Below, in pieces: positions 1-64,000 of a stretch of DNA of 64,000 nt. Source of the DNA: Bryoerythrophyllum caledonicum (Eukaryota > Streptophyta > Bryopsida > Pottiales > Pottiaceae); contig OZ020521.1 of NCBI GenBank assembly GCA_963971425.1, positions 6,589,519-6,653,518 of the forward strand. The letters run 5' to 3'. Under the pieces are notes generated by a model, which was not told where the DNA came from, did no database searches, and worked only from the letters and a program-made list of their open reading frames with translations. The translations under genes were made by a program, and so were the position numbers. The stretch's first letter is position 1. Every line of letters starts with the position of its first letter.

Positions 1-583
1 TCACAAAGCAATATGGTAGCCGCGCCTTTGTTCTCACCACATACAAAATACGGAAGGTTGTTGGGCACAACCGCCAACTTTGGATGAACGGAGCCATTAA
101 TGGATAAATGGCAAGGAGCACACATTTTAGAGTGCTCTCAACACTCCCGGCCATCATTGCCTTCCAGCAACAAGATGCCACTAGGCAACACATCCTTCAC
201 GCAAAGAGTATTATGCCATGCCTTGATGTCCAACGTCGTGGGCGCCTTACACTGTAGATAAACGTAATCCTCATCGAGAAACGTTGTAAGTGGAGTCGGT
301 AGGCACGGCTATGAATACGAGCGTATCGTAAGGTGCCACGGTGCTGAGCAATGGATAAGTTTTCTATGGTCGTAGGCATGGCCCGCTTTAAGAACCCCGC
401 TCGATCCCATAGACACTGGGCCTTCACCTCTAGATCGTCCAAATCCACAATCGGAGCCAACTTTTTCAAAATGAAACTCGGTAAAATTGGCTTTCGCTTG
501 TGCAACAAGTGATACAAGCTAAAAGCAGCCAGTGAAGCCTGCCGGCTAAATTGGTACTCTATGGCGATCCATGGTATCATCAA
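1..583 (-). pseudogene. Gypsy integrase C-terminal region and truncated PHD-like finger
   Basis: From 583 to 197 the frame shows FSRQASLAAFSLYHLL, KLAPIVDLDDLEV and IENLSIAQHRGTLRYAR, the region after the integrase core in gypsy polyproteins, where capsid-like DNA ends are bound and the GPY/F-type module begins. After a frame change it continues with VKDVLPSGILLLEGNDGREC, a stop, then CAPCHLSINGSVHPKLAVVP and YFVCGENKGAATILLC at the window edge. The last part resembles the beginning of a PHD zinc finger in which the first expected cysteine is a tyrosine. A PHD or chromo-type reader at the pol C-terminus would target integration to marked chromatin. The finger is cut by the window boundary, so that identification is moderate. 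Confidence 0.65.
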
Positions 584-678
584 ATATCAATGACGGTGGC
601 CACCCTGAAATAATCCATACTTTTGTAGAACACCATATTCGTTATATTGGAAAAATTCCATGATTTTAAAGGTGTTCA

Positions 679-776
679 TTTAGGTCGACCCAACCTAAAT
701 TGTTTGTCACATGTTAATTGTGGGTACATTTTACGTCAACCCAACTTAAATTGTTTGCCACACATATTAATTTGGG
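679..776. repeat. Two-copy short direct repeat
   Basis: Two units of about 57 bp share CCCAAC[CT]TAAATTGTTTG and a following TTAAT..GGG. They lie in a stretch (600-840) that replaced part of the integrase reading frame. Confidence 0.6.
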
Positions 777-839
777 TGACTAATAATCTTACAATATAAC
801 AAACATGGTGTTGTACTATTGTAGGCCTTGTTTAACGGT

Positions 840-1175
840 CTAAACCATATGCTCTGCTAAACCGTCCGCTTCTGGGTGATCCCTAGAAGTGGTACGATGG
901 TCAATCAAAGCTTGGTTCACAACGCTTCGAAAGACCAAAGGAATTCACGCCTCTGGCCAATCAAAACCTCAACTAGGGCTCCAAAACGAGCCAACACCCG
1001 GTCGAGAAATGCCATGGCTGCCAACTCTGAAAAGTTCTGCGGAAGAGCCACGAGCTCTATCCACTTGTTGAAATGCTCGACCATCACCAAGACCTACTTT
1101 GCTCCCCGTGAAGTCAAGACAAGTGGACCAACAAAGTCCAAAGACCACTGGTAGCCTAGCTCTATGATGGGCAAA
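840..1175 (-). pseudogene. Gypsy integrase catalytic core, inactive
   Basis: The minus-strand translation reads QPLPIIELGYQWSLDFVGPL, then VEHFNKWIELVALPQNFSEL and AFLDRVLARFGALVEVL, and in another frame ALIDHRTTSRDHPEADGLAE. This is the D,D,E core of a retroviral-type integrase. The first aspartate (LDFVGP) and the glutamate (HPEADGLAE) are present, but the second aspartate (TDQG in the family) is replaced: the sequence reads IGQR. There are in-frame stops after RGAK and after FEAL, and a one-base shift before ALIDHRT. The enzyme would join element DNA to host DNA; this copy cannot. Confidence 0.85.
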
Positions 1176-1387
1176 GGCTGCAACTGCGGTGACAAGGTGT
1201 TGAAGCTAGATCTAATCCGATTACTACTTCACACCGAGTGGCGACCTGTTGATATATGCCAGTCTGCAAATGTTGGCTGCGCATCATCGAATGAGTCCGT
1301 CACACAACAAAATGTTCTATTTACACTTGCCATGGTGCAAGCGCAATCATTACTACCAGAACCTTTCATACACCGCCTAAAGATGCC

Positions 1388-1576
1388 TCACATGCTCATG
1401 TGGTCTGCTACTAAAATGATAACATCATCAATATAACATTGGGCAAACGGTAATCTGATCAACACTCGGTCCATCACCCAATGAAACTCAACGGGTGCGT
1501 TTCTGAGGCGAAATGGGCATGGTTGTTCCGGCGTCTGTCTGTCCAGTAGTGTCCGTCCGTCCAACTGTCTGTCCAA
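1388..1576 (-). pseudogene. Ty3/gypsy reverse transcriptase fragment
   Basis: The 62-codon frame contains FRLRNAPVEFHWVMDRVL followed by YIDDVIILV. These match the gypsy RT block with the PFGLRNAPxxFQ motif and the YxDD active site, here YIDD. Only this palm fragment survives; the upstream fingers and the downstream RNase H are absent. It lies between the methyltransferase and the integrase core, as expected for a pol order interrupted by deletions and insertions. Confidence 0.85.
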
Positions 1577-1765
1577 TAGAGGTTGTTGTCCGTCTGGTAG
1601 GAAATATTCTAGAATATTCCGGTATATTCCAAACTATTCGGAAATAATCCTATATTTGAGGAATATTCTCTAGAATATTCTATGCATCTGTCCGGTAAGG
1701 GTGTTGTCTGTCCTGTCCATCTGTCCGACTGTCCATCCGTCCGTTGTCTTTGGGCCTCTGTCCGA
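1515..1765. repeat. TGTCYGTC-rich tract with AGAATATTC palindromes
   Basis: Two blocks (about 1515-1590 and 1680-1765) are built of TGTCTGTCC and CCGTCCGTCC variants. Between them (1600-1685) AGAATATTC-type palindromes recur, for example TTCTAGAATATTCC. The layout of alternating GAA and TTC resembles heat-shock elements but may be simple-repeat decay. Confidence 0.6.
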
Positions 1766-1799
1766 CTGTGTAGACAACCTTGGAAATGGGTGAAACCTC

Positions 1800-2815
1800 C
1801 AATGGTAGAGTTGATCTCTCCGATCTTGATCAACTCCCGAGAATATAGTCTTTACCCGATCATCCACCATCAATGATAATTGGTGATAACTAGACCGTAA
1901 ATGGGGAATGCTATTTTGTGAGCAAAGAGCAGTGAGCGGTGAGCAGAAAACAAAAAATATTGGGATTGAGGAGTACATGGATGGATTATTTGTTATGTAT
2001 TATTTACTGAGGGGCCTATGGTTGTGGATTCTATTACATTATAGGAACATATGACAAATACCATATGTATGGACTTAAGTATAAATATAATTGAATTTAG
2101 AGTATAGTTTTATAAGATATCCTATAGCTATGGATGAGTGACCATGCAATATTTTTTTTGGAAAATGAAACCATCATGTCCGAATGGTGTGCAAAACCTA
2201 TGGACATTGCTTTAATAGATACGTATACATATTTTGAGTATTAGAGGAAATGGAAAGTTTACGACAACATCAAAACTTCAAACGTATTTGAAGAATCTGA
2301 TGATATTTAGTCGTGAATTGGCTATAATGACCAAGGTGTACCGTGTAGTGCCTTTTTTACACCCTTTGAAGTACTAATTCACATTATGGACAAGGCTTGA
2401 AGTTTTACATCAAGAGTTGTGCAGCACGGCAAAAGTCAATCACAGTTTTTTTGGTTTGTAACTTTGCTTTCAAAAATGGCTAGGAAGGACTAAGAAAATC
2501 CATTGTGAAAACGAAATGCATCTTGACATCAAGGAAAACCGGCTTAAAACATGCTAAAAGTACACTTTCATGTGTAAGGGTCTAAACTTAAGAGCTCAAG
2601 AACTTGACATAGATATTGTCTAAGTACTCATCACATCAATCAACAATCACTGTGAAACATTCAGCAAAAACCCACACAAGTTTTATATAAATGATTAACA
2701 CACTCCAACTTCGGCTTATGTACGTCCTATAGAGCCTATAATATCCACAGAACCATAATAGTTTACCTCTACTACTAAAGTGTAGAAGCAAAAGTATAAT
2801 AAAAGCAGGAAAAAA
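1800..2815. other. No gene recognised
   Basis: AT-rich DNA between the RT fragment and the methyltransferase tail. No open frame has recognisable protein features, and no terminal repeats were seen. It probably represents one or more insertions replacing most of the RT. Confidence 0.5.
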
Positions 2816-3975
2816 CTAGTCCATGAGTTGAAAATTATTCTCATACCCAAAACCTTCATCTGCCACTACATCTAGATACTGTAGTACACCGTGATGATAT
2901 TTTCTTTGTTGACGTGACAGAGGTGGCATAGACAAGAAGACAACATATAGAAGGTGGAGACTGTGGTATCTCTCTTGCCCTAACGCTGCAATGAAACACA
3001 GAAGCATAAGAATTCCAATAAATATCAATGATGAGCAATTTGCAACGTAACACCTGTTAGCATAGCAACTGAAGTTTATCCCATTGTCCGCTTCCTCTCA
3101 TTAATAGACGGTTGCTTGTAAGTCTAGGAAGTAGAATCCCAAACCATGCCCGGATCGCGTGTCCTAAAGGCAAAAGACCCCAGGTAGCACATCAACATGG
3201 TAAATGCCCCCAAGTGAATCCAACACGGTTCACTAGTGACCACCGCCAATGGTGGCTCATCATCCTTGATAACCTTTGTGAAAACATGGTAATCATCCAA
3301 GATATCATCAACCTCACAAAGCACAGGCTGTTGCACTTGAGCAAGTGTAGAGGTGATCGTTGGCAATAATGCCATGTTGGTTTAAATCCAACGTGGTCGA
3401 TGGTCCTAAGAGCCCAACGCCGCGACATCCACAAATGTGTAGGGATCAAGAAGGTGATGGATGTATGGCCCATCCTCATGCACCTTCGTCCGTATATGCC
3501 CCAACGGGCATACATTCTCAAATGTACCCCGGTGGCATCGGTTGGTGGGTAATTCACCACTAGATGAGCCTAAGCAAATCTGCAAAGAGTCCCAATCATG
3601 GATTGTCCAAGTCACGTCCACTCTCCGCTGGTAAATGGCCTTGGCAAGGCCTTCTGGCAATCACCAAGTCCACGTGACCTAACCAGTGCAGATCATCTTC
3701 ATTGATCAATGTCACATCATGTGGCAACTTGCTAGAACATTCACGGATAGCAGAAGACAGTAGCTGCTCCGAAGACAATGCCAGAAGACGCTGAACGTGA
3801 TGGTGAGCGGCACGGTTGCCTGCAAAGCCACTATCTATGCGGATGTATTGTCGTACTTTGAGCTTGGCTTCTTATACAGCCGCGAGCCCCGTACTAATAT
3901 CGGCAAATAGCTCCCCGAGGGTGATACCCTCATTTGGTGGTCGCCATTGAATAGTAGGAGCTACTAAGGAGTGAA
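2816..3975 (-). pseudogene. Cytosine-5 DNA methyltransferase captured in the gypsy element, broken
   Basis: Spread over shifted minus-strand frames are the ordered motifs of a C5 methyltransferase. Motif I is GELFADISTGLAAV (about 3930-3890, S-adenosylmethionine binding), followed by KLKVRQYIRIDSGFAGNRAA. Next comes VDLVIARRPCQGH (about 3680, motif IV with the catalytic cysteine) and FENVCPLG (about 3520, motif VI ENV). A region with LAQVQQPVLCEVDDILDDYH follows, then SINERKRTMG near 3075, like the conserved C-terminal motif. The frame at 3028-2816 appears to be its C-terminal tail. Such enzymes methylate cytosines in DNA; in retroelements they are proposed to alter silencing of the element. 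Frame changes near 3600 and 3400 and several stops show it is not functional. The Cys and ENV motifs remain readable. Confidence 0.85.
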
Positions 3976-4299
3976 AGAATCCACTGAGGACTGTGGAGCA
4001 TCAAGAGCGTCTGCAATCTCCCGACTACAACGTATGAGCTCCAACAAGGTTCCTCAAGGAGGAAGTGGATCCTTGCAATGACGTGTAGATATCTCCACTA
4101 ATCTGTGCTCACGTGATTCAGCTACCCCCGACAAAAGGCATATGTCTCTTCAAAAAGCATAGAATTACATGTCAAATTGGATGCCAAGGCACTGTACCTA
4201 AATGTAGCATCCGCCGTAGAAGTCACCGCGCTAGCTCCAAAGACAACTGGAATGATTTCCTTTCTGCGATCACCGGCAGACGACCTAGGCCTTATCCAG

Positions 4300-5153
4300 G
4301 CCTCCTCCGTCTAGTTATATACCCCAAAACCAAGGGAACAAAATGCCTGTTGGCCGACTAAAATGTCGTAGTTGGTGGGGCCAATCACAGCGCATTGGAG
4401 AGATACGTGGGAGAACAAAAGACAAGATCCCACACCAAACATCAACTGCAACGGATGTTGGGTGCAGCCCACGGCTTTCTCTATGCACCCCATCGATGTA
4501 ACAATCGTAAATGGACAAGTCTTGAAGTCCAAAGGACCTAGACCCAAATCCTAGGCTAGCTGCTTGCCAATCATCACTAGCTCAGCTCCAAAGTCCAACA
4601 TAACACACACGGGGGTGGTTTGAGTGAGGTTGCCGTCCGTATGGCCAACCACCATGACTCCATTGTCATTGACCAAACGCACCACCCTTGGACGCATACT
4701 GCGTCACTCCCGTGTCGACCGGGCTACATCATTAGACAAATAAGCTACTCCTGAGATCAAGGATTGATATCCAGAGGATTGCTCCATAGGTGTGGAAGTG
4801 GCATTGGCCTTAAACACGGAAATGGCCTCCGCCGCCAACTTTTCCCGTATTGCCACCAAATCCTCCTTGGTGGGTGGAGCCGCCACTGCTTGCGACACCT
4901 CCAATGATGGCATGGGCACCTTGCCCTCCAACATACTACCTGCCAAGTGGAATACACCGGATGGTTGAAAATCCAATGTCAGAAAGTCCACACCGGCAAA
5001 CACCGGTAACTGCAACACCTTATACGCCAAGGTGTGCGGCATTTCTACGAGTGGATGAAATTGATGGGACCGGGACCAGGGTCGGAGTCGGAGCGGTAAT
5101 AGAAGTCGCCGCATTTGCGATGCTGAACAAAAGAGGAAACCGAGATTGACCAA
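4300..5153 (-). pseudogene. Gypsy aspartic protease and preceding linker
   Basis: About 4630-4545 reads CVMLDFGAELVMIGKQLA, matching the LDSGAE.. start of a retroviral-type aspartic protease, with the serine after the catalytic aspartate changed to phenylalanine. It continues with LGLGPLDFKTCPF and ends around GPTNYDILVGQQAF, typical of the second half of the protease fold. Positions 5153-4704 form an open 149-codon frame linking nucleocapsid to protease; it has an acidic/alanine-rich segment and no recognised domain. The protease would cleave the gag-pol polyprotein. Confidence 0.7.
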
Positions 5154-5339
5154 TTTGGTCCAAAACTCATGTTGCGTGGACGGCCACTATCCCCTAGCAC
5201 AAAAAGATGGTGCCACCGCCTATGCGATAGTCTGAGCACGATTGGCAGCTGCTGCCACTACCTCCCCTGAAGCGCCATACAAATAGCGATTTAGACCTGA
5301 AAGTGAGCCATGGCCTCTCATCAAAGGTTGTGTGTCGGC

Positions 5340-6560
5340 CACCTACCCCAAAGAAGCCATCGCGCTCATCTGCTTCTTCAGCTCCGCCATTTTTGCCTGA
5401 AGTTTCATAACAACATCCAATTCAACAACCAAAGACCTTGGGCGCTTCTTTGGGTGAAAAGAAAAACAATTTTCTTTACTGTGGCCCGACTTACCATAGT
5501 GAGAGTATGTCACATGCTTCTTCCCCTTGGCCCTAGCCTTCTCTACAGTCTTGGCCGTCTTGGTCTTTGGCTTGGCCTTCACGTTGCTTGCCCCCTTCTT
5601 CTTCGAGCAATTGGGGTCCCCATTGGTGTGACCCGCCTGCCAACAAGCCCAACAATGCACAACCTTTTCAGGTTGTACCTCCGCCAAACTACTAGTCGCA
5701 GTGACAAGCTTCTTGGGCTCAGGAGCAACCATCAGCACCATCACCAAATATGTGGCCTCACTCACGCCCAACTCTCTATCAAGTGCCTCCACCTGAGCGA
5801 AGGCCTACACCAAAGTGACGTTCCCGTGATACCAAAAAAGAAGATGCGGACTAATCGATTCCACCATCCGCTTATCTAGCTTCGAAATGAAGATCTTCAC
5901 CAGTTAGCGCCCCGTGAACACATCACCGGCCTCCGCTGACAATCGTGCCAACATGGTATACATAGTGCGAAGGTTATCGTCCTTCTTCCGGCTGGTGGAT
6001 CGCCAACCGCCATCAATGCTGCACGTGTTGCCACGGCCAAACGTGACATGGCCCCTATGTTAGACTTTTCAGCCACAACGGCAATGCCCTTGCCCCTGGA
6101 GTCCTCACCGAAGAAACCCTCTTCTACCTTGGGCTCCTTGGTGGAAGTCAAGAGTTGGGCAACCGCACTCTCCCAGAGCGCAGTTACCAATTCTAGACGT
6201 TGGCGCCAGTATTCATGAACGGGGCGCAACTATGCGTCGTGTTGCATGGTCCATATGCGCCCGTATGATTGGAAGGCCTTCAACTTCAAATGTTGAGGCA
6301 GGAGCTTAAACGCATACCAGTCGTTAAACAACGGCGTATACCGACGCTTCTCCTTCATCCGAGTCTGGAATTGGAGCCGCCAATTGGGAGAGAGATGCCT
6401 CCAGCCCGTCCCGAGAACCTGTCTTGCATGACATGTCGGAGATCGTCCTCCATGACGTCAAACGTGCCTACATCCCAAACCCAACGCCGAAACAGACTCA
6501 AAAGCCTGATCGATATCCGATCCTAGCCCAAAGTCTGTCGTAGAAGCACTATTCGAGTGC
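5340..6560 (-). pseudogene. Gypsy gag: capsid region and zinc-knuckle nucleocapsid, broken
   Basis: The capsid-like part near 6340-6230 includes WYAFKLLPQHLKLKAFQSYG and, after a stop, LRPVHEYWRQRLELVTALWE. Near 5880-5760 are ISKLDKRMVESISPHLLFWY and VEALDRELG, typical of retrotransposon gag. The open frame 5792-5343 carries CWACWQAGHTNGDPNC, a CCHC-like knuckle with a lengthened last spacer, and YSHYGKSGHSKENC, a second knuckle whose first two cysteines have become tyrosines. A lysine-rich stretch lies between them. Gag packages the element RNA; this one is interrupted by stops at about 5900 and 6240. Confidence 0.8.
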
Positions 6561-6738
6561 GTTGGTGAGGGGAGAGCGGTGATACCGACTCCGTCTACTC
6601 ACCATAAACAACAACCACCTCAAGACCTATCTACGGGTACTATCTAAACGGTAAGGGTACAAACGGGCAACTTGCATCTGCAAAACCACCAGACTTTGTG
6701 GTTCACCGGTCATCACCTCCGGCTAGCACAAGTCCAAC

Positions 6739-7088
6739 CAGGGCTTTTGTTTTTGGCAATCTGGAGCAAAAAAACAAAATTTAATTTCCAAAAATAGAAT
6801 ATTCCCAAAAAACTGGGAAATTTTAAGATTTTATATCGCCAATACTTCATTGATGGCTGTTGGCATATCGCCATATTGCTACTAATGAACTCCAACTTGT
6901 CGCCAAACAGGATGTACAAATCTATGTTTATAGAGAAGAATTCTCCAAAATAGATATTTACGGAGAAAATTTGGTTTAATGTGGTTTCAAGAGAAACTTT
7001 GTGTCGCCAAACCTTCGGTTGTCAAAAAGTTTGTGTCGCCACTCTGGCCAAATCTGGCTAAAACTTTGAAACCAAAACAAAAGGCCTG
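6739..7088. mobile_element. hAT-type MITE (350 bp) with perfect 8-bp TSD
   Basis: The left end CAGGGCTTTTGTTTT and the right end AAAACAAAAGGCCTG are inverted repeats. The element is flanked on both sides by AGTCCAAC (6731-6738 and 7089-7096). An 8-bp duplication with ends starting CAG is the signature of the hAT superfamily. It has no coding capacity, so it depends on a transposase from elsewhere. It lies just upstream of the gypsy gag and is related to the hAT MITE at 22024-22334, which is in opposite orientation. Confidence 0.88.
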
Positions 7089-7096
7089 AGTCCAAC

Positions 7097-8600
7097 CACA
7101 ACCCCCCATAGAAAGGTCTTGCCGGCCATGAACCTGACTTCAGGCCTACGCTACCCTATCACAATCTAGATACAACAAGAAATGGGGCCACCGGAAAACA
7201 CCAACAGCAAGCCCGCAACACGGGGGAGATACGGCACAAGAATCCAAAAATCAAAACCAGATCATGTCCCCTAAGAACATAAAAATAGAAAAGACAAGGT
7301 GTCAGAGCCTCTAGCACATGCCTGCAACGGATGGCCCGAGTTGCAAACCTGCAATTTAAAGAGAAACACTCGAAAGTGTTTCCCCAAGTCTCAAAACTTG
7401 AAGTTCTATTGAAATTTATGGAAGTTGGTGTTTAAAAACACAAATCAGCCCTTAAAAATCATCATTTAGGGCTGAAGATCAACTCCAAATGCCAATCCAA
7501 TAATATGAATGGATTCCTTGGGAAATTTCACATAGAGTGAGCACAAATTTTGCTCAAATCCGAGCTAAATTGCCTCCACAAATGAACTTCAAAGATTAGA
7601 CTAATTTATTTATTTATTTTAACACCCACAAAAATGTGGTTTTTGAAAAGCTTTTTAATCAAAAGTTTCTCATTCACGCAAGGTAGAAAGCCCCCTAGAA
7701 AGCTTAAATCCGTAGTCAAAATCCAAGAATAATAATTATTTTGGAAGATATTAACTCATAGTTGAATGAATCTGCCCAAAATTACAGTTTCATCCACAGT
7801 GGATGAAAACTACGACTGAATGAAAAATCGCCCGATAATTGAAAAATTAATCGACGGATGTAAAATTGTCTGATATATGAAAAATCGACCAACGGATGAA
7901 AAATGGTAGAATGGATGAAACTGTCGGCAACAGGTCCACCAGCTGCCCTTCTTCACTCTAAACTTTCACCCCCCACAGTTTCTTCAAAAATTGTTCAAAT
8001 CACGCGTCGTTTAGTGCGTTGAGGTTGTCTAAACGCGCACTACAATATCAATCTAAGTATCTACAAAAAAATCCCATTTTTCTATGTGCTTATTTCATAG
8101 TTAAAGAGGGATATATGGGGAGGTCTTTGTCAAGTGAACAAGTATGAAATCACTCACGTAGTCAATCATCTCGCACACCACAAATAGAGAATCAACGAGT
8201 GCAAGTAGTATAAGAGAATGCAGAACCTTTACTAATGAGAAATAATCACTTACAAGTAAAGGTAATCACTAAACACTCTCTAATTCACTCACAAAGCTTG
8301 ACTTGACAAAGACATCAAGTCAAGGACGTGTGCGGCGCTATACGCAAATGCATACAACCGTAAGAGGATGAAAATCATCCACAAATGAATGCGGTGCGCC
8401 GCCGTTCATCTCTAAAGACCTGTAGATTACTAACAAACTAATCTACGCTAAAACTACGATACGGAGAGGCCCTCGACGCCACGTTCTATGACACATGTAT
8501 TAAAAGTAGTTCCTGAAAGAGAGTGGAAGGTAGTCAATGGCACAACACTGCTTCAACTATGTCATTCTATGCCCTCAAGGTTACTAACAGTGATTGACGC
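7097..8600. other. Non-coding; short ATGAAAAATCG-type repeats at 7790-7930
   Basis: No supportable gene. Around 7790-7930 the phrase GGATGAAAAATCG recurs imperfectly five or six times. The rest shows no terminal repeats, ORFs or RNA gene signals that I can support. It may contain the unidentified LTR of the gypsy remnant. Confidence 0.4.
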
Positions 8601-9500
8601 TACTGGAGGATATACACGTTGGTAGATTTTGAATGATTTTTTTGTATACACCTTTTAGCTTTGAAATTTATCTTGCATGTTACCAACATAGAGGTGATCT
8701 TGTGTCATAAATTTCATTACCTATCAACAAAAACTCAATCCTAGAGAGGTGTTGAAGTTGGAAGTAGTGATAAACTTTCCCTTTTGTTTCTCAGAGCAAC
8801 ACATGTTGGTAGATTTGGAATATGTTATTTTGTGTGGATCTTTTGGATTTGGAGTTTTCCACATTTGTAATCAACATGGAGATGATTTCATGTCCAAAAT
8901 TTCATGGGCAATTTTTTTTTTGAATCCTTGAGAAGGTGTCAAAGTGGGCAGCTATGAAACTTTTCTCACAACTAACCCCCATGTTAGTAGATTTTGAATA
9001 TCCTCTTTTGGATAAATTTCATGGCCTTGAAACTTTTCAATCATGTTATCGATGTAAAGGTGGCCGTGTGCCAAAATTTTCATGTTGAAATAACAAATTA
9101 TTAGCCCTAGGGAGGGTGTCAAAGTTGAAAGTAGTAAAATGGTTTTTCCCTTTGTTTCTCAAAACTACACATGTTGGTAGATTTGGATTTATTTTTTTGT
9201 GTGGATCATTTGGGCTTGAAATTTTCCACGTAGTGTAAACAACATACAGGTGTTTCCACTCCAAATATTTCATGAGCAAATTTTTTTTTCCTCAATCCTT
9301 GGGAGGGTGTCAAAGTTGGCAGATGTGAAACTTTTCTCACAGCTACCCCATGTTGGTAAATCTTGCATTATTTATATTGTATAAATCTCTTGGACTTGAA
9401 ATTTAATACAAATGTTTTCAACAAAAAGGTGATGTTGTTTCCAAAATTTTATGGTAAACTAACAATCTTTCAACTTTCAGGAGGGTGTTAAACTTGGCAG
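8600..9500. repeat. Degenerate tandem array, unit about 180-190 bp
   Basis: The phrase ATGTTGGTAGATTT recurs near 8616, 8802, 8980, 9170 and 9349. The phrase GGGTGTCAAAGTTGG recurs near 8744, 8934, 9114, 9304 and 9483. Spacing alternates between about 179 and 190 bp. Five units diverge from one another and none has coding capacity. Alternating units look more alike, which suggests a two-unit higher-order repeat. Confidence 0.8.
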
Positions 9501-9762
9501 CACTATAGGACACTATCCCTAGAATCGCCAAAATGCCAATTTAAATGTCTTCCTATTGTACAATGAGCTCCCTTTACAATAGCTTAGTTTGTTCACCACA
9601 TTATAAAAGAGAGGCTATTATAATGAACGAAGTTTTGGATTAGAAATGTGCGATGTACTTGGCAAGCCAACCGTTGTAATCAAAGTGGCTCTTGCAATAG
9701 ATGCTATTGTAAAAAGAGCTCACTATAGTACACCGTTCAGTGAATATAGTGTAGAGGTATAG

Positions 9763-10085
9763 GTAATGTGGATGAAAATTGAGGTGGACCACATCAATTC
9801 TAGTTTTGGATGAAAATTGAGGTGGACCACATCAATTTTGGTTATTATATAATATTAATATGTTATTATTATATATGTTATTATTGTATATAGTATTAAT
9901 ATTATAATATATGTTATTATGTTATTATTATATGTTATTATTATATTATTATGTTATATTCTTATATTAATATTATATTATGTTATATTATATTATAATA
10001 TTATGTTAATATTCTTATGTTATATTCTTATGTTATAAAATAATATTATTATGTTATTATTTTATTATGTTATTATATTATAATT
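9763..10085. repeat. Direct repeat followed by a TTATTATA simple repeat
   Basis: GGATGAAAATTGAGGTGGAC occurs twice in tandem (about 9771 and 9808). It is followed from 9840 by about 245 bp of TTA, TAT and ATTATG variants. From 10086 to 10555 I see nothing coding. Confidence 0.8.
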
Positions 10086-10559
10086 TAGGTTTTGAGTACA
10101 ACTTGTAAAAACTCATCCACATCAATTCCCGTGTCTTTTATTTTGAAACAAGCCACACTATTTCTAATGGACATGATTTGATGTGGATGGAAAATTCAAG
10201 TGGACCACTTTAATTTGCATTTAATGAAATTATTGTAGGAAATTTCAAATAGTCTAGTCTACACTATATTCAGGGAACGGTGTAGTGAATGATTGGAGAT
10301 GATCCACAAACACTTGGTCCTTAAAGGGTTCAAAATAAAAGTTATGATAGGAAAAAACTCCTCTATAAAAAAAACCCATCCAAGGCAAAATGTACACGTC
10401 TAAAAAACAATACTTTTCATTGAAAACCTGAATCATTCTATTAGAGGAAAACGTGAGGGTGCCAACATAGTCAAGGATTCTCTTGAATGATGTGACGATT
10501 CAACTTGTGCAAATAAGTCCTTGACAAGTATGTAGACCATGAAAAGTCACATAGTTTAA

Positions 10560-10925
10560 CCCCTAAAGGACTGCGCCTGGTGCTTCACTAAAACCACCCC
10601 AAAACTTGGCGCGGACAGGACGTCCCCCACGCTCGGACTTACCCGAGGTGGGCCCCCATCTTAATTGCATGGGTTCATTTTTCTGGCCCTCCCATTTTGG
10701 GGGGGTCAGAGGCTTTTTTTGCCTTTTTTTTTTACAAAATTGGGGCCTATGGCCCCAATTTAGTCTATAGGTCCCCCTTTGGCTAAATTTAGGCCCCCAT
10801 TCAAAAACAAAATAGGGGCCAGGTTTTGGCCCCACCACCTCATCCCCCACCCGGTAAGTCCAAGCGTGGGGGATGTCCTGTCAAATCGCCAAAACTTGCC
10901 ACTTTGAGATGAGAATCGACTAAGC
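10560..10925. repeat. Left end of a TTAA-type MITE, carrying a nested MITE
   Basis: TTAA at 10556-10559 is followed by CCCCTAAAGGACTGCG and a short stretch that aligns with the left end of the complete MITE at 11310. The 281-bp Mutator-like MITE has inserted into it. The rest of this copy is missing or too diverged to follow. Confidence 0.6.
10608..10888. mobile_element. Mutator-like MITE copy 1 (281 bp)
   Basis: The ends are inverted repeats sharing GACAGGACRTCCCCCACG and GGACTTACC. The element is flanked by the perfect 9-bp duplication CCAAAACTT (10599-10607 and 10889-10897). Nine-bp duplications are typical of Mutator-like elements. Internal tracts such as GGGGCC..GGCCCC give it a strongly GC-rich interior in an AT-rich region. 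The second copy, at 22684-22964, is inverted and also exactly 281 bp. Confidence 0.9.
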
Positions 10926-11309
10926 ATTGGCTTAATGAACTCTAAAAAAATCTTTCAAACTTAATTTCGTGCTAACAAACATAATTTTCCTTCAACCATC
11001 CATTATTGCAAATTACCATACTGTATGTTTGGGTTAGTTTTGGCATTGAGCTGCCAATTAATGACTTTTCCTTTCTGAAGGCATTTGGACACAATGGATA
11101 TCACATAGGCATTACACGGGTATCACTTCATCATTACATGGGTATCACCTAGTAGACAAATCTCTTGAGTTTTTCCAAAATTTATGGACATTCTCCATGA
11201 TTGTGATTTATTAATGTACAAAACTTACCCACACACATAAGGTATTTATCCTGTTGTAACATGTTGTAACTTACAGGTGAAACAAATTCACATAATTTCA
11301 GCCTTTTAA

Positions 11310-12233
11310 CCCCTAAAGGACCACGACCTATTTCGCTCTAAAACCAGTCCAAAACCGCCACTGTCAAAAAGAGACATGAAAATCACATTTTAAAGTGAAT
11401 TTCGGATTTTCAACCGTAAGATCTTAAAATAGACTTCCATATAAACATGCCATCATATTTTGGTTGCAATCCACCGCACGGATTGATAGATTTTAGTGTT
11501 TAAAGTCAAAACAATGGTTCATTTTCATCCCTGCGTTGAGTAGATCAGCTGACTTTGACTTCATTTTGTATCAAATTTTTGCATTGTACAAGGTCTAAAT
11601 CTTTTACCATTGTCTTAAGCATGATGTTATTTCCCAACACACCAATTTTTAGAGGTAAAAAAGGGGTGTAGCATATTCAAAACAAGTGTGCAAGGAGTGG
11701 AGGTTCAAAAATTGCCATTTCACGTTTTATTTTTTTGTGAACTACAAATGTATTCAAATGATAATCCAAACGGTCAATAAGAAGGTTTTCACCATATATT
11801 GTTGTTGAAAAAAACAAAAGTGAAATATATGAAGATCTCTAAGTTTTATGTAGAAAAGATGAAGTTTTTTTCCCCCGTTGCCCGACAATGTGTGAAAATG
11901 TTTGACTTGGAATAAAATGCCTTTTTACACTAAAGACAAGAATTTTTTTTGAAAAATTCTAAATAAGGAAGTATTCTTTATGCGTGTGAAAAATCTCAAT
12001 GTCAATAGAAACTTTTGTCAAAAATTTTGGAGGTGCCCGAAGTCCCACTTTTGGCTTTAAGTGGTACTAACTTTCAAACCACAAATCCAAAAAAAAATTA
12101 AAAAATATCTCCACGAAGCTCTTATCAGATCCTATCTTGAAAAAAAAATTCAATTTAAAAGGATTTTTTTCGAATTGTAGGTACATGCCCAGAATCCAAA
12201 ATGACCCCGAGGGGACGTTTGGTCCTTTAGGGG
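11310..12233. mobile_element. piggyBac-like TTAA MITE, complete copy (924 bp)
   Basis: The ends CCCCTAAAGGACCA and TGGTCCTTTAGGGG are inverted repeats flanked by TTAA (11306-11309, 12234-12237). The right arm of the inverted duplication has a single TTAA at the same place (near 22605), which proves a TTAA-duplicating insertion. TTAA duplication with ends starting CCC is the piggyBac signature. The interior has no long ORF and recurs many times in the window. Confidence 0.92.
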
Positions 12234-12591
12234 TTAAGGTGGATCTTTCCACTTTGAGCGGGATGATTCATCCAGGGCCTTCATTTGAAAGACTTTTTCT
12301 AAACATTATTCTACCACCTGAATTTCGTGAAGGGGCGGATAGTGTTGATCCATAATACCATAATATCAAATGCATATGCATGTGACATATTGCATCCCCT
12401 TACAAATCTCCCACACAATAATGGTCATCCTACTTTACGGCCAACAAAGCAACCCACCAATTCAAGGAAACCAGTTGAATGGTGGTATACCAATCAGACC
12501 CATTCCGTCACCAAATTTTCCGGGTGACTTGACATTGGAATAGGATCATCAGATGATAGTGATGACTGATGGGTGAAGTCTTACAATTAAA

Positions 12592-12816
12592 TTAATTCTG
12601 GGGGCTTAATCCGAGGGCATTCAGGACACATTCTTCCCAATATTTTTCATTCTCCTCGTGGGTGTAAGTACACCACTGTCTGGACTCAACATACGGTCCA
12701 CCATTTCCTGTCTCCTCTCCTATCCAGGCTATCCTTCTCGCTCTTGAACCTACAACAGTTGGGTTCATGCATCTGACATCATGGCTCCAAAGTGCAATTT
12801 CAGGTTTGCAGTACAC
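12592..12816 (-). CDS. Small conserved ORF next to the cysteine-rich gene (left copy)
   Basis: A 74-codon frame including EIALWSHDVRCMNPTVVGSR and YWEECVLNA. The same frame exists in the right arm (21702-21929) with seven substitutions in about 64 residues, after which the right copy shifts frame. It lies head to head with the cysteine-rich peptide gene in both arms. I recognise no family, and it could be an exon or chance conservation within a recent duplication. The substitutions are mostly non-conservative, which argues against strong constraint. Confidence 0.3.
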   Translation of the reverse strand: MYCKPEIALWSHDVRCMNPTVVGSRARRIAWIGEETGNGGPYVESRQWCTYTHEENEKYWEECVLNALGLSPQN

Positions 12817-13109
12817 ACAGTGTACTTCCTACATTGATTGTATGCTTTCGCAGTTTTTGTAGCATAGTAGGCACTGTTGTGCAAAGCTCGACTGTAGATG
12901 CAAGTTCCATGTGACCATTTTAAGTTTTGACCCTTTTGTGAGGGTCACCATTAAATTTACATGTTCATTCCAACTATTCGTAGTCTTATTGAGTTGGTTC
13001 AATGGTTACAGTTTATATCTGATCATGTTTTTATCATGACAGTTTGTTAGTGCAGTAGAAGGTCATGCATCTTAGTTTCAATAACTGGATTTGGATTGAT
13101 TTGTTGCAG

Positions 13110-13462
13110 CCCATCAGGGGCATGTGCAATGATGATAGCTTTCATCGCCGTCGTATCCGTGCTCCCCTTGATGACCACCACTGTTAGAGCTCAACGCAAC
13201 TGCACTGCGGGCAACATATTCTTGTATGGGGAGTATTGCTATCCAAGCTGGTATTCAATCCGGTATTGGACCCTGCCGGTCACGAGCCATCAGGACGGCA
13301 TCTACTGCTAGAAGAGGAGATCATGCATACTGTATATGGCAACTGCTGGTGGGACAAAATCTCTTAGACAGGTTCCTACTGCTATGTGAACGACTACTAC
13401 ATGTATACCTGCTGCCCAAACTGATGCTCCAGCAGACCCATCTGTTAGTGAACGTCCCGTAA
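13110..13462 (+). pseudogene. Secreted cysteine-rich peptide, broken copy
   Basis: After a TTTGTTGCAG splice-acceptor-like site the frame encodes a hydrophobic segment, MMIAFIAVVSVLPLMTT, ending TVRA before the cysteine-rich part QRNCTAGN, consistent with a signal peptide. The ATG ATG in this copy could start translation directly. It follows the right-arm gene up to GIYC and then meets TAG. A small indel then shifts frame, and further stops occur although CWWDK and GSYCYVNDYY are still readable. It is the decayed partner of the ORF at 21071-21407. Confidence 0.7.
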
Positions 13463-13510
13463 TATGATCCTCTTAAAACATCCCTACCAGCTTTTCCCGT
13501 GTGCCTTAAC

Positions 13511-14500
13511 CCGTTGAGCACGTCGCTAGTCATTTGTAGCATTATTGATTTTTACACATCTCTTGCACAAGGAATCCGAAGCACTTGAGCGTGATCATGA
13601 TAGAGAACTAGAGTTTTGTGGTACGAAGGGGAAGATCAACCTACTTCAAATGATAGAAAGCAGGCAAAGAAGTAGGCAACATGCAGCGGCATATCTATTA
13701 CTTTGCTGGCTTACCGTGACACCCATTTGTCGGTGAATTTACGCTTCTCAACTCCTGGAGACCAGTCTAACGCATTTCGAAACTTTAGGTAAGGGAAGTT
13801 CATGTGTAGCAGAAGAGAAGACAAGTGGTAGATACTCTCCGAATGCCTTCAGTCTGCGCCTAGATCATGAAAAGGGAGGACACAAACCAATCATGCAATG
13901 ATGATGCTCAAAGTGGGGAGGTCGTGTCCAGGACTGAACGAAACGCGGCTGGGGTAACCAAGTCTTCAGAACCAAGACTTGCAATGAGAGAGTATAAGAA
14001 TTTATGTGATAAGGGTCCCCCTCCAAGTCGACCCATCACGCCTCTGCGAAGCACCTGCCTCTCATCCGTCAACCCCTCACAAAAAGGACTGATACTCACA
14101 TGACTTCACAAGTGTGCTTGCAAATCCCCAGCCGGTTCCAAGTTTCAAAAAACAGGGGGTGCAAAACATGTGCATTTCAATTTCCAAATCGGTTTCTGAG
14201 AGATACGCTTGTTTCTTGACTTTAGACTCAGTATGTTGCAGAAGAAAGCTTCGCAGCCGCTACGCCTGGAAATACGATCCCGATTTGTAATGCTGATGCT
14301 CTCCAAGCGTCAAAATTCTCTACCAGTAGACCTCAGGCTTCGTCTCCTTTCAGAAACACGCGACCACAGCACAGCAGTCTCAATCTCAACCCTCAACGAG
14401 AGTGTCTCCAGGTGGGCCGCGTTCGAGACGAGCAGCGGAAACTGTGATCTTTTACTAGCCGTGTGAGCTACACTTTCGTACTTGAGATCCTACGAGCGAG
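13511..14500. other. No gene recognised
   Basis: Several frames of 60-85 codons exist but none shows a domain, signal peptide or conserved partner in the window. Composition becomes less AT-rich toward 14.5 kb. Confidence 0.4.
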
Positions 14501-15046
14501 AGCTTGGTTGAGGGCGCCTGTCTGCAGCGGTCTCCCGTGCGGCGCTTGGCTGCGGCGGTGCAAGTGTGCAACCGTAGGTGCGCGACGAGGGTGGCGCGTG
14601 GCGCGCGCGGAGGACTGAGAGGACGACGACACGACACAACGCGTTTAGGTTTGGGCGGGTACCTAGAGTAGTTGCAAGGGCGATTGAGAACTTCAGCTGC
14701 CCGGACTGCTACGCGGGTTACGGGTGTTTTCCCGTGGCAAGTGTAGCAGCCCATTACAGTATTGTGATCTCACTTGCATATCCAAGAAGTGAGAAACCGA
14801 TAAGTCACCTTGGTAGGACGTGTAATATATTTGAAGCCATGATTCATCTTGATTCCGGGCTCATTTGCTTTAGGATCACAGACTGTAGAGCTGAAGTCAC
14901 GAGTGCTTGGGAGATTGGTTGTTCTCGAAGGTGAGGAGAGTGTGCGTGGGAGGGAGGCAGCGATGGCGGGGAGTGATAATTTCGCGTCAATTTCGAAGCA
15001 GGACCGAAGAATCATTGAGAAGATTGGAAGGATTGCCCGGGGAAAG
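14500..15046 (+). promoter_or_regulatory. CpG-rich segment with a possible first coding exon
   Basis: From about 14500 to 14760 the DNA is rich in CG dinucleotides (for example GGCGCGTGGCGCGCGCGG), unlike the surroundings. Downstream, ATG at 14963 in the favourable context GCGATGGCGG opens MAGSDNFASISKQDRRIIEK, ending at a donor-like GGAAAG|GTGAAC (exon end 15046). This is the pattern of a promoter plus first exon. I do not recognise the protein and cannot place a second exon. Confidence 0.3.
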
Positions 15047-15294
15047 GTGAACTGACACTTCACCATCGACTCGGCCAAGTTCCAATTGAATAAGGTTGGT
15101 GCAGATTCGTGGTGCTGCTAGTACTCCATCTGGAGCAAAGAAGATGGCGAGTTTTGGAACAGACCGGAATTCTACAACGGCAAAACCAACCGCACAACGG
15201 ACGAAGCCGTCGTGTTGCAGATCCTGCAGATCTTCTTGCCGGAAAGTGTTTGTTTCACTTTGAATAGCTCAGTTTCCATTTCGATCATTTCAAG

Positions 15295-15425
15295 CGGGCT
15301 GTTTTCGACAGACTCATGCGCGCAATGACGGTTCGCATGACAGTTCTGTCGTTGCGCGCAATGTTTCCCGTCGTGTGCACAGAACTCAACGACAGACTCA
15401 TGCACGCAACGACAGAACTCTCTGG
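15295..15425. repeat. Direct and inverted repeats of GACAGACTCATGCRCGCAA
   Basis: GACAGACTCATGCGCGCAA (about 15309) recurs as GACAGACTCATGCACGCAA (about 15392). Between them lies TGACAGTTCTGTCGTTGCG, forming inverted matches, so the stretch could fold into hairpins. Confidence 0.6.
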
Positions 15426-15699
15426 CTCCTACATATTCGATGGAGTGAGGTGCTTTTCTGCGATGCGGAACAGTCGCAGGTCGTTGGTTCTGTGACTCTT
15501 TCAAGGCTCATAGTGCAGCTCTCGGTCAATGGATTTCAAAATGGTGCAGAACGAGTTGTAACACCTCCAGAGTCCCATTCTGGATCTCCAGGGCAGTCAC
15601 GGGATAACTTCGGCAATGGATCAAACAAAGATGTAGTATGGGTCCACCAAATATGCAAATTACTCCAAAATTGACCACCTATGGACCTCTCATCCTTGA

Positions 15700-16626
15700 C
15701 CCCTAAGAGCCCATTCAACCATGAAAGGATGTTTTTCATTTTAGGCAGGTTTTAAAAATTCGGAAAAAAATAAGTTCTTTTTGAAAAAATTTAACTAGAT
15801 TTTCCTTGAATAGATCTTTGTGTAATTTTTTATTTTAAAAAAATCATTATATGAAAGTTTTCAGCCTTCAATGTCAAATTTGGGACTCCGGCCAGCTCCA
15901 AAAGGTTTTCTAGACGTTTCTATTGACATTGAGATTTTTCATACATACAGTGAATATTACCTTTTTGAAGATGTCATTTTTTTTGTCTTTAGTGTAAAAA
16001 AAACATTTTATCCCAAGTCAAACATTGTTTTCACACATTGTTGAGCAATGAGCATGGTACCAAAAAAACTTCTTCTTTTCCACATGTAACCTAGAGATCT
16101 TTGTATTTTTTGTTTTTTATTTTTTTGACAACAACATGTGGTGAAAACCTTATTATTGACCGATTGGATTATCATTTTTAAACATATTAAGTTCACAATA
16201 AAATAAATTGTGAATTGGCAATTTTTGAACCTCCACTTCTTACACACTTGTTTTGAATATGCTACACCCCTTTCCTAGTACCTCTAAAAATTGGTGTACA
16301 AGGAACTAACATCATGCTCAACACAATGGTAAAGTATTTAGACCTTGTGTCTAAGTGCAAAATATGACACCAAGTGATGTCGAAGTTTGTTGATTGACTA
16401 AACGTTGGGAAGAAAATGAACCATTTTCTTGACTTCAAATGCCATAAACTTCATGTCCGTGCGGTTAATCGTAGCCAAAAAATATGGTAAGTCTATATTG
16501 AAGTATTTTTGAAGATCTTACTGTTAAAAGTCTAAATTTTTTTATTTAAACGGATTTTCTTGGCACTTGTCGTTAGTGGCAATTTTAGAGTGTTTCTTGA
16601 GAGAAAATGCCTTGGGCTCTTAGGGG
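15700..16626. mobile_element. piggyBac-like TTAA MITE, inverted copy (927 bp)
   Basis: It runs from CCCCTAAGAGCCC to GGGCTCTTAGGGG with target-site remnants TTGA and TAAC. The interior is the reverse complement of the copies at 11310 and 19100, for example the phrase GAATATGCTACACCCCTTTC near 16255. It encodes no protein. Confidence 0.85.
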
Positions 16627-16952
16627 TAACGGGTTAAAGGATTAAGTAAAATTTTGAGCTACATCCCTAAGATTTTGAACTACATCCTCTTTAGATTTTA
16701 AGGAGAAATATTTAATCATTATACATAATGAACTCATTGGTTGATATATGAGTCATGTAACAACATCTTAGATGTCTACCCTGAAATCTAGGAAGGGTTC
16801 TAAAGTGGGCGGCATTGGGTTAACATACCGTAAAGCAAACTACAAGAGAAAAATTGCATACTGTACAAAGTGGTCACTTTCATGACCTTTTGCTTACCTT
16901 TGGTCATGTAGACAAAGGTTCACTGGTGGGCACTAACAAACACTCTCTCCAC

Positions 16953-17682
16953 AACTACACTAAACATCCCATTTAGTGTAGTCACCCAGATAGTGTAATT
17001 ACCCTATTACACTATTTGGAAACAAGTTCATAATTAGTGTTAGCGGCCAACATCATTAATGATGCCTCAATCAACCTCCTACTAGCCATCATGTCTTTAT
17101 TCTCTATGTTGACTTTTCTTATTTCCCACCTCTCCCTACCCCCAATCAATCGCCTACCGGCCGTCATGCCTTTATTCTCTTTGGGACCTTTTCCTTACAA
17201 TTTTTTTTTCTACCCCTATTCTATTAAATATATTTCATGTCTTCAAACTTATGATTTTAGTCTTTTTTATACAAATATTCCTTCATTTTTGCCACTTTGT
17301 TTAATTTACATCACCAAAATCTTTGAATGCCTATAACTTACTCAGATTTTCTTTAAATTAAATATATGAGATGTTTTTGACATCTTCAGAAAATGTAGAT
17401 GTCAAAAAACATCTCATAACTGTAATTCCGATCCTTTTTGAGTGACTTATGTTCCTTTGAATAGTGTTGTTTTTCATTCACTGCGGCAAGCTTTTTCATA
17501 CACTAATTGTGCACAAGTAAAAAAAAAAAAAAATCCAATTTTTAATGCCATTCACATATAGTGTAATGTTTCACATTTAGTGTAATGTTGTGTCATTACA
17601 CTAATTGTGATTCTTACATTTAGTGTAAGGGTTTGTATTTAGTGTAGACTACACTAATTGAGATGTTTAGTGTACTACTACT
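16953..17682. mobile_element. CACTA-like MITE with ACACTAA subterminal repeats
   Basis: The ends ACTACACTAAACATC and GATGTTTAGTGTACT are inverted. Within about 130 bp of each end, TTTAGTGTA and TACACTAA motifs recur many times. The organisation matches the elements at 62843 and 63566, which begin CACTACACTAAA. No clear target-site duplication was found, so the superfamily rests on the terminal CACTA only. Confidence 0.6.
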
Positions 17683-18128
17683 GGGGAAAAAACCATGGGC
17701 CATTTTTCTACTAGTGCACATCATATTCTATGCACTTCCAACATAGTATTTTAAGGCTACTTTAAAACATAATTATGTAATACTTCAACATTCTGGTATT
17801 AAAGTGTTTCCAAGCTCATGTTAAACTTGTATGCAGTAGCAATATATTTTATTGGAATTTAAACTCTTCAGGTTGATTGGAAAGCAAACACTTTCACAAG
17901 AAGTCATCCACTACCTTACAATATGTTCATAGAATTTTCTTACAAATAATAAAATAAATCATTGTTGAAGGAGGTGCATGAGATTCCAAAATTTCACCTT
18001 GGAACTTTGGAGCTTTATTAATTAAGATCAAATAGCCTAGGTCCAACCTTAATTGGTTCAGTACTAAAGTCTGATTTCTTTCTTACTCCAAAAGCATGTC
18101 TAAAAGAGTACAAGATTGAGCTTGTGAT
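17683..18128. other. No feature recognised
   Basis: AT-rich DNA without a supportable ORF or repeat. Confidence 0.4.
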
Positions 18129-18131
18129 TTA

Positions 18132-18739
18132 GGGGAGGTTTACACTACAGACCAAGAGCCATGACCAAGGAAAATGGATTGATTCCATGGTCACACTTCA
18201 TGGTCACACTTCCATGGTCACACTTCAAAAAAATGTAATATTTAAAGGCCTTGGGCCTCTCACTAAGTGTAAACCGAACTTGGACCGGAAGGAATGACCA
18301 TGTACCAAAAAGTGGACATGCTGATTTTTTTAATGAATGCCTAAAAAGGGTAATTTTGCCTAAAAAACGAAGAAGAAAAAACAAGCCAAAAAAACGAAGA
18401 GGGTGGCTGCCATTGTATCCATAGTAAAATTAAGCCCCCTCAAAAACTAACAATAAAAAAAAAACAATTTTAAAACAATAGAATGGCATTTCAGGCCCAT
18501 GGTCTCCTTGTTCAGCAATGAGAAAACCCTTATTGCCTCTCTCACCGCAAAATCCGGGGGACCCTTCAACATTATCCACTAGGCCTATTTCTAGGCCTTT
18601 TCAAGACCTCAAATCCTTCGGTCCACTTTTTTTTTCCTCGTAGTGTAAACCCAAGTCATCCCGGGACGAGTTGATGGAGCCAATCACAAATTTTAGAGGT
18701 GCATGGGACGAGTTCTTGGTCCGTAGTGTAAACCGCCCC
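18132..18739. mobile_element. PIF/Harbinger-like MITE (608 bp)
   Basis: The ends GGGGAGGTTTACACTAC and GTAGTGTAAACCGCCCC are inverted repeats. The element is flanked by TTA on both sides (18129-18131, 18740-18742). A 3-bp TTA duplication with GGG-starting ends fits PIF/Harbinger. Inside, CACTTCATGGTCA is repeated in tandem near 18190-18230. No transposase is encoded. Confidence 0.82.
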
Positions 18740-18742
18740 TTA

Positions 18743-19095
18743 GTAAAATTTTGGTTGAAAACAAATTATCTAACTAAGCACTGTGTGTAATTTCAAACGC
18801 CGCGTCAGTTACTATAAGTACAATTAATATTTGAGAAAATGTATAATGCTATGGTTGGTTGTCATTAAACCATCACAACTCCACAACCCTAGCTACTATC
18901 ATTCTTGCAACCGCTACAAGAAGAATCCAAAGCCAAATAATGCATAGATTCTTATGCACTTATTTGCTTGTTGGTCCTGTCATTACTAGCTGAACTTAGA
19001 ATCTCAAGTTGATGGTTTTGGACTTGCTCATGAGCAAAAGCAAGAGCGCTCAGCCTTCAGGTTGGGGCATAAGAAACAGTGGATTGGAAATGAGC
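18743..19095. other. No feature recognised
   Basis: Non-coding spacer between two MITEs. Confidence 0.4.
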
Positions 19096-19099
19096 TTAA

Positions 19100-20043
19100 C
19101 CCCTCAGATACCGTGACAGTTTTACACCAAAAACACTTCAAAATGAATGGATTCTAGTCCAATGAATAAAGAGGGTAAAAAAAACTTTGATTTTTAGTTC
19201 TGACTGTAGGATCTCAATAAAGGCTTATTGAGTAATACATGTACAAAATTTCATAAACTTTGACCGCACGGATTGAAAGATTATAGTGTTTGAAGTCAAG
19301 CAAATGGTTCATTTTCTTCCTTGCGTTTAGTGGATCAGCAGACTTTGACTTCAGTTGGTGTCAAAAAAATTTACAACACAAGGTCTAAATCTATTACCAT
19401 CTTGTTAAGCATGATGTTAGCTCCTTACACACCAAATTTTAGAGGTAGAGACCGGGTGTAGCATATTCAAAACAAGTGTGCAAGGAGTGGAGGCTCGAAA
19501 TTTGTTAATTCACATTTTAATTTTTTTGAACTTAATATGTTTTTGATTGATAACCCGAATGGTTAATAAGAAGGTTTACATTACATATTGTTGTGGAAAC
19601 AATAAAAAGTGAAAAATATGAAGATCCCTAGGTTTTATGTGGAAATGAAGAAGTTTTTTTGGTACCTTGCCCGACAATGAGTGACAATGTGTGAAAATGT
19701 TTGACTTGGGTTGGTATGCTATTTTTCACTAAAGACAAGAACTTTTTTTTGACGACATGAAGGGAAATAATATTACTTGCGAGTACTGAAAATCTCACTT
19801 TCAATAGAGTGTCCTATCAAAAGTTTTTGGAGGTGCCCGAGGTGCCCGAGCTCCCCATTTAAAATTCAAAACCCTATAACTTTTTCATCAAATGTCCAAT
19901 TTAGGAAAAAATTGTTTTCCCGCTAAGGTCTTGGTAATGTCTTTCTATAGTAAAAATTTCAAAGAAGAATGTTGGAAATTGACACCATAGGAATCTGACC
20001 GATTTTTCAAAAAGCCCGTTTTGGACACTTGGTCCTTTAGGGG
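19100..20043. mobile_element. piggyBac-like TTAA MITE, complete copy (944 bp)
   Basis: TTAA (19096-19099) precedes CCCCTCAGATACC; the right end TTGGTCCTTTAGGGG is followed by TTAT. The interior matches the other copies (for example GACCGCACGGATTGAAAGAT near 19261). It includes a local duplication GAGGTGCCCGAGGTGCCCGA near 19830. Confidence 0.88.
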
Positions 20044-20401
20044 TTATACTTATTTTGCACTTACTAAGGAATTATGTATAGCTTTGACAAATGTAGATAA
20101 CTTGTTGAAAATCTTTGCAATTCTCTCAAGCACATCTCTGAAAGATCATTTTCCAATTCAGCAGTGCCAAAAATAGGCCAGGATACTTAAGATGGTGGTT
20201 TTGTTAACCCATAAATGACAATGGTGGTTTCTCAGGTGAGTTTGAAATCTTCTAAAAGTACACTCAAACTAGCCAACTTCCAAGGCCCAAAACGGTGCAT
20301 GAGTTGAAAGCAAATGTGGACAAGCCTTGATCTGTACATCGTAGACAATCAAAAATACCTCGTTGAGTCCAATTCAATATTTCTAGTCTTCAAAGGGTTA
20401 A

Positions 20402-20678
20402 CCCTTTACCGCCTAAGCGGACCAGGAGGCGTGGAGAGAATCTAAGAGGGTAATAGATTATTCAGAATATCATCTTCACAAGGGTACATTGGGACCTCAT
20501 TTCACGGAAATCACTATAGTTGTCAATGCATGCATCGATTGGATATCTGAGAGATGCGCTGGACAGCTCTCTCGGACCTCTAAGTGCTTAACGCGATGAC
20601 AATGGCCAATCATGATGAAAGTTACAACATCAAGAGCACAAAACACGACCCTGCCGGAGCCTTGAAGGCGTTAAAGGG
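20402..20678. mobile_element. Second TTAA-flanked MITE type (277 bp)
   Basis: TTAA occurs at 20398-20401 and 20679-20682, with inverted ends CCCTTTACCGCC and GGCGTTAAAGGG. It is shorter than, and unrelated inside to, the 0.93-kb family, but shares the TTAA target and CCC start. It is therefore a probable second piggyBac-type family. Confidence 0.78.
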
Positions 20679-21070
20679 TTAAGGCAACCAACCTTAGTTG
20701 TTTCTGTGGACTTTACAACAAACACTTCACATCCTAGCCACCTGGAGATCAGTACCAGTACATGGCAAGTCTCCAATGCTAGATTTGAAGCTTTATTACC
20801 ACAAACCATAGGAAATCAACCTGTTCAACCCTCAGCCTTTTCACTCTCACTTAGGCCAGTGTCTTGAACCAAAACCACAAAGCCCATCCACTACGTCCAC
20901 TACGAAAGGGGCCAAAATCCCACCGTCCCTACGTGGAATTATTTGAAGACAAAACAACAACTCCTCTGCAGAGGACGTATTTGATCTCACAACCATACAT
21001 GATACAACGTACTCAATGGCACAAGTGAAAGCTAGAACGGATGTCATGCCAGGATCATGTTGTGGGACAT

Positions 21071-21407
21071 TCACAAACAGGTGGGTATGTTCAGGCATGG
21101 GAGGAGGAGGCAGCCGTTATCCACGTAGTAGTCGTTCACATAGCAGTAGGAACCTCTGTAATAGATTTTGTTCCACCAGCACTTTCCCCATATGCATCTT
21201 CCCCTCTTCTGACAGGAGATGGTGTATTTAAAGCTGGTGACCGGCAGTTGCGAAGACAGGGTTGAATACCAGTTTGGATAGCAAAGCGCCCCATAGTTGA
21301 TTACTTTGACCCTAGGGCAGTCACATTGAGCACTGACAGTAGTGGTCATCAAGGCAACTACGGATATGGCGATGAAAGCTATCAACGTCGCACGTGCCCC
21401 AGATGGC
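21071..21407 (-). CDS. Secreted cysteine-rich peptide, intact ORF
   Basis: The frame begins after a TTTGTTGCAG acceptor-like site (21408-21417). It encodes a hydrophobic leader LIAFIAISVVALMTTTVSA, then QCDCPRVKVINYGALCYPNW and later CQKRGRCIWGKCWWNK, GSYCYVNDYY and a C-terminal NIPTCL. The mature part has ten cysteines in about 86 residues, enough for five disulfides. The signal peptide and spacing suggest an extracellular peptide (defence, signalling or wall protein); I do not recognise the family. This copy lacks the ATG ATG seen in the left copy (ACG TTG here), so translation must start in an upstream exon or the copy is impaired at its start. Confidence 0.6.
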
Positions 21408-21701
21408 CTGCAACAAATCAATCCAAATCCAGTTATTGAAACTTAGATGCATGACTTTCACCTTCAATAACAAATTGTCATTTAAAAAAACTGTGATCAT
21501 ATTTTAACTATAACCCTTGAACCAACTCTACAAAACTACAAACAGTTGGAAAGAACAAGTAAATTCCAGGGTGACCTCCGCAAAAGGGTCAAAACTTAAA
21601 ATGGTCACATGGAACTTGAATCTAGAGGCGAGCTTTCACAAAAGTGCCTACTATGTTACAAAAACTGCGAAATCATATTATCAACGTAGGAAGTATGCAG
21701 T

Positions 21702-21929
21702 GTGTACTGCAAACCTGAAATTGCACTTTGGAGCCATGGCGTCCGATGCATGAACCCAACTGTTGTAGGTTCAAGAGCGAGAAGGAGAGCCTGGATAGGA
21801 GAGGAGACAGAAAATGGTGGACTGTATGTTGAGTCCAGACCACGCTGTACTTATACCCATGAGGGAAATGAAAAATACTGGGAAGAATGTGTCGTGATGC
21901 CCTCGGATAATGCCCCTAGAGTTTATTAA
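21702..21929 (+). CDS. Small conserved ORF next to the cysteine-rich gene (right copy)
   Basis: The partner of 12592-12816, with EIALWSHGVRCMNPTVVGSR and YWEECVV, oriented away from the cysteine-rich gene. The last residues differ because of a small indel. The function is unknown and coding status is uncertain. Confidence 0.3.
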   Translation: MYCKPEIALWSHGVRCMNPTVVGSRARRRAWIGEETENGGLYVESRPRCTYTHEGNEKYWEECVVMPSDNAPRVY

Positions 21930-22023
21930 ATTGTGAGACTTGACCAATCAGTCATCACTATCATCTGATGATCCTATTCCAATGTCAAGTCACCCGGAAA
22001 ATTTGGTGACGGAATGGTCGGAT

Positions 22024-22334
22024 CAGCCCTTATTTTTTTGTTTATGGGGGGTAGCCACAGTGACTACAGGTGTAGCACTTCTGGCTCTCTCCCGAAACCA
22101 TACGAAACCAAATTTTCTCCATAAATATCCATTTCGGAGAATTCATCTCCATAAACATAAAATTGTACATCCTTATTGGCAAAAGGATGGAGTCCCGGCT
22201 ATTTACTAGTGGCCATATGGCGATATAGTAAGGGCGCCATGAAATCATAAATTTTCCACTTTCGGGGGGAATATTCTTTTTTTGGGTAAAAAAATTCAAA
22301 ATTTGGCTCCAGATCGGAAAAAAAATAAGGGCTG
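22024..22334. mobile_element. hAT-type MITE (311 bp) with empty site in the other arm
   Basis: The ends CAGCCCTTATTTTTTT and AAAAAAAATAAGGGCTG are inverted. The flanks GGTCGGAT (22016-22023) and GGTCTGAT (22335-22342) form an 8-bp duplication with one mismatch. The left arm has a single GGTCTGAT at the matching place near 12500, so this is a clean insertion. It is related inside to the MITE at 6739-7088. Confidence 0.9.
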
Positions 22335-22683
22335 GGTCTGATGATATACCACCATTCAACTGGTTTCCATGAATTGGTGGGTAGGTTTCAAGACTTTGAC
22401 CGTAAAGTAGGATGACCATTGTTGTGTGGGAGATTTTCAAGGGGATGCAATATGTCTACTCTCATATTCATTTGATATTATGGTATTGAGGATCAACACT
22501 ACCCGCCCCTCCACAAAATTCATGTGGTAGAATGATGTTTAGAAAAAGTCTTTCAGATGAAGGGCCTGGATGAATCATCCTGCTCAAAGTGGAAAGATCC
22601 ACCTTAAAAGGCTGAAATTATGTGAATTTGTTTCACATGTAACTTACAACAAGTTACAACAAGATAAATACCTTGTGTGTGGG

Positions 22684-22964
22684 CGATTTGACAGGACATC
22701 CCCCACGCTTGGACTTACCGGGTGGGGGATGAGGTGGTGGGGCCAAAACCTCGCCCCTATTTTGTTTTTGAATGGGGGCCTAAATTTAGCCAAAGGGGGA
22801 CCTGTAGACTAAAATGGGGCCGTAGGCCCCAATTTTGTAAAAAAAAAAGGCAAAAAAAGCCTCTGACCCCCCCAAAATGGGAGGGCCAGAAAAATGAACC
22901 CATGCAATTAAGACGGGGGCCCACCTCGGGTAAGTCCGAGCGTGGGGGACGTCCTGTCCGCGCC
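22684..22964. mobile_element. Mutator-like MITE copy 2 (281 bp) with empty site
   Basis: It is the reverse complement of the MITE at 10608-10888, with the same length. It is flanked by GTGTGTGGG at 22675-22683 and 22965-22973. The left arm (near 11231-11239) has one copy of this 9-mer, read as CCCACACAC, and no element. This fixes both the borders and the 9-bp duplication. Confidence 0.93.
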
Positions 22965-24155
22965 GTGTGTGGGTAAGTTTTGTATATAGTCAATTCACAA
23001 TCATGGAGAATGTCCATAAATATTGGAAAAATTCAAGAGATTTGTCTAGGTGATACCCATGTAATGCCTTGGTGATATCCATTGTGTCCGAATGCCTTCA
23101 AAAAGGAAAAGTCATTAATTCCTAAATTTCTTTGACAATGTCACACCAAAAAAACTTCAAATTTGCTTGTTTTAGTGCAATGAGTAAGGACGAAACACAA
23201 AACTTTTACTTCTAGTTTTAACCGTAGGATCTCAATTAAGACTTACTAAGTAACTTACTTTGTAAATTTCATAAAGTTTGGCCGCACGGATTGTAATATT
23301 TTAGTGTTTGAAGTAGAGAAAAGGGTCCATTTTCTTCCCTGCATTTTATGGATCAACTGACTTTGACTTTACTTGGTGTCAAATTTTTGCACTACACAAG
23401 GTCTAAATTAATTTCTATCATGTTAAGCATGATATTAGTTCCTTGTACTCCAATTTTAAAAGGTAGAAAAAGGGTGTAGCATATTCAAAAAAATTGTGCA
23501 AGGAGTGGAGGTTCAAAAATTGCCAATTTTTTTATTTTTTTTTGGTGAACTTAGTATGTTTTAGAAATTAAGCAATTATGCACTTGGCCAAGTGCACTGG
23601 TTGTAGGTAGAAAGCCGCAAGTTATTTGCTCACAACTTTTTTTTAAATCAAAATTTGGCAAAAGTTTAGAATGTTTTATGTCAAATTTTTTGGTGTTCGT
23701 CGTGTCATACCTTGGCATCTTCATGTTCATATCAGTAATATATTTTTTACATTTGCTACCTTTTTTTAGAAAATATATGATATCTAATCTAGTTTACAAA
23801 TCCTGCTACAAAATTATAATCATGTGCCCAAAGAGATTATAAATTTGTTATGAGTTATTATAGGATTTTAGAGTAGTGCACTACAAATACAATGTGTAAG
23901 AGATACAAAAATATATATGCAATTTCCTAAGACAGTGTAAAGTACCTCATTGTATTTTATAATGCAAAAACATACATAATCAAGCAATTCCACACTATCG
24001 GTGAGGAATTCTAAAATCAAACATATCATGTGGGCCACCCAATATATAAATATATACCACCCACCGAACGATAGACACATCTCAAACTGCAGTATACTAA
24101 CGTATTTGCCACCTAAACTACGTGCATGCTCTACTATAGTATATAGCTCCAGGGC

Positions 24156-27100
24156 TTAGAGCTCATCTTCTGGCGGAACGACTCCCTCCACGTGTCCAAT
24201 GGCGCTACCTACTATAGCGGACAATTCATGATCCTGCACAAGACGATCTCCCACATCTTCGATGCCAATGGACGCACACTCAACATATCGGTAATTTCCA
24301 GGAACACCCTCCCGCGTATGCCTTACCCTATCATCATTGTAGAAAAAGCTATCCTCTTGATTAAAGGACATCTCTCGGTCTAACGAGAAGGCCCCCTGAA
24401 ATGCAATGATGTCCTCGGATACGCTAGATCTTGGAACGGAAGGCAAACCTAGTCCGGTATCACTCTGAGTACCTCCGAACGTCTCTTGTGTCTCCGATAC
24501 AGGCTCTGATTGAGAAGGCATCGAAGGCTGTCGAATCCTCCTCTGCACCGAAAAAAATTCCAATGAATCCAATTCTTCTTCCTCCATCTCCAACCTAGGA
24601 CCATCAAATGTACGCCCTCCTCCTACCGTTGCCGCCAAACCAACATCCACTACACGGGTATCTTGCATCCTCTCTGTAGGTGTTGCAGACGTCTCCTCTG
24701 AAGTATTTCCCACCGCCTGCTGCGTTGATGGAATCCTCTCTCTTGGAGGAGACTGGTTCACTCCATCTTCATCGGCGTCTCAACCACTGCGAGATGAGAA
24801 ATCGTCAGTGATACCTGAACGTGGCAATCTCTCATGTAAACCACCTCCATCCTCATTGTCGTCTTCATTCCTCACTCCACCAACCGCCTCTTCGGTCTCA
24901 GGTACGATGTTGCAACCAGTACTTGTTCCACCAGTCCTGACCAACAGTTGTCCTTGGAAGTTGTCGGACAACTCATTGTACAGGAATGAAACTCTGTCTG
25001 TACAATCGTCAATGATGAAAACCTCAGATCCCTGAAAATCTCCTTCAAGGATCGTGGGAATGGCTGTAGATATGTTACACGCCACTAAACCCCAACCACG
25101 GGGCAAGTATGAGCCCACTAGTCTTGCCAGCTTTGATGGAGATCTCTCAAGTGAATCAACTTCAGAGGGTTGGCGTGCCTCACTCCAGTGATCCAAGAAA
25201 ACAAGAGGAAGTAGAACGTCTCCAGAAACATAGTTTGGGCCAGGAGATGTACCCACAGGGTGCTGCATACAAATCACAATATCGCCAATCGGTTGTACTA
25301 CTTGCTCTAGACGCCCATTCTCTGTAAAATCGAGAGCATAGGGAATAACTGAGTTCGGATCAAACGCCCAACATCCACGTCGCATAGTACATCCCTCTGG
25401 AAGCTTCACCTTTGTGAAAAACTCTTCGTTGGCATACACGGCCGCTAGTAACAAGAAGATGACGTTCCATCGTTCAATATTTGCCATCCATAATGTCAGC
25501 TGTGCAAAAACTGCGGATAACTGGGCGTCTCCCCAATGACCATCTCCATGCCTCCCACCGCCACGTCGACAATCAATCACCCACAAACATGGTTTCCCCA
25601 ATTCTATGTAGTCGGTACGGAATAACCCTCTTCTACACCAAATCGGAAGAAGATTCTCTGTGTCGCTCTGGCCTGGCCTCTTGACTTCCATCTGCCATTC
25701 CCAATTAGTAGTAGCCTGTCCTCCCACATCCACGGACAATCTAATGTATCCACGTCCCCCTACTCCAATATCACCATAATGAAACCTGATGGAAGGAGGG
25801 ATGAGGTAGTCTATGTCTTCCAGCTTAGACACCTTTCCCCGCATAGGAGCAGTCCAAGCTTTTTTCGTAGTAGCATTCAAAAGCTTCCCAAAGATATCAA
25901 GTTGTGCGTTACTCCTCGGAAAATACTTCCCTACACGGATACGAAAGAACTCCTCCATGGAATCAGGTGTACTTTCCTTGTTCTCCACCATCAACCAACG
26001 GATGGAATTGATCACAGCTTCTCGTCTCTGATATCGGTCACAAACTCCGGCAATCGTACGAGGATGTGGATTCTTGTCTTTTACACCGTCGAAGTAGTAT
26101 GCTTGACGAGGTCTTACTCCATCTTCCGTCACGGGCTTCGCTGCAGCAGACTTTGCCAACCGAAGATAATATGGAATCGGAACCCTACCCAACAGCCTCA
26201 ACCAATTCTGGGTCATCTCCTTTCTTGTTGGTCGTACGTCCACATTTGGATCCAGTTCTTTCTTCCTCGCCATGTCCTTCCACTTGTCCTCTTCCTCCTT
26301 GCTGTAAAATAGAATGTCATCTTCGTAGTCCTTGCATACTTGAATGATAGCTTCGAAGCAGTCATTGCTCGGATTCCATGCATGATTGGTCAGATCCTCC
26401 ATGTTTTTGGCCAACCTCTTCACCGTGACAACTCCATCCCCCTTGGGCAACTTATGCACTGCACTTGCCGCACTCACCAAAGCAGCAACCCTGCGCGCAT
26501 CGTCCGCACGTAGTGTGCTGTCAGGCCTCCCGTATAGATCCCAAATTTGACGGAGCTTCCTCAAATCCTCCTCCATAGTAGAATACGACTGTCTCTGGAA
26601 CTCCGCCACGTTGATCCGCGCAGACTTCTCAATGTAAAAGCGACGATCATCATACACCACAAAAGACGCCTCCCGCCGCTCGAACGTGTCCATGTACTCA
26701 TTAGAAGGCATGGTACCATCGCTCCACTACTGCTGTGCAAACTTACAAGCTGCTACTATGTGTTGCCCATCCACCGGTTCCCAAATGATATGATCTTGAA
26801 GCCAAGAATACTGGGATCCCATAGCACCCTATGCAGAAGCACTTCCGTGTGCAATGAATATGCGCTCAAACTCTCGTGCGGTTCCTACCAACGGAAATGG
26901 CAGCTCCTCCTTCTCAACGACACCTTCATCGGTGGTAGTATGCACGATGTATCTGATCGGTCGAAGTACCAATCTACTCACCCGAGTCGCGGATTCAGGG
27001 TCTCTCAAGCGATTAAATACTACTTTGACCCTCTTTTGTGATAAAACCCGGTGATTCGTTTCCGGATTCTCCACAGAAACAATGCGGTCTATGTGTGCCT

Positions 27101-28121
27101 TAAACACAAAATTCCCCCACACTGATCCTTTTGCAATCTCCTCCGTTGTAGGCACTGGTGCTTTTAAATACATTGAAGTTGGAACATCCTGTGGTATCTC
27201 CGCATTGTCTTTAAAATCCTCTGGTATATTGTCTGGAAGGTTGTGAAAATCTTCTTCCTCCTGCGCCATGGCTGACAAATCAGCTAAATCTCCCGGTGTA
27301 GATGTAGGGGCCCTACGATGACCATCAGACGTCCTGAGCCCCGACCTACGAACCCTGCCACCCGATCTTGCACTTCTCCCATTCAACCTCCTCCCGCTTG
27401 GATCCAAACTTGATGGGCCTTCCCTTGAACCAGAAGCTACATCACTCTCAACACGCCGTGGCCTCTTCGTAGGACGTCTACTCGTTAATGGAGGATTCGG
27501 TATTGTCTGTACCTCAAAAGTTGTGGTGGGATGTTGGCCTCCACTTCCCCTCCCCCCCTCCAGTGGTCGCCAATCCAGTTGCAACGGCTCAGCAAGAACT
27601 CGATAAACTTCTGTTTCTTCTGGTTCCGTTGGTGGGGCTTGAGTTGTCGCACGTGATGGGTCTCTCTCCCGAAATGCCTCATATCTAGTATGTTCCTCCA
27701 TAATCCTCTTAGCCTTCAGCACCATCTCCGGTGATAACGCTAAACAGGCTAAGACGTTGTTGTGTCTAGCAGTACGTACCGCAAGAGAGATGTTCAACCA
27801 AAACGTCTGCAATGATTTGAGGAATTTCACCTGACCTGGATTTTGAAGAAGATTCAAAGGGACAGGTGCAAGAAGCAACTTCTTCGAAAGAGAAGTCTTC
27901 ACCTCCGATTGACCAGGACCTACTGCGCAAGTAACATATACCATATCATCAGGTCAAAGAGTGATTGCCTGAATTTTGCCAAAACTCTTCCCCAATGCCG
28001 ATGTACGCTTCCCCAACTCAAAGGGATAATCCGTCACCCACAAGAAGGCGTTCGACTCATCCACTTCCGCGATCCACCAGCCGTGGCTCTCCCAAATTCT
28101 GTCAATATTTGGTGGTGCCAT
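24156..28121 (-). pseudogene. Single long reading frame of about 1,320 codons with four in-frame stops
   Basis: From the ATG of MAPPNIDRIWES (28121) to the final stop at 24156 one frame is kept without any frameshift. It is interrupted only by TGA (27956-27954), TAG (26831-26829), TAG (26729-26727) and TGA (24782-24780). The segments are a short N-terminal piece, a 371-codon piece with a basic, NLS-like stretch (RPTKRPRRVE, GGRVRRSGLR), a 31-codon piece (MGSQYSWLQDHIIWEPVDG..), the 643-codon nuclease-like piece and a 201-codon acidic C-terminus. All four stops could come from single C-to-T changes (CAG to TAG, CGA to TGA); one follows two CAG codons. It is the second gene of the 11.9-kb transposon. 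It is either recently inactivated or read through. Confidence 0.75.
24780..26711 (-). CDS. Longest segment (643 codons) with a PD-(D/E)XK-like nuclease signature
   Basis: Starts MPSNEYMDTFERREASFVVY. The N-terminal half is helical and charged, with a KEEEDKWKDMARKKELD stretch. Residues about 325-415 read RLSVDVGGQATTNWEWQMEV followed by KRPGQ, then LWVIDCRRGG and QLTLWMANIERWNVIFLLLA. An aspartate followed about 15 residues later by E-x-K (EVK), then a Q-x-x-x-W-M helix, is the layout of PD-(D/E)XK nuclease-fold domains. This is inferred from motifs only, without a search. The C-terminal part (PIGDIVICMQHPVG, VFLDHWSEARQPSEVDS) is unrecognised. In a transposon such a nuclease could assist excision or target cutting. 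Confidence 0.45.
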   Translation of the reverse strand: MPSNEYMDTFERREASFVVYDDRRFYIEKSARINVAEFQRQSYSTMEEDLRKLRQIWDLYGRPDSTLRADDARRVAALVSAASAVHKLPKGDGVVTVKRLAKNMEDLTNHAWNPSNDCFEAIIQVCKDYEDDILFYSKEEEDKWKDMARKKELDPNVDVRPTRKEMTQNWLRLLGRVPIPYYLRLAKSAAAKPVTEDGVRPRQAYYFDGVKDKNPHPRTIAGVCDRYQRREAVINSIRWLMVENKESTPDSMEEFFRIRVGKYFPRSNAQLDIFGKLLNATTKKAWTAPMRGKVSKLEDIDYLIPPSIRFHYGDIGVGGRGYIRLSVDVGGQATTNWEWQMEVKRPGQSDTENLLPIWCRRGLFRTDYIELGKPCLWVIDCRRGGGRHGDGHWGDAQLSAVFAQLTLWMANIERWNVIFLLLAAVYANEEFFTKVKLPEGCTMRRGCWAFDPNSVIPYALDFTENGRLEQVVQPIGDIVICMQHPVGTSPGPNYVSGDVLLPLVFLDHWSEARQPSEVDSLERSPSKLARLVGSYLPRGWGLVACNISTAIPTILEGDFQGSEVFIIDDCTDRVSFLYNELSDNFQGQLLVRTGGTSTGCNIVPETEEAVGGVRNEDDNEDGGGLHERLPRSGITDDFSSRSG

Positions 28122-28189
28122 AACGCAACACTCAAAAAACCTGTATATCATTACAAAACCATAGTCACTATTAGTATGGAATAAGAATT

Positions 28190-28869
28190 TTTGAACCTCC
28201 ACTCATTGCACAACTTTTTTGAACATGCTACACCCCTTGTCTACCTCTAAAAACTTTTGCACCTCAGAAGATCTAAATCCAATATCATCGTGTTAAGCAT
28301 GTTGTTAGTCCTTTGGTGAAAAGGCATATTAATCCAAGTCAATTATTTTCACACATTGTCACAAATTTTCTGCTAAGGTACCAAAAAATCTTCTACATGT
28401 CCACATAAAACTTTGAGATCTTCGTATGATTCACTTTTGATTTTTCCTACGGCATTATATCATGTAAACCTTCTTATGGACCATTTGGTTTCTCATTTCA
28501 AACAACATCAAGTTCCCCAAAAGAGAAAAACGTGAATTGAGAATTTTTGAACCTCCATTCCTTGCACAATTTTTTTAAATATGCTACACTCCTTTTCTAC
28601 CTCTAAAAACTTTTGCACTACACAAGATCAAAATCCAATAGCATCGTGTGAAGCATGTTGTTAGTTCTTTGGTGAAATAGCACGCCAATCCAAATCAATT
28701 ATTTTCACACATTCTCACACATTTTCGGCCAACGTACCAAAGAAACCACTACCTTCCCACATAAAACTTTGAGATCTTTGTATGATTCACTTTTTATTTT
28801 TCCTACAGCATTATGTGATGTAAAACTTCTTATTGACCATTTGGATTCTCATTTAAAACAATATCGAGT
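28190..28869. repeat. Two tandem fragments of the TTAA MITE, cut by the assembly gap
   Basis: Two segments of about 350 bp, each starting near GAATTTTTGAACCTCCA (28187, 28539) and running through TGCTACACCCCTT- and AAGCATGTTGTTAG-type phrases, are successive fragments of the 0.93-kb family. The second runs into the N stretch. They are a local duplication of a MITE fragment within the large transposon. Confidence 0.75.
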
Positions 28870-29069
28870 NNNNNNNNNNNNNNNNNNNNNNNNNNNNNNN
28901 NNNNNNNNNNNNNNNNNNNNNNNNNNNNNNNNNNNNNNNNNNNNNNNNNNNNNNNNNNNNNNNNNNNNNNNNNNNNNNNNNNNNNNNNNNNNNNNNNNNN
29001 NNNNNNNNNNNNNNNNNNNNNNNNNNNNNNNNNNNNNNNNNNNNNNNNNNNNNNNNNNNNNNNNNNNNN
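28870..29069. other. Assembly gap (200 N)
   Basis: A run of 200 undetermined bases, a conventional placeholder length, so the true size is unknown. The length of the 11.9-kb transposon is therefore approximate. Confidence 0.99.
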
Positions 29070-29239
29070 CGCAGCAAAAACGCGAGGGCAACCTTGCCTC
29101 ACAAAACCTAATTTTTATGCCTCTAATTCAAACTTGAAGTGCAGATTTTAATGGCCACTTACGAAGCTCTCCCTCACCGTCGTCGAGAGGTTGCACGCGA
29201 CAGGAAGTTATCGGATGGAAGGAGGAGCACCAACTTGTG

Positions 29240-29400
29240 GGGGTGTGCGCGCGCACACCCCATGAGGCGTCACGCGAACTCCATGGGTTTCATTTTTAGG
29301 GTTTGGGTTTCCGGTTGCGGTGGCTAGGGTTTGGTTGTGGCGGCTAGGGTTTGGTCGCAGTGGCTAGGGTTTGGTTGTGGTGGCTAGGGTTTAGGGTAGT
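29240..29400. repeat. 22-bp GC palindrome and 20-bp tandem repeats with TAGGGTTT
   Basis: GGGGTGTGCGC followed by its complement GCGCACACCCC (29240-29261) is a perfect palindrome. From 29311 to 29400 four to five 20-bp units of TGGCTAGGGTTTGGTTGTGG type follow, ending TAGGGTTTAGGG, a plant-telomere-like motif. The setting is GC-rich compared with the flanks. Confidence 0.85.
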
Positions 29401-30330
29401 GGGCTGATGTGCCATACCATGGTTTTAATACAATACTACGGGCTACTCTCATTATTGAAGTTCTCAGTGGATTTTGGTGTCACTCTTTGATGTCACTAGT
29501 TGACTCACTAGTTGTAAACATCTTACTTCTATTGAATTTGTAATCTTTGAACATACTGAAGTGGATGTTTTCATTTGGGTGCTCAACTCTTGGTTCTGCT
29601 CACCTTACACTATTGTATCTCTGACTAATCTTTAATCATCATGAATCTAATACTGGAGTTCCCTCATATTCAGAATTGAAACAAGGTCAGAAACTTACCA
29701 AATTTGCAAGAAACTTTTCAATGTTCAAATTTCCTCCAATCTACACACTACACACAAGTTGACAGAAATTAGTGAATGAAGTAAAAATACACATGGCCTT
29801 GAGGTTTCGATTGCAAGAGAGCTCACCTTAGAAACTGAGATGGGAAGAGACCTCTAGATTTGCATAGAAACCTTATATCCTTGTTGGAACCTTGTGCTCC
29901 AAGTTTACTAGTCAAAGTTTGACTTTAGAACTTTGGACCTTTTGCTTTGTTTCTCCTTTTGTTTAAGCTTTTTACATATTATATTAAAAAAATTGGCTAT
30001 AGCCTACATGTAATTCAAAGATACTTGGGATTTTTTATCACATAGTTTACCATATAAATTTTATGCATATGTTGCAGGTACAGTGGGAAGGGTTGGAAAA
30101 CATGTTCAACAACAACGACATAATGTTGAATTAATGTTGAACGCCATCAAGCATTAGTGCGTGTACCGCTAACACCTGCAACGCATCTTCAGGTAAACAT
30201 TTATTTTTATACAAGTTTAAGATTGATTGTTGATTGATCTTCTATACTATGTAATTTATAGAAAAACCTTTATGTGGATGTATAAACCCTTTCATTTATT
30301 AGCGATTGTAACAAATTCCAATAGTGTCAG
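29401..30330. other. No gene recognised
   Basis: AT-rich DNA with no ORF or repeat that I can support. It lies in the divergent intergenic region of the large transposon and might hold its promoters. Confidence 0.4.
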
Positions 30331-30512
30331 TAATAGCAAGTAGACAACATGGTTCATTTTCTTCCCTAGATTCAGTGGAATCCCTTCATTTCAGTTCACT
30401 TGGATTCAAAAGATTACATCACACATGATCTAGATTCATTATCATCATGTTAGAAATGATGTAAGTTCCATTTTACACCAATGTTTAGGGATGCAGAAGA
30501 GGTGTAACATAT
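30330..30512. repeat. TTAA MITE internal fragment
   Basis: Phrases such as GGTTCATTTTCTTCCCTAGA and the TCTAGATTCATTATCATCAT stretch match the interior of the 0.93-kb family in forward orientation. It abuts the complete inverted copy at 30517. Confidence 0.65.
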
Positions 30513-30516
30513 TTAA

Positions 30517-31467
30517 CCCCTAAAGGATCAATTGACAAAAATGGGCTTTTTGAAAGTTCGGTCATGTTCCTATGGTGTCAATTTCCAACATTTCTCTTTG
30601 AAAATTTTATCATAGAAAGGCATTATCAAGACTTTAGTGGGAAAATAGTTTTTACCTAAATTGGACATTTGATCAAAAAGTTGAAGGGTTTTGAATTTCA
30701 AATGGGGAGAGCGGGCAAGTCGGGCAAGTCGGGCACGTTCAAAAACTTTTGCTATGACACTATGTTGAATGTGAGATTTTCGGTACTTACAACTAATACT
30801 ATTTCCCTTGATGTTGTCAAAATAAGTTCTTGTCATTAGTGAAAAATAGCATATCAACCCAAGTCAAACATTTTCACACATTGTCAGTCAGTGTTGGGCA
30901 AGGTACCAAAAAAACTTTTTGTTTTCCAAATAAAACCTAGATATTTTTTTATTTTTCACTTTTTATTTTTTCCACAACAATATGTGGTGTAAACCTTCTT
31001 ATGACCATTTGGATTACCAATCTAAAACATATTAAGTTCACAAAAAATTATAGTGTGATTTAAGAAATTCCAAACTTCCACTCCTTGCACAATTGTTTTG
31101 AATATGCTACACCCGTTCTCTACCTCTAAAAATTGGTGTACAAAGAACTAACATCAAGCTTAACAAGATGGTTATGGATTTAGACCTTGTGTAGTGCAAA
31201 AATTTGATAGCAAGTGAAGTCAAAGTCTGTTGATCCACTACACTCAGGGAAGAAAATGAACCATATGCTTGACTTCAAACACTATAATCTTTCAATCCAT
31301 GCGGTCAAAGTTTATGAAATTTTGTTTTATATTACTTAACAAGCCGTAATTGAGATTCTACGGTCAAAATTAAAAATAAAAGTTTTTGTTTCCTTTTTTG
31401 TTCATTGCACTAGAATCCAAGAATTTTGAAGTGTTTTTGGTGTAAAACTGTCATTGTACCTTCAGGG
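30517..31467. mobile_element. piggyBac-like TTAA MITE, inverted copy (951 bp)
   Basis: TTAA at 30513-30516 precedes CCCCTAAAGGATCAATTG. The right end TACCTTCAGGG is followed by TTAA (31468-31471). The interior is the reverse complement of the family. It inserted upstream of the DUF7869-like gene. Confidence 0.88.
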
Positions 31468-31689
31468 TTAATGACTCTGTGCAAGGAGTTCATGCTCTAC
31501 AAATTCTTAATTTTTTCATTTCAAAGTTGTTTTATCAAAAGGTCTAATATCATCATCATATTTTGAACAGTGAATATGTATTTAGAAATATATCTTTTAT
31601 CAAATGAATGGTGCTTTGAAGGTTAACAATTAGTACATGTATTTTGACTAATGTGCAGCCATAATGTTCTTATTTTTTCAGTAGTGATA

Positions 31690-34600
31690 ATGGACATCCG
31701 CACGATTCAGACTCCTTCGATACGGCCACACATCCAAAGGGATAATATGCACTCCAATAGCTCTATGGGGGCTCGATTAGTACGAGCAGCACGTGCAAGG
31801 CAAATTCAACAAAGATCTGTTGGGATCAGAACATCTGAATTGGAGAGGACAGTTGAATTGTTTTCTGAGAAAAGAGATGTGGTGGGCTTAGCAACGAGGG
31901 AGCATGCATTCAAAAGTGGCATGGAATTGAATGGGTCAAAGTTGTTCCCATTTGAGGTGGCAGTGCGTATCATTAGGGTTGATGATGCATTGCATTGGAC
32001 TGGAGAGATTGTAGGAGAACGCCTTGGCATGTGTGTGGGCTTGATCATTCGTTGGCATCGATCTTTGCTACGTGTAGTGACTGTAGAACCTGATATCACA
32101 AGTGTCCATGGTGACATTGGATCACAGATAGCGCCTACAGAAGTGATGGCCCCAGAATTTGATTTTCCTGAGCTCATCAACACACCAGGATCCACCCAGA
32201 GGTCTCGACGCAGTAGTCATGCTTCAAATGCGGAAGATGAAAATTTGCCGTTTTCCCAGCCTACTCCCTCAAACATCCAAGATTTGCCCCATATAGATGG
32301 ATTTGCTTATGTTAGACCAGCACGTCGTCCATATTCTATGCAAAATAGGAGAAGGAAAGATTCTAGGGAGCCATCATTGATAGAAGCTGCACCATCTAAG
32401 GTATCGCTTAGAAGCGTGCAAATTGCAATGGCACAAGGAGGATGCAAACGCAATTGTTTGAGGGACGTTCCACCAAGGTATCTATTGGACATGCGATATA
32501 TTGCATGGGGTAATGAGTTTTCAGTTCGAAGTACGTGGATGAGACAGATGCTAGTTTCTTTTTACACAAGGACGGAAGGAACTCGTCGAGACAAGTTTGT
32601 AACAAAGTTAGATGGGAAAGAAGTTTGCAATGCTTGCTACGCTCTTGGAGTTGGATATTCACAGAGGCGCTTTAAGCAATTGAAGGACTGTCTAATATAT
32701 GGAAGAGTAACATCGATTCACGGCAATACCCTTTCAGATCCGATAAGAAAGAGTACTAGAATGTCTGCAGCAGAGGCTTGCTTTAAATCGTTTGTCGATG
32801 AAACTGGTTGTCCTCAACCTCATCGCTGTATTCGCCGTAAGAGTGACAACGAAGTGGTGCCTCTCATTCTCCTTCCTATGAATACAACTAAATTTGATGT
32901 ATTCAATTACGTGAACGAGGAGGTCAAGAGTATTTGTAATGGGGAAACCATTTCTATGAGTTCGTTCCGGAGGATGTGGCGCATCAAGTATCCCCACGTT
33001 CAGGTACCTCCATTCTCGAGATTCTCAAAGTGTTATCATTGTTGGGAGTATAAATGTGCCATGGAAGGAACCACCAATGCGGATGCAAGGATAAACAGAA
33101 AGGAGTTGTTTATGTTGCATCTACGCAATCAAATGGAAAAACGTAGGCATTATTGGATATTCAAGAGGTCGTGTTATATTAGCCCTGAGTTGTACATGTG
33201 CATCATAGTGGATGGCATGGACCAAAACACGACCATGGTACCGAGGATGCGTCAGACTGTGAAGAACATTGAGCACCGGTTTGTGAAGACCCATCTGTGT
33301 GGTGCTCTTGTACATGGCATTGGTTTATATTGCGACGTGTGGTTTAAGGCTCACCACAAACACGATAGCAATCAAGTCGTGAGTACATTGTTGTACATGA
33401 TTGGAGATGTGCTGCGGAGAAGGGGCTTTTTGCCACCAACATTGCGGATTCAGGCCGACAACTGCACGCGTGAGAACAAAAATATTTATATGTTTGCTCT
33501 ATGTGCTACATTGGTGGGATTGAGGTTTTTTCAGGAGGTGGAACTATCTTTTCTTATAGTGGGCCATACCCACGAAGATATTGATCAACGTTTCAGTTGT
33601 ATATCAAATACGTTGAAGAGGTCGGACGTCGACTCGTTGAAGGAAATGATGAGTCTTATAGAACGAGGAACATCTCCTACGAAGTCATTTGTTAGCGCCC
33701 GACTGCTAGAGAATGTATGGAATTGGAAATTGTTCATAACTCCTCACTTACTGACAGGTCAGGATTCATTGGTGGGCATAACATTTCCGCACCACATGCG
33801 ATTTTATATGGACAATCGAGAAGGGGCTCGTGAGGTTCGAGTACAACACAAGCATTATTGCAAGGATCCATGGGGACCGGAGGCAGGGACGAAAACTTTG
33901 AGGTCGTTGCCAAATAGGGATGAACGACCATCGTTTGCAGAAGTATTTGCAGCGGACGAACGGGAGTTGAAGGCGTTGGATGACTTCATTGCATATAAAC
34001 AAAGGTGCATTCAAAGGTTGCAGCTTGAGGACAAGAATCGTGAGGCAAAAGTAGAGGCTGAAAGATTGAAACTCTATTTAGCTCAATTTCCACACAAAGA
34101 CCGTAGCAATGAGCATCGTACCACACCGTTTTGGCCTTCAGAGTTCTCCAACACCGGACCTACAGGGAGCGCATCTTTGGATGTAATGGATGGTACAAGT
34201 GAAGAAAACCGGGAGATAAATGTCGTAGAGCAGGTAGTGGACATGCTTCCAAATGCCGAGGCTCGAGGATACTTTGGTCCTCGTAGAGGAAGACCCTCTA
34301 ATCAAGCAGTGCGTAGGGCACAACAAACAGAGCGCAACTGTGTTGAGGAATGCGCCGAAGAAGGAACAACGTATGAAGGTAATCACGACCCATTTCCACC
34401 ATTTAATCCACAATCTGATATCCGTTGTGGACAATTTGTAGCCTTGAGTGTTGATCGAGCAGAGATAGAAGGCGGTGTACCATTCTATGTGGGGAAAGTA
34501 ATTGAGGAAGGAAAAAACCGATGGAGACTTAAGATAAAGGTTTGTTGGTATTGGCCCATCATCCAAAGGGGGGTTGCTGATGGACATGGGTCTTCTGCAC

Positions 34601-34878
34601 AACGGTATGCAAATTGCATGGACTCAATCTGGGAGCCATCTGGGGAGAGCCATAGTTGGGTAGAGAAAGATGCATGCATTTTTTCATGGGTAGACACACC
34701 GGAAAGAACCATGTCCGGGGCCAGCGGGTGCAGAAAGCGCAATGTATTTGGAGTGCAGGTTGAAAGCAGGATTCGCATTCTTCAGTCGGCAAAGGCTCAC
34801 ATCCTACAATATATTGCAATGCAAACCGAAGCTATCGATGACGACCGTTTGCAAGCAGCCCTAAATTCTATGGAGTAG
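31690..34878 (+). CDS. DUF7869-like, putative DDE-type transposase, intact
   Basis: An uninterrupted frame from MDIRTIQTPSIRPHIQRD (1,062-1,063 residues). An ATG 39 bases upstream (31651) is also in frame, but a TTTTTTCAG acceptor-like site lies between, so I prefer 31690. The first 250 residues are basic and serine-rich. A cysteine pair region VCNACYALGVGYSQRRFKQL follows, then FSKCYHCWEYKC. The core has VDGMDQNTTMVPRM, RIQADNCTRENKNIYMFAL and VGHTHEDIDQRFSCISNTL, conserved in DUF7869 proteins. Their acidic residues fit an RNase H-fold D,D,D/E catalytic set. Further on, a coiled region (FIAYKQRCIQRLQLEDKNRE) precedes a C-terminal module with YVGKVIEEGKNRWRLKIKVCW and SIWEPSGESHSWVEKD, like an SH3/BAH-type fold. 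It is the likely transposase of the surrounding 11.9-kb element. The DDE assignment is by motif only. Confidence 0.8.
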   Translation: MDIRTIQTPSIRPHIQRDNMHSNSSMGARLVRAARARQIQQRSVGIRTSELERTVELFSEKRDVVGLATREHAFKSGMELNGSKLFPFEVAVRIIRVDDALHWTGEIVGERLGMCVGLIIRWHRSLLRVVTVEPDITSVHGDIGSQIAPTEVMAPEFDFPELINTPGSTQRSRRSSHASNAEDENLPFSQPTPSNIQDLPHIDGFAYVRPARRPYSMQNRRRKDSREPSLIEAAPSKVSLRSVQIAMAQGGCKRNCLRDVPPRYLLDMRYIAWGNEFSVRSTWMRQMLVSFYTRTEGTRRDKFVTKLDGKEVCNACYALGVGYSQRRFKQLKDCLIYGRVTSIHGNTLSDPIRKSTRMSAAEACFKSFVDETGCPQPHRCIRRKSDNEVVPLILLPMNTTKFDVFNYVNEEVKSICNGETISMSSFRRMWRIKYPHVQVPPFSRFSKCYHCWEYKCAMEGTTNADARINRKELFMLHLRNQMEKRRHYWIFKRSCYISPELYMCIIVDGMDQNTTMVPRMRQTVKNIEHRFVKTHLCGALVHGIGLYCDVWFKAHHKHDSNQVVSTLLYMIGDVLRRRGFLPPTLRIQADNCTRENKNIYMFALCATLVGLRFFQEVELSFLIVGHTHEDIDQRFSCISNTLKRSDVDSLKEMMSLIERGTSPTKSFVSARLLENVWNWKLFITPHLLTGQDSLVGITFPHHMRFYMDNREGAREVRVQHKHYCKDPWGPEAGTKTLRSLPNRDERPSFAEVFAADERELKALDDFIAYKQRCIQRLQLEDKNREAKVEAERLKLYLAQFPHKDRSNEHRTTPFWPSEFSNTGPTGSASLDVMDGTSEENREINVVEQVVDMLPNAEARGYFGPRRGRPSNQAVRRAQQTERNCVEECAEEGTTYEGNHDPFPPFNPQSDIRCGQFVALSVDRAEIEGGVPFYVGKVIEEGKNRWRLKIKVCWYWPIIQRGVADGHGSSAQRYANCMDSIWEPSGESHSWVEKDACIFSWVDTPERTMSGASGCRKRNVFGVQVESRIRILQSAKAHILQYIAMQTEAIDDDRLQAALNSME

Positions 34879-35946
34879 ATAGTGTGCCTTTTTTAGAGTA
34901 TACTAGTTGTGTATGGTAATTGATATATAGTGTATGTGTAAAAGTAGTATATTCTAAGGGTGATGTAAGACGTTATGTCATTAATCCTTTAGAGTAAAGC
35001 TGTGTTTACTATTGGTGCTAAGTCCAATTGTTGAAGCATCTATATTTAGTTTTCACCATTGTATGCATTATGTACTATGTAGAATATCTTTTAATCAACT
35101 GCCAACCCTTGCAAAAAGTATGTTTTTTTGTAATTACGTCTGTTTATATACTACAATTCTTCAAATCTATCTTTGGAATATTGTGAAACTATATTAAATA
35201 CACATTTATCTAGTATTAACGAGGGGCCACCACAAATTAGTTGAAAATGCCAAAAAATCGCTTCCAATATGAACAACCATGATTATACATAATATTGTTG
35301 TAGAAGCTCAATTTTTTTTCCTTAGGAGAACATTTTTTTTCTTTGATTTTTTTTTTTTTTTTCAATTTTGCCACTTTTGTTCGAAATGGCCGCCGTTGTA
35401 TCCAAGTGCACTTTTAAATGGCCAAGTGCATAATTGCTTAATTGCGTGTTGAATGAGAATCCGAACGGTCAATAAGAAAGTTATCACCACATAATGTTGT
35501 GGAAAAAATAAAATGTAAAAAATATGATGTTTTCAAAGTTTTATGTAAAAATAAAATAAAAATTGGTACCTTGCCCGACAATGTGCAATAATGTCACAGC
35601 AGATTTGACTTGGATTTATATGCTTTTTCCACTAAGGACAAGAGATTTGTTTGACAATTTGAGAGGAAAAAATATTACTTGCTAGTATTGAAAATCTCAC
35701 ATTCAATAGAGTGTCCTAGCAAAAGTATTTGGAGTTGCCCGACGTGTCGCTCTCCTCACTTAAACTTCAAAACCACATAACCTTTCCATTTAATGTCCAA
35801 TTTAAAAAAAAAATTGGATTCACACAAAGCTTTTAGTATTGTCTATCTACATCAAAAATATCAAAGAAAATTCTTATAAAATTACACCGTAGGAACTTGC
35901 CCGAACATTCTTGAGCCCCCCGAGGGGACTTTTGGAAATTTAGGGG

Positions 35947-36110
35947 TTGATTGGCACCTCAATTCCAAAACTGACCCAAACATATGGCACGGTGATTTTC
36001 AAAAAATGGATGGATGAAGCCTGGAAATTATGTTTGTTGGCAAGAAATTAAGAATGAAAGATTTTGTTTACAGTTCATTTTGTCGATGCTTAGTTGCACA
36101 AATTTTGCAC
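35947..36110. repeat. Right arm of the inverted duplication, continuation
   Basis: TTGATTGGCACCTCAATTCC and following bases to about 36110 match the reverse complement of the left arm from about 11050 to 10900, including ATTATGTTTGTTGGCAAGAA. This shows that the MITE and large transposon interrupted a once continuous arm. Confidence 0.8.
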
Positions 36111-36345
36111 TTAGTCTTTACAAGTTTAAGTCCCAAACCTCCTTTTGAAAGCGTATTTCTAGAACAAATTTTCATTGGCCTTCAATGTCAAATTGGGGAC
36201 TCCACGCAGCTCCACAAGATTTGCTAGAAGTTTCTAATGACATTGGGATTTCTCATGCATATAGAGAATATTACATTTTTTTTGAAGATGTCAAAGAAAT
36301 TATGATCTTTAGTGTAAAAAAGCATATTATCCCAACTTTGAAAGG
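36110..36345. repeat. TTAA MITE internal fragment (inverted)
   Basis: CCTTCAATGTCAAATTGGGG to TATCCCAACTTTG matches 15865-16020 of the inverted copy there. No ends are present. Confidence 0.7.
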
Positions 36346-36472
36346 TCACATACTTTGCACATGTCTTGATAGAAAAAACCCAAAAATCGCGGAACACCAA
36401 TCAACCATCGCATCGGTTTATCCACCACATGTATGGCAAGAGGGTATTGTTTGGCCTTGTGTTGCATGGCAA

Positions 36473-36496
36473 GAGGGGTCGAGGCCTCGACCCCTC
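36473..36496. repeat. Perfect 24-bp palindrome
   Basis: GAGGGGTCGAGG followed directly by CCTCGACCCCTC, self-complementary with no spacer, in AT-rich DNA. It could be a protein-binding site, a transposon end joint or a cruciform-forming repeat. Confidence 0.85.
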
Positions 36497-36519
36497 CTCT
36501 TTGTTGCATTGAGTTTTCT

Positions 36520-37431
36520 TAACAAACTCACACCAAAACCGCATAAAAATGTAGACTATGTTGTAGGGTGTAAAGGCAATAATCTTGGTCTTTTCTAAAG
36601 TTTTGACCGTAGGATCTTGAACACGTCTCAGTCATTAACATGCCTACAAAATTTCACAAACTTTGACCGTACGGATCGGAAGATTATAGTGTTTGAAATG
36701 TAGGAAGATGTCATTTTCTTTACTCCTTTGAGAGGTTCAGCTGACTTTGACATCACTTGATGTGAAGTTTTTGCACTATAAAATATGTTAATCTATTACA
36801 ATCATGTTGAACATGCAATCAAATCCTTGTTCACAAAATTTTAGAGGTTGGGGAGAGTTGTAGCATTTTCAAAAAATTGTGCAAGGAGTGGAGGTTCAAA
36901 AACTATCAATTCACGTTTTATTTTTTGTGAACCTAATATGTTCTAGAATGAGAATCCGAATGGTCAATGGAAAGGTTTACACCACACAATGCCGTGGAGA
37001 AAATATAAAGTAAAAATATGAAGATCACTAAGTTTTATGTGGAAAAGAAGAAGATTTTTTGGTACTTAGACCGACAATGTGCGACAATGTGTGAAAATGT
37101 ATGACTTGGATTTATATGCTATTTTTCACTAAAGACAAGAGATTTTTCTTGACAATATGAAAGGAAATAATATTATTTGTCGTTGTTGAAAATATCACCT
37201 TCAATAGAGTGTCTTAGCAAAAGTTTTTGGAGTTGCCCTACGGGCCCGCTCTCCCCATTTGAACTTCAAAACCGTATAATTTTTTATTAAATGTGGGATT
37301 GAGGAATAACTTGGACTCACACAAAGCTTTTAGTAATGTCCATCTACAATATTTTTTTGAAAAAGAATGCTAGAGATTGACACAAGAGGAACTTGTCCGG
37401 TCCTTCAAGGTTAATCTTGGTAATTTAGGGG
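36520..37431. mobile_element. piggyBac-like TTAA MITE, left end damaged
   Basis: The forward copy is readable from ACACCAAAACCGCATAAAAA through GACCGTACGGATCGGAAGAT to GGTAATTTAGGGG, followed by TCAA. The left TTAA and CCCCTAAAGG end are not recognisable. Confidence 0.78.
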
Positions 37432-37466
37432 TCAAGGGTAGTCTGACAGCGAATTAGCCAAGTTGT

Positions 37467-38025
37467 GTGCGAGGCACGACAATGGGAGAAGGCCATCCCT
37501 TGTCAATTGCAGCTCGTGTTCTTTGTGCTGGGAGGGCTCCATCAACTCAACGGTTCAAAGCGTCATCATCGTCTGAAATGGATGCGGAGCATCGGGTGAT
37601 GCTATTGGGGGAGACAAAGGAGCATGTGGGTTGTGGCATTATAATGGTAGAAATAAAGTCGGGTATGATATTGGAGGGTGAGACTCTATTTCCATCGAAG
37701 GTATTGGCCGAGAGCGAAGGCAGGAAGTAGGGATGAAGAAGGAGAATGGCATCAACGATACAACAATTGTCTTCATGCAATTTGGGAGCCTTTGTACGAA
37801 ATGTCTGATTGGGTACCCATTGAAACATGTTGGATATCGTGGATGCATACAACCAAAAGTACCAAGAAGGAAAAGGTCGTGGAGTCTCACTGTAGTGTAC
37901 ATGGCGTACGGACAAAGGAAGGGATTCGTATACCGGAACCTATGAGAGCACATCTGTTGGACCTCATGGCACGGCAGGATGAAGAAGTGGAGAATGACCT
38001 TATAGCCAATCAGGTGGCGTGCTGA
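37467..38025 (+). pseudogene. Internally deleted relative of the DUF7869-like gene
   Basis: The first frame (37467-37730) contains ARVLCAGRAPSTQRFKASSS and IKSGMILEGETLFPSKVL, matching the N-terminal region of the intact protein (RARQIQQRS.., FKSGMELNGSKLFPFEVA). The second frame (37678-38025) has RYNNCLHAIWEPLYEMSDWV and IETCWISWMHT, matching its C-terminal module (RYANCMDSIWEPSGESHSWV, DACIFSWVDT). The whole middle, about 800 residues including the DDE-like core, is missing. This is the structure of a non-autonomous deletion derivative and supports the mobile nature of the gene. Confidence 0.75.
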
Positions 38026-38160
38026 AGATGCAGTTATAAATTTTTATGAAAAGGTGTAGCTTATACTTGTATATTTACTACATCATCCGTTGTATATAGT
38101 ATATTGTTACATACCGATATGTGCATATTTGAAAATATATACATATCTATAATTTGTAGA

Positions 38161-38190
38161 CATCCATATATATATATATATATATATAAA
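38161..38190. repeat. (TA)n microsatellite
   Basis: About 24 bases of uninterrupted TA repeat within AT-rich DNA that otherwise shows no gene (38026-38600). Confidence 0.9.
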
Positions 38191-38608
38191 TAATTATACA
38201 TAGAAAAATAGAGAAGAAAATAGTATTTAGAAGGATATAAAAAATGGTATGCAGACGAGAATTTATGTATATAAGGAAATAGAAATCTACGTATCATATA
38301 CAAGACAAAATCTAGCGATGTTTAGTTCTTGATCGTGGATTTATTTTAGTTTTAGGAAGAGTAGATCAAAGTTGTAATTTTTTTTAAGTATGCAATGATA
38401 TAATATAAAAAATGACATGAAAGTGGTTGCATAAGTTGCAAGATGTATGGAGAACAATTGAAAAAAGTGATGTTGTGTCTTACCTTAAATTAAACAATGG
38501 CTTTTATGTATGTGGTTAACGATGTCCTATATCTCCGCACTCCCAAAAAAAATCATTGTTACATTGATTTGGATGAGTGAACCATATGCAGCGAAGGAGT
38601 GAAGTAAA

Positions 38609-38880
38609 ATTGACCAAGTGCATATTTAGCAAATTCCATGTTAAACGTAGAGTTCTTTGTATTTTTCAATTTTTATTTTCTTTGACAACATGTGGTAAAA
38701 ACCTTATTAATGACTGATTGGATTATCATTTTAGAACATATTAAGCTCGAAATTTTAAAAAAATGTGAATTGGCAGATTTTTGAACTTCCACTCTTTACA
38801 CACTTGTTTTGAATATGCTACACCCCTTCTGTACCTCTAAAAATTAGTGCACAAGGAACTAACGTTGTCGTGAAGGAATT
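38609..38880. repeat. TIR-like sequence of the large transposon followed by a MITE fragment
   Basis: TGACCAAGTGCATATTTAGC at 38609 resembles the right terminal repeat of the 11.9-kb transposon (TGGCCAAGTGCATAATTGC). It is followed from 38637 by an inverted internal fragment of the TTAA MITE (CCTTATTAATGACTGATTGG). This repeats the transposon-end-next-to-MITE arrangement seen at 35443 and may be the right border of the deletion derivative. No matching left end was found. Confidence 0.5.
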
Positions 38881-38989
38881 AGGTACATGATGTAAAAATA
38901 TGAAGCAATAAAGAAAAAAATGGGGATATTGAATGATGGGGGCCATGGTGGAGATATGACTAGCAGTTTCATCTTCAATTATGCGGTCA

Positions 38990-39215
38990 TACTTCATCGA
39001 GGCGAGAACCCTATTTTGGAGGTTATTTCCTGCGTCATGTTACTAGCTCAGGGATTATGAGCGTTTATCAACCGGCTGTCTTACTACTGAAACTTTTTAG
39101 TAGTCCCCGGACCACGAGTCGCACCAATTGTTCAGGTGAATTGTGGGATTTGAACTCTGAATCAACACGGTGCAACGAAATTGCTCAGCGAGCCTACTGA
39201 ACCGCGGTCGTTGTG
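38990..39215 (-). mobile_element. Possible tRNA-derived SINE
   Basis: Read on the minus strand, GACCGCGGTTCAGTAGGCTC is followed about 45 bases later by CAGAGTTCAAATCCC. This resembles tRNA D-arm and T-arm promoter boxes (A box-like and a good B box). An unrelated body of about 120 bp follows. No terminal A- or T-rich tail or duplication was confirmed. Confidence 0.4.
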
Positions 39216-39479
39216 TGCAAATAGTCTTCAAACCATTCTTATACTATTGCTATCGGCAATGTGTTAAGAAACTATCAAATATATTTGATAATATGTTTAT
39301 AGGTTTGAAGTATGTTACATAGTAGGCAAATAGTTATCGAGTTGATAAAGAAAACTTCTTTCGTTTAATTTATTTAAGTTGGTTATGGACTTTAGATTAT
39401 TTTGGACCAAAATGTACAATACTGAATCTTTAGAGAACGTTTCCGACCTAAAGATTTAGAATTCAGACAAATGGTTGTT

Positions 39480-39935
39480 TTTAGAGAGATAAAAGAAAGT
39501 ATAAAGAGGATAATGTAAAGGATTGAATGACAAGGCAAGGGATGTGGCAAAGGATAAAAGATGTGACAATGGATAAGAAATAAGGGAGTGAAGGAGGTGG
39601 CAAAGGATGACAAGAGGTGGCAAGGGATGGGGTAAGGATGGCAATTGGATGAATGTTGTCTTCCCACTGGCCATTGGTCTTGTCCAATGAGATGTAAGGG
39701 GCTGGGCGAGGCTACTTCAGGGTTTTGGGAGACTTTGAAGAGATAATTAAAAGAGAAGAAGCCATCGTTGCAAAATTTAGGTTATGGGTTACAATTTTGG
39801 CACAAAAACATAGGATTTGAAGTTGAGGTGAAGGAGTTACAAGCGATTGAAGTTTGGGTGTGATTTGGAGAGCCACTGCCACTTTATTGAGTATCCTAGG
39901 AGTTTTGGGAGAGTTGCGGGAGATCAAGAAAAACG
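39480..39935. repeat. Purine-rich degenerate repeat
   Basis: From 39530 to 39640 GGCAAGGGATG and GGCAAAGGATG recur irregularly. The long opposite-strand frames here are low-complexity by-products, not genes. Confidence 0.5.
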
Positions 39936-40022
39936 ATAAAAAAATGTTTTCAAGTACTACATACTACGCGGAAGAATTGAAGGATTTGGAGTTTTTATGA
40001 AGGAGTTATTAGGAGTTAAATA

Positions 40023-40023
40023 G

Positions 40024-40057
<34 letters not shown>
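40023..40057. repeat. (AT)n microsatellite
   Basis: About 30 bases of AT repeat. The surrounding 39935-40640 stretch holds no recognisable gene; a shorter AT run lies near 40530. Confidence 0.9.
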
Positions 40058-40058
<1 letters not shown>

Positions 40059-40639
40059 AAGGCTGTAAGTATATCACTTTGATGTTGGTGATGGCTTTGG
40101 GCATATCTTTGGTTTCTCGATGACCTTTTGGCTAAGATTTTTTATGTAGGTGGTTTATTATGCTGAAAAGTTATACATCAAGTTTCGTGGCGTTTGGAGA
40201 TTTTTCTTGGAAATTATGAAGACTTGAGTGCTTGGATGTTTATAAACAAGGATTTTAAGAGGTTGTGAGTATTTTGGCAATATCTCAGGATCTGTGAGGA
40301 ATTTATAGTTGAGATTTTGCATACTAGTTATTAATAGTGCATCAGTTCTATTGGTGAAGTCTAAATTTATTAAGATGGTTAAATCATGAGATACAAGCTC
40401 TTAGAATTTGGGTTGGTTTCCCTTTTCAAGGCTTGTGAAACTTACTTAGTTTTCTTAGATTGTTGGACTTATTTGTCCTATAAGGACTTATGTATTAAAG
40501 TGATTGTCTCTTAAAAAAGACAAAACATATATATATATATTTGGAGTTTCACTTATCAAGAACTTGATTGAGTAAAAGTGGCAGTCAGAAATCCAGTATT
40601 TTCTTGGGACACAAACTCTTTACCACGACAATGTTGTGT

Positions 40640-40830
40640 TTAGCACAGTAGTAACCGATTTAGACCTTGTGTAGTCCAAAAATATGACACCAAGTGAGGT
40701 CATGTCTCCTGATTCACTCTACGTTGGAAAGAGTCTGAATCAATTTCTTGACTTCAAATGATATAATCTTCGTGTCCGTACAATAAGTTGTAGCAAAAAA
40801 ATTCGTAAGTCTTGCTACTTCTACTACTAT
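40640..40830. repeat. TTAA MITE internal fragment (inverted)
   Basis: CCGATTTAGACCTTGTGTAG to GTAGCAAAAAAATTCGTAAG matches the interior of the inverted copies, as at 16335-16495. Confidence 0.65.
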
Positions 40831-41034
40831 TACTCAAGGTTGTCATAAAAGTCGGATATATACTAAATCCGGCGGACTAGAGTCACCAGACGGACGAATA
40901 AGCGGATGGACCGGCCAGTCCACTAGAAATAACAGACCAATTTCTCTTTCACAAACTACCAAAAGTAAAAAGGATATGATGACATGGAAAACTGCATCAT
41001 GACAAAGAAATCTACATGTGTACGGGGGCACAAG

Positions 41035-41220
41035 TGCTGGCCCCTGGAAGGGGGGCGCAAGCGTCTAGTCAAGGAGGCGTGAGCATCTCGGAGGAAGTTC
41101 GCGAGTGTCTGGGAGGGGTGACGCAAATGTCTAGGAGAGGGGATGCGAGTGTATGAGAGGGGGTGCCAGTGTCTGAGAGGGGGGCGCGAGCGCCTGGAGA
41201 GGGGCGGGCGCGTCTGCACA
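41035..41220. repeat. GC-rich minisatellite, unit about 22-25 bp
   Basis: Seven or so variants of GCGCGAGCGTCTGGGAGGGG in tandem (for example GCGCAAGCGTCTAGT, ATGCGAGTGTATGAG, GCGCGAGCGCCTGGAG). Confidence 0.75.
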
Positions 41221-41699
41221 TTTGGAGGCTTTCAAGTTTCAAAATTGTTCTTCCAAGTTAATATTTTTTTTTGTCAAGGGTGGTTAAAAAATTAGAGATC
41301 ACTGTAGTGACAAGTGTACAATTTGCATTCACTCAATGAAATACTCGTCATTCATGGAGTGTAAAATATGCCAGATAATTGTGAAGCAAAAAATATGTCA
41401 TTCAATTTAAAACCAAAGATTTACAAAACCGTAGTGGCAATTGACCTCCTGCTATTGTACTGTACAAGATCACCAATAACACGCACACTTTTCTTATTGA
41501 AACACGTAGCCAAAGTCCACCTTAAAAGTATACTTCCAAATTTTCTCTTTATCCAACATCACTGGAAGTAATATGGCACCAAGAAACACGAAACCACAAC
41601 ACACTCAATACCCAACTCTCCCAAAAACTTCTAAAAAAACTCATCTCAAAAAATATTCTTGAATTAAAACAAATCACTTTACCAGACGGCACACATATC

Positions 41700-43258
41700 A
41701 TGAACAATGAAGATTTTAAAACCTTCCACTTCACCCCATTCAAACTAATCAAAAGTGCCCTAAACGTTGCCAAACAACTTTTCTGCCAACCAACATGCCC
41801 CACCACATGCAATACCCCCTGCAACATACATCCATACTCATACCCACTCCAGGATCCATTCATCACCAACAACAACATCATTCCAAGAAACACCCCCCCA
41901 CCAATCCATCCTCCCAACCCCTCACATCCATACCATCCCCGCCCTCCAATATACATCCCCAAAAATTCCACCACCTACCCCATTAATAGCATCATATATC
42001 ATGAACATATACAACACAAAGATACTAACAATATACAATACACCTACACAAGGTATTTATGTCAATGGCAACACAACAACCATACATTCAACAAAGGGCT
42101 TCCTCAAAGAAACCTTTTCCCACAACACGACCATAACACCTCCACATACAACACTGAAAAATTAAAAAAATATTATCAAAGAATCCAAAATAAAATCTTC
42201 TCGGAAATCATTCAAGCCCACCACCCCCAAGAACAATCTCAAGACTCAAGATCCGTAACTCCACCCATAATTATCCCACTTCTAAACATCTATACAACGA
42301 AATGTAATCTCGAAAATGAAATTCTCACACTCTTGAACACAATTAAAATAGATAAAAACCAAGCACACCTACATGAAGAAAATGGCCGACATTTATTCAC
42401 CATTCCTACTGCTAGACTCCAATGGCTATGGAATCAATATACTATGAAACTACAAACTCCCACAAACATCGAGCCAACAACCCAATCATTTGAAACCGAA
42501 TTAATTTGGCTATACCAAAGATATAAACACCGAATCCCAAAAAATAATCCCCTCAAAAACACACAATATACAATACCCACACCCATTTTAAACTCATTAA
42601 TCACATTCTTTAACATTGAACAATCATACTTCTCTTCCTCCATAACATGCCCCACTAGACTCAAAAAAATTTACTCCCCCTTTGAAAGAGATAAAATATT
42701 TGCTCCTTGGGAAAGACCTTTGATTACAAATGGACCGGTAATGGCATCGCTCACCCGCACAATGAGGAGGAAACACAACAAGCTCTACATTGGGCCCGCC
42801 TTGCTGCTAAAAATGACCCACACCACACATCTACACTCATCATCACACCAGACAAAAATTGGTACCAAAACTTTAACCAAGAGTCAAGTCCATTTGTAGA
42901 CTCCCATATCATTGCAATATTTGAAGGAGACTCAATCCCATACAAAGAACCTATTATTCCATCTGAACTAAAAAAGCCTTGGATCGAACCATCTACATTA
43001 CAAATAATATGTATAATGTGTCCACCACCAAAATCAGACCCTTGGCACCTTAGAACAACTAGACGAGCTTACCTCTATAGCAAAAACTCTAAACATACAC
43101 CGGATATTCACAAATATGGCCCCACCGACACCTATACAAACACCCATCAACAAAAACAAAAAATGGACAAAACTAAACTACAACAACAATACACTAGATT
43201 ACCTCTTAACACTACCACCCCTCCCGGACTACCAAACTACCACCGCACCAAAATTTAA
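41700..43258 (+). pseudogene. LINE ORF2 linker between RT and RNase H (truncated copy)
   Basis: Frame 41700-42899 shows KLIKSALNVAKQLFCQPTCP, a proline/histidine-rich stretch, then LCQWQHNNHTF, LPQRNLFP, ARLQWLWNQYTMKL and YSPFERDKIFAPWE, all with counterparts in the longer copy. After a frameshift near 42700 it continues as KTFDYKWTGNGIAHPHNEEE and ARLAAKNDPHH. No enzymatic motif is known in this linker. Confidence 0.75.
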
Positions 43259-44768
43259 CCCCGCATATAGCTACTACACCAATGGCTACTTCAAATCGCC
43301 TGAACAAACTAGCTCAGGGAATTGGCATAGAGAAAAAGCCGGGTATGGAATATACAATTCTTCGAAAGAAATCAAATTAGCCAAAAGATTGCATGGACTA
43401 CAAAATATCCTCATAGCAGAACTCATGGCCATCCACAAAACACTAGAAATTGTCACAACAAAATACAACAATGAGCCAACGCACATATTCACAGACTGCA
43501 TTAACGCACTATACTTACTAAACACCCAAATAACACACTCTACCCTCCACAATAGCCACCCCGACCAAATCATACTAGAATCAATGATCCAAATGATACT
43601 AAAACAAAGACAAGTCACAACCCTCTACAAAGTTAGAGCCCATGCCAATATTGATGGTAACGAACAAGTAGATAAACTTGCAAAAGAGGGCCGAGAAAAA
43701 TCACACAAAAATGCCAATGATCCACACGAACACGCCCACGCCACCCTATACTACTTCCAAAAAGAAGACTGGCCCTCCAAAGAAGACACCCCCAATAAAG
43801 GGCCGGTTAGATTCTTAAGTAAATACCTCAAAAAACAAGACCTATATAATAACCTTGATACAATCTCAGATAACTTCCCCAACATAGAAAAGTGGACTAG
43901 TAATAACAACATAGACAATGAACTCTCTACAAAATTCTGAAAAAACCCCATCATCATCGACTCACAAATAACATGCCTTATAAAATTCCGTACCGGACAA
44001 TACATGGGAGACGCCTGAAAACAACTCTTCTTTGGAATAGAAAGATTCCCATCCATAACATGCCCAATATGAACTACCACGGATCCAGACACATGGCTAC
44101 ATGTTTTACTTAAATGTCATAACCACCACATCCACTCCCTAATTGTCAAAAGACATAACAAAGTTGTATGGGAAATCCATAAATTAATCACCTCCCATAA
44201 TAAATCGGGATGTTTTATCCTCATGAATGCCGGCACCTTCAATAACAACCCACAAGAAAATACATTTCTACCATGGCTACTCTCATGTACATGTGAAACT
44301 CAACGATGCCACTGCAATGCTCGACTCAAACCAGACATACTCTGCATTAGAGGTCTACCATACAATGACCTCCCACCAAACCACATTAACCAAAGCTACA
44401 CCATTCAGTTCATCGAATTTACATACTGTAATGACAGGTTCTCCCCAGAAACAATCGAAAATAAAATCAATAAATATCAACCCCTTATTGATGACATCAC
44501 TACCCTCAGATGGAAAGTAGACCCCCTTATTGTAATCACAGCCGGCGCTCGTGCCACCACCTTCATCCCATCTATAAAAACCCTAGGAGATACCTTCAAA
44601 ATTCCTATTGATATAATTACAAATACCTTCAAAAATATTAATGTCATTGCCATACAACATGCTATGTCCATCCTTCTACATAAGCGCAAAATTGAAAACA
44701 ACCAAGCACTTCCTGATACAGAAGACCCCCCCCATAAAACTACCCCTTTATTGTATTTATTACCTTGA
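43116..44768 (+). pseudogene. LINE RNase H and zinc-knuckle C-terminus (truncated copy)
   Basis: RNase H motifs are YSYYTNGYFK, AELMAIHKTLEI, HIFTDCINALYLLN and RAHANIDGNEQVDKLAKEG. The first catalytic aspartate (TDG in the other copy) is asparagine here. The frame then hits TGA at 43938 where the other copy has Trp, TGA at about 44016 where it has Arg, and TGA at about 44070 where it has the second Cys of CPIC. The C-terminal domain resumes in 44223-44768 (FIEFTYCNDRFSPETIENKI, VDPLIVITAGARATTFIPS). Confidence 0.85.
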
Positions 44769-45012
44769 TATTGAGAAATACACCCTCTCTTCCATCTTCA
44801 CCTCCTCTCTCTCTCTTCCCTCCTTCCTTGTCACTCTTTTGATTGGTTGGTTTTGTGGTTTTTTGGCTACTTGTTGCATAGTGTCTACCCTCGAGAGGAG
44901 GAAGTAGTTCTAGATTACTAATTTCTTGTCCAGTGGACATGGTCTTAGTAGTGGAACGAACAGACACTTTATTCAGGCCGGCCTCCTTCGGAAATCGGCG
45001 TTCTTCTTTTTT

Positions 45013-46487
45013 GCATGGAGATGGTGGTCTATCTTCTTCTAATTCAACATTCCAAGACTCCTATAATTTTGAACCTCTGGAATATGATGAGAGTGCAAAG
45101 CATGAGAGGCAATGGAAGGAATGGCAATATGATGAAAATGAGGGGCATGAGGGACATGATGGGCATGAGAGACATGAGCGGCATGAGAGACATGACGGAC
45201 ATGAAGGGCATGAGAGACATGAGGGGCATGAAGGGCATGACGGACAAGAGGGGATATGGGATTACAATGAGGATGAAGGGTATGATGGATGCCAACGGCA
45301 AACATTTGTTATTAATTCCAACCGTTAATGCAATTCGAACTCAATGGAGCACAAACATTCATGTGGGTGGTATACATTCATCATTTATACAAAATTTCCT
45401 TCAATCTTGTCAGGAGTGTTAAGGTCACCGATAGATTGTCATTTCCTTGGTCACAAAAAAAGAGTTGATGCACAACCATTGCAGGATAAAAATTCCATAC
45501 GGGAGAAGAAATCTAGACTATGCAATTGTTGTTTTCAAGTAAAGACAATGGAATCTAGAACAATGCAGGAATCCAGTGATGAACTAAAAAAGCAAAGTGC
45601 ATGTTTCCATATATGTGCACACAAAACACAATAGACATCAACCGGGTTTGATGTTGATAGTTTCTTTTTATCTATTCACAGCTATGTTATATCTTGGGCC
45701 ATGGAAAATTTGAAGTATATGTACTCTACAGTAGCGGTGGCAGCAGTGGTGGCAACAGCATTGGAACGAGATCAAGAACTATCTCGTCAGAGTGTTGGGG
45801 AATTAGAATCCACCACTCACCGATTTCATATCATCAAGACTGAAGTCAAAGCACTTGCGTGTTCAATGAGAGTAAATGGTGAGTGATATTATTTTCTTTT
45901 TTCTTTTTGTGAAAGTGATTTAAGCTTTGAACATCATTCTTATTGAATTTGATTCATGTGTATTATATTTTGTAAAGACTTTCTACGCAAAAACGATTGG
46001 GATGCTGCTCAAGTTGATATTAGTAGGTTACAAGCTCAAGGGAAAGTTATTTATTATGAACCTTATGCACCAACAGAGATTGACCCAAGGAAAAGGCCAT
46101 TTGTAGTTGTTATTCAAGATGAGTTTATGAAATCAATTGTAGAAAGATTTTCTCCAAATAATTCATGGGCCCTCAATTCCACATTCAAAACAAATCAATA
46201 TGGGTTGCTTCTTTATGCAGTAGTTGTTCAAATCAAGATGGAAAAGCAATTCGGGTTTTCTATATGATATGTAACAACGATGATAAAGAAGGTCATGAGG
46301 GAATTGCTATAGAGTTAGCTCTAACGCATGTGTTTGCTTCAATTTGTGAAGTATGCCCGTCCGCAATTGTCATTGACAAACACAAGACATTGTTAACCGC
46401 AATCACCAATGTGGTTAATAACGATCTTCATTGTTCGAGTATAGAAGGGGACAATAGAGTGCAAGTAGCGGGGAGAGTTCTTTTATG
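45013..46487 (+). pseudogene. Mutator-like (MULE) transposase gene, first half
   Basis: A 5' part (from about 45013) encodes a Gly-His-rich tract, a cysteine-containing region (RLCNCCFQVK, SACFHICAHKTQ) and ENLKYMYSTVAVAAVVATAL. A GT-AG intron fits 45879-45977 (GTGAGT...GTAAAG). The second exon gives FVVVIQDEFMKSIVERFSPN, SWALNSTFKTNQYG, GHEGIAIELALTHVFAS and PSAIVIDKHKTLL, the MULE transposase core. The first catalytic aspartate (ALDSTF in the family) is Asn. There are at least two frame breaks (near 45310 and 46230). The frame is interrupted at CLFH by the LINE and continues at 60867. Confidence 0.8.
45140..45245. repeat. In-frame minisatellite coding Gly-His-Glu repeats
   Basis: Nine-base units GGGCATGAG, GGACATGAT and CGGCATGAG, about 12 copies, encode GHEGHDGHERHERHERH and similar. 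The three-codon length keeps the frame. Confidence 0.85.
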
Positions 46488-46498
46488 TCTCTTCCATG

Positions 46499-49400
46499 TC
46501 TAATTGTTGTTTTTCCTACAGAGTGGAGAGTGAAGGAGGCAGAGAATGAGTAGCGAGTAGCTCCGCAAAACCTGGTGAGGAGGGTTGTAGGTGTTAGACG
46601 CAAAACCGAAGCATAAGGCAATGAGAGTTGCTGGATCTCATTGCAAATCCCATTATGCACCTCGCTTTGCTGCTAAAACAATGTTTCTAGGATGTGTAGT
46701 GTTGGAAGGGATTGCAAGTTCTTGATCTTGTGTTGTAAGTTGGCATGAAATGCAATGATTTAGTGCTAGTATGGGAGAGTAGATCTGAAGTGGGGACTCT
46801 ATGTTGGCCTAGATCTGGCCTAGATCTTGCACCCTTCACGTCAAACATACGCACATAGATCTAGATCCGGATACCGTACGACAACTAGAAGCACCACACC
46901 TACCTCCTCCTCATCTAGGGCACAAGCACATGCACAAGAAGTTTGACCCCTGCTCACAACGCGATCGAGACCAAAGCCAACATGCAAGACCAGTTTACAA
47001 GAATCAACGCCCTACAATTTCAGCTAAGTTACACATACGTATCATATATTTTGCAATGCTTCAGTTTTGTCTACACAAATATGTTAGAAACTCCCTAGGG
47101 ACTAACGTGGTTCTAACAAGTATGTCTACCCCCCGTCTCAAGAGGTCACAAAATCGACACAGATCAGGAAGATCAACACCGGTATGGAGGCATAACAACA
47201 CCGTGCAACACCACCCTAGAATGGGCGACTTGACTGCGCCACACCAACCACAGAAAACGACATCGAATCCTCCACACCTGCATCAAAATGACAAGACCAA
47301 GACATCCATCAGCACCAAACATAACGACACATTCAACGCCTCAACATTCTCACTCACCAAGGTAAGTATACTAAACACCTACCTAACCTTATTTCTCTCT
47401 CAAACGCAGGACACCAGCAAAGAATACGTAACCAGTAGAGAGGCAACAATTCACAAAGCAGCCCGTTGGCACAAACAGAAGGAGATGGTTGGATACAAAG
47501 CTACGAAACGACATACAACGTCAACGCGTCAACATCAGAAACCAGCACCCTCGAGAATACAAGCATCCTCGACAGCACAAGCAACATGAGATGGGAAGAA
47601 AAAACGCAGCAGGAGATGGAAAGAAAAAAACCAACGTCAACGCGCCAAGATCATCATCCCCAAGGACACATCATTCCCCCTGAATAAGGTAAGCATTCCC
47701 AAACCCAACCTAACCACTACTTGCATCCGAGTTCAGGAAACAGAGAAAAAAAGCGGACCCAACAGAAGACGACAAGCAGCACAAAAGAACGGAGCTACAA
47801 CCAACAGCAGTTGGACAGAAGAATGACAAGAATCAAAAATCCAACATCACAAGCCCCTGGACCCTACACTCTGAAGAATCCCACAACGACATCACAAAGC
47901 ACAAGATCAAGCACACCAACAAGGAGAAGAAACATCAAGACACCATGAGCACAGCAGGTACGTACATATCCAGGTAAGCAACTCTACCCTAACCCTATTT
48001 TCTTTATCCTTTGATAGCAATACCCTACTAAACATTGACAGAATGCCAAGAGGGAGGAAACACACAGGGAAGCACAGCCACTCACAACCAAGCACACAAA
48101 ACCCTAGCCGCCACAACAAAAATGCTAAATTCACGAAAAAGCAAGACTCAAGCTCCCATTCAAGCCATGACTACAGTCCAGCCGCAACCCAACGACTCCT
48201 AGAAGATGCAAACTCTAGACGCCCAACAATCCACAAGAAAAGACGTTCATCGACCACAACGACATCCATTAAACTTCAACACAATACAAGGTATATATCG
48301 CATCCTCACTCCTCTCCCAAATCCTCTTACATTGTTCCTCTACGCAGACAGCTACTCCCCACGGAGGAGAAACTTCGTGACATCTATTCAGCCCGTGAGG
48401 AGTTCACGAACCTGCGAAGAGACAAGCAGCACCTGAAGTGGAAGAAGTCGCCATCCTCACGATCTTTTCCAACAGTCCTCGCCAGTGAAGAGCAGTCCTC
48501 TCCCCTTTCTACATGCTTGTCGATTTCTGTATGGCTTGCTTGCAAACTTATTACCACTAACTCAAAGTTGGCATGTTTTTCACAGACAAGGAGACACCTG
48601 CAGACAACAAGAACAAGACAACCCAAGTTAGACATCGCCTCTAGACCAGAACACAAGAAATCGAAGACCATACACAGGAAGCAGCTCAGTGATCTACCCA
48701 AACACAGGGACTCTGCCGGCCCGCCCCGCGACAGTTCGCAAACGAATGGCCCATCACGCTGCACACACTCTCCACCCCCTGACCTAGGGCCCTGCCCACT
48801 GACGCAACCGCCGCGAAGTCCCTGCCTGCGTAGTACTGCGCCGAGATCCAAGCCCAGACGTTGCCCTTCACACCAAGGCCCAAGAACCTGCCGATCGCCA
48901 CTACCACTGTGCAGATCCTGCCAACTCAACAACACGACATCAGATCAAAGACACTGGCAGCTGAGGCAGCTGAGGAGGACGCCCAGACCCCGCCAAGTGC
49001 TCGCAGCAGCTTGGCAAACCTCCCCGCATGAGGCTCACGTAACGCACGCTGACGGCACACCGGCATACACGGCGAAGAAGGCGTACGCTTACTCCCCCAA
49101 GTGCAGACGCCAACAGACCAAGACGACCGAAGAAGCCTAAGAATCGCGCCGGAGGCCTCCCGAAACTCTGCACCCTTGCCTGGTGTCGATCTGTGAACTC
49201 CGGATTTGAGCGGCAGACAACACCAATTTTGACGCAGTATTCTTGGGCACCACCATCCGGCACGAACTCGTATGCGCGGCCTCCAACATCAAGAGTTGCT
49301 GGGAAGGAGAAGGCGAAGCTCCCTGTGCCACTAACGACTAGAGGAGCGGAAGGGCCAGTCAAAGACGCAAGGAAATGCACCCCAACCGCAGGTGCAGACA

Positions 49401-49972
49401 AGCAAACCCTAGCCGGGAGCGCAGGCAAGCAGCCCCTTGCCGCGAGCACGATAGAGCAACCCCCTGCCGCAAACACGAAGGAGGAAACATACGGACAGCC
49501 TACAGCCACGAACGTGAGATACACAACTGCAGGGGTTACTAGTCAAAACAAGTTTCTGCAACATAGTACACAAAGTGTAACCACATATTCAGGTTATTTC
49601 CCCCCTATACCTTTCTTACAATCTATTGTTCTAGGCCACAATTGGGATTATTATGCAATCCTATGGGCATGTAAACAACAAGTAATATCTAAGCTTGTTA
49701 CTTGGAGAGGTGCCCAACATTTTGGCACCTCTCACGTGTGTGTATGTGTAAAAGTCAATGTGTATCTCTATATCATTCCTCCTCAACCCTTAGTTAATGG
49801 TCTAGTCACTTGTTGGTATAGCATCAGTATTTCCTTCCAGCCCTTCTTGTTAAACTCAACTTCAAAAAGCCCTCAACGTATGTTGGGGGGAGAAGTTAAG
49901 AACAAGAGGATAAGGGCAGACGATGAGATAATTCAATGTATTCTTATCATAGTTTGTGCTAAATCCTACAGG
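46499..49972 (+). other. LINE 5' region with three tiny intron-like segments and unassigned ORFs
   Basis: GTAAG...AG segments of 48, 48 and 44 bases (47362-47409, 47689-47736, 47974-48017) each contain a CTAAC- or CTAAAC-type branch-like motif. Another acceptor-like site, TAAATCCTACAG, lies two bases before the ORF1 ATG. A 365-codon basic, Ser/Pro/Arg-rich frame (48043-49140, starting MPRGRKHTGKHSHSQPS) and a 278-codon frame (49193-50029) are open but show no known domain. They might be an accessory ORF or chance frames. The region probably includes the internal promoter. Confidence 0.4.
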
Positions 49973-51557
49973 ATGTCTAAATCCCAAGATGCGGCCACCT
50001 CCTCCAAGCGCATGTTGTTGAAGTTGTAGAAGACAATCCTTGTCCAGTAAGTGTAAACCGCAATGCCTTGATTATTACAAACACCACCCAGAAAAAGGTG
50101 AAGGCAACAAGTTTGCCTCACCTCGAATTTTGGCTTGGTTTTCATACAATGAACACAATTGCAAAACGAAATGGAAGTGCAAAATCACCAATCATTAGCA
50201 TTGAAGAATTGGTCAAATCCGGTCTAAATGAAAAAGAGGCAAGTGAGAGCTTTGAATCTCTACCTGCCTTTCCATTCGTCCCCCAAAACGAATGGCCATC
50301 TAGTAGGATTGATGGTAAATTGGGTAATCATTTTAACCTCACTCAACTTCCAAGTGAAGTTGAGGTGGATTGCAATGGTTATGCACTGGATTACCAAGTT
50401 TCAATTCATTTTGAACTTGGGGACCAAATATGGACAAAGAAAATTGTGCTAGAAATGGTCAAAAGTAGGTTGAATGAAATGGAAATTCCAACAGGGTCAA
50501 GCATTGGTGAGCCTATAGCAATCTTTTGCTATCACCAAACTGACAATTGGAATGGGGTCCTCAAGTTACATTTTTAAAATCGAGAAATAGATGGGAGAGG
50601 CCTTTTGAAAGGATGGAGACCCTTCATTCTCATCTTGAATGAAGGGATTCCACACAAAGGAAAGGTATGCAAAGCATATGACTCCCTTGCCTTCTCCCAT
50701 CTACTATCAGTCAAGATATCTAGTCCAAACCTTGCCAATAGGAAGTCGTTTGACTTGCACGCAGAAATTGTAAGAGAAAGTTTTGCAAGATGTCACAACT
50801 TTGAAGTGACCGGGGTAGAAAAAAAGACTTTCTCTGATTTCGCGTGGGTCAAAACTTCCTCTCCGGATCAAGCGGCCAAAGTCAAAGACTATAAAGTCTC
50901 ATTTCAAAATGAGATTTTCGTACTAGTCTTTGCTACCCAGAAAATGGATGAAGATGAAATTGCCAAAAAAAATTGCTTCATACTCATTGCAAAGAATCTT
51001 AATAAAACAAAAAGTGAGAAGGAATTGACAAGCGGAATCAAATCCATGCTCGGGGAAGAGAATGTGCTCGATATATTCTTTAAACTTGAGCATGGTCGCC
51101 ACGTAGGCACATGTAACATAGAATGTTTGAATGCCACAGTATACAAAAAGTATGTCAAACAAAGTAAAAAATTGCATGGAAAATATATCATGTTCACTCC
51201 CCACCCTAAAAGCTTGGACGGTAGCAACAAGCCAAGTGCAGAAAAACTCGCAAAAATTAGGGTTTTCAGATGTGAACGCCGGAGTAGCAAATGCCGTGAT
51301 TGTTATGGAGAATGGGCCGAACAAGGGCAATGGGGTCACCTTGGAGCATCCGGAAGGAAATGAAGACAATGAAGGGAGAGATTGTACAAGAGGCAAGACA
51401 ATATGCCGATATGGTACAAGCAAACACGGTGAAATCTCTCCGAGGTGAAATGTCAACCCTTCGATCCCAACTCATCCAAACCATCATGGCGGCAGAATCT
51501 CAAGCATCGGAAAGAGAGCAACGGGCTATCGAGGGCAAGATGGACATGTCAAACTAG
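49973..51557 (+). pseudogene. LINE ORF1-like RNA-binding protein, broken
   Basis: Starts MSKSQDAATSSKRMLLK; a one-base shift near 50020 leads to VNRNALIITNTTQKKVKATS. The frame then runs to a TAA at 50575 after NGVLKLHF and reopens as DGRGLLKGWRPFILILNEGI. Near 50955-51190, CFILIAKNLNKTKSEKELTS ... VGTCNIECLNATVYKKYVK looks like an RRM fold. After further shifts near 51255 and 51300 it ends in a helical region AESQASEREQRAIEGKMDM likely to form a coiled coil. RRM plus coiled coil is the usual make-up of a LINE ORF1 nucleic-acid chaperone. Order and content support this; the family was not confirmed. Confidence 0.55.
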
Positions 51558-51833
51558 TAGTGCCAAACAACGCTGTAATAGAAAGAAATACAATAGTATA
51601 TATATATACTACACTATGTATTAAAATAATCGAGAATACTTATTATAATAAATTAAAATAAAAAAATACATAGTATATTTATATACTACGAAACATAACA
51701 AAAACAATAGAAATATGGAAAAAAAATATAAAATAGTATATACCAAAATATATACTATACAGAAAGTCGATAAAAATATATATAATAGAAAAAACATAGT
51801 ACACCTATATAATACAAAACAATTTAAACACAT
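51558..51833. other. AT-rich spacer between ORF1 and the CAA tract
   Basis: A run of ATATAT/TAGTATAT-like sequence with no ORF of interest. A TAA at 51825-51827 closes the glutamine frame just before the CAA tract. Confidence 0.6.
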
Positions 51834-53535
<1,702 letters not shown>

Positions 53536-53591
53536 AACAACAACACTACCCTACCACAATCTACCTCTGTAAAATACTAATACTTTTCAGC

Positions 53592-53618
53592 GGTGACATT
53601 GAAAAAAACCCAGGCCCC
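53592..53618 (+). other. 2A-like ribosome-skipping motif before LINE ORF2
   Basis: In frame with ORF2 and directly before its ATG (53619), the sequence encodes ILILFSGDIEKNPGP, then MPN. GDIEKNPGP fits the 2A consensus D-[V/I]-E-x-N-P-G-P, and the hydrophobic run before it is typical of 2A sequences found in non-LTR retrotransposons. At such motifs the ribosome fails to form the Gly-Pro bond and continues, releasing two proteins. It implies that the glutamine-rich frame upstream was or is translated. Confidence 0.85.
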
Positions 53619-55152
53619 ATGCCAAACATAATAAAAACACACCCCGCAGCTCATATAAAACGCGCAAAAATGTACTTCATCCCTAGTACTATAAAACTAC
53701 ACCCTGAGTATCAACACCTTGCTAACACATTTTCACCACTACTAAAGAATACACATGAACTACATAACTCACATAACATGACCTACCCGCATATAGCACA
53801 CTACATTGAACAAAAAACTACACATCCCCCATCACATATCCTATATGCTTTAATTATTACAGTACACCCCTCTCTAGAAGAGTGCAACCAAATATTAGCC
53901 CTACAAAATACCAATACCACAAATTGGACCAATACTCACTTTAACAACTTAATCACTCTACATAACCCACCCGAAAGACATATTAATACAAAACACCCGT
54001 ATACAAATTTCCTAGCAGAAAATCAAAATATTATTCAACATAGAGACTCCATACACAAAGAAATATATGATTTTGTATACAGTCAAACCTCACCCCCCAC
54101 ACAAAACACTATCCAACTACACTTCCCATTCCTGCCACATGAACTAACTAAAGAAATAACGAGATGCTTTGAGCCTATCCCAGAATATATTTTCCCATCC
54201 CCACCAACCCCATATATACCACCTGTAAATCATAACGAAAACACCAGAGACATCAATACATACATCTTAACATGGAACGCTGCATCCCTAAACACTGCTC
54301 TCCCATGCCTCCACAATCTATCTACCCACACCAACACACCACCCGCCATAATTGCTATACAAGAAACTAAATTAACCACTACTAAATCCACAAAATACAT
54401 CCAAAAAACATTCCCCGATTACAAACTTGTATTTAATATCACTCATGCCCTTACAAAATGCATCCAACAACGAATGCCATATACACCAACGAGAGGAGGC
54501 CTCCTCATGCTCATACACCAATCATATGCCTTCCCTGGGAATATTACTAAAATTCCTACCCCGGCTAATATATCACCATACCTTCAAATTATTAGAATTA
54601 CTAACCGACCCCTCCAACCATGGCTCATTCTTCACCTATACATGCCATCGCACATAGAAGATTCTAGGCTTATTCCGGAAATCCAAAATTCCATCACTTC
54701 ACAAATTAATACGCACACTAACCATACAATAATACTTTGTGGAGACTTTAACCGAGATATTGCCCTTATTGGATGACAAAACGGAGAGACCTTCACCCCC
54801 CCCACGTGATATAGACTATCAATGGCGAAATTACACGGATAACCTAGAATTATATCTGATCCCAACCGATACACAATACTCTCGTCAAGGAGGACTTAAT
54901 TACACACACACTAGCCTAATTGATGGATTTTACATTAAAACACCTAACCATATCCAATACACATCTATCACCAATACCTCAACCAACTTAAACTCGGACC
55001 ACTTCCCAATCCAACTAAATATACCTCATAACATCCTTATAAGTAGACCCCCTACCAAAACAAACTCAAACGATATCAAAATACTAAACCCCATCCCAAA
55101 AGAAAACCTTGATAACTTTAATACAATATTCCTTGAAAAAAACTCACTATAG
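53619..55152 (+). pseudogene. LINE ORF2: N-terminal region and APE-type endonuclease, frameshifted
   Basis: About 200 unassigned residues are followed by TYILTWNAASLNTAL (near residue 210), AIIAIQETKLTT, ILHLYMPSHIEDSR and IILCGDFNRDIAL. These are the N, E and D/N motifs of the apurinic endonuclease-like domain. The frame ends at TGA 54774-54776; a shift moves it to the frame starting at 54739, where NSDHFPIQLNIP supplies the SDH motif. A TAG at 55150 interrupts again. The domain nicks target DNA to prime reverse transcription. Confidence 0.85.
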
Positions 55153-58100
55153 ATAGACTCCCTTTCAGAAATTCTTTCCAACCATCAACACCTAACACAC
55201 ATACAATGGCAAGAAGCCTGCACCTCTCTTGACAAAATTATTAATGAAATTTCTACTACATTAGAAAAGACATGTAAAGCACCTCCGACCCCACAACTCA
55301 CACCTAGAACCTTGAATCAAGGGGGGTATCTCCGGAGAAAACTAGCCAAAAAGTGGAAACAACATCTTGTTACATACCACAATATTCGGAAAACAATTTA
55401 CATCGCTAAAACTAATCAAAATTGGCGAACCCACCCCATACTCTCTGAACTACAAAACCTTCGCCACCCCCAAATCCCACAAGTACCACTGCTCAACAAC
55501 CCTCACGAAGATTGGCTAAAAGACATTGCAGTCATTGCAAAAACCGCCAATAAACAAGCTCGGAAAATTACTACAAAATATACAAGAGAATGTATCAGAA
55601 AAGCCATTTCTAAGTATCGTCAACTATACGAATCTAGCCCAAAAAAGATTAATAGAAAAGTCTTTAAAAACAACACAAACTTACCACTAGATTGCATTCT
55701 AGATCAAAACAATAATATTCTAACCAGCCCAAACGACATTGCAAACGAAATACATTTTCAACCCACCCCCTCATGTCACTTCCAACCACAACATACACCA
55801 ACATGCACATGCGGGGTCAGGCAATACCCGTGGCATGATCTTGACGGATTCACCATTGATAAAAGAGGAGAACCCACGACTCCTCTCCACACATATTATA
55901 ACAGAGACACATATAACATGTGCCTAAAAAATTTGGAGTCCAACAAAGCTCCCTGACCAGACCATATACCTAACTCAATTCTAAAAAACATGCCTCCGAG
56001 ATTCCATGACCTTCTATCATTATTTTCCTCCATTGTTACAAACAAAAAGCAATTCCTGCATCTTGGAAAACAAGTTTAACAATCTTATTATACAAAAAAG
56101 GCAACCCATCCGAGCTACCTAATCACCGACCTATTGCCTTAGCCAACACCATTTACAAATTGTACACTAGCACATTAACATCAATACTATCGGCCTACGG
56201 GGAAAAACACCAAATACTACACGAAAGCCAAGAAGGGTTTAGAGCTGAAAGAAGTACCACACGGCAAATCCAAACTCTCATTGCCGCTCTTGAGAATGCA
56301 AAATTCACTAATAAAGACATTTACATACTCTACATTGATTTCAAAAACGCTTTCGGTTCCATTGACCATCCTCGCTTGCTAACCATTATGAGCGATCTTG
56401 GATACCCGTGCGACGCGGTCACACTTGTTGGCAATATATACTCCCAATCTACCACTACATACGTTGGAGAATTCTTTGGTAAAACACGCCCTATCCCTAT
56501 CCAACGAGGGACCATCCAAGGCGATACATTGAGCCCATACCTCTTCATTATTTTTCTGGAACCCCTACTGAGATGGCTTCAAAGAGGGAATAATGGCTAC
56601 ACCTTTGGCACCTCAAAAGTTACCATAAACTCGGCCGCATATGCTGACGATCTTGCGGCCATCTCCGGACGCCTCAAATCACTCCAAACTCAATTAGTCA
56701 AAATAGACAAATTTTGTCTATGGTCCGGGATGGAACTTGGGGTCCAAAAATGTGCCATAACCGGATGTCCAAACAAATCTAAAACAAACCCGACCGCCTT
56801 CAAAGCCCTTATTCAAGCTAACAATATCCACTATCGTAACCAACCAATTCCGGTTCTAAACCAAAACCAACCCTACATATACCTTGGAATAAACCTAGTC
56901 CCATCTTTAAAATGGAAAATTCAAATTCATGCTACTACTACAAAACTTATTAAACAATGCAAGGAACTTACACTTTGTCCGGCCACATTGCAACAAAAAA
57001 TAAAAATGATTGATACCGTCATACGACCGGGTATCTCATACAGTTTCTATGCGGTCCCTTATTCCATGCCCGCCATAAATAAACTCGATAAAAAAATCAT
57101 AGCCATACAAAAGAAAGTATGCGGACTCCCTAATTGTACGCCTAATATCATAACACAACTCCCCCACGAACTATTCCGATTAGAAACTTTCTCCCTCAAA
57201 AATGCCTACTTACGTTGCATTGGAGAACAACTCCAGAATGCACTTAACGATAAAGGACGACTAGGACTAATTTACAGTGGACTCCTTCGGCACATCCTTG
57301 CCATTTATGGAGGAGCACAATACCTCCAAAGACTTAAAAAATCTGATTGTCTTCGGTCCCCCATTTCCCGCACACTTTTTCTACTTAAAACAGAAGGTCA
57401 AATATTTCTAAAAAGCACACTAGAAGATTTCCTACTAGACCCCGCACCACTTGAACAAAATTGGGCAAATGAAATACATAACCTCCCTAGACTTGACCGA
57501 CAATTATCCGACAAACTCCTACAAAAACTCTTCTCTGCAAACATTACTGATCTAAAACAAATTACACTACCAAATGGAACACACCTTATGGACGACAAGA
57601 GCTACAAAACACTCTATGGTACCCCTCATAAATTAATAAAAAGTGCACTAAACATTGCCAAACAATTATTTTGTCACCCTCCATGTCTCCCTACATGCCC
57701 CAACCCATGCACCAATCACGCCCCACCGTACACACTTAAAGACTCATATATCATCAATCACAATGACATCCACCCCAACACCAACCCCCCACTAATTCCC
57801 CCAAACCCACCACATTCACGACCATATGCCCCTCCACCACATATATTAAAAAACCCTTCCATACACCCAATAAATAACATAACCGCGCACAGACATAATA
57901 AACACATTGACTCCAACAAAATAAGCAAACAATATACATCGTACCTATGCCACTGGTCCCACAATAACAACACCTACGCCAAATGGCTCCCACAAAGAAA
58001 TCTTTTCCCTTGGCACAACCCAAATACTTCCTTACATAACACCGAAATCCTCACACAATACTACCTTAGAACTCAAAACAGTTATTACCTAAATATCATA

Positions 58101-58283
58101 CAATACACCACCCCCAAGCACAACCTCGAGATAGAAGATTTGTCACACCACCCCTTATTATCCCCTTTCTTCACATCTTTACAACTGAATGCAACCCAGA
58201 AACGGACATCCGAGCACAAACAAATACAATCAAAATACAACAAGACAATGCCCACATATACGAAGGTAATGGTAGACATCTAA
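55153..58283 (+). pseudogene. LINE ORF2 reverse transcriptase, several breaks
   Basis: From 55312 the frame leads to ESNKAP, where TGA (55954) replaces the Gly of the (K)APGPD RT motif, followed by PDHIPNSILKNMP. A frameshift near 56040 leads to WKTSLTILLYKKGNPSELPN and RPIALANTIYKLY. The longest frame (56160-58283) has ILYIDFKNAFGSIDHPRL, IQRGTIQGDTLSPYLFI and NSAAYADDLAAISG with the YADD catalytic pair. The thumb region and a proline/histidine-rich linker follow, shared with the truncated LINE copy. The enzyme copies the element RNA at the nicked target. Confidence 0.92.
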
Positions 58284-60630
58284 TAACCATACCACTCGCT
58301 AGACTACAATGGCTGTTGAACCAATATCACAACGCACTACTAATCCCCATTAACATCAAACCAATACCCCAAACATTCGAAACCGAAATCGTTTGGCTAT
58401 ACCAAAGATATAACTACTGAATACCCAAAAATGACCCCCTCAAAAATGCACACTACACATTACCCACATTACCCGATCCTATCTTAGACTACCTTATTAC
58501 ATCCCTGAATATCACACATTCATACTTCTCATCCCCCGTTACATGCTCCACAAAAATCTCAAAATTCTACTCTCCATTCGAACGCGATAAGATTTTTGGG
58601 TCTCCTGGAAAAGCCTTTGATTATAAGTGGAGTGGAATAGGCCTCGCACACCCTCACAACGAAGAAGAAACACAACAAGTAATACATTGGGCACGCCTAG
58701 CGGCAAATAATGACGCCAACGACAATATCACCATTATTATCACTCCCGACGCTCATTGGTACCACAACCCTAACCCACACTTAGGCCCATTCCCGGACTC
58801 CCACATCATAGTATTATTTGAAGCCGACTCCATGACTTACAAAGAACCTACTATACCACCGCAAATACAAACACCCCGCCTTGAACCATCAATCCTACGT
58901 ATCCTATGTATACACCAACAAACTCGTGAAATAGGTAATCTAGAAAACCTCACTCATCTCACTTTGATAGCAAAAAATCTAAACATTAACAAGGTATACA
59001 CCGCAATTGCCCTCCCCACACCCATCTCAACCCGTGTAAACCGCAACAAAAAATGGTCTAAAACCCCCCACACAAACATCTCCACATCACCAATTACCGA
59101 ACTAAGCCTCCCCCTCTCTTACTACCAAATTAATATAGACCTTAAATTTGACCCCAACTTTAGCTACTACACTGACGGCTCTTTCAAAGAACCAACCGAA
59201 GTAAGCCCAGGGCATTGGCACCGAGAGAAAGCCGGTTATGGGATATACAATTCTACCAAACAAATTAATTAGGTAAAAGACTACATGGACTCCAGAATAT
59301 TCTAAGAGCGGAAATGATGGCTATACACAAAACCCTTAAAATAATCACCACTCATTACCCAAACGAACCGGCTCACATTTTTACAGATTGCATAAATGTA
59401 TTATACCTCCTTAATACACATATTAAACATCCTACTTTACACAATAGTCACCCGGATAAAACTATCCTTACATCTATGGTTGAAATGCTCCAAAATCGTA
59501 CACAGATTACTACACTCCATAAAGTTCGTGCTCATGCTAATATCGACGGCAATGAACAAGCCGACAAACTAGCAAAGGAAGGAAGAGAAAAAACCCACAA
59601 GAATGCCGAACACCCATACGAACACGCCCATGCCATCCCATATTACTTCCATAGATATGAATGGCCCTCTATGGGTGAAACTCCCGATAAAGGCCCCGTA
59701 CGATTCTTGGACAAATACCTCAAAAAACATGATCTTGTAAATAACCTAGAAAAACTTACAGAAAACTTCCCCAATATTGATAAATGGACTGGCAACCCAA
59801 ACATTCATAATGTACTATCCAATAATTTCTGGAAAAACCCCACTATAACGGATCCACAAATCACATGCCTAATCAAATTCCGCACCGGGCAATACATGGG
59901 CAATGCCCGCAAACAACTCTTCTTTGGAATAGAAAGATTCCCTACAATTACATGTCCAATTTGCAACACCACGGACCCAGACACATGGCTACATGTCTTA
60001 CTCCAGTGCCAAAACCCCCATATACATTCACTAATTGTTAAAAGACATAACAAAGCCGTATGGGCTATTCGTAAACTACTTATATCATCAACCAAATCCC
60101 GGTGTTTCATTCTCATGAATGCCAGAACCTTTAATGACAACCCACAAGAAAACACGGTCCCTCCTTGGCTATTACCCTGCATATGTCATACTCAAAGATG
60201 CCACTGTAATGCAAGATTCAAACCGGACCTATTATGTGTTAGAGGACTATCATACAAAGACCCCCCACCAAACCACATAGACCCTAGTCTCACCATCCAA
60301 TTTATTGAATTCACATATTGCAATGATAGATTCTCCCTGGACACTATTGCAAACAAAACAAATAAATACCAACCACTACTTGACGATATTCAAGCACTAG
60401 GATGGAAAGTAGACCCCCTCATTGTCATCACCGCGGGTGCTAGAGCCACCACCTTCATCCCCTCAATGACAACCCTTGAAGAAACATTTAAAATCCCCAT
60501 CACTTCAATCAAAACCACCTTTTCAAATATTAACACTATTGCAATTCAACATGCTATGTCGATACTCCTACATAAACGTAAACTTGAAAACAACCAACCC
60601 CTACCCGACGCTTCAAACCCCCCTTTATAG
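58284..60630 (+). pseudogene. LINE ORF2 RNase H and CCHC C-terminus, one frameshift in RNase H
   Basis: The linker continues (RLQWLLNQYHNALL, stop, then KAFDYKWSGIGLAHPHNEEE). RNase H starts SYYTDGSFKEPTE and WHREKAGYGIYNS. One missing base near 59265 breaks the frame, which resumes as AEMMAIHKTLKI, HIFTDCINVLYLLN and RAHANIDGNEQADKLAKEG. All catalytic acidic residues and the His are present. After it come FRTGQYMGNARKQLFFG and CPICNTTDPDTWLHVLLQCQ, a C-terminal zinc knuckle typical of RNase H-bearing LINEs, and a conserved tail (VDPLIVITAGARATTFIPS) ending at 60630. Confidence 0.9.
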
Positions 60631-60866
60631 ATCTACAACCGCATTTGCATTTCACCGCACTTGCCCTCCCTCTTTTAGGACTTTTTGGGACCTAGGGCCC
60701 TTTTTATTTTGGTTACTTGTTACTGGGTACATAGTATCTACCCTCGAAAGGGGGAAGTAGTTCCATACTACTAACCCATGCCCGGTGGGCATGGACTTAG
60801 TGGTGGAATGAACGGGCACTTCACTCACGCCGGCCCCTTAACGAGAACCGGCGTTCTTCTTCTTCT
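60631..60866 (+). other. LINE 3' UTR ending in TTC repeats
   Basis: Contains CTACCCTCGAAAGGGGGAAG and GCCCGGTGGGCATGGAC stem-like segments and ends CCGGCGTTCTTCTTCTTCTTC. The truncated LINE copy has the same sequence ending CGGCGTTCTTCTT at about 45010. The shared tail is the probable recognition site for the element's RT. Confidence 0.8.
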
Positions 60867-62260
60867 TCTCTTCCATGCTATGAAAGCATGGAGTGAGAAT
60901 CTTCTCATACGAGTTCCAATTGGCAAGCGTTAAATGTTTTGATGCATTGCCTAGATGAAAGTCATTTTGATGAAAGTTTGAGGAGCTTTGAATAGGATTT
61001 TGAGCACATAACTTCTTTTGGACCATACATATTTACAACTTGGGCCGGTTTAAGTGTGCCTTGGCGATGGTTATGGCCAAAGTTTGCCCGGGTTTTTCTA
61101 ATGGTGGTATGGATACCACTAATCACATCGAATGCCACTCGGAATTGATTAAATACACTTTGTTACAAGGCAAGGTCAACCGATCTCTTTGAAACCTCAT
61201 TTTAGCCATTATTAGGAGTGCAAAAGGTAGCACTTGCGTTGGGCAACCGACTCTCTTGAATCAATTCAAGATGACACAACGCATTAGTGAGTATTTTTGT
61301 TATTATATATCTTAAAAACAATCTTTCATTTCTTGTTTGATGTTTATATATAACTAATATTTTTGACATATAGGTGATTTGGAGAGGTTTTCAAGAAGGG
61401 GAAACGGCAAAGGACATCAATGTCGTTTGAAAGGAAGAGAGGGGATTTTGAAAGCATTTGTACTGGCTCCATCCAATGTGTTACAAGTGGTGGATGACGA
61501 ACATTTATTATACCATATTCAAAGTGAGAGCAATGATGGCATGTGGTATAATGTGTCTTTGAACACACACTTTTATGATTGTCCAGATGGAAATTCTACT
61601 TGCAAATATATTTTGGTGGTGCAATGCATTGTTAAAAAATATTTTTAAGTATCAAGGTAGAATGAAGTTGTAGAGGAGATGATGCCAATGGAAAACAATA
61701 TTCCATATGTAGCACCAATCTCTCCAACAATAATGGAAGTAGAGGTTGGTGGACATTCAGAATCGGATGATATAAGTGTGAAATTGTTGGGTGCAATTAA
61801 AGAAGCAGAGACTTTTTTACAAAGTGTGCAAGCTCCCATTGGAGACTATACCAAGGATGAGAAAAAACACAAGGTACTAACTCTTCAAAATTTTCTTAGT
61901 TCATTTTCTGAGCTTTTTACGTTTAAGAAGCCTGCCACTATTGATATTCCTCGTCGTGGATCCATCTCTGTTATACAAGAGAATGTTAAACGCACAAGGA
62001 TGGGACATGGGAAAAAGCGTGTGGCATCAAAGAGTGTTGGAGAAAGTAGTTCACAACCTCTTTTCAAGCGGCACTCCCATATGCTAATATCACATTCAAA
62101 AACTAAAGAGAGTTATCTTTTGCAAACTTCCAAAAATTACTTGTGAGATTTGTGCTACAAAGACTCTAGTGGAACGAGGTGCAACATCGGTTTCTTGCAA
62201 AGACTATGACCATCAAATGTTTGTGCAATAAATTTGAAGTTGTGTTGATTTTATATAGCA
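60867..62260 (+). pseudogene. MULE transposase gene, second half with SWIM-like finger
   Basis: After the second copy of TCTCTTCCATG the frame resumes as CLFHAMKAWSENLL. Near 61080 it shows FSNGGMDTTNHIECHSELIK with the glutamate region of the DDE core, and IKYTLLQGKVNRSL. A GT-AG intron fits 61287-61373. Then MWYNVSLNTHFYDCPDGNST and CKYILVVQC form a SWIM zinc finger (CxC..CxH), with its first Cys and its His replaced by Tyr. The frame 61679-62146 is an acidic then basic C-terminal tail (IQENVKRTRMGHGKKRVASK). There are frame breaks before the intron and at 61648. Confidence 0.8.
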
Positions 62261-62384
62261 TTAGAGTCCATGATTGATTAGAATTATAATGCCATGTGCA
62301 ATGATTATACAATTGAATGATGTTATTGCGGTTTCCTTTTCTTTATTTATAGACCCATGTAATACATAAGTATTTGTTTGATTG

Positions 62385-62580
62385 CTAGCCCGTAAAGGAC
62401 CAAGGCATTTTAGAGGAATTTCTACTCCTTTAATTAAAAACTACCAAGACTAGCTTTTTTGAGAATATGACTGGAGGATCTTCTTCTAAACTTATATGAG
62501 AGGATGTGGTAAAAAATTGTGAACTTAGACCGTACGGATTGAAAGATAATGGTAATCAAAGAAAAAAGTCCTTTGGGGAT
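62385..62580. repeat. TTAA MITE, short left-end fragment
   Basis: CCCGTAAAGGACCAAGGC and later GACCGTACGGATTGAAAGAT match the start of the 0.93-kb family in forward orientation. The rest is absent. From 62580 to 62842 nothing is recognised. Confidence 0.55.
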
Positions 62581-62842
62581 TTGAGTGGGTGGAGAGGTCT
62601 AGACTTCTAGACTTGTTCTGGAGCCAATGAGTACTAAGGGCCAAACCACACGAGAGGAAAGGCAGTGAGTTGGATGACTCACATTGGTTCAAATTAGCAA
62701 GTGGTTGCCACATGAGAGGAAGTAGGGGGAGTGGCAAGAATGACATGGAGCAACTTTGTAGCTTTGGAATTTGCATTGGATGTTGCTTTGGAATCTACAT
62801 GGCAATGACTTGGCACAATAATTGCCGTTGAAAACTACCAGG

Positions 62843-63549
62843 CACTACACTAAAGATGATATTTAGTGTTCGCAACACTAATTACGAACTTGAACGCTAA
62901 ATGTCAATTACCCTACTAATGTAACAACATTAAATGTCAATTCAAACACTAATTGTCAATTTCTGTAACTTTTGCCGTTATTACATTTTAACATATTGAC
63001 ATTTAGTGTTGGTTATGTAACAATGTCATATGCCACATTTCATTGCAAGTCACCCAAATCTCGCCACATGTCAAAAGCAAACCTTCCATGTTGGGCTGAG
63101 TTTTTTAAGGTTGGATTTTCAAATGATGATTTTGGGGGCAGATTTTGTCCAATTTGAGAGTTTCTGGTGCCTATCTAAACTGATTTGAAAAGACGCTTCC
63201 AATGGCATCCTACCCATCTTCAAATTCGTCTTAAATAAAAAGTTATAGTGAATATTTTGGGGCAGATTTCTTGAGTTTTGGTTGAAAGTTTGAGGAGGCA
63301 TATCTTTATCAATTTCGCACCAATTCTATTGAGTGAGGTGACCAGCTTATGTGTTTTTTCAAGGAGATTCCATTGGTATACGGTACATCTTCTAATTCGT
63401 CGTGATGCAAAAGTTATGAGCAATTTTGTTAGACTGATTTTTTGACATTAAACACTAAATGTAAACAAATTGACATTTAGTGAAAGTCAGGTCATAGGGG
63501 TAACTACACTAATGGTCCCTAAACACTAAATATCATCTTTAGTGTAGTG
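62843..63549. mobile_element. CACTA-like MITE (707 bp)
   Basis: A 28-bp perfect terminal inverted repeat starts CACTACACTAAAGATGAT; the right end is ATCATCTTTAGTGTAGTG. ACACTAA motifs recur near both ends. No 3-bp duplication is evident (AGG against ACT). The interior is non-coding. Confidence 0.75.
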
Positions 63550-63565
63550 ACTGGAAGTCCACAGG

Positions 63566-63893
63566 CACTACACTAAACATTGCATTTAGTGTCGTCTACA
63601 CTAAATACGAACCCTTACACCAAAAGGAAGAATTACAATTAGTGTAACGACACAACATTACACTAAATGTGAAACATTACACTATATGTGAATGGCAGTA
63701 AAAATGGGTGTTTTTTAATTTTTACTTGTGCACAATTAGTATATGAAAAAACTTGCCACAATGAATAAAATCACAATTAGTGTATGAAAAAGCTTGCCGC
63801 AACTAACACTAATTGTGAACAAGTTCGCAAATAGTGTAGCAGGGTAATTACACTATTTGTGTGACTACACTAAATGTGATTTTTAGTGTAGTG
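63566..63893. mobile_element. CACTA-like MITE (328 bp), next to the previous one
   Basis: It begins CACTACACTAAACATTG and ends TTTTTAGTGTAGTG. It contains more than ten TACACTAA/TTAGTGTA motifs and resembles the two ends of the 16953-17682 element joined together. It is separated by only 16 bases from the element at 62843-63549. No clear target-site duplication was found. Confidence 0.75.
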
Positions 63894-64000
63894 CCATGTT
63901 GGAGGAAAAGAATATTTTTCGTGCCACTAGTACCATGTTAGAGGAAGTTGTGAAACTTCCTCCCCCTCCCGTGTGGTAAGGCCCTAAAGTCCCTGCTGAC

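Follow-up and report, generated by a model that had tools for sequence, protein, structure and literature searches.

A very abundant two-gene DNA transposon family with a probable DUF7869 transposase and a predicted ParB-methylase-fold partner

To what kind of mobile element do two long divergent genes between matching inverted ends belong, and what might the second of these genes contribute? The question is raised by a locus in the window, the whole stretch of 64,000 nucleotides of Bryoerythrophyllum caledonicum DNA that was analysed. A first-pass annotation of this locus had proposed a two-gene DNA transposon of about 11.9 kb, and its genes are referred to below as gene A and gene B. The features identified in the window are collected in Table 1.

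Table 1. Coordinates of the element, its genes and its surroundings, given as positions in the window.
Feature	Position	Strand	Details
Left half of host repeat (insertion target)	23110..23565	+	
Transposon copy as it stands	23566..35450	.	outermost 7 bp kept on the right and lost on the left
Left terminal inverted repeat, truncated	23566..23590	+	outer AACACGC of the family absent here, seen outside the 20-mer in other copies
Gene A	24156..28121	-	1321 codons from Met at 28121; one frame broken by four premature stops
Beta-class DNA-methylase-like region of gene A	24957..25688	-	P0013 residues 812-1055, with DCRR where DPPY is usual
ParB-CTPase-like region of gene A	26601..27113	-	P0013 residues 337-507; motif IIWEPVDGQH
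Intergenic region between genes A and B	28162..31476	.	contains a stretch of N and additional copies or fragments of the host repeat
Gene B, open, probable transposase	31690..34878	+	1062 aa from Met
Candidate catalytic acids, gene B	33211..33585	+	D522 (VDGMD), D604 (ADNxTREN), E643/D644/D646 (GHTHEDID), P0001 numbering
DUF7869 domain match	33277..33828	+	PF25273, E 1.3e-50
Right terminal inverted repeat with outer GCGTGTT	35419..35450	-	
Right half of host repeat (insertion target)	35449..35895	+	initial 2 bp shared with the inverted repeat, regarded as a chance match
Putative right-hand GAAT of the 4-bp target duplication	35451..35454	+	from comparison with the repeat copy at 36599

Element ends, copies and target duplications

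The perfect 25-bp inverted pair that had been claimed for this locus was present at 23566-23590 and 35419-35443. With up to three mismatches allowed, a 20-mer from these ends had two matches in the window, which were the two ends themselves (chance mean 0.01). Across the 437-Mb genome, the same 20-mer had 757 forward and 771 reverse exact matches, and the reversed-motif control had none in either orientation. From these genome counts and the chance mean in the window, it was ruled out that the ends occur by chance. It was noted that the termini of the family extend 7 bp beyond the ends as first read, with AACACGC on the left (AACACGCAATTAAGC...) and GCGTGTT on the right, and that the common ends measure at least 27 bp (AACACGCAATTAAGCAATTATGCACTT). 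The right border originally placed at 35443 had to be moved outward, as GCGTGTT continues at 35444-35450.

We assessed 28 end pairs, defined as a plus-strand end followed by a minus-strand end no more than 17 kb away and picked by eye among 100 listed places of 1528. In 18 of these pairs both sides carried the outer 7 bp exactly, and counting pairs with a single exact side as well brings the number to 25. The pairs that were not exact on both sides had one or two substitutions on a side. Directly outside the outer 7 bp, we found a 4-bp target duplication that was perfect in 20 of the 28 pairs (18/26 plus 2/2); among the eight imperfect duplications, seven were off by one base and one by two. 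The right end at L057/L058 was set by hand, before counting, at the outer of two tandem ends, and otherwise the first of these fractions would be 17/26. Mismatched left-right pairings, which served as the control, agreed over 4 bp in 12 of 650 cases. When flank agreement was examined by length in 26 pairs with no hand-set end, 17 pairs agreed over 4 bp and 3 over 2 bp, with none at 3, 5, 6, 7 or 8 bp. Spans of at least 11 kb (11-17 kb, full-size) were recorded for 15 of the 28 pairs and spans of 2.2-8.8 kb for the rest, and we infer that the long and short pairs represent full copies and deletion derivatives, respectively.

Two hallmarks of a cut-and-paste transposon with terminal inverted repeats, namely inverted ends common to many copies and a target duplication of fixed length, were found. 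The genome search for further copies that the first-pass annotation had recommended confirmed that the locus belongs to a two-gene DNA transposon family which is very abundant, shares its borders among copies and makes a 4-bp duplication. The 4-bp duplications and the insertion into a repeat show that the family was mobile in the past.

The window copy interrupts a host repeat of about 0.9 kb, the halves of which (456 and about 447 bp) flank the element. That the two halves sum to a single repeat had already been noted in the first-pass annotation, and both do align to uninterrupted copies elsewhere in the window. The repeat is whole or nearly whole at 19114-19993, 36599-37348 and 30563-31476 (minus strand), and all three copies cross the insertion point. 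The flank matches overlap at this point in the first two copies (19546/19543 and 36947/36946, respectively) and leave a 5-bp gap, 31016-31020, in the third. The site in the copy at 36599 reads CTAGAATGAGAATCC, and the junctions of the window copy read GCGTGTT followed by GAATGAGAATCC on the right and TTTTAGA followed by AATTAAGC on the left. From the comparison of these junctions with the uninterrupted copy at 36599, the target duplication appears to be GAAT and the left border appears short by about 9 bp, a loss that would take in the outer 7 bp of the inverted repeat together with some of the duplication. The window copy is an old one and, with its left end clipped, gene A broken and gene B open, is likely immobile by its own means.

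Two divergent genes and their relatives

The two long divergent genes described between the ends were recovered, with gene B on the plus strand and gene A on the minus strand. Gene B had been called an intact DUF7869-like gene with DDE-like acidic motifs, and this description held: its frame is open over 1076 codons (1062 from Met), the DUF7869 domain is matched, and the motifs VDGMDQN, ADNxTRENKN and GHTHEDIDQRFS are identical, except at x, in 12 of 12 aligned gene B rows. We take the spacing of D522, D604 and E643/D646 to be compatible with a DDD/E enzyme. A database of 5.8 billion proteins gave 6995 candidates for scoring, of which eleven were relatives at 52-82% identity, several of them full-length and none with an informative name. 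Intact subfamily members in the same genome (L059 and L062; 45% and 39% identical) possess motifs 1 and 3, and in neither did the search pattern for motif 2, the one around D604, find a match. Because it joins a DUF7869 match to conserved acidic motifs, gene B is likely to encode a DDD/E transposase with a DUF7869 core.

The DUF7869 domain is very abundant in this genome (at least 150 places scored of 3608 candidates), had no match in any of 14 control genomes, and was named in no paper found by literature search. The full-length structure model of gene B was poor, with a mean pLDDT of 38.3 and values below 50 for nearly all of residues 480-760. By sequence, neither gene A nor gene B had a solved-structure match better than E 0.36.

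The separate frame of about 1,320 codons that had been attributed to the element exists as the 1321 codons of gene A; what the annotation did not mention is that the gene is broken in the window copy, where premature stops lie at 27954-27956, 26829-26831, 26727-26729 and 24780-24782. In other copies, gene A reads through without interruption over 1344-1348 codons, and introns were ruled out as the source of the in-frame stops, since many copies form one open frame. At least 68 gene A places were scored of 1306 candidates, many of them stop-free. Of 30 loci that were fetched, the window copy among them, 29 had the 20-mer end 3' of gene A, the exception being L013. A divergent gene B was found within 12 kb at no fewer than 30 of 68 gene A places (again including the window copy), as measured against 70 gene B places that comprised all 43 of one list and 27 of 150 picked by eye, a choice that leans towards neighbours.

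We found that gene A frames are kept under purifying selection, with a median dN/dS of 0.27 among 14 open copies (range 0.18-0.73; 89 of 91 pairs, two without synonymous change being dropped). Scoring of 8000 candidates recovered nine relatives with long open frames at 37-64% identity, and the eight proteins listed when the gene A alignment was used for another profile search were all among these nine. No convincing sequence-level match to gene A was found in Pfam or the PDB. A viral or bacterial origin was rejected at the level of sequence, as no relative was confirmed when viral contigs were scanned with the gene A and gene B alignments and bacterial and archaeal contigs with gene A.

Other DUF7869 subfamilies were also encountered. 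A further divergent pair (L061), with gene B 77% and gene A 59% identical to those of the window and one stop each in the part fetched, lacks the end motifs of this family. Around the intact gene B relative at L059/L060, no gene A relative was found within 9 kb upstream and 1.7 kb downstream, and around that at L062 none within 5.3 kb upstream and 1.5 kb downstream; no trustworthy end repeats were recognised at either. Gene copies without these ends had been named in the first-pass annotation as grounds for refuting the element. Distant DUF7869 subfamilies do lack the ends, and the shared borders of this family stand. Because intact DUF7869 genes of other subfamilies occur with no gene A relative nearby, gene A may be dispensable for movement.

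Predicted fold of gene A and its possible role

The reading of gene A as ParB plus methylase was set down ahead of the fold-search result. The model was of moderate quality (pLDDT 62.5, pTM 0.38), and the PDB matches to its predicted core were beta-class DNA methylases and ParB. In the predicted structure, both the ParB-CTPase fold of the ParB/sulfiredoxin superfamily and the permuted Rossmann fold of beta-class N6/N4 methylases were recognised. Three viral proteins of 458-507 aa, one of them from a tailed phage and named ParB/Sulfiredoxin, could be aligned to the 791-residue core over 755-787 columns, and these whole-core alignments have a high rmsd (21-31), a TM of no more than 0.31 and 8-10% identity. 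The modelled fold supports gene A as a fusion in which a ParB-like domain is joined to a DNA-methylase fold of the beta class. The PD-(D/E)XK-like signature first attributed to this protein was displaced by these matches, and no PD-(D/E)XK fold was named among the 50 matches listed per gene A fold search.

Beta-class DNA N6/N4 methylases carry the catalytic motif (D/N/S)PP(Y/W/F), for example DPPY, and the SAM-binding motif FxGxG, and the nucleotide pocket of ParB/sulfiredoxin proteins has a conserved arginine (DGQHR-type motif). Ten gene A rows, comprising the window protein and nine relatives, were aligned. The catalytic methylase motif was absent, with DCRR at the DPPY position in 10/10 rows; FxGxG was found in 0/10, the SAM loop reading CNISTAI or similar; and the ParB signature was DGQHI or DGQHV in all ten. 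Because different, likewise conserved residues stand where the catalytic and SAM motifs would be, gene A is probably not a DNA methylase of the standard kind, and its conservation down to 37% identity suggests a kept function other than ordinary methylation.

We consider it quite probable that the element as a whole is a Sola-like cut-and-paste transposon, in which gene B provides the transposase and gene A an accessory protein of ParB-methylase fold. Gene B, acting as a DDD/E transposase, would cut and join the element ends, and gene A would be an accessory DNA-binding protein whose ParB-like part loads onto the element or its ends. Once loaded, the protein could help end pairing or transposition, or could shield the element from host silencing. 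A more speculative extension, which we think rather unlikely, is that a phage-type ParB-methylase fusion was domesticated by a eukaryotic transposon and had both active sites exchanged for the invariant or near-invariant DGQH[I/V] and DCRR. It would then act on the element's own DNA as a ParB-type clamp or reader that does not methylate, for instance by pairing ends 12 kb apart or blocking silencing, in a family with about 750 exact ends per side, and DUF7869 would represent a hitherto unnamed transposase family.

Among the rival readings, it is possible, though on the unlikely side, that the element is not Sola and represents a distinct DDD/E superfamily, as yet without a name, in which a ParB-methylase gene was acquired independently. 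The Sola link was drawn from shared features of the ends and the gene arrangement, which leaves room for such a superfamily; however, a 4-bp duplication with short ends suits Sola-type elements as described for Sola2 (PMC3627910), and a ParB-methylase gene opposite the transposase is known from the account of Sola1-1_Ec32 (PMC12477816).

If gene A were instead an active methylase (N6-adenine or N4-cytosine) marking the DNA of its own element, this would agree with the modelled beta-class fold matches and with the N4mC or N6mA predicted in the description of the Ectocarpus protein (PMC12477816). The DCRR for DPPY in every row and the CNISTAI-like SAM loop speak against this activity, which we judge improbable. 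Slightly less credible is a nuclease, either PD-(D/E)XK or a ParB-type nicking enzyme, working with the transposase. Bce_0392, a fusion of ParB and adenine methylase, is described as nicking DNA (PMC5512222), and the stretch WEWQMEVK superficially resembles (D/E)XK, but this stretch sits at the start of the methylase-aligning part (model residues about 518-525) and no nuclease fold was among the matches listed. Just as implausible is gene A as passenger cargo with no role in movement and kept by hitch-hiking only, since purifying selection weighs against it, as do the long open frames retained in nine relatives at identities as low as 37%. In its favour, some intact DUF7869 elements have no gene A nearby in the fetched DNA, and in the window copy gene A is dead whereas gene B is open.

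The pairing of a ParB-methylase protein with a transposase has already been published for an algal element (PMC12477816), and what appears new in the favoured account, an accessory gene A beside a gene B transposase, is a variant with replaced active-site motifs. The ParB-methylase accessories of algal transposons are thereby extended to a protein in which methylase chemistry has apparently been lost and which is still selected, and DUF7869 gains a concrete probable role as a transposase. As a single genome offers hundreds of copies, and many of the genes are intact, it becomes testable whether such accessories act by DNA binding alone or by DNA marking.

Comparison with known systems

Sola1 elements have a 4-bp target duplication with short ends, and this combination, used to recognise the Sola superfamily, was found in the present family. 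The closest described arrangement is that of Sola1-1_Ec32 from the brown alga Ectocarpus, a giant DNA transposon of 21.5 kb in which a 1104-aa protein with ParB-like and DNA-methylase domains is encoded opposite the transposase (PMC12477816). The fold matches and divergent orientation suggest the same arrangement here, and the original label of an unassigned type was too strong given this published pairing. The two systems, set side by side by description only, differ in protein length (1104 aa in PMC12477816 versus the 1321 aa of gene A) and in element size (21.5 kb versus the 11-17 kb spanned by the full-size pairs, 15 of 28), and the methylase active-site motifs are lost here. Sola2 elements likewise possess short inverted ends and 4-bp duplications, whereas the families described carry Fanzor1 and have AT-rich targets, and a ParB-methylase gene goes unmentioned in that description (PMC3627910).

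KolobokP also combines a DDD/E transposase with a second protein on the complementary strand, but that protein is described as a His-Me finger nuclease, and the elements have TTAA-specific duplications and long terminal direct repeats (PMC9587614). Fusions of a ParB-CTPase fold with a predicted DNA methylase are reported as frequent in phages (PMC12704722), and phage and bacterial fusions, Bce_0392 included, resemble gene A in carrying both domains in one protein (PMC12704722, PMC5512222). Gene A differs from them in its 8-10% identity, its eukaryotic transposon context and its replaced catalytic motifs. DUF7869 (PF25273), matched by gene B at E 1.3e-50, is here placed inside a bounded transposon. 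Because 4-bp duplications as in Sola2 occur together with a ParB-methylase gene opposite the transposase as in Sola1-1_Ec32, the element is, by analogy, probably Sola-like, and Sola1-like in particular.

Repeats in and around the transposon

Some of the copies or pieces of the ~0.9-kb host repeat, which the window copy of the transposon interrupts, were nested within the transposon itself. Between gene A (ParB-like and DNA-methylase-like) and gene B (DUF7869), the transposon contained a 20-bp tandem repeat with TAGGGTTT-like units and a run of N, read as X in translation.

Repeats and retrotransposon-like frames in the window
Feature	Position	Strand
~0.9-kb host repeat, copies or pieces	11474-12043, 15983-16439, 19114-19993, 28162-28860, 30563-31476, 36599-37348, 38660-38862	
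Run of N	~28870-29090	
20-bp tandem repeat	29293-29412	
Partial retrotransposon copy	41526-43940	
First ORF	51828-54776	+
ACA(n) array	51830-53442	
Second ORF	55153-60630	

Retrotransposon-like frames

From translations read by eye, the first and second ORFs resembled a non-LTR retrotransposon, with reverse-transcriptase-like and RNase H-like stretches. The first carried GDIEKNPGP, which we take to be a 2A-like peptide motif, ahead of an endonuclease-like stretch. The same reading identified a partial second copy of a related retrotransposon, whose RNase H-like stretch sits in a separate frame. Adjoining the two ORFs was the 1.6-kb ACA(n) tandem array (15-bp unit, 107.5 copies, 98% match).

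Gene A and DUF7869 copies elsewhere in the genome

The gene A copies at G000:C9:11438633 and C9:11458394, separated by 20 kb, had equal scores and equal open-frame lengths with one TAG each, and are possibly a segmental duplication. An intact DUF7869 gene of 1087 codons, belonging to a distant subfamily, was found at locus L059 (G000:C9:16367300-16377299); no gene A relative was found in the DNA examined around the DUF7869 gene of this subfamily (9 kb upstream, 1.7 kb downstream). In the DUF7869 search of the genome, C3:18240523, C9:4860007 and C9:4884169 scored identically to L059; the equal scores of these four places suggest recent copies.
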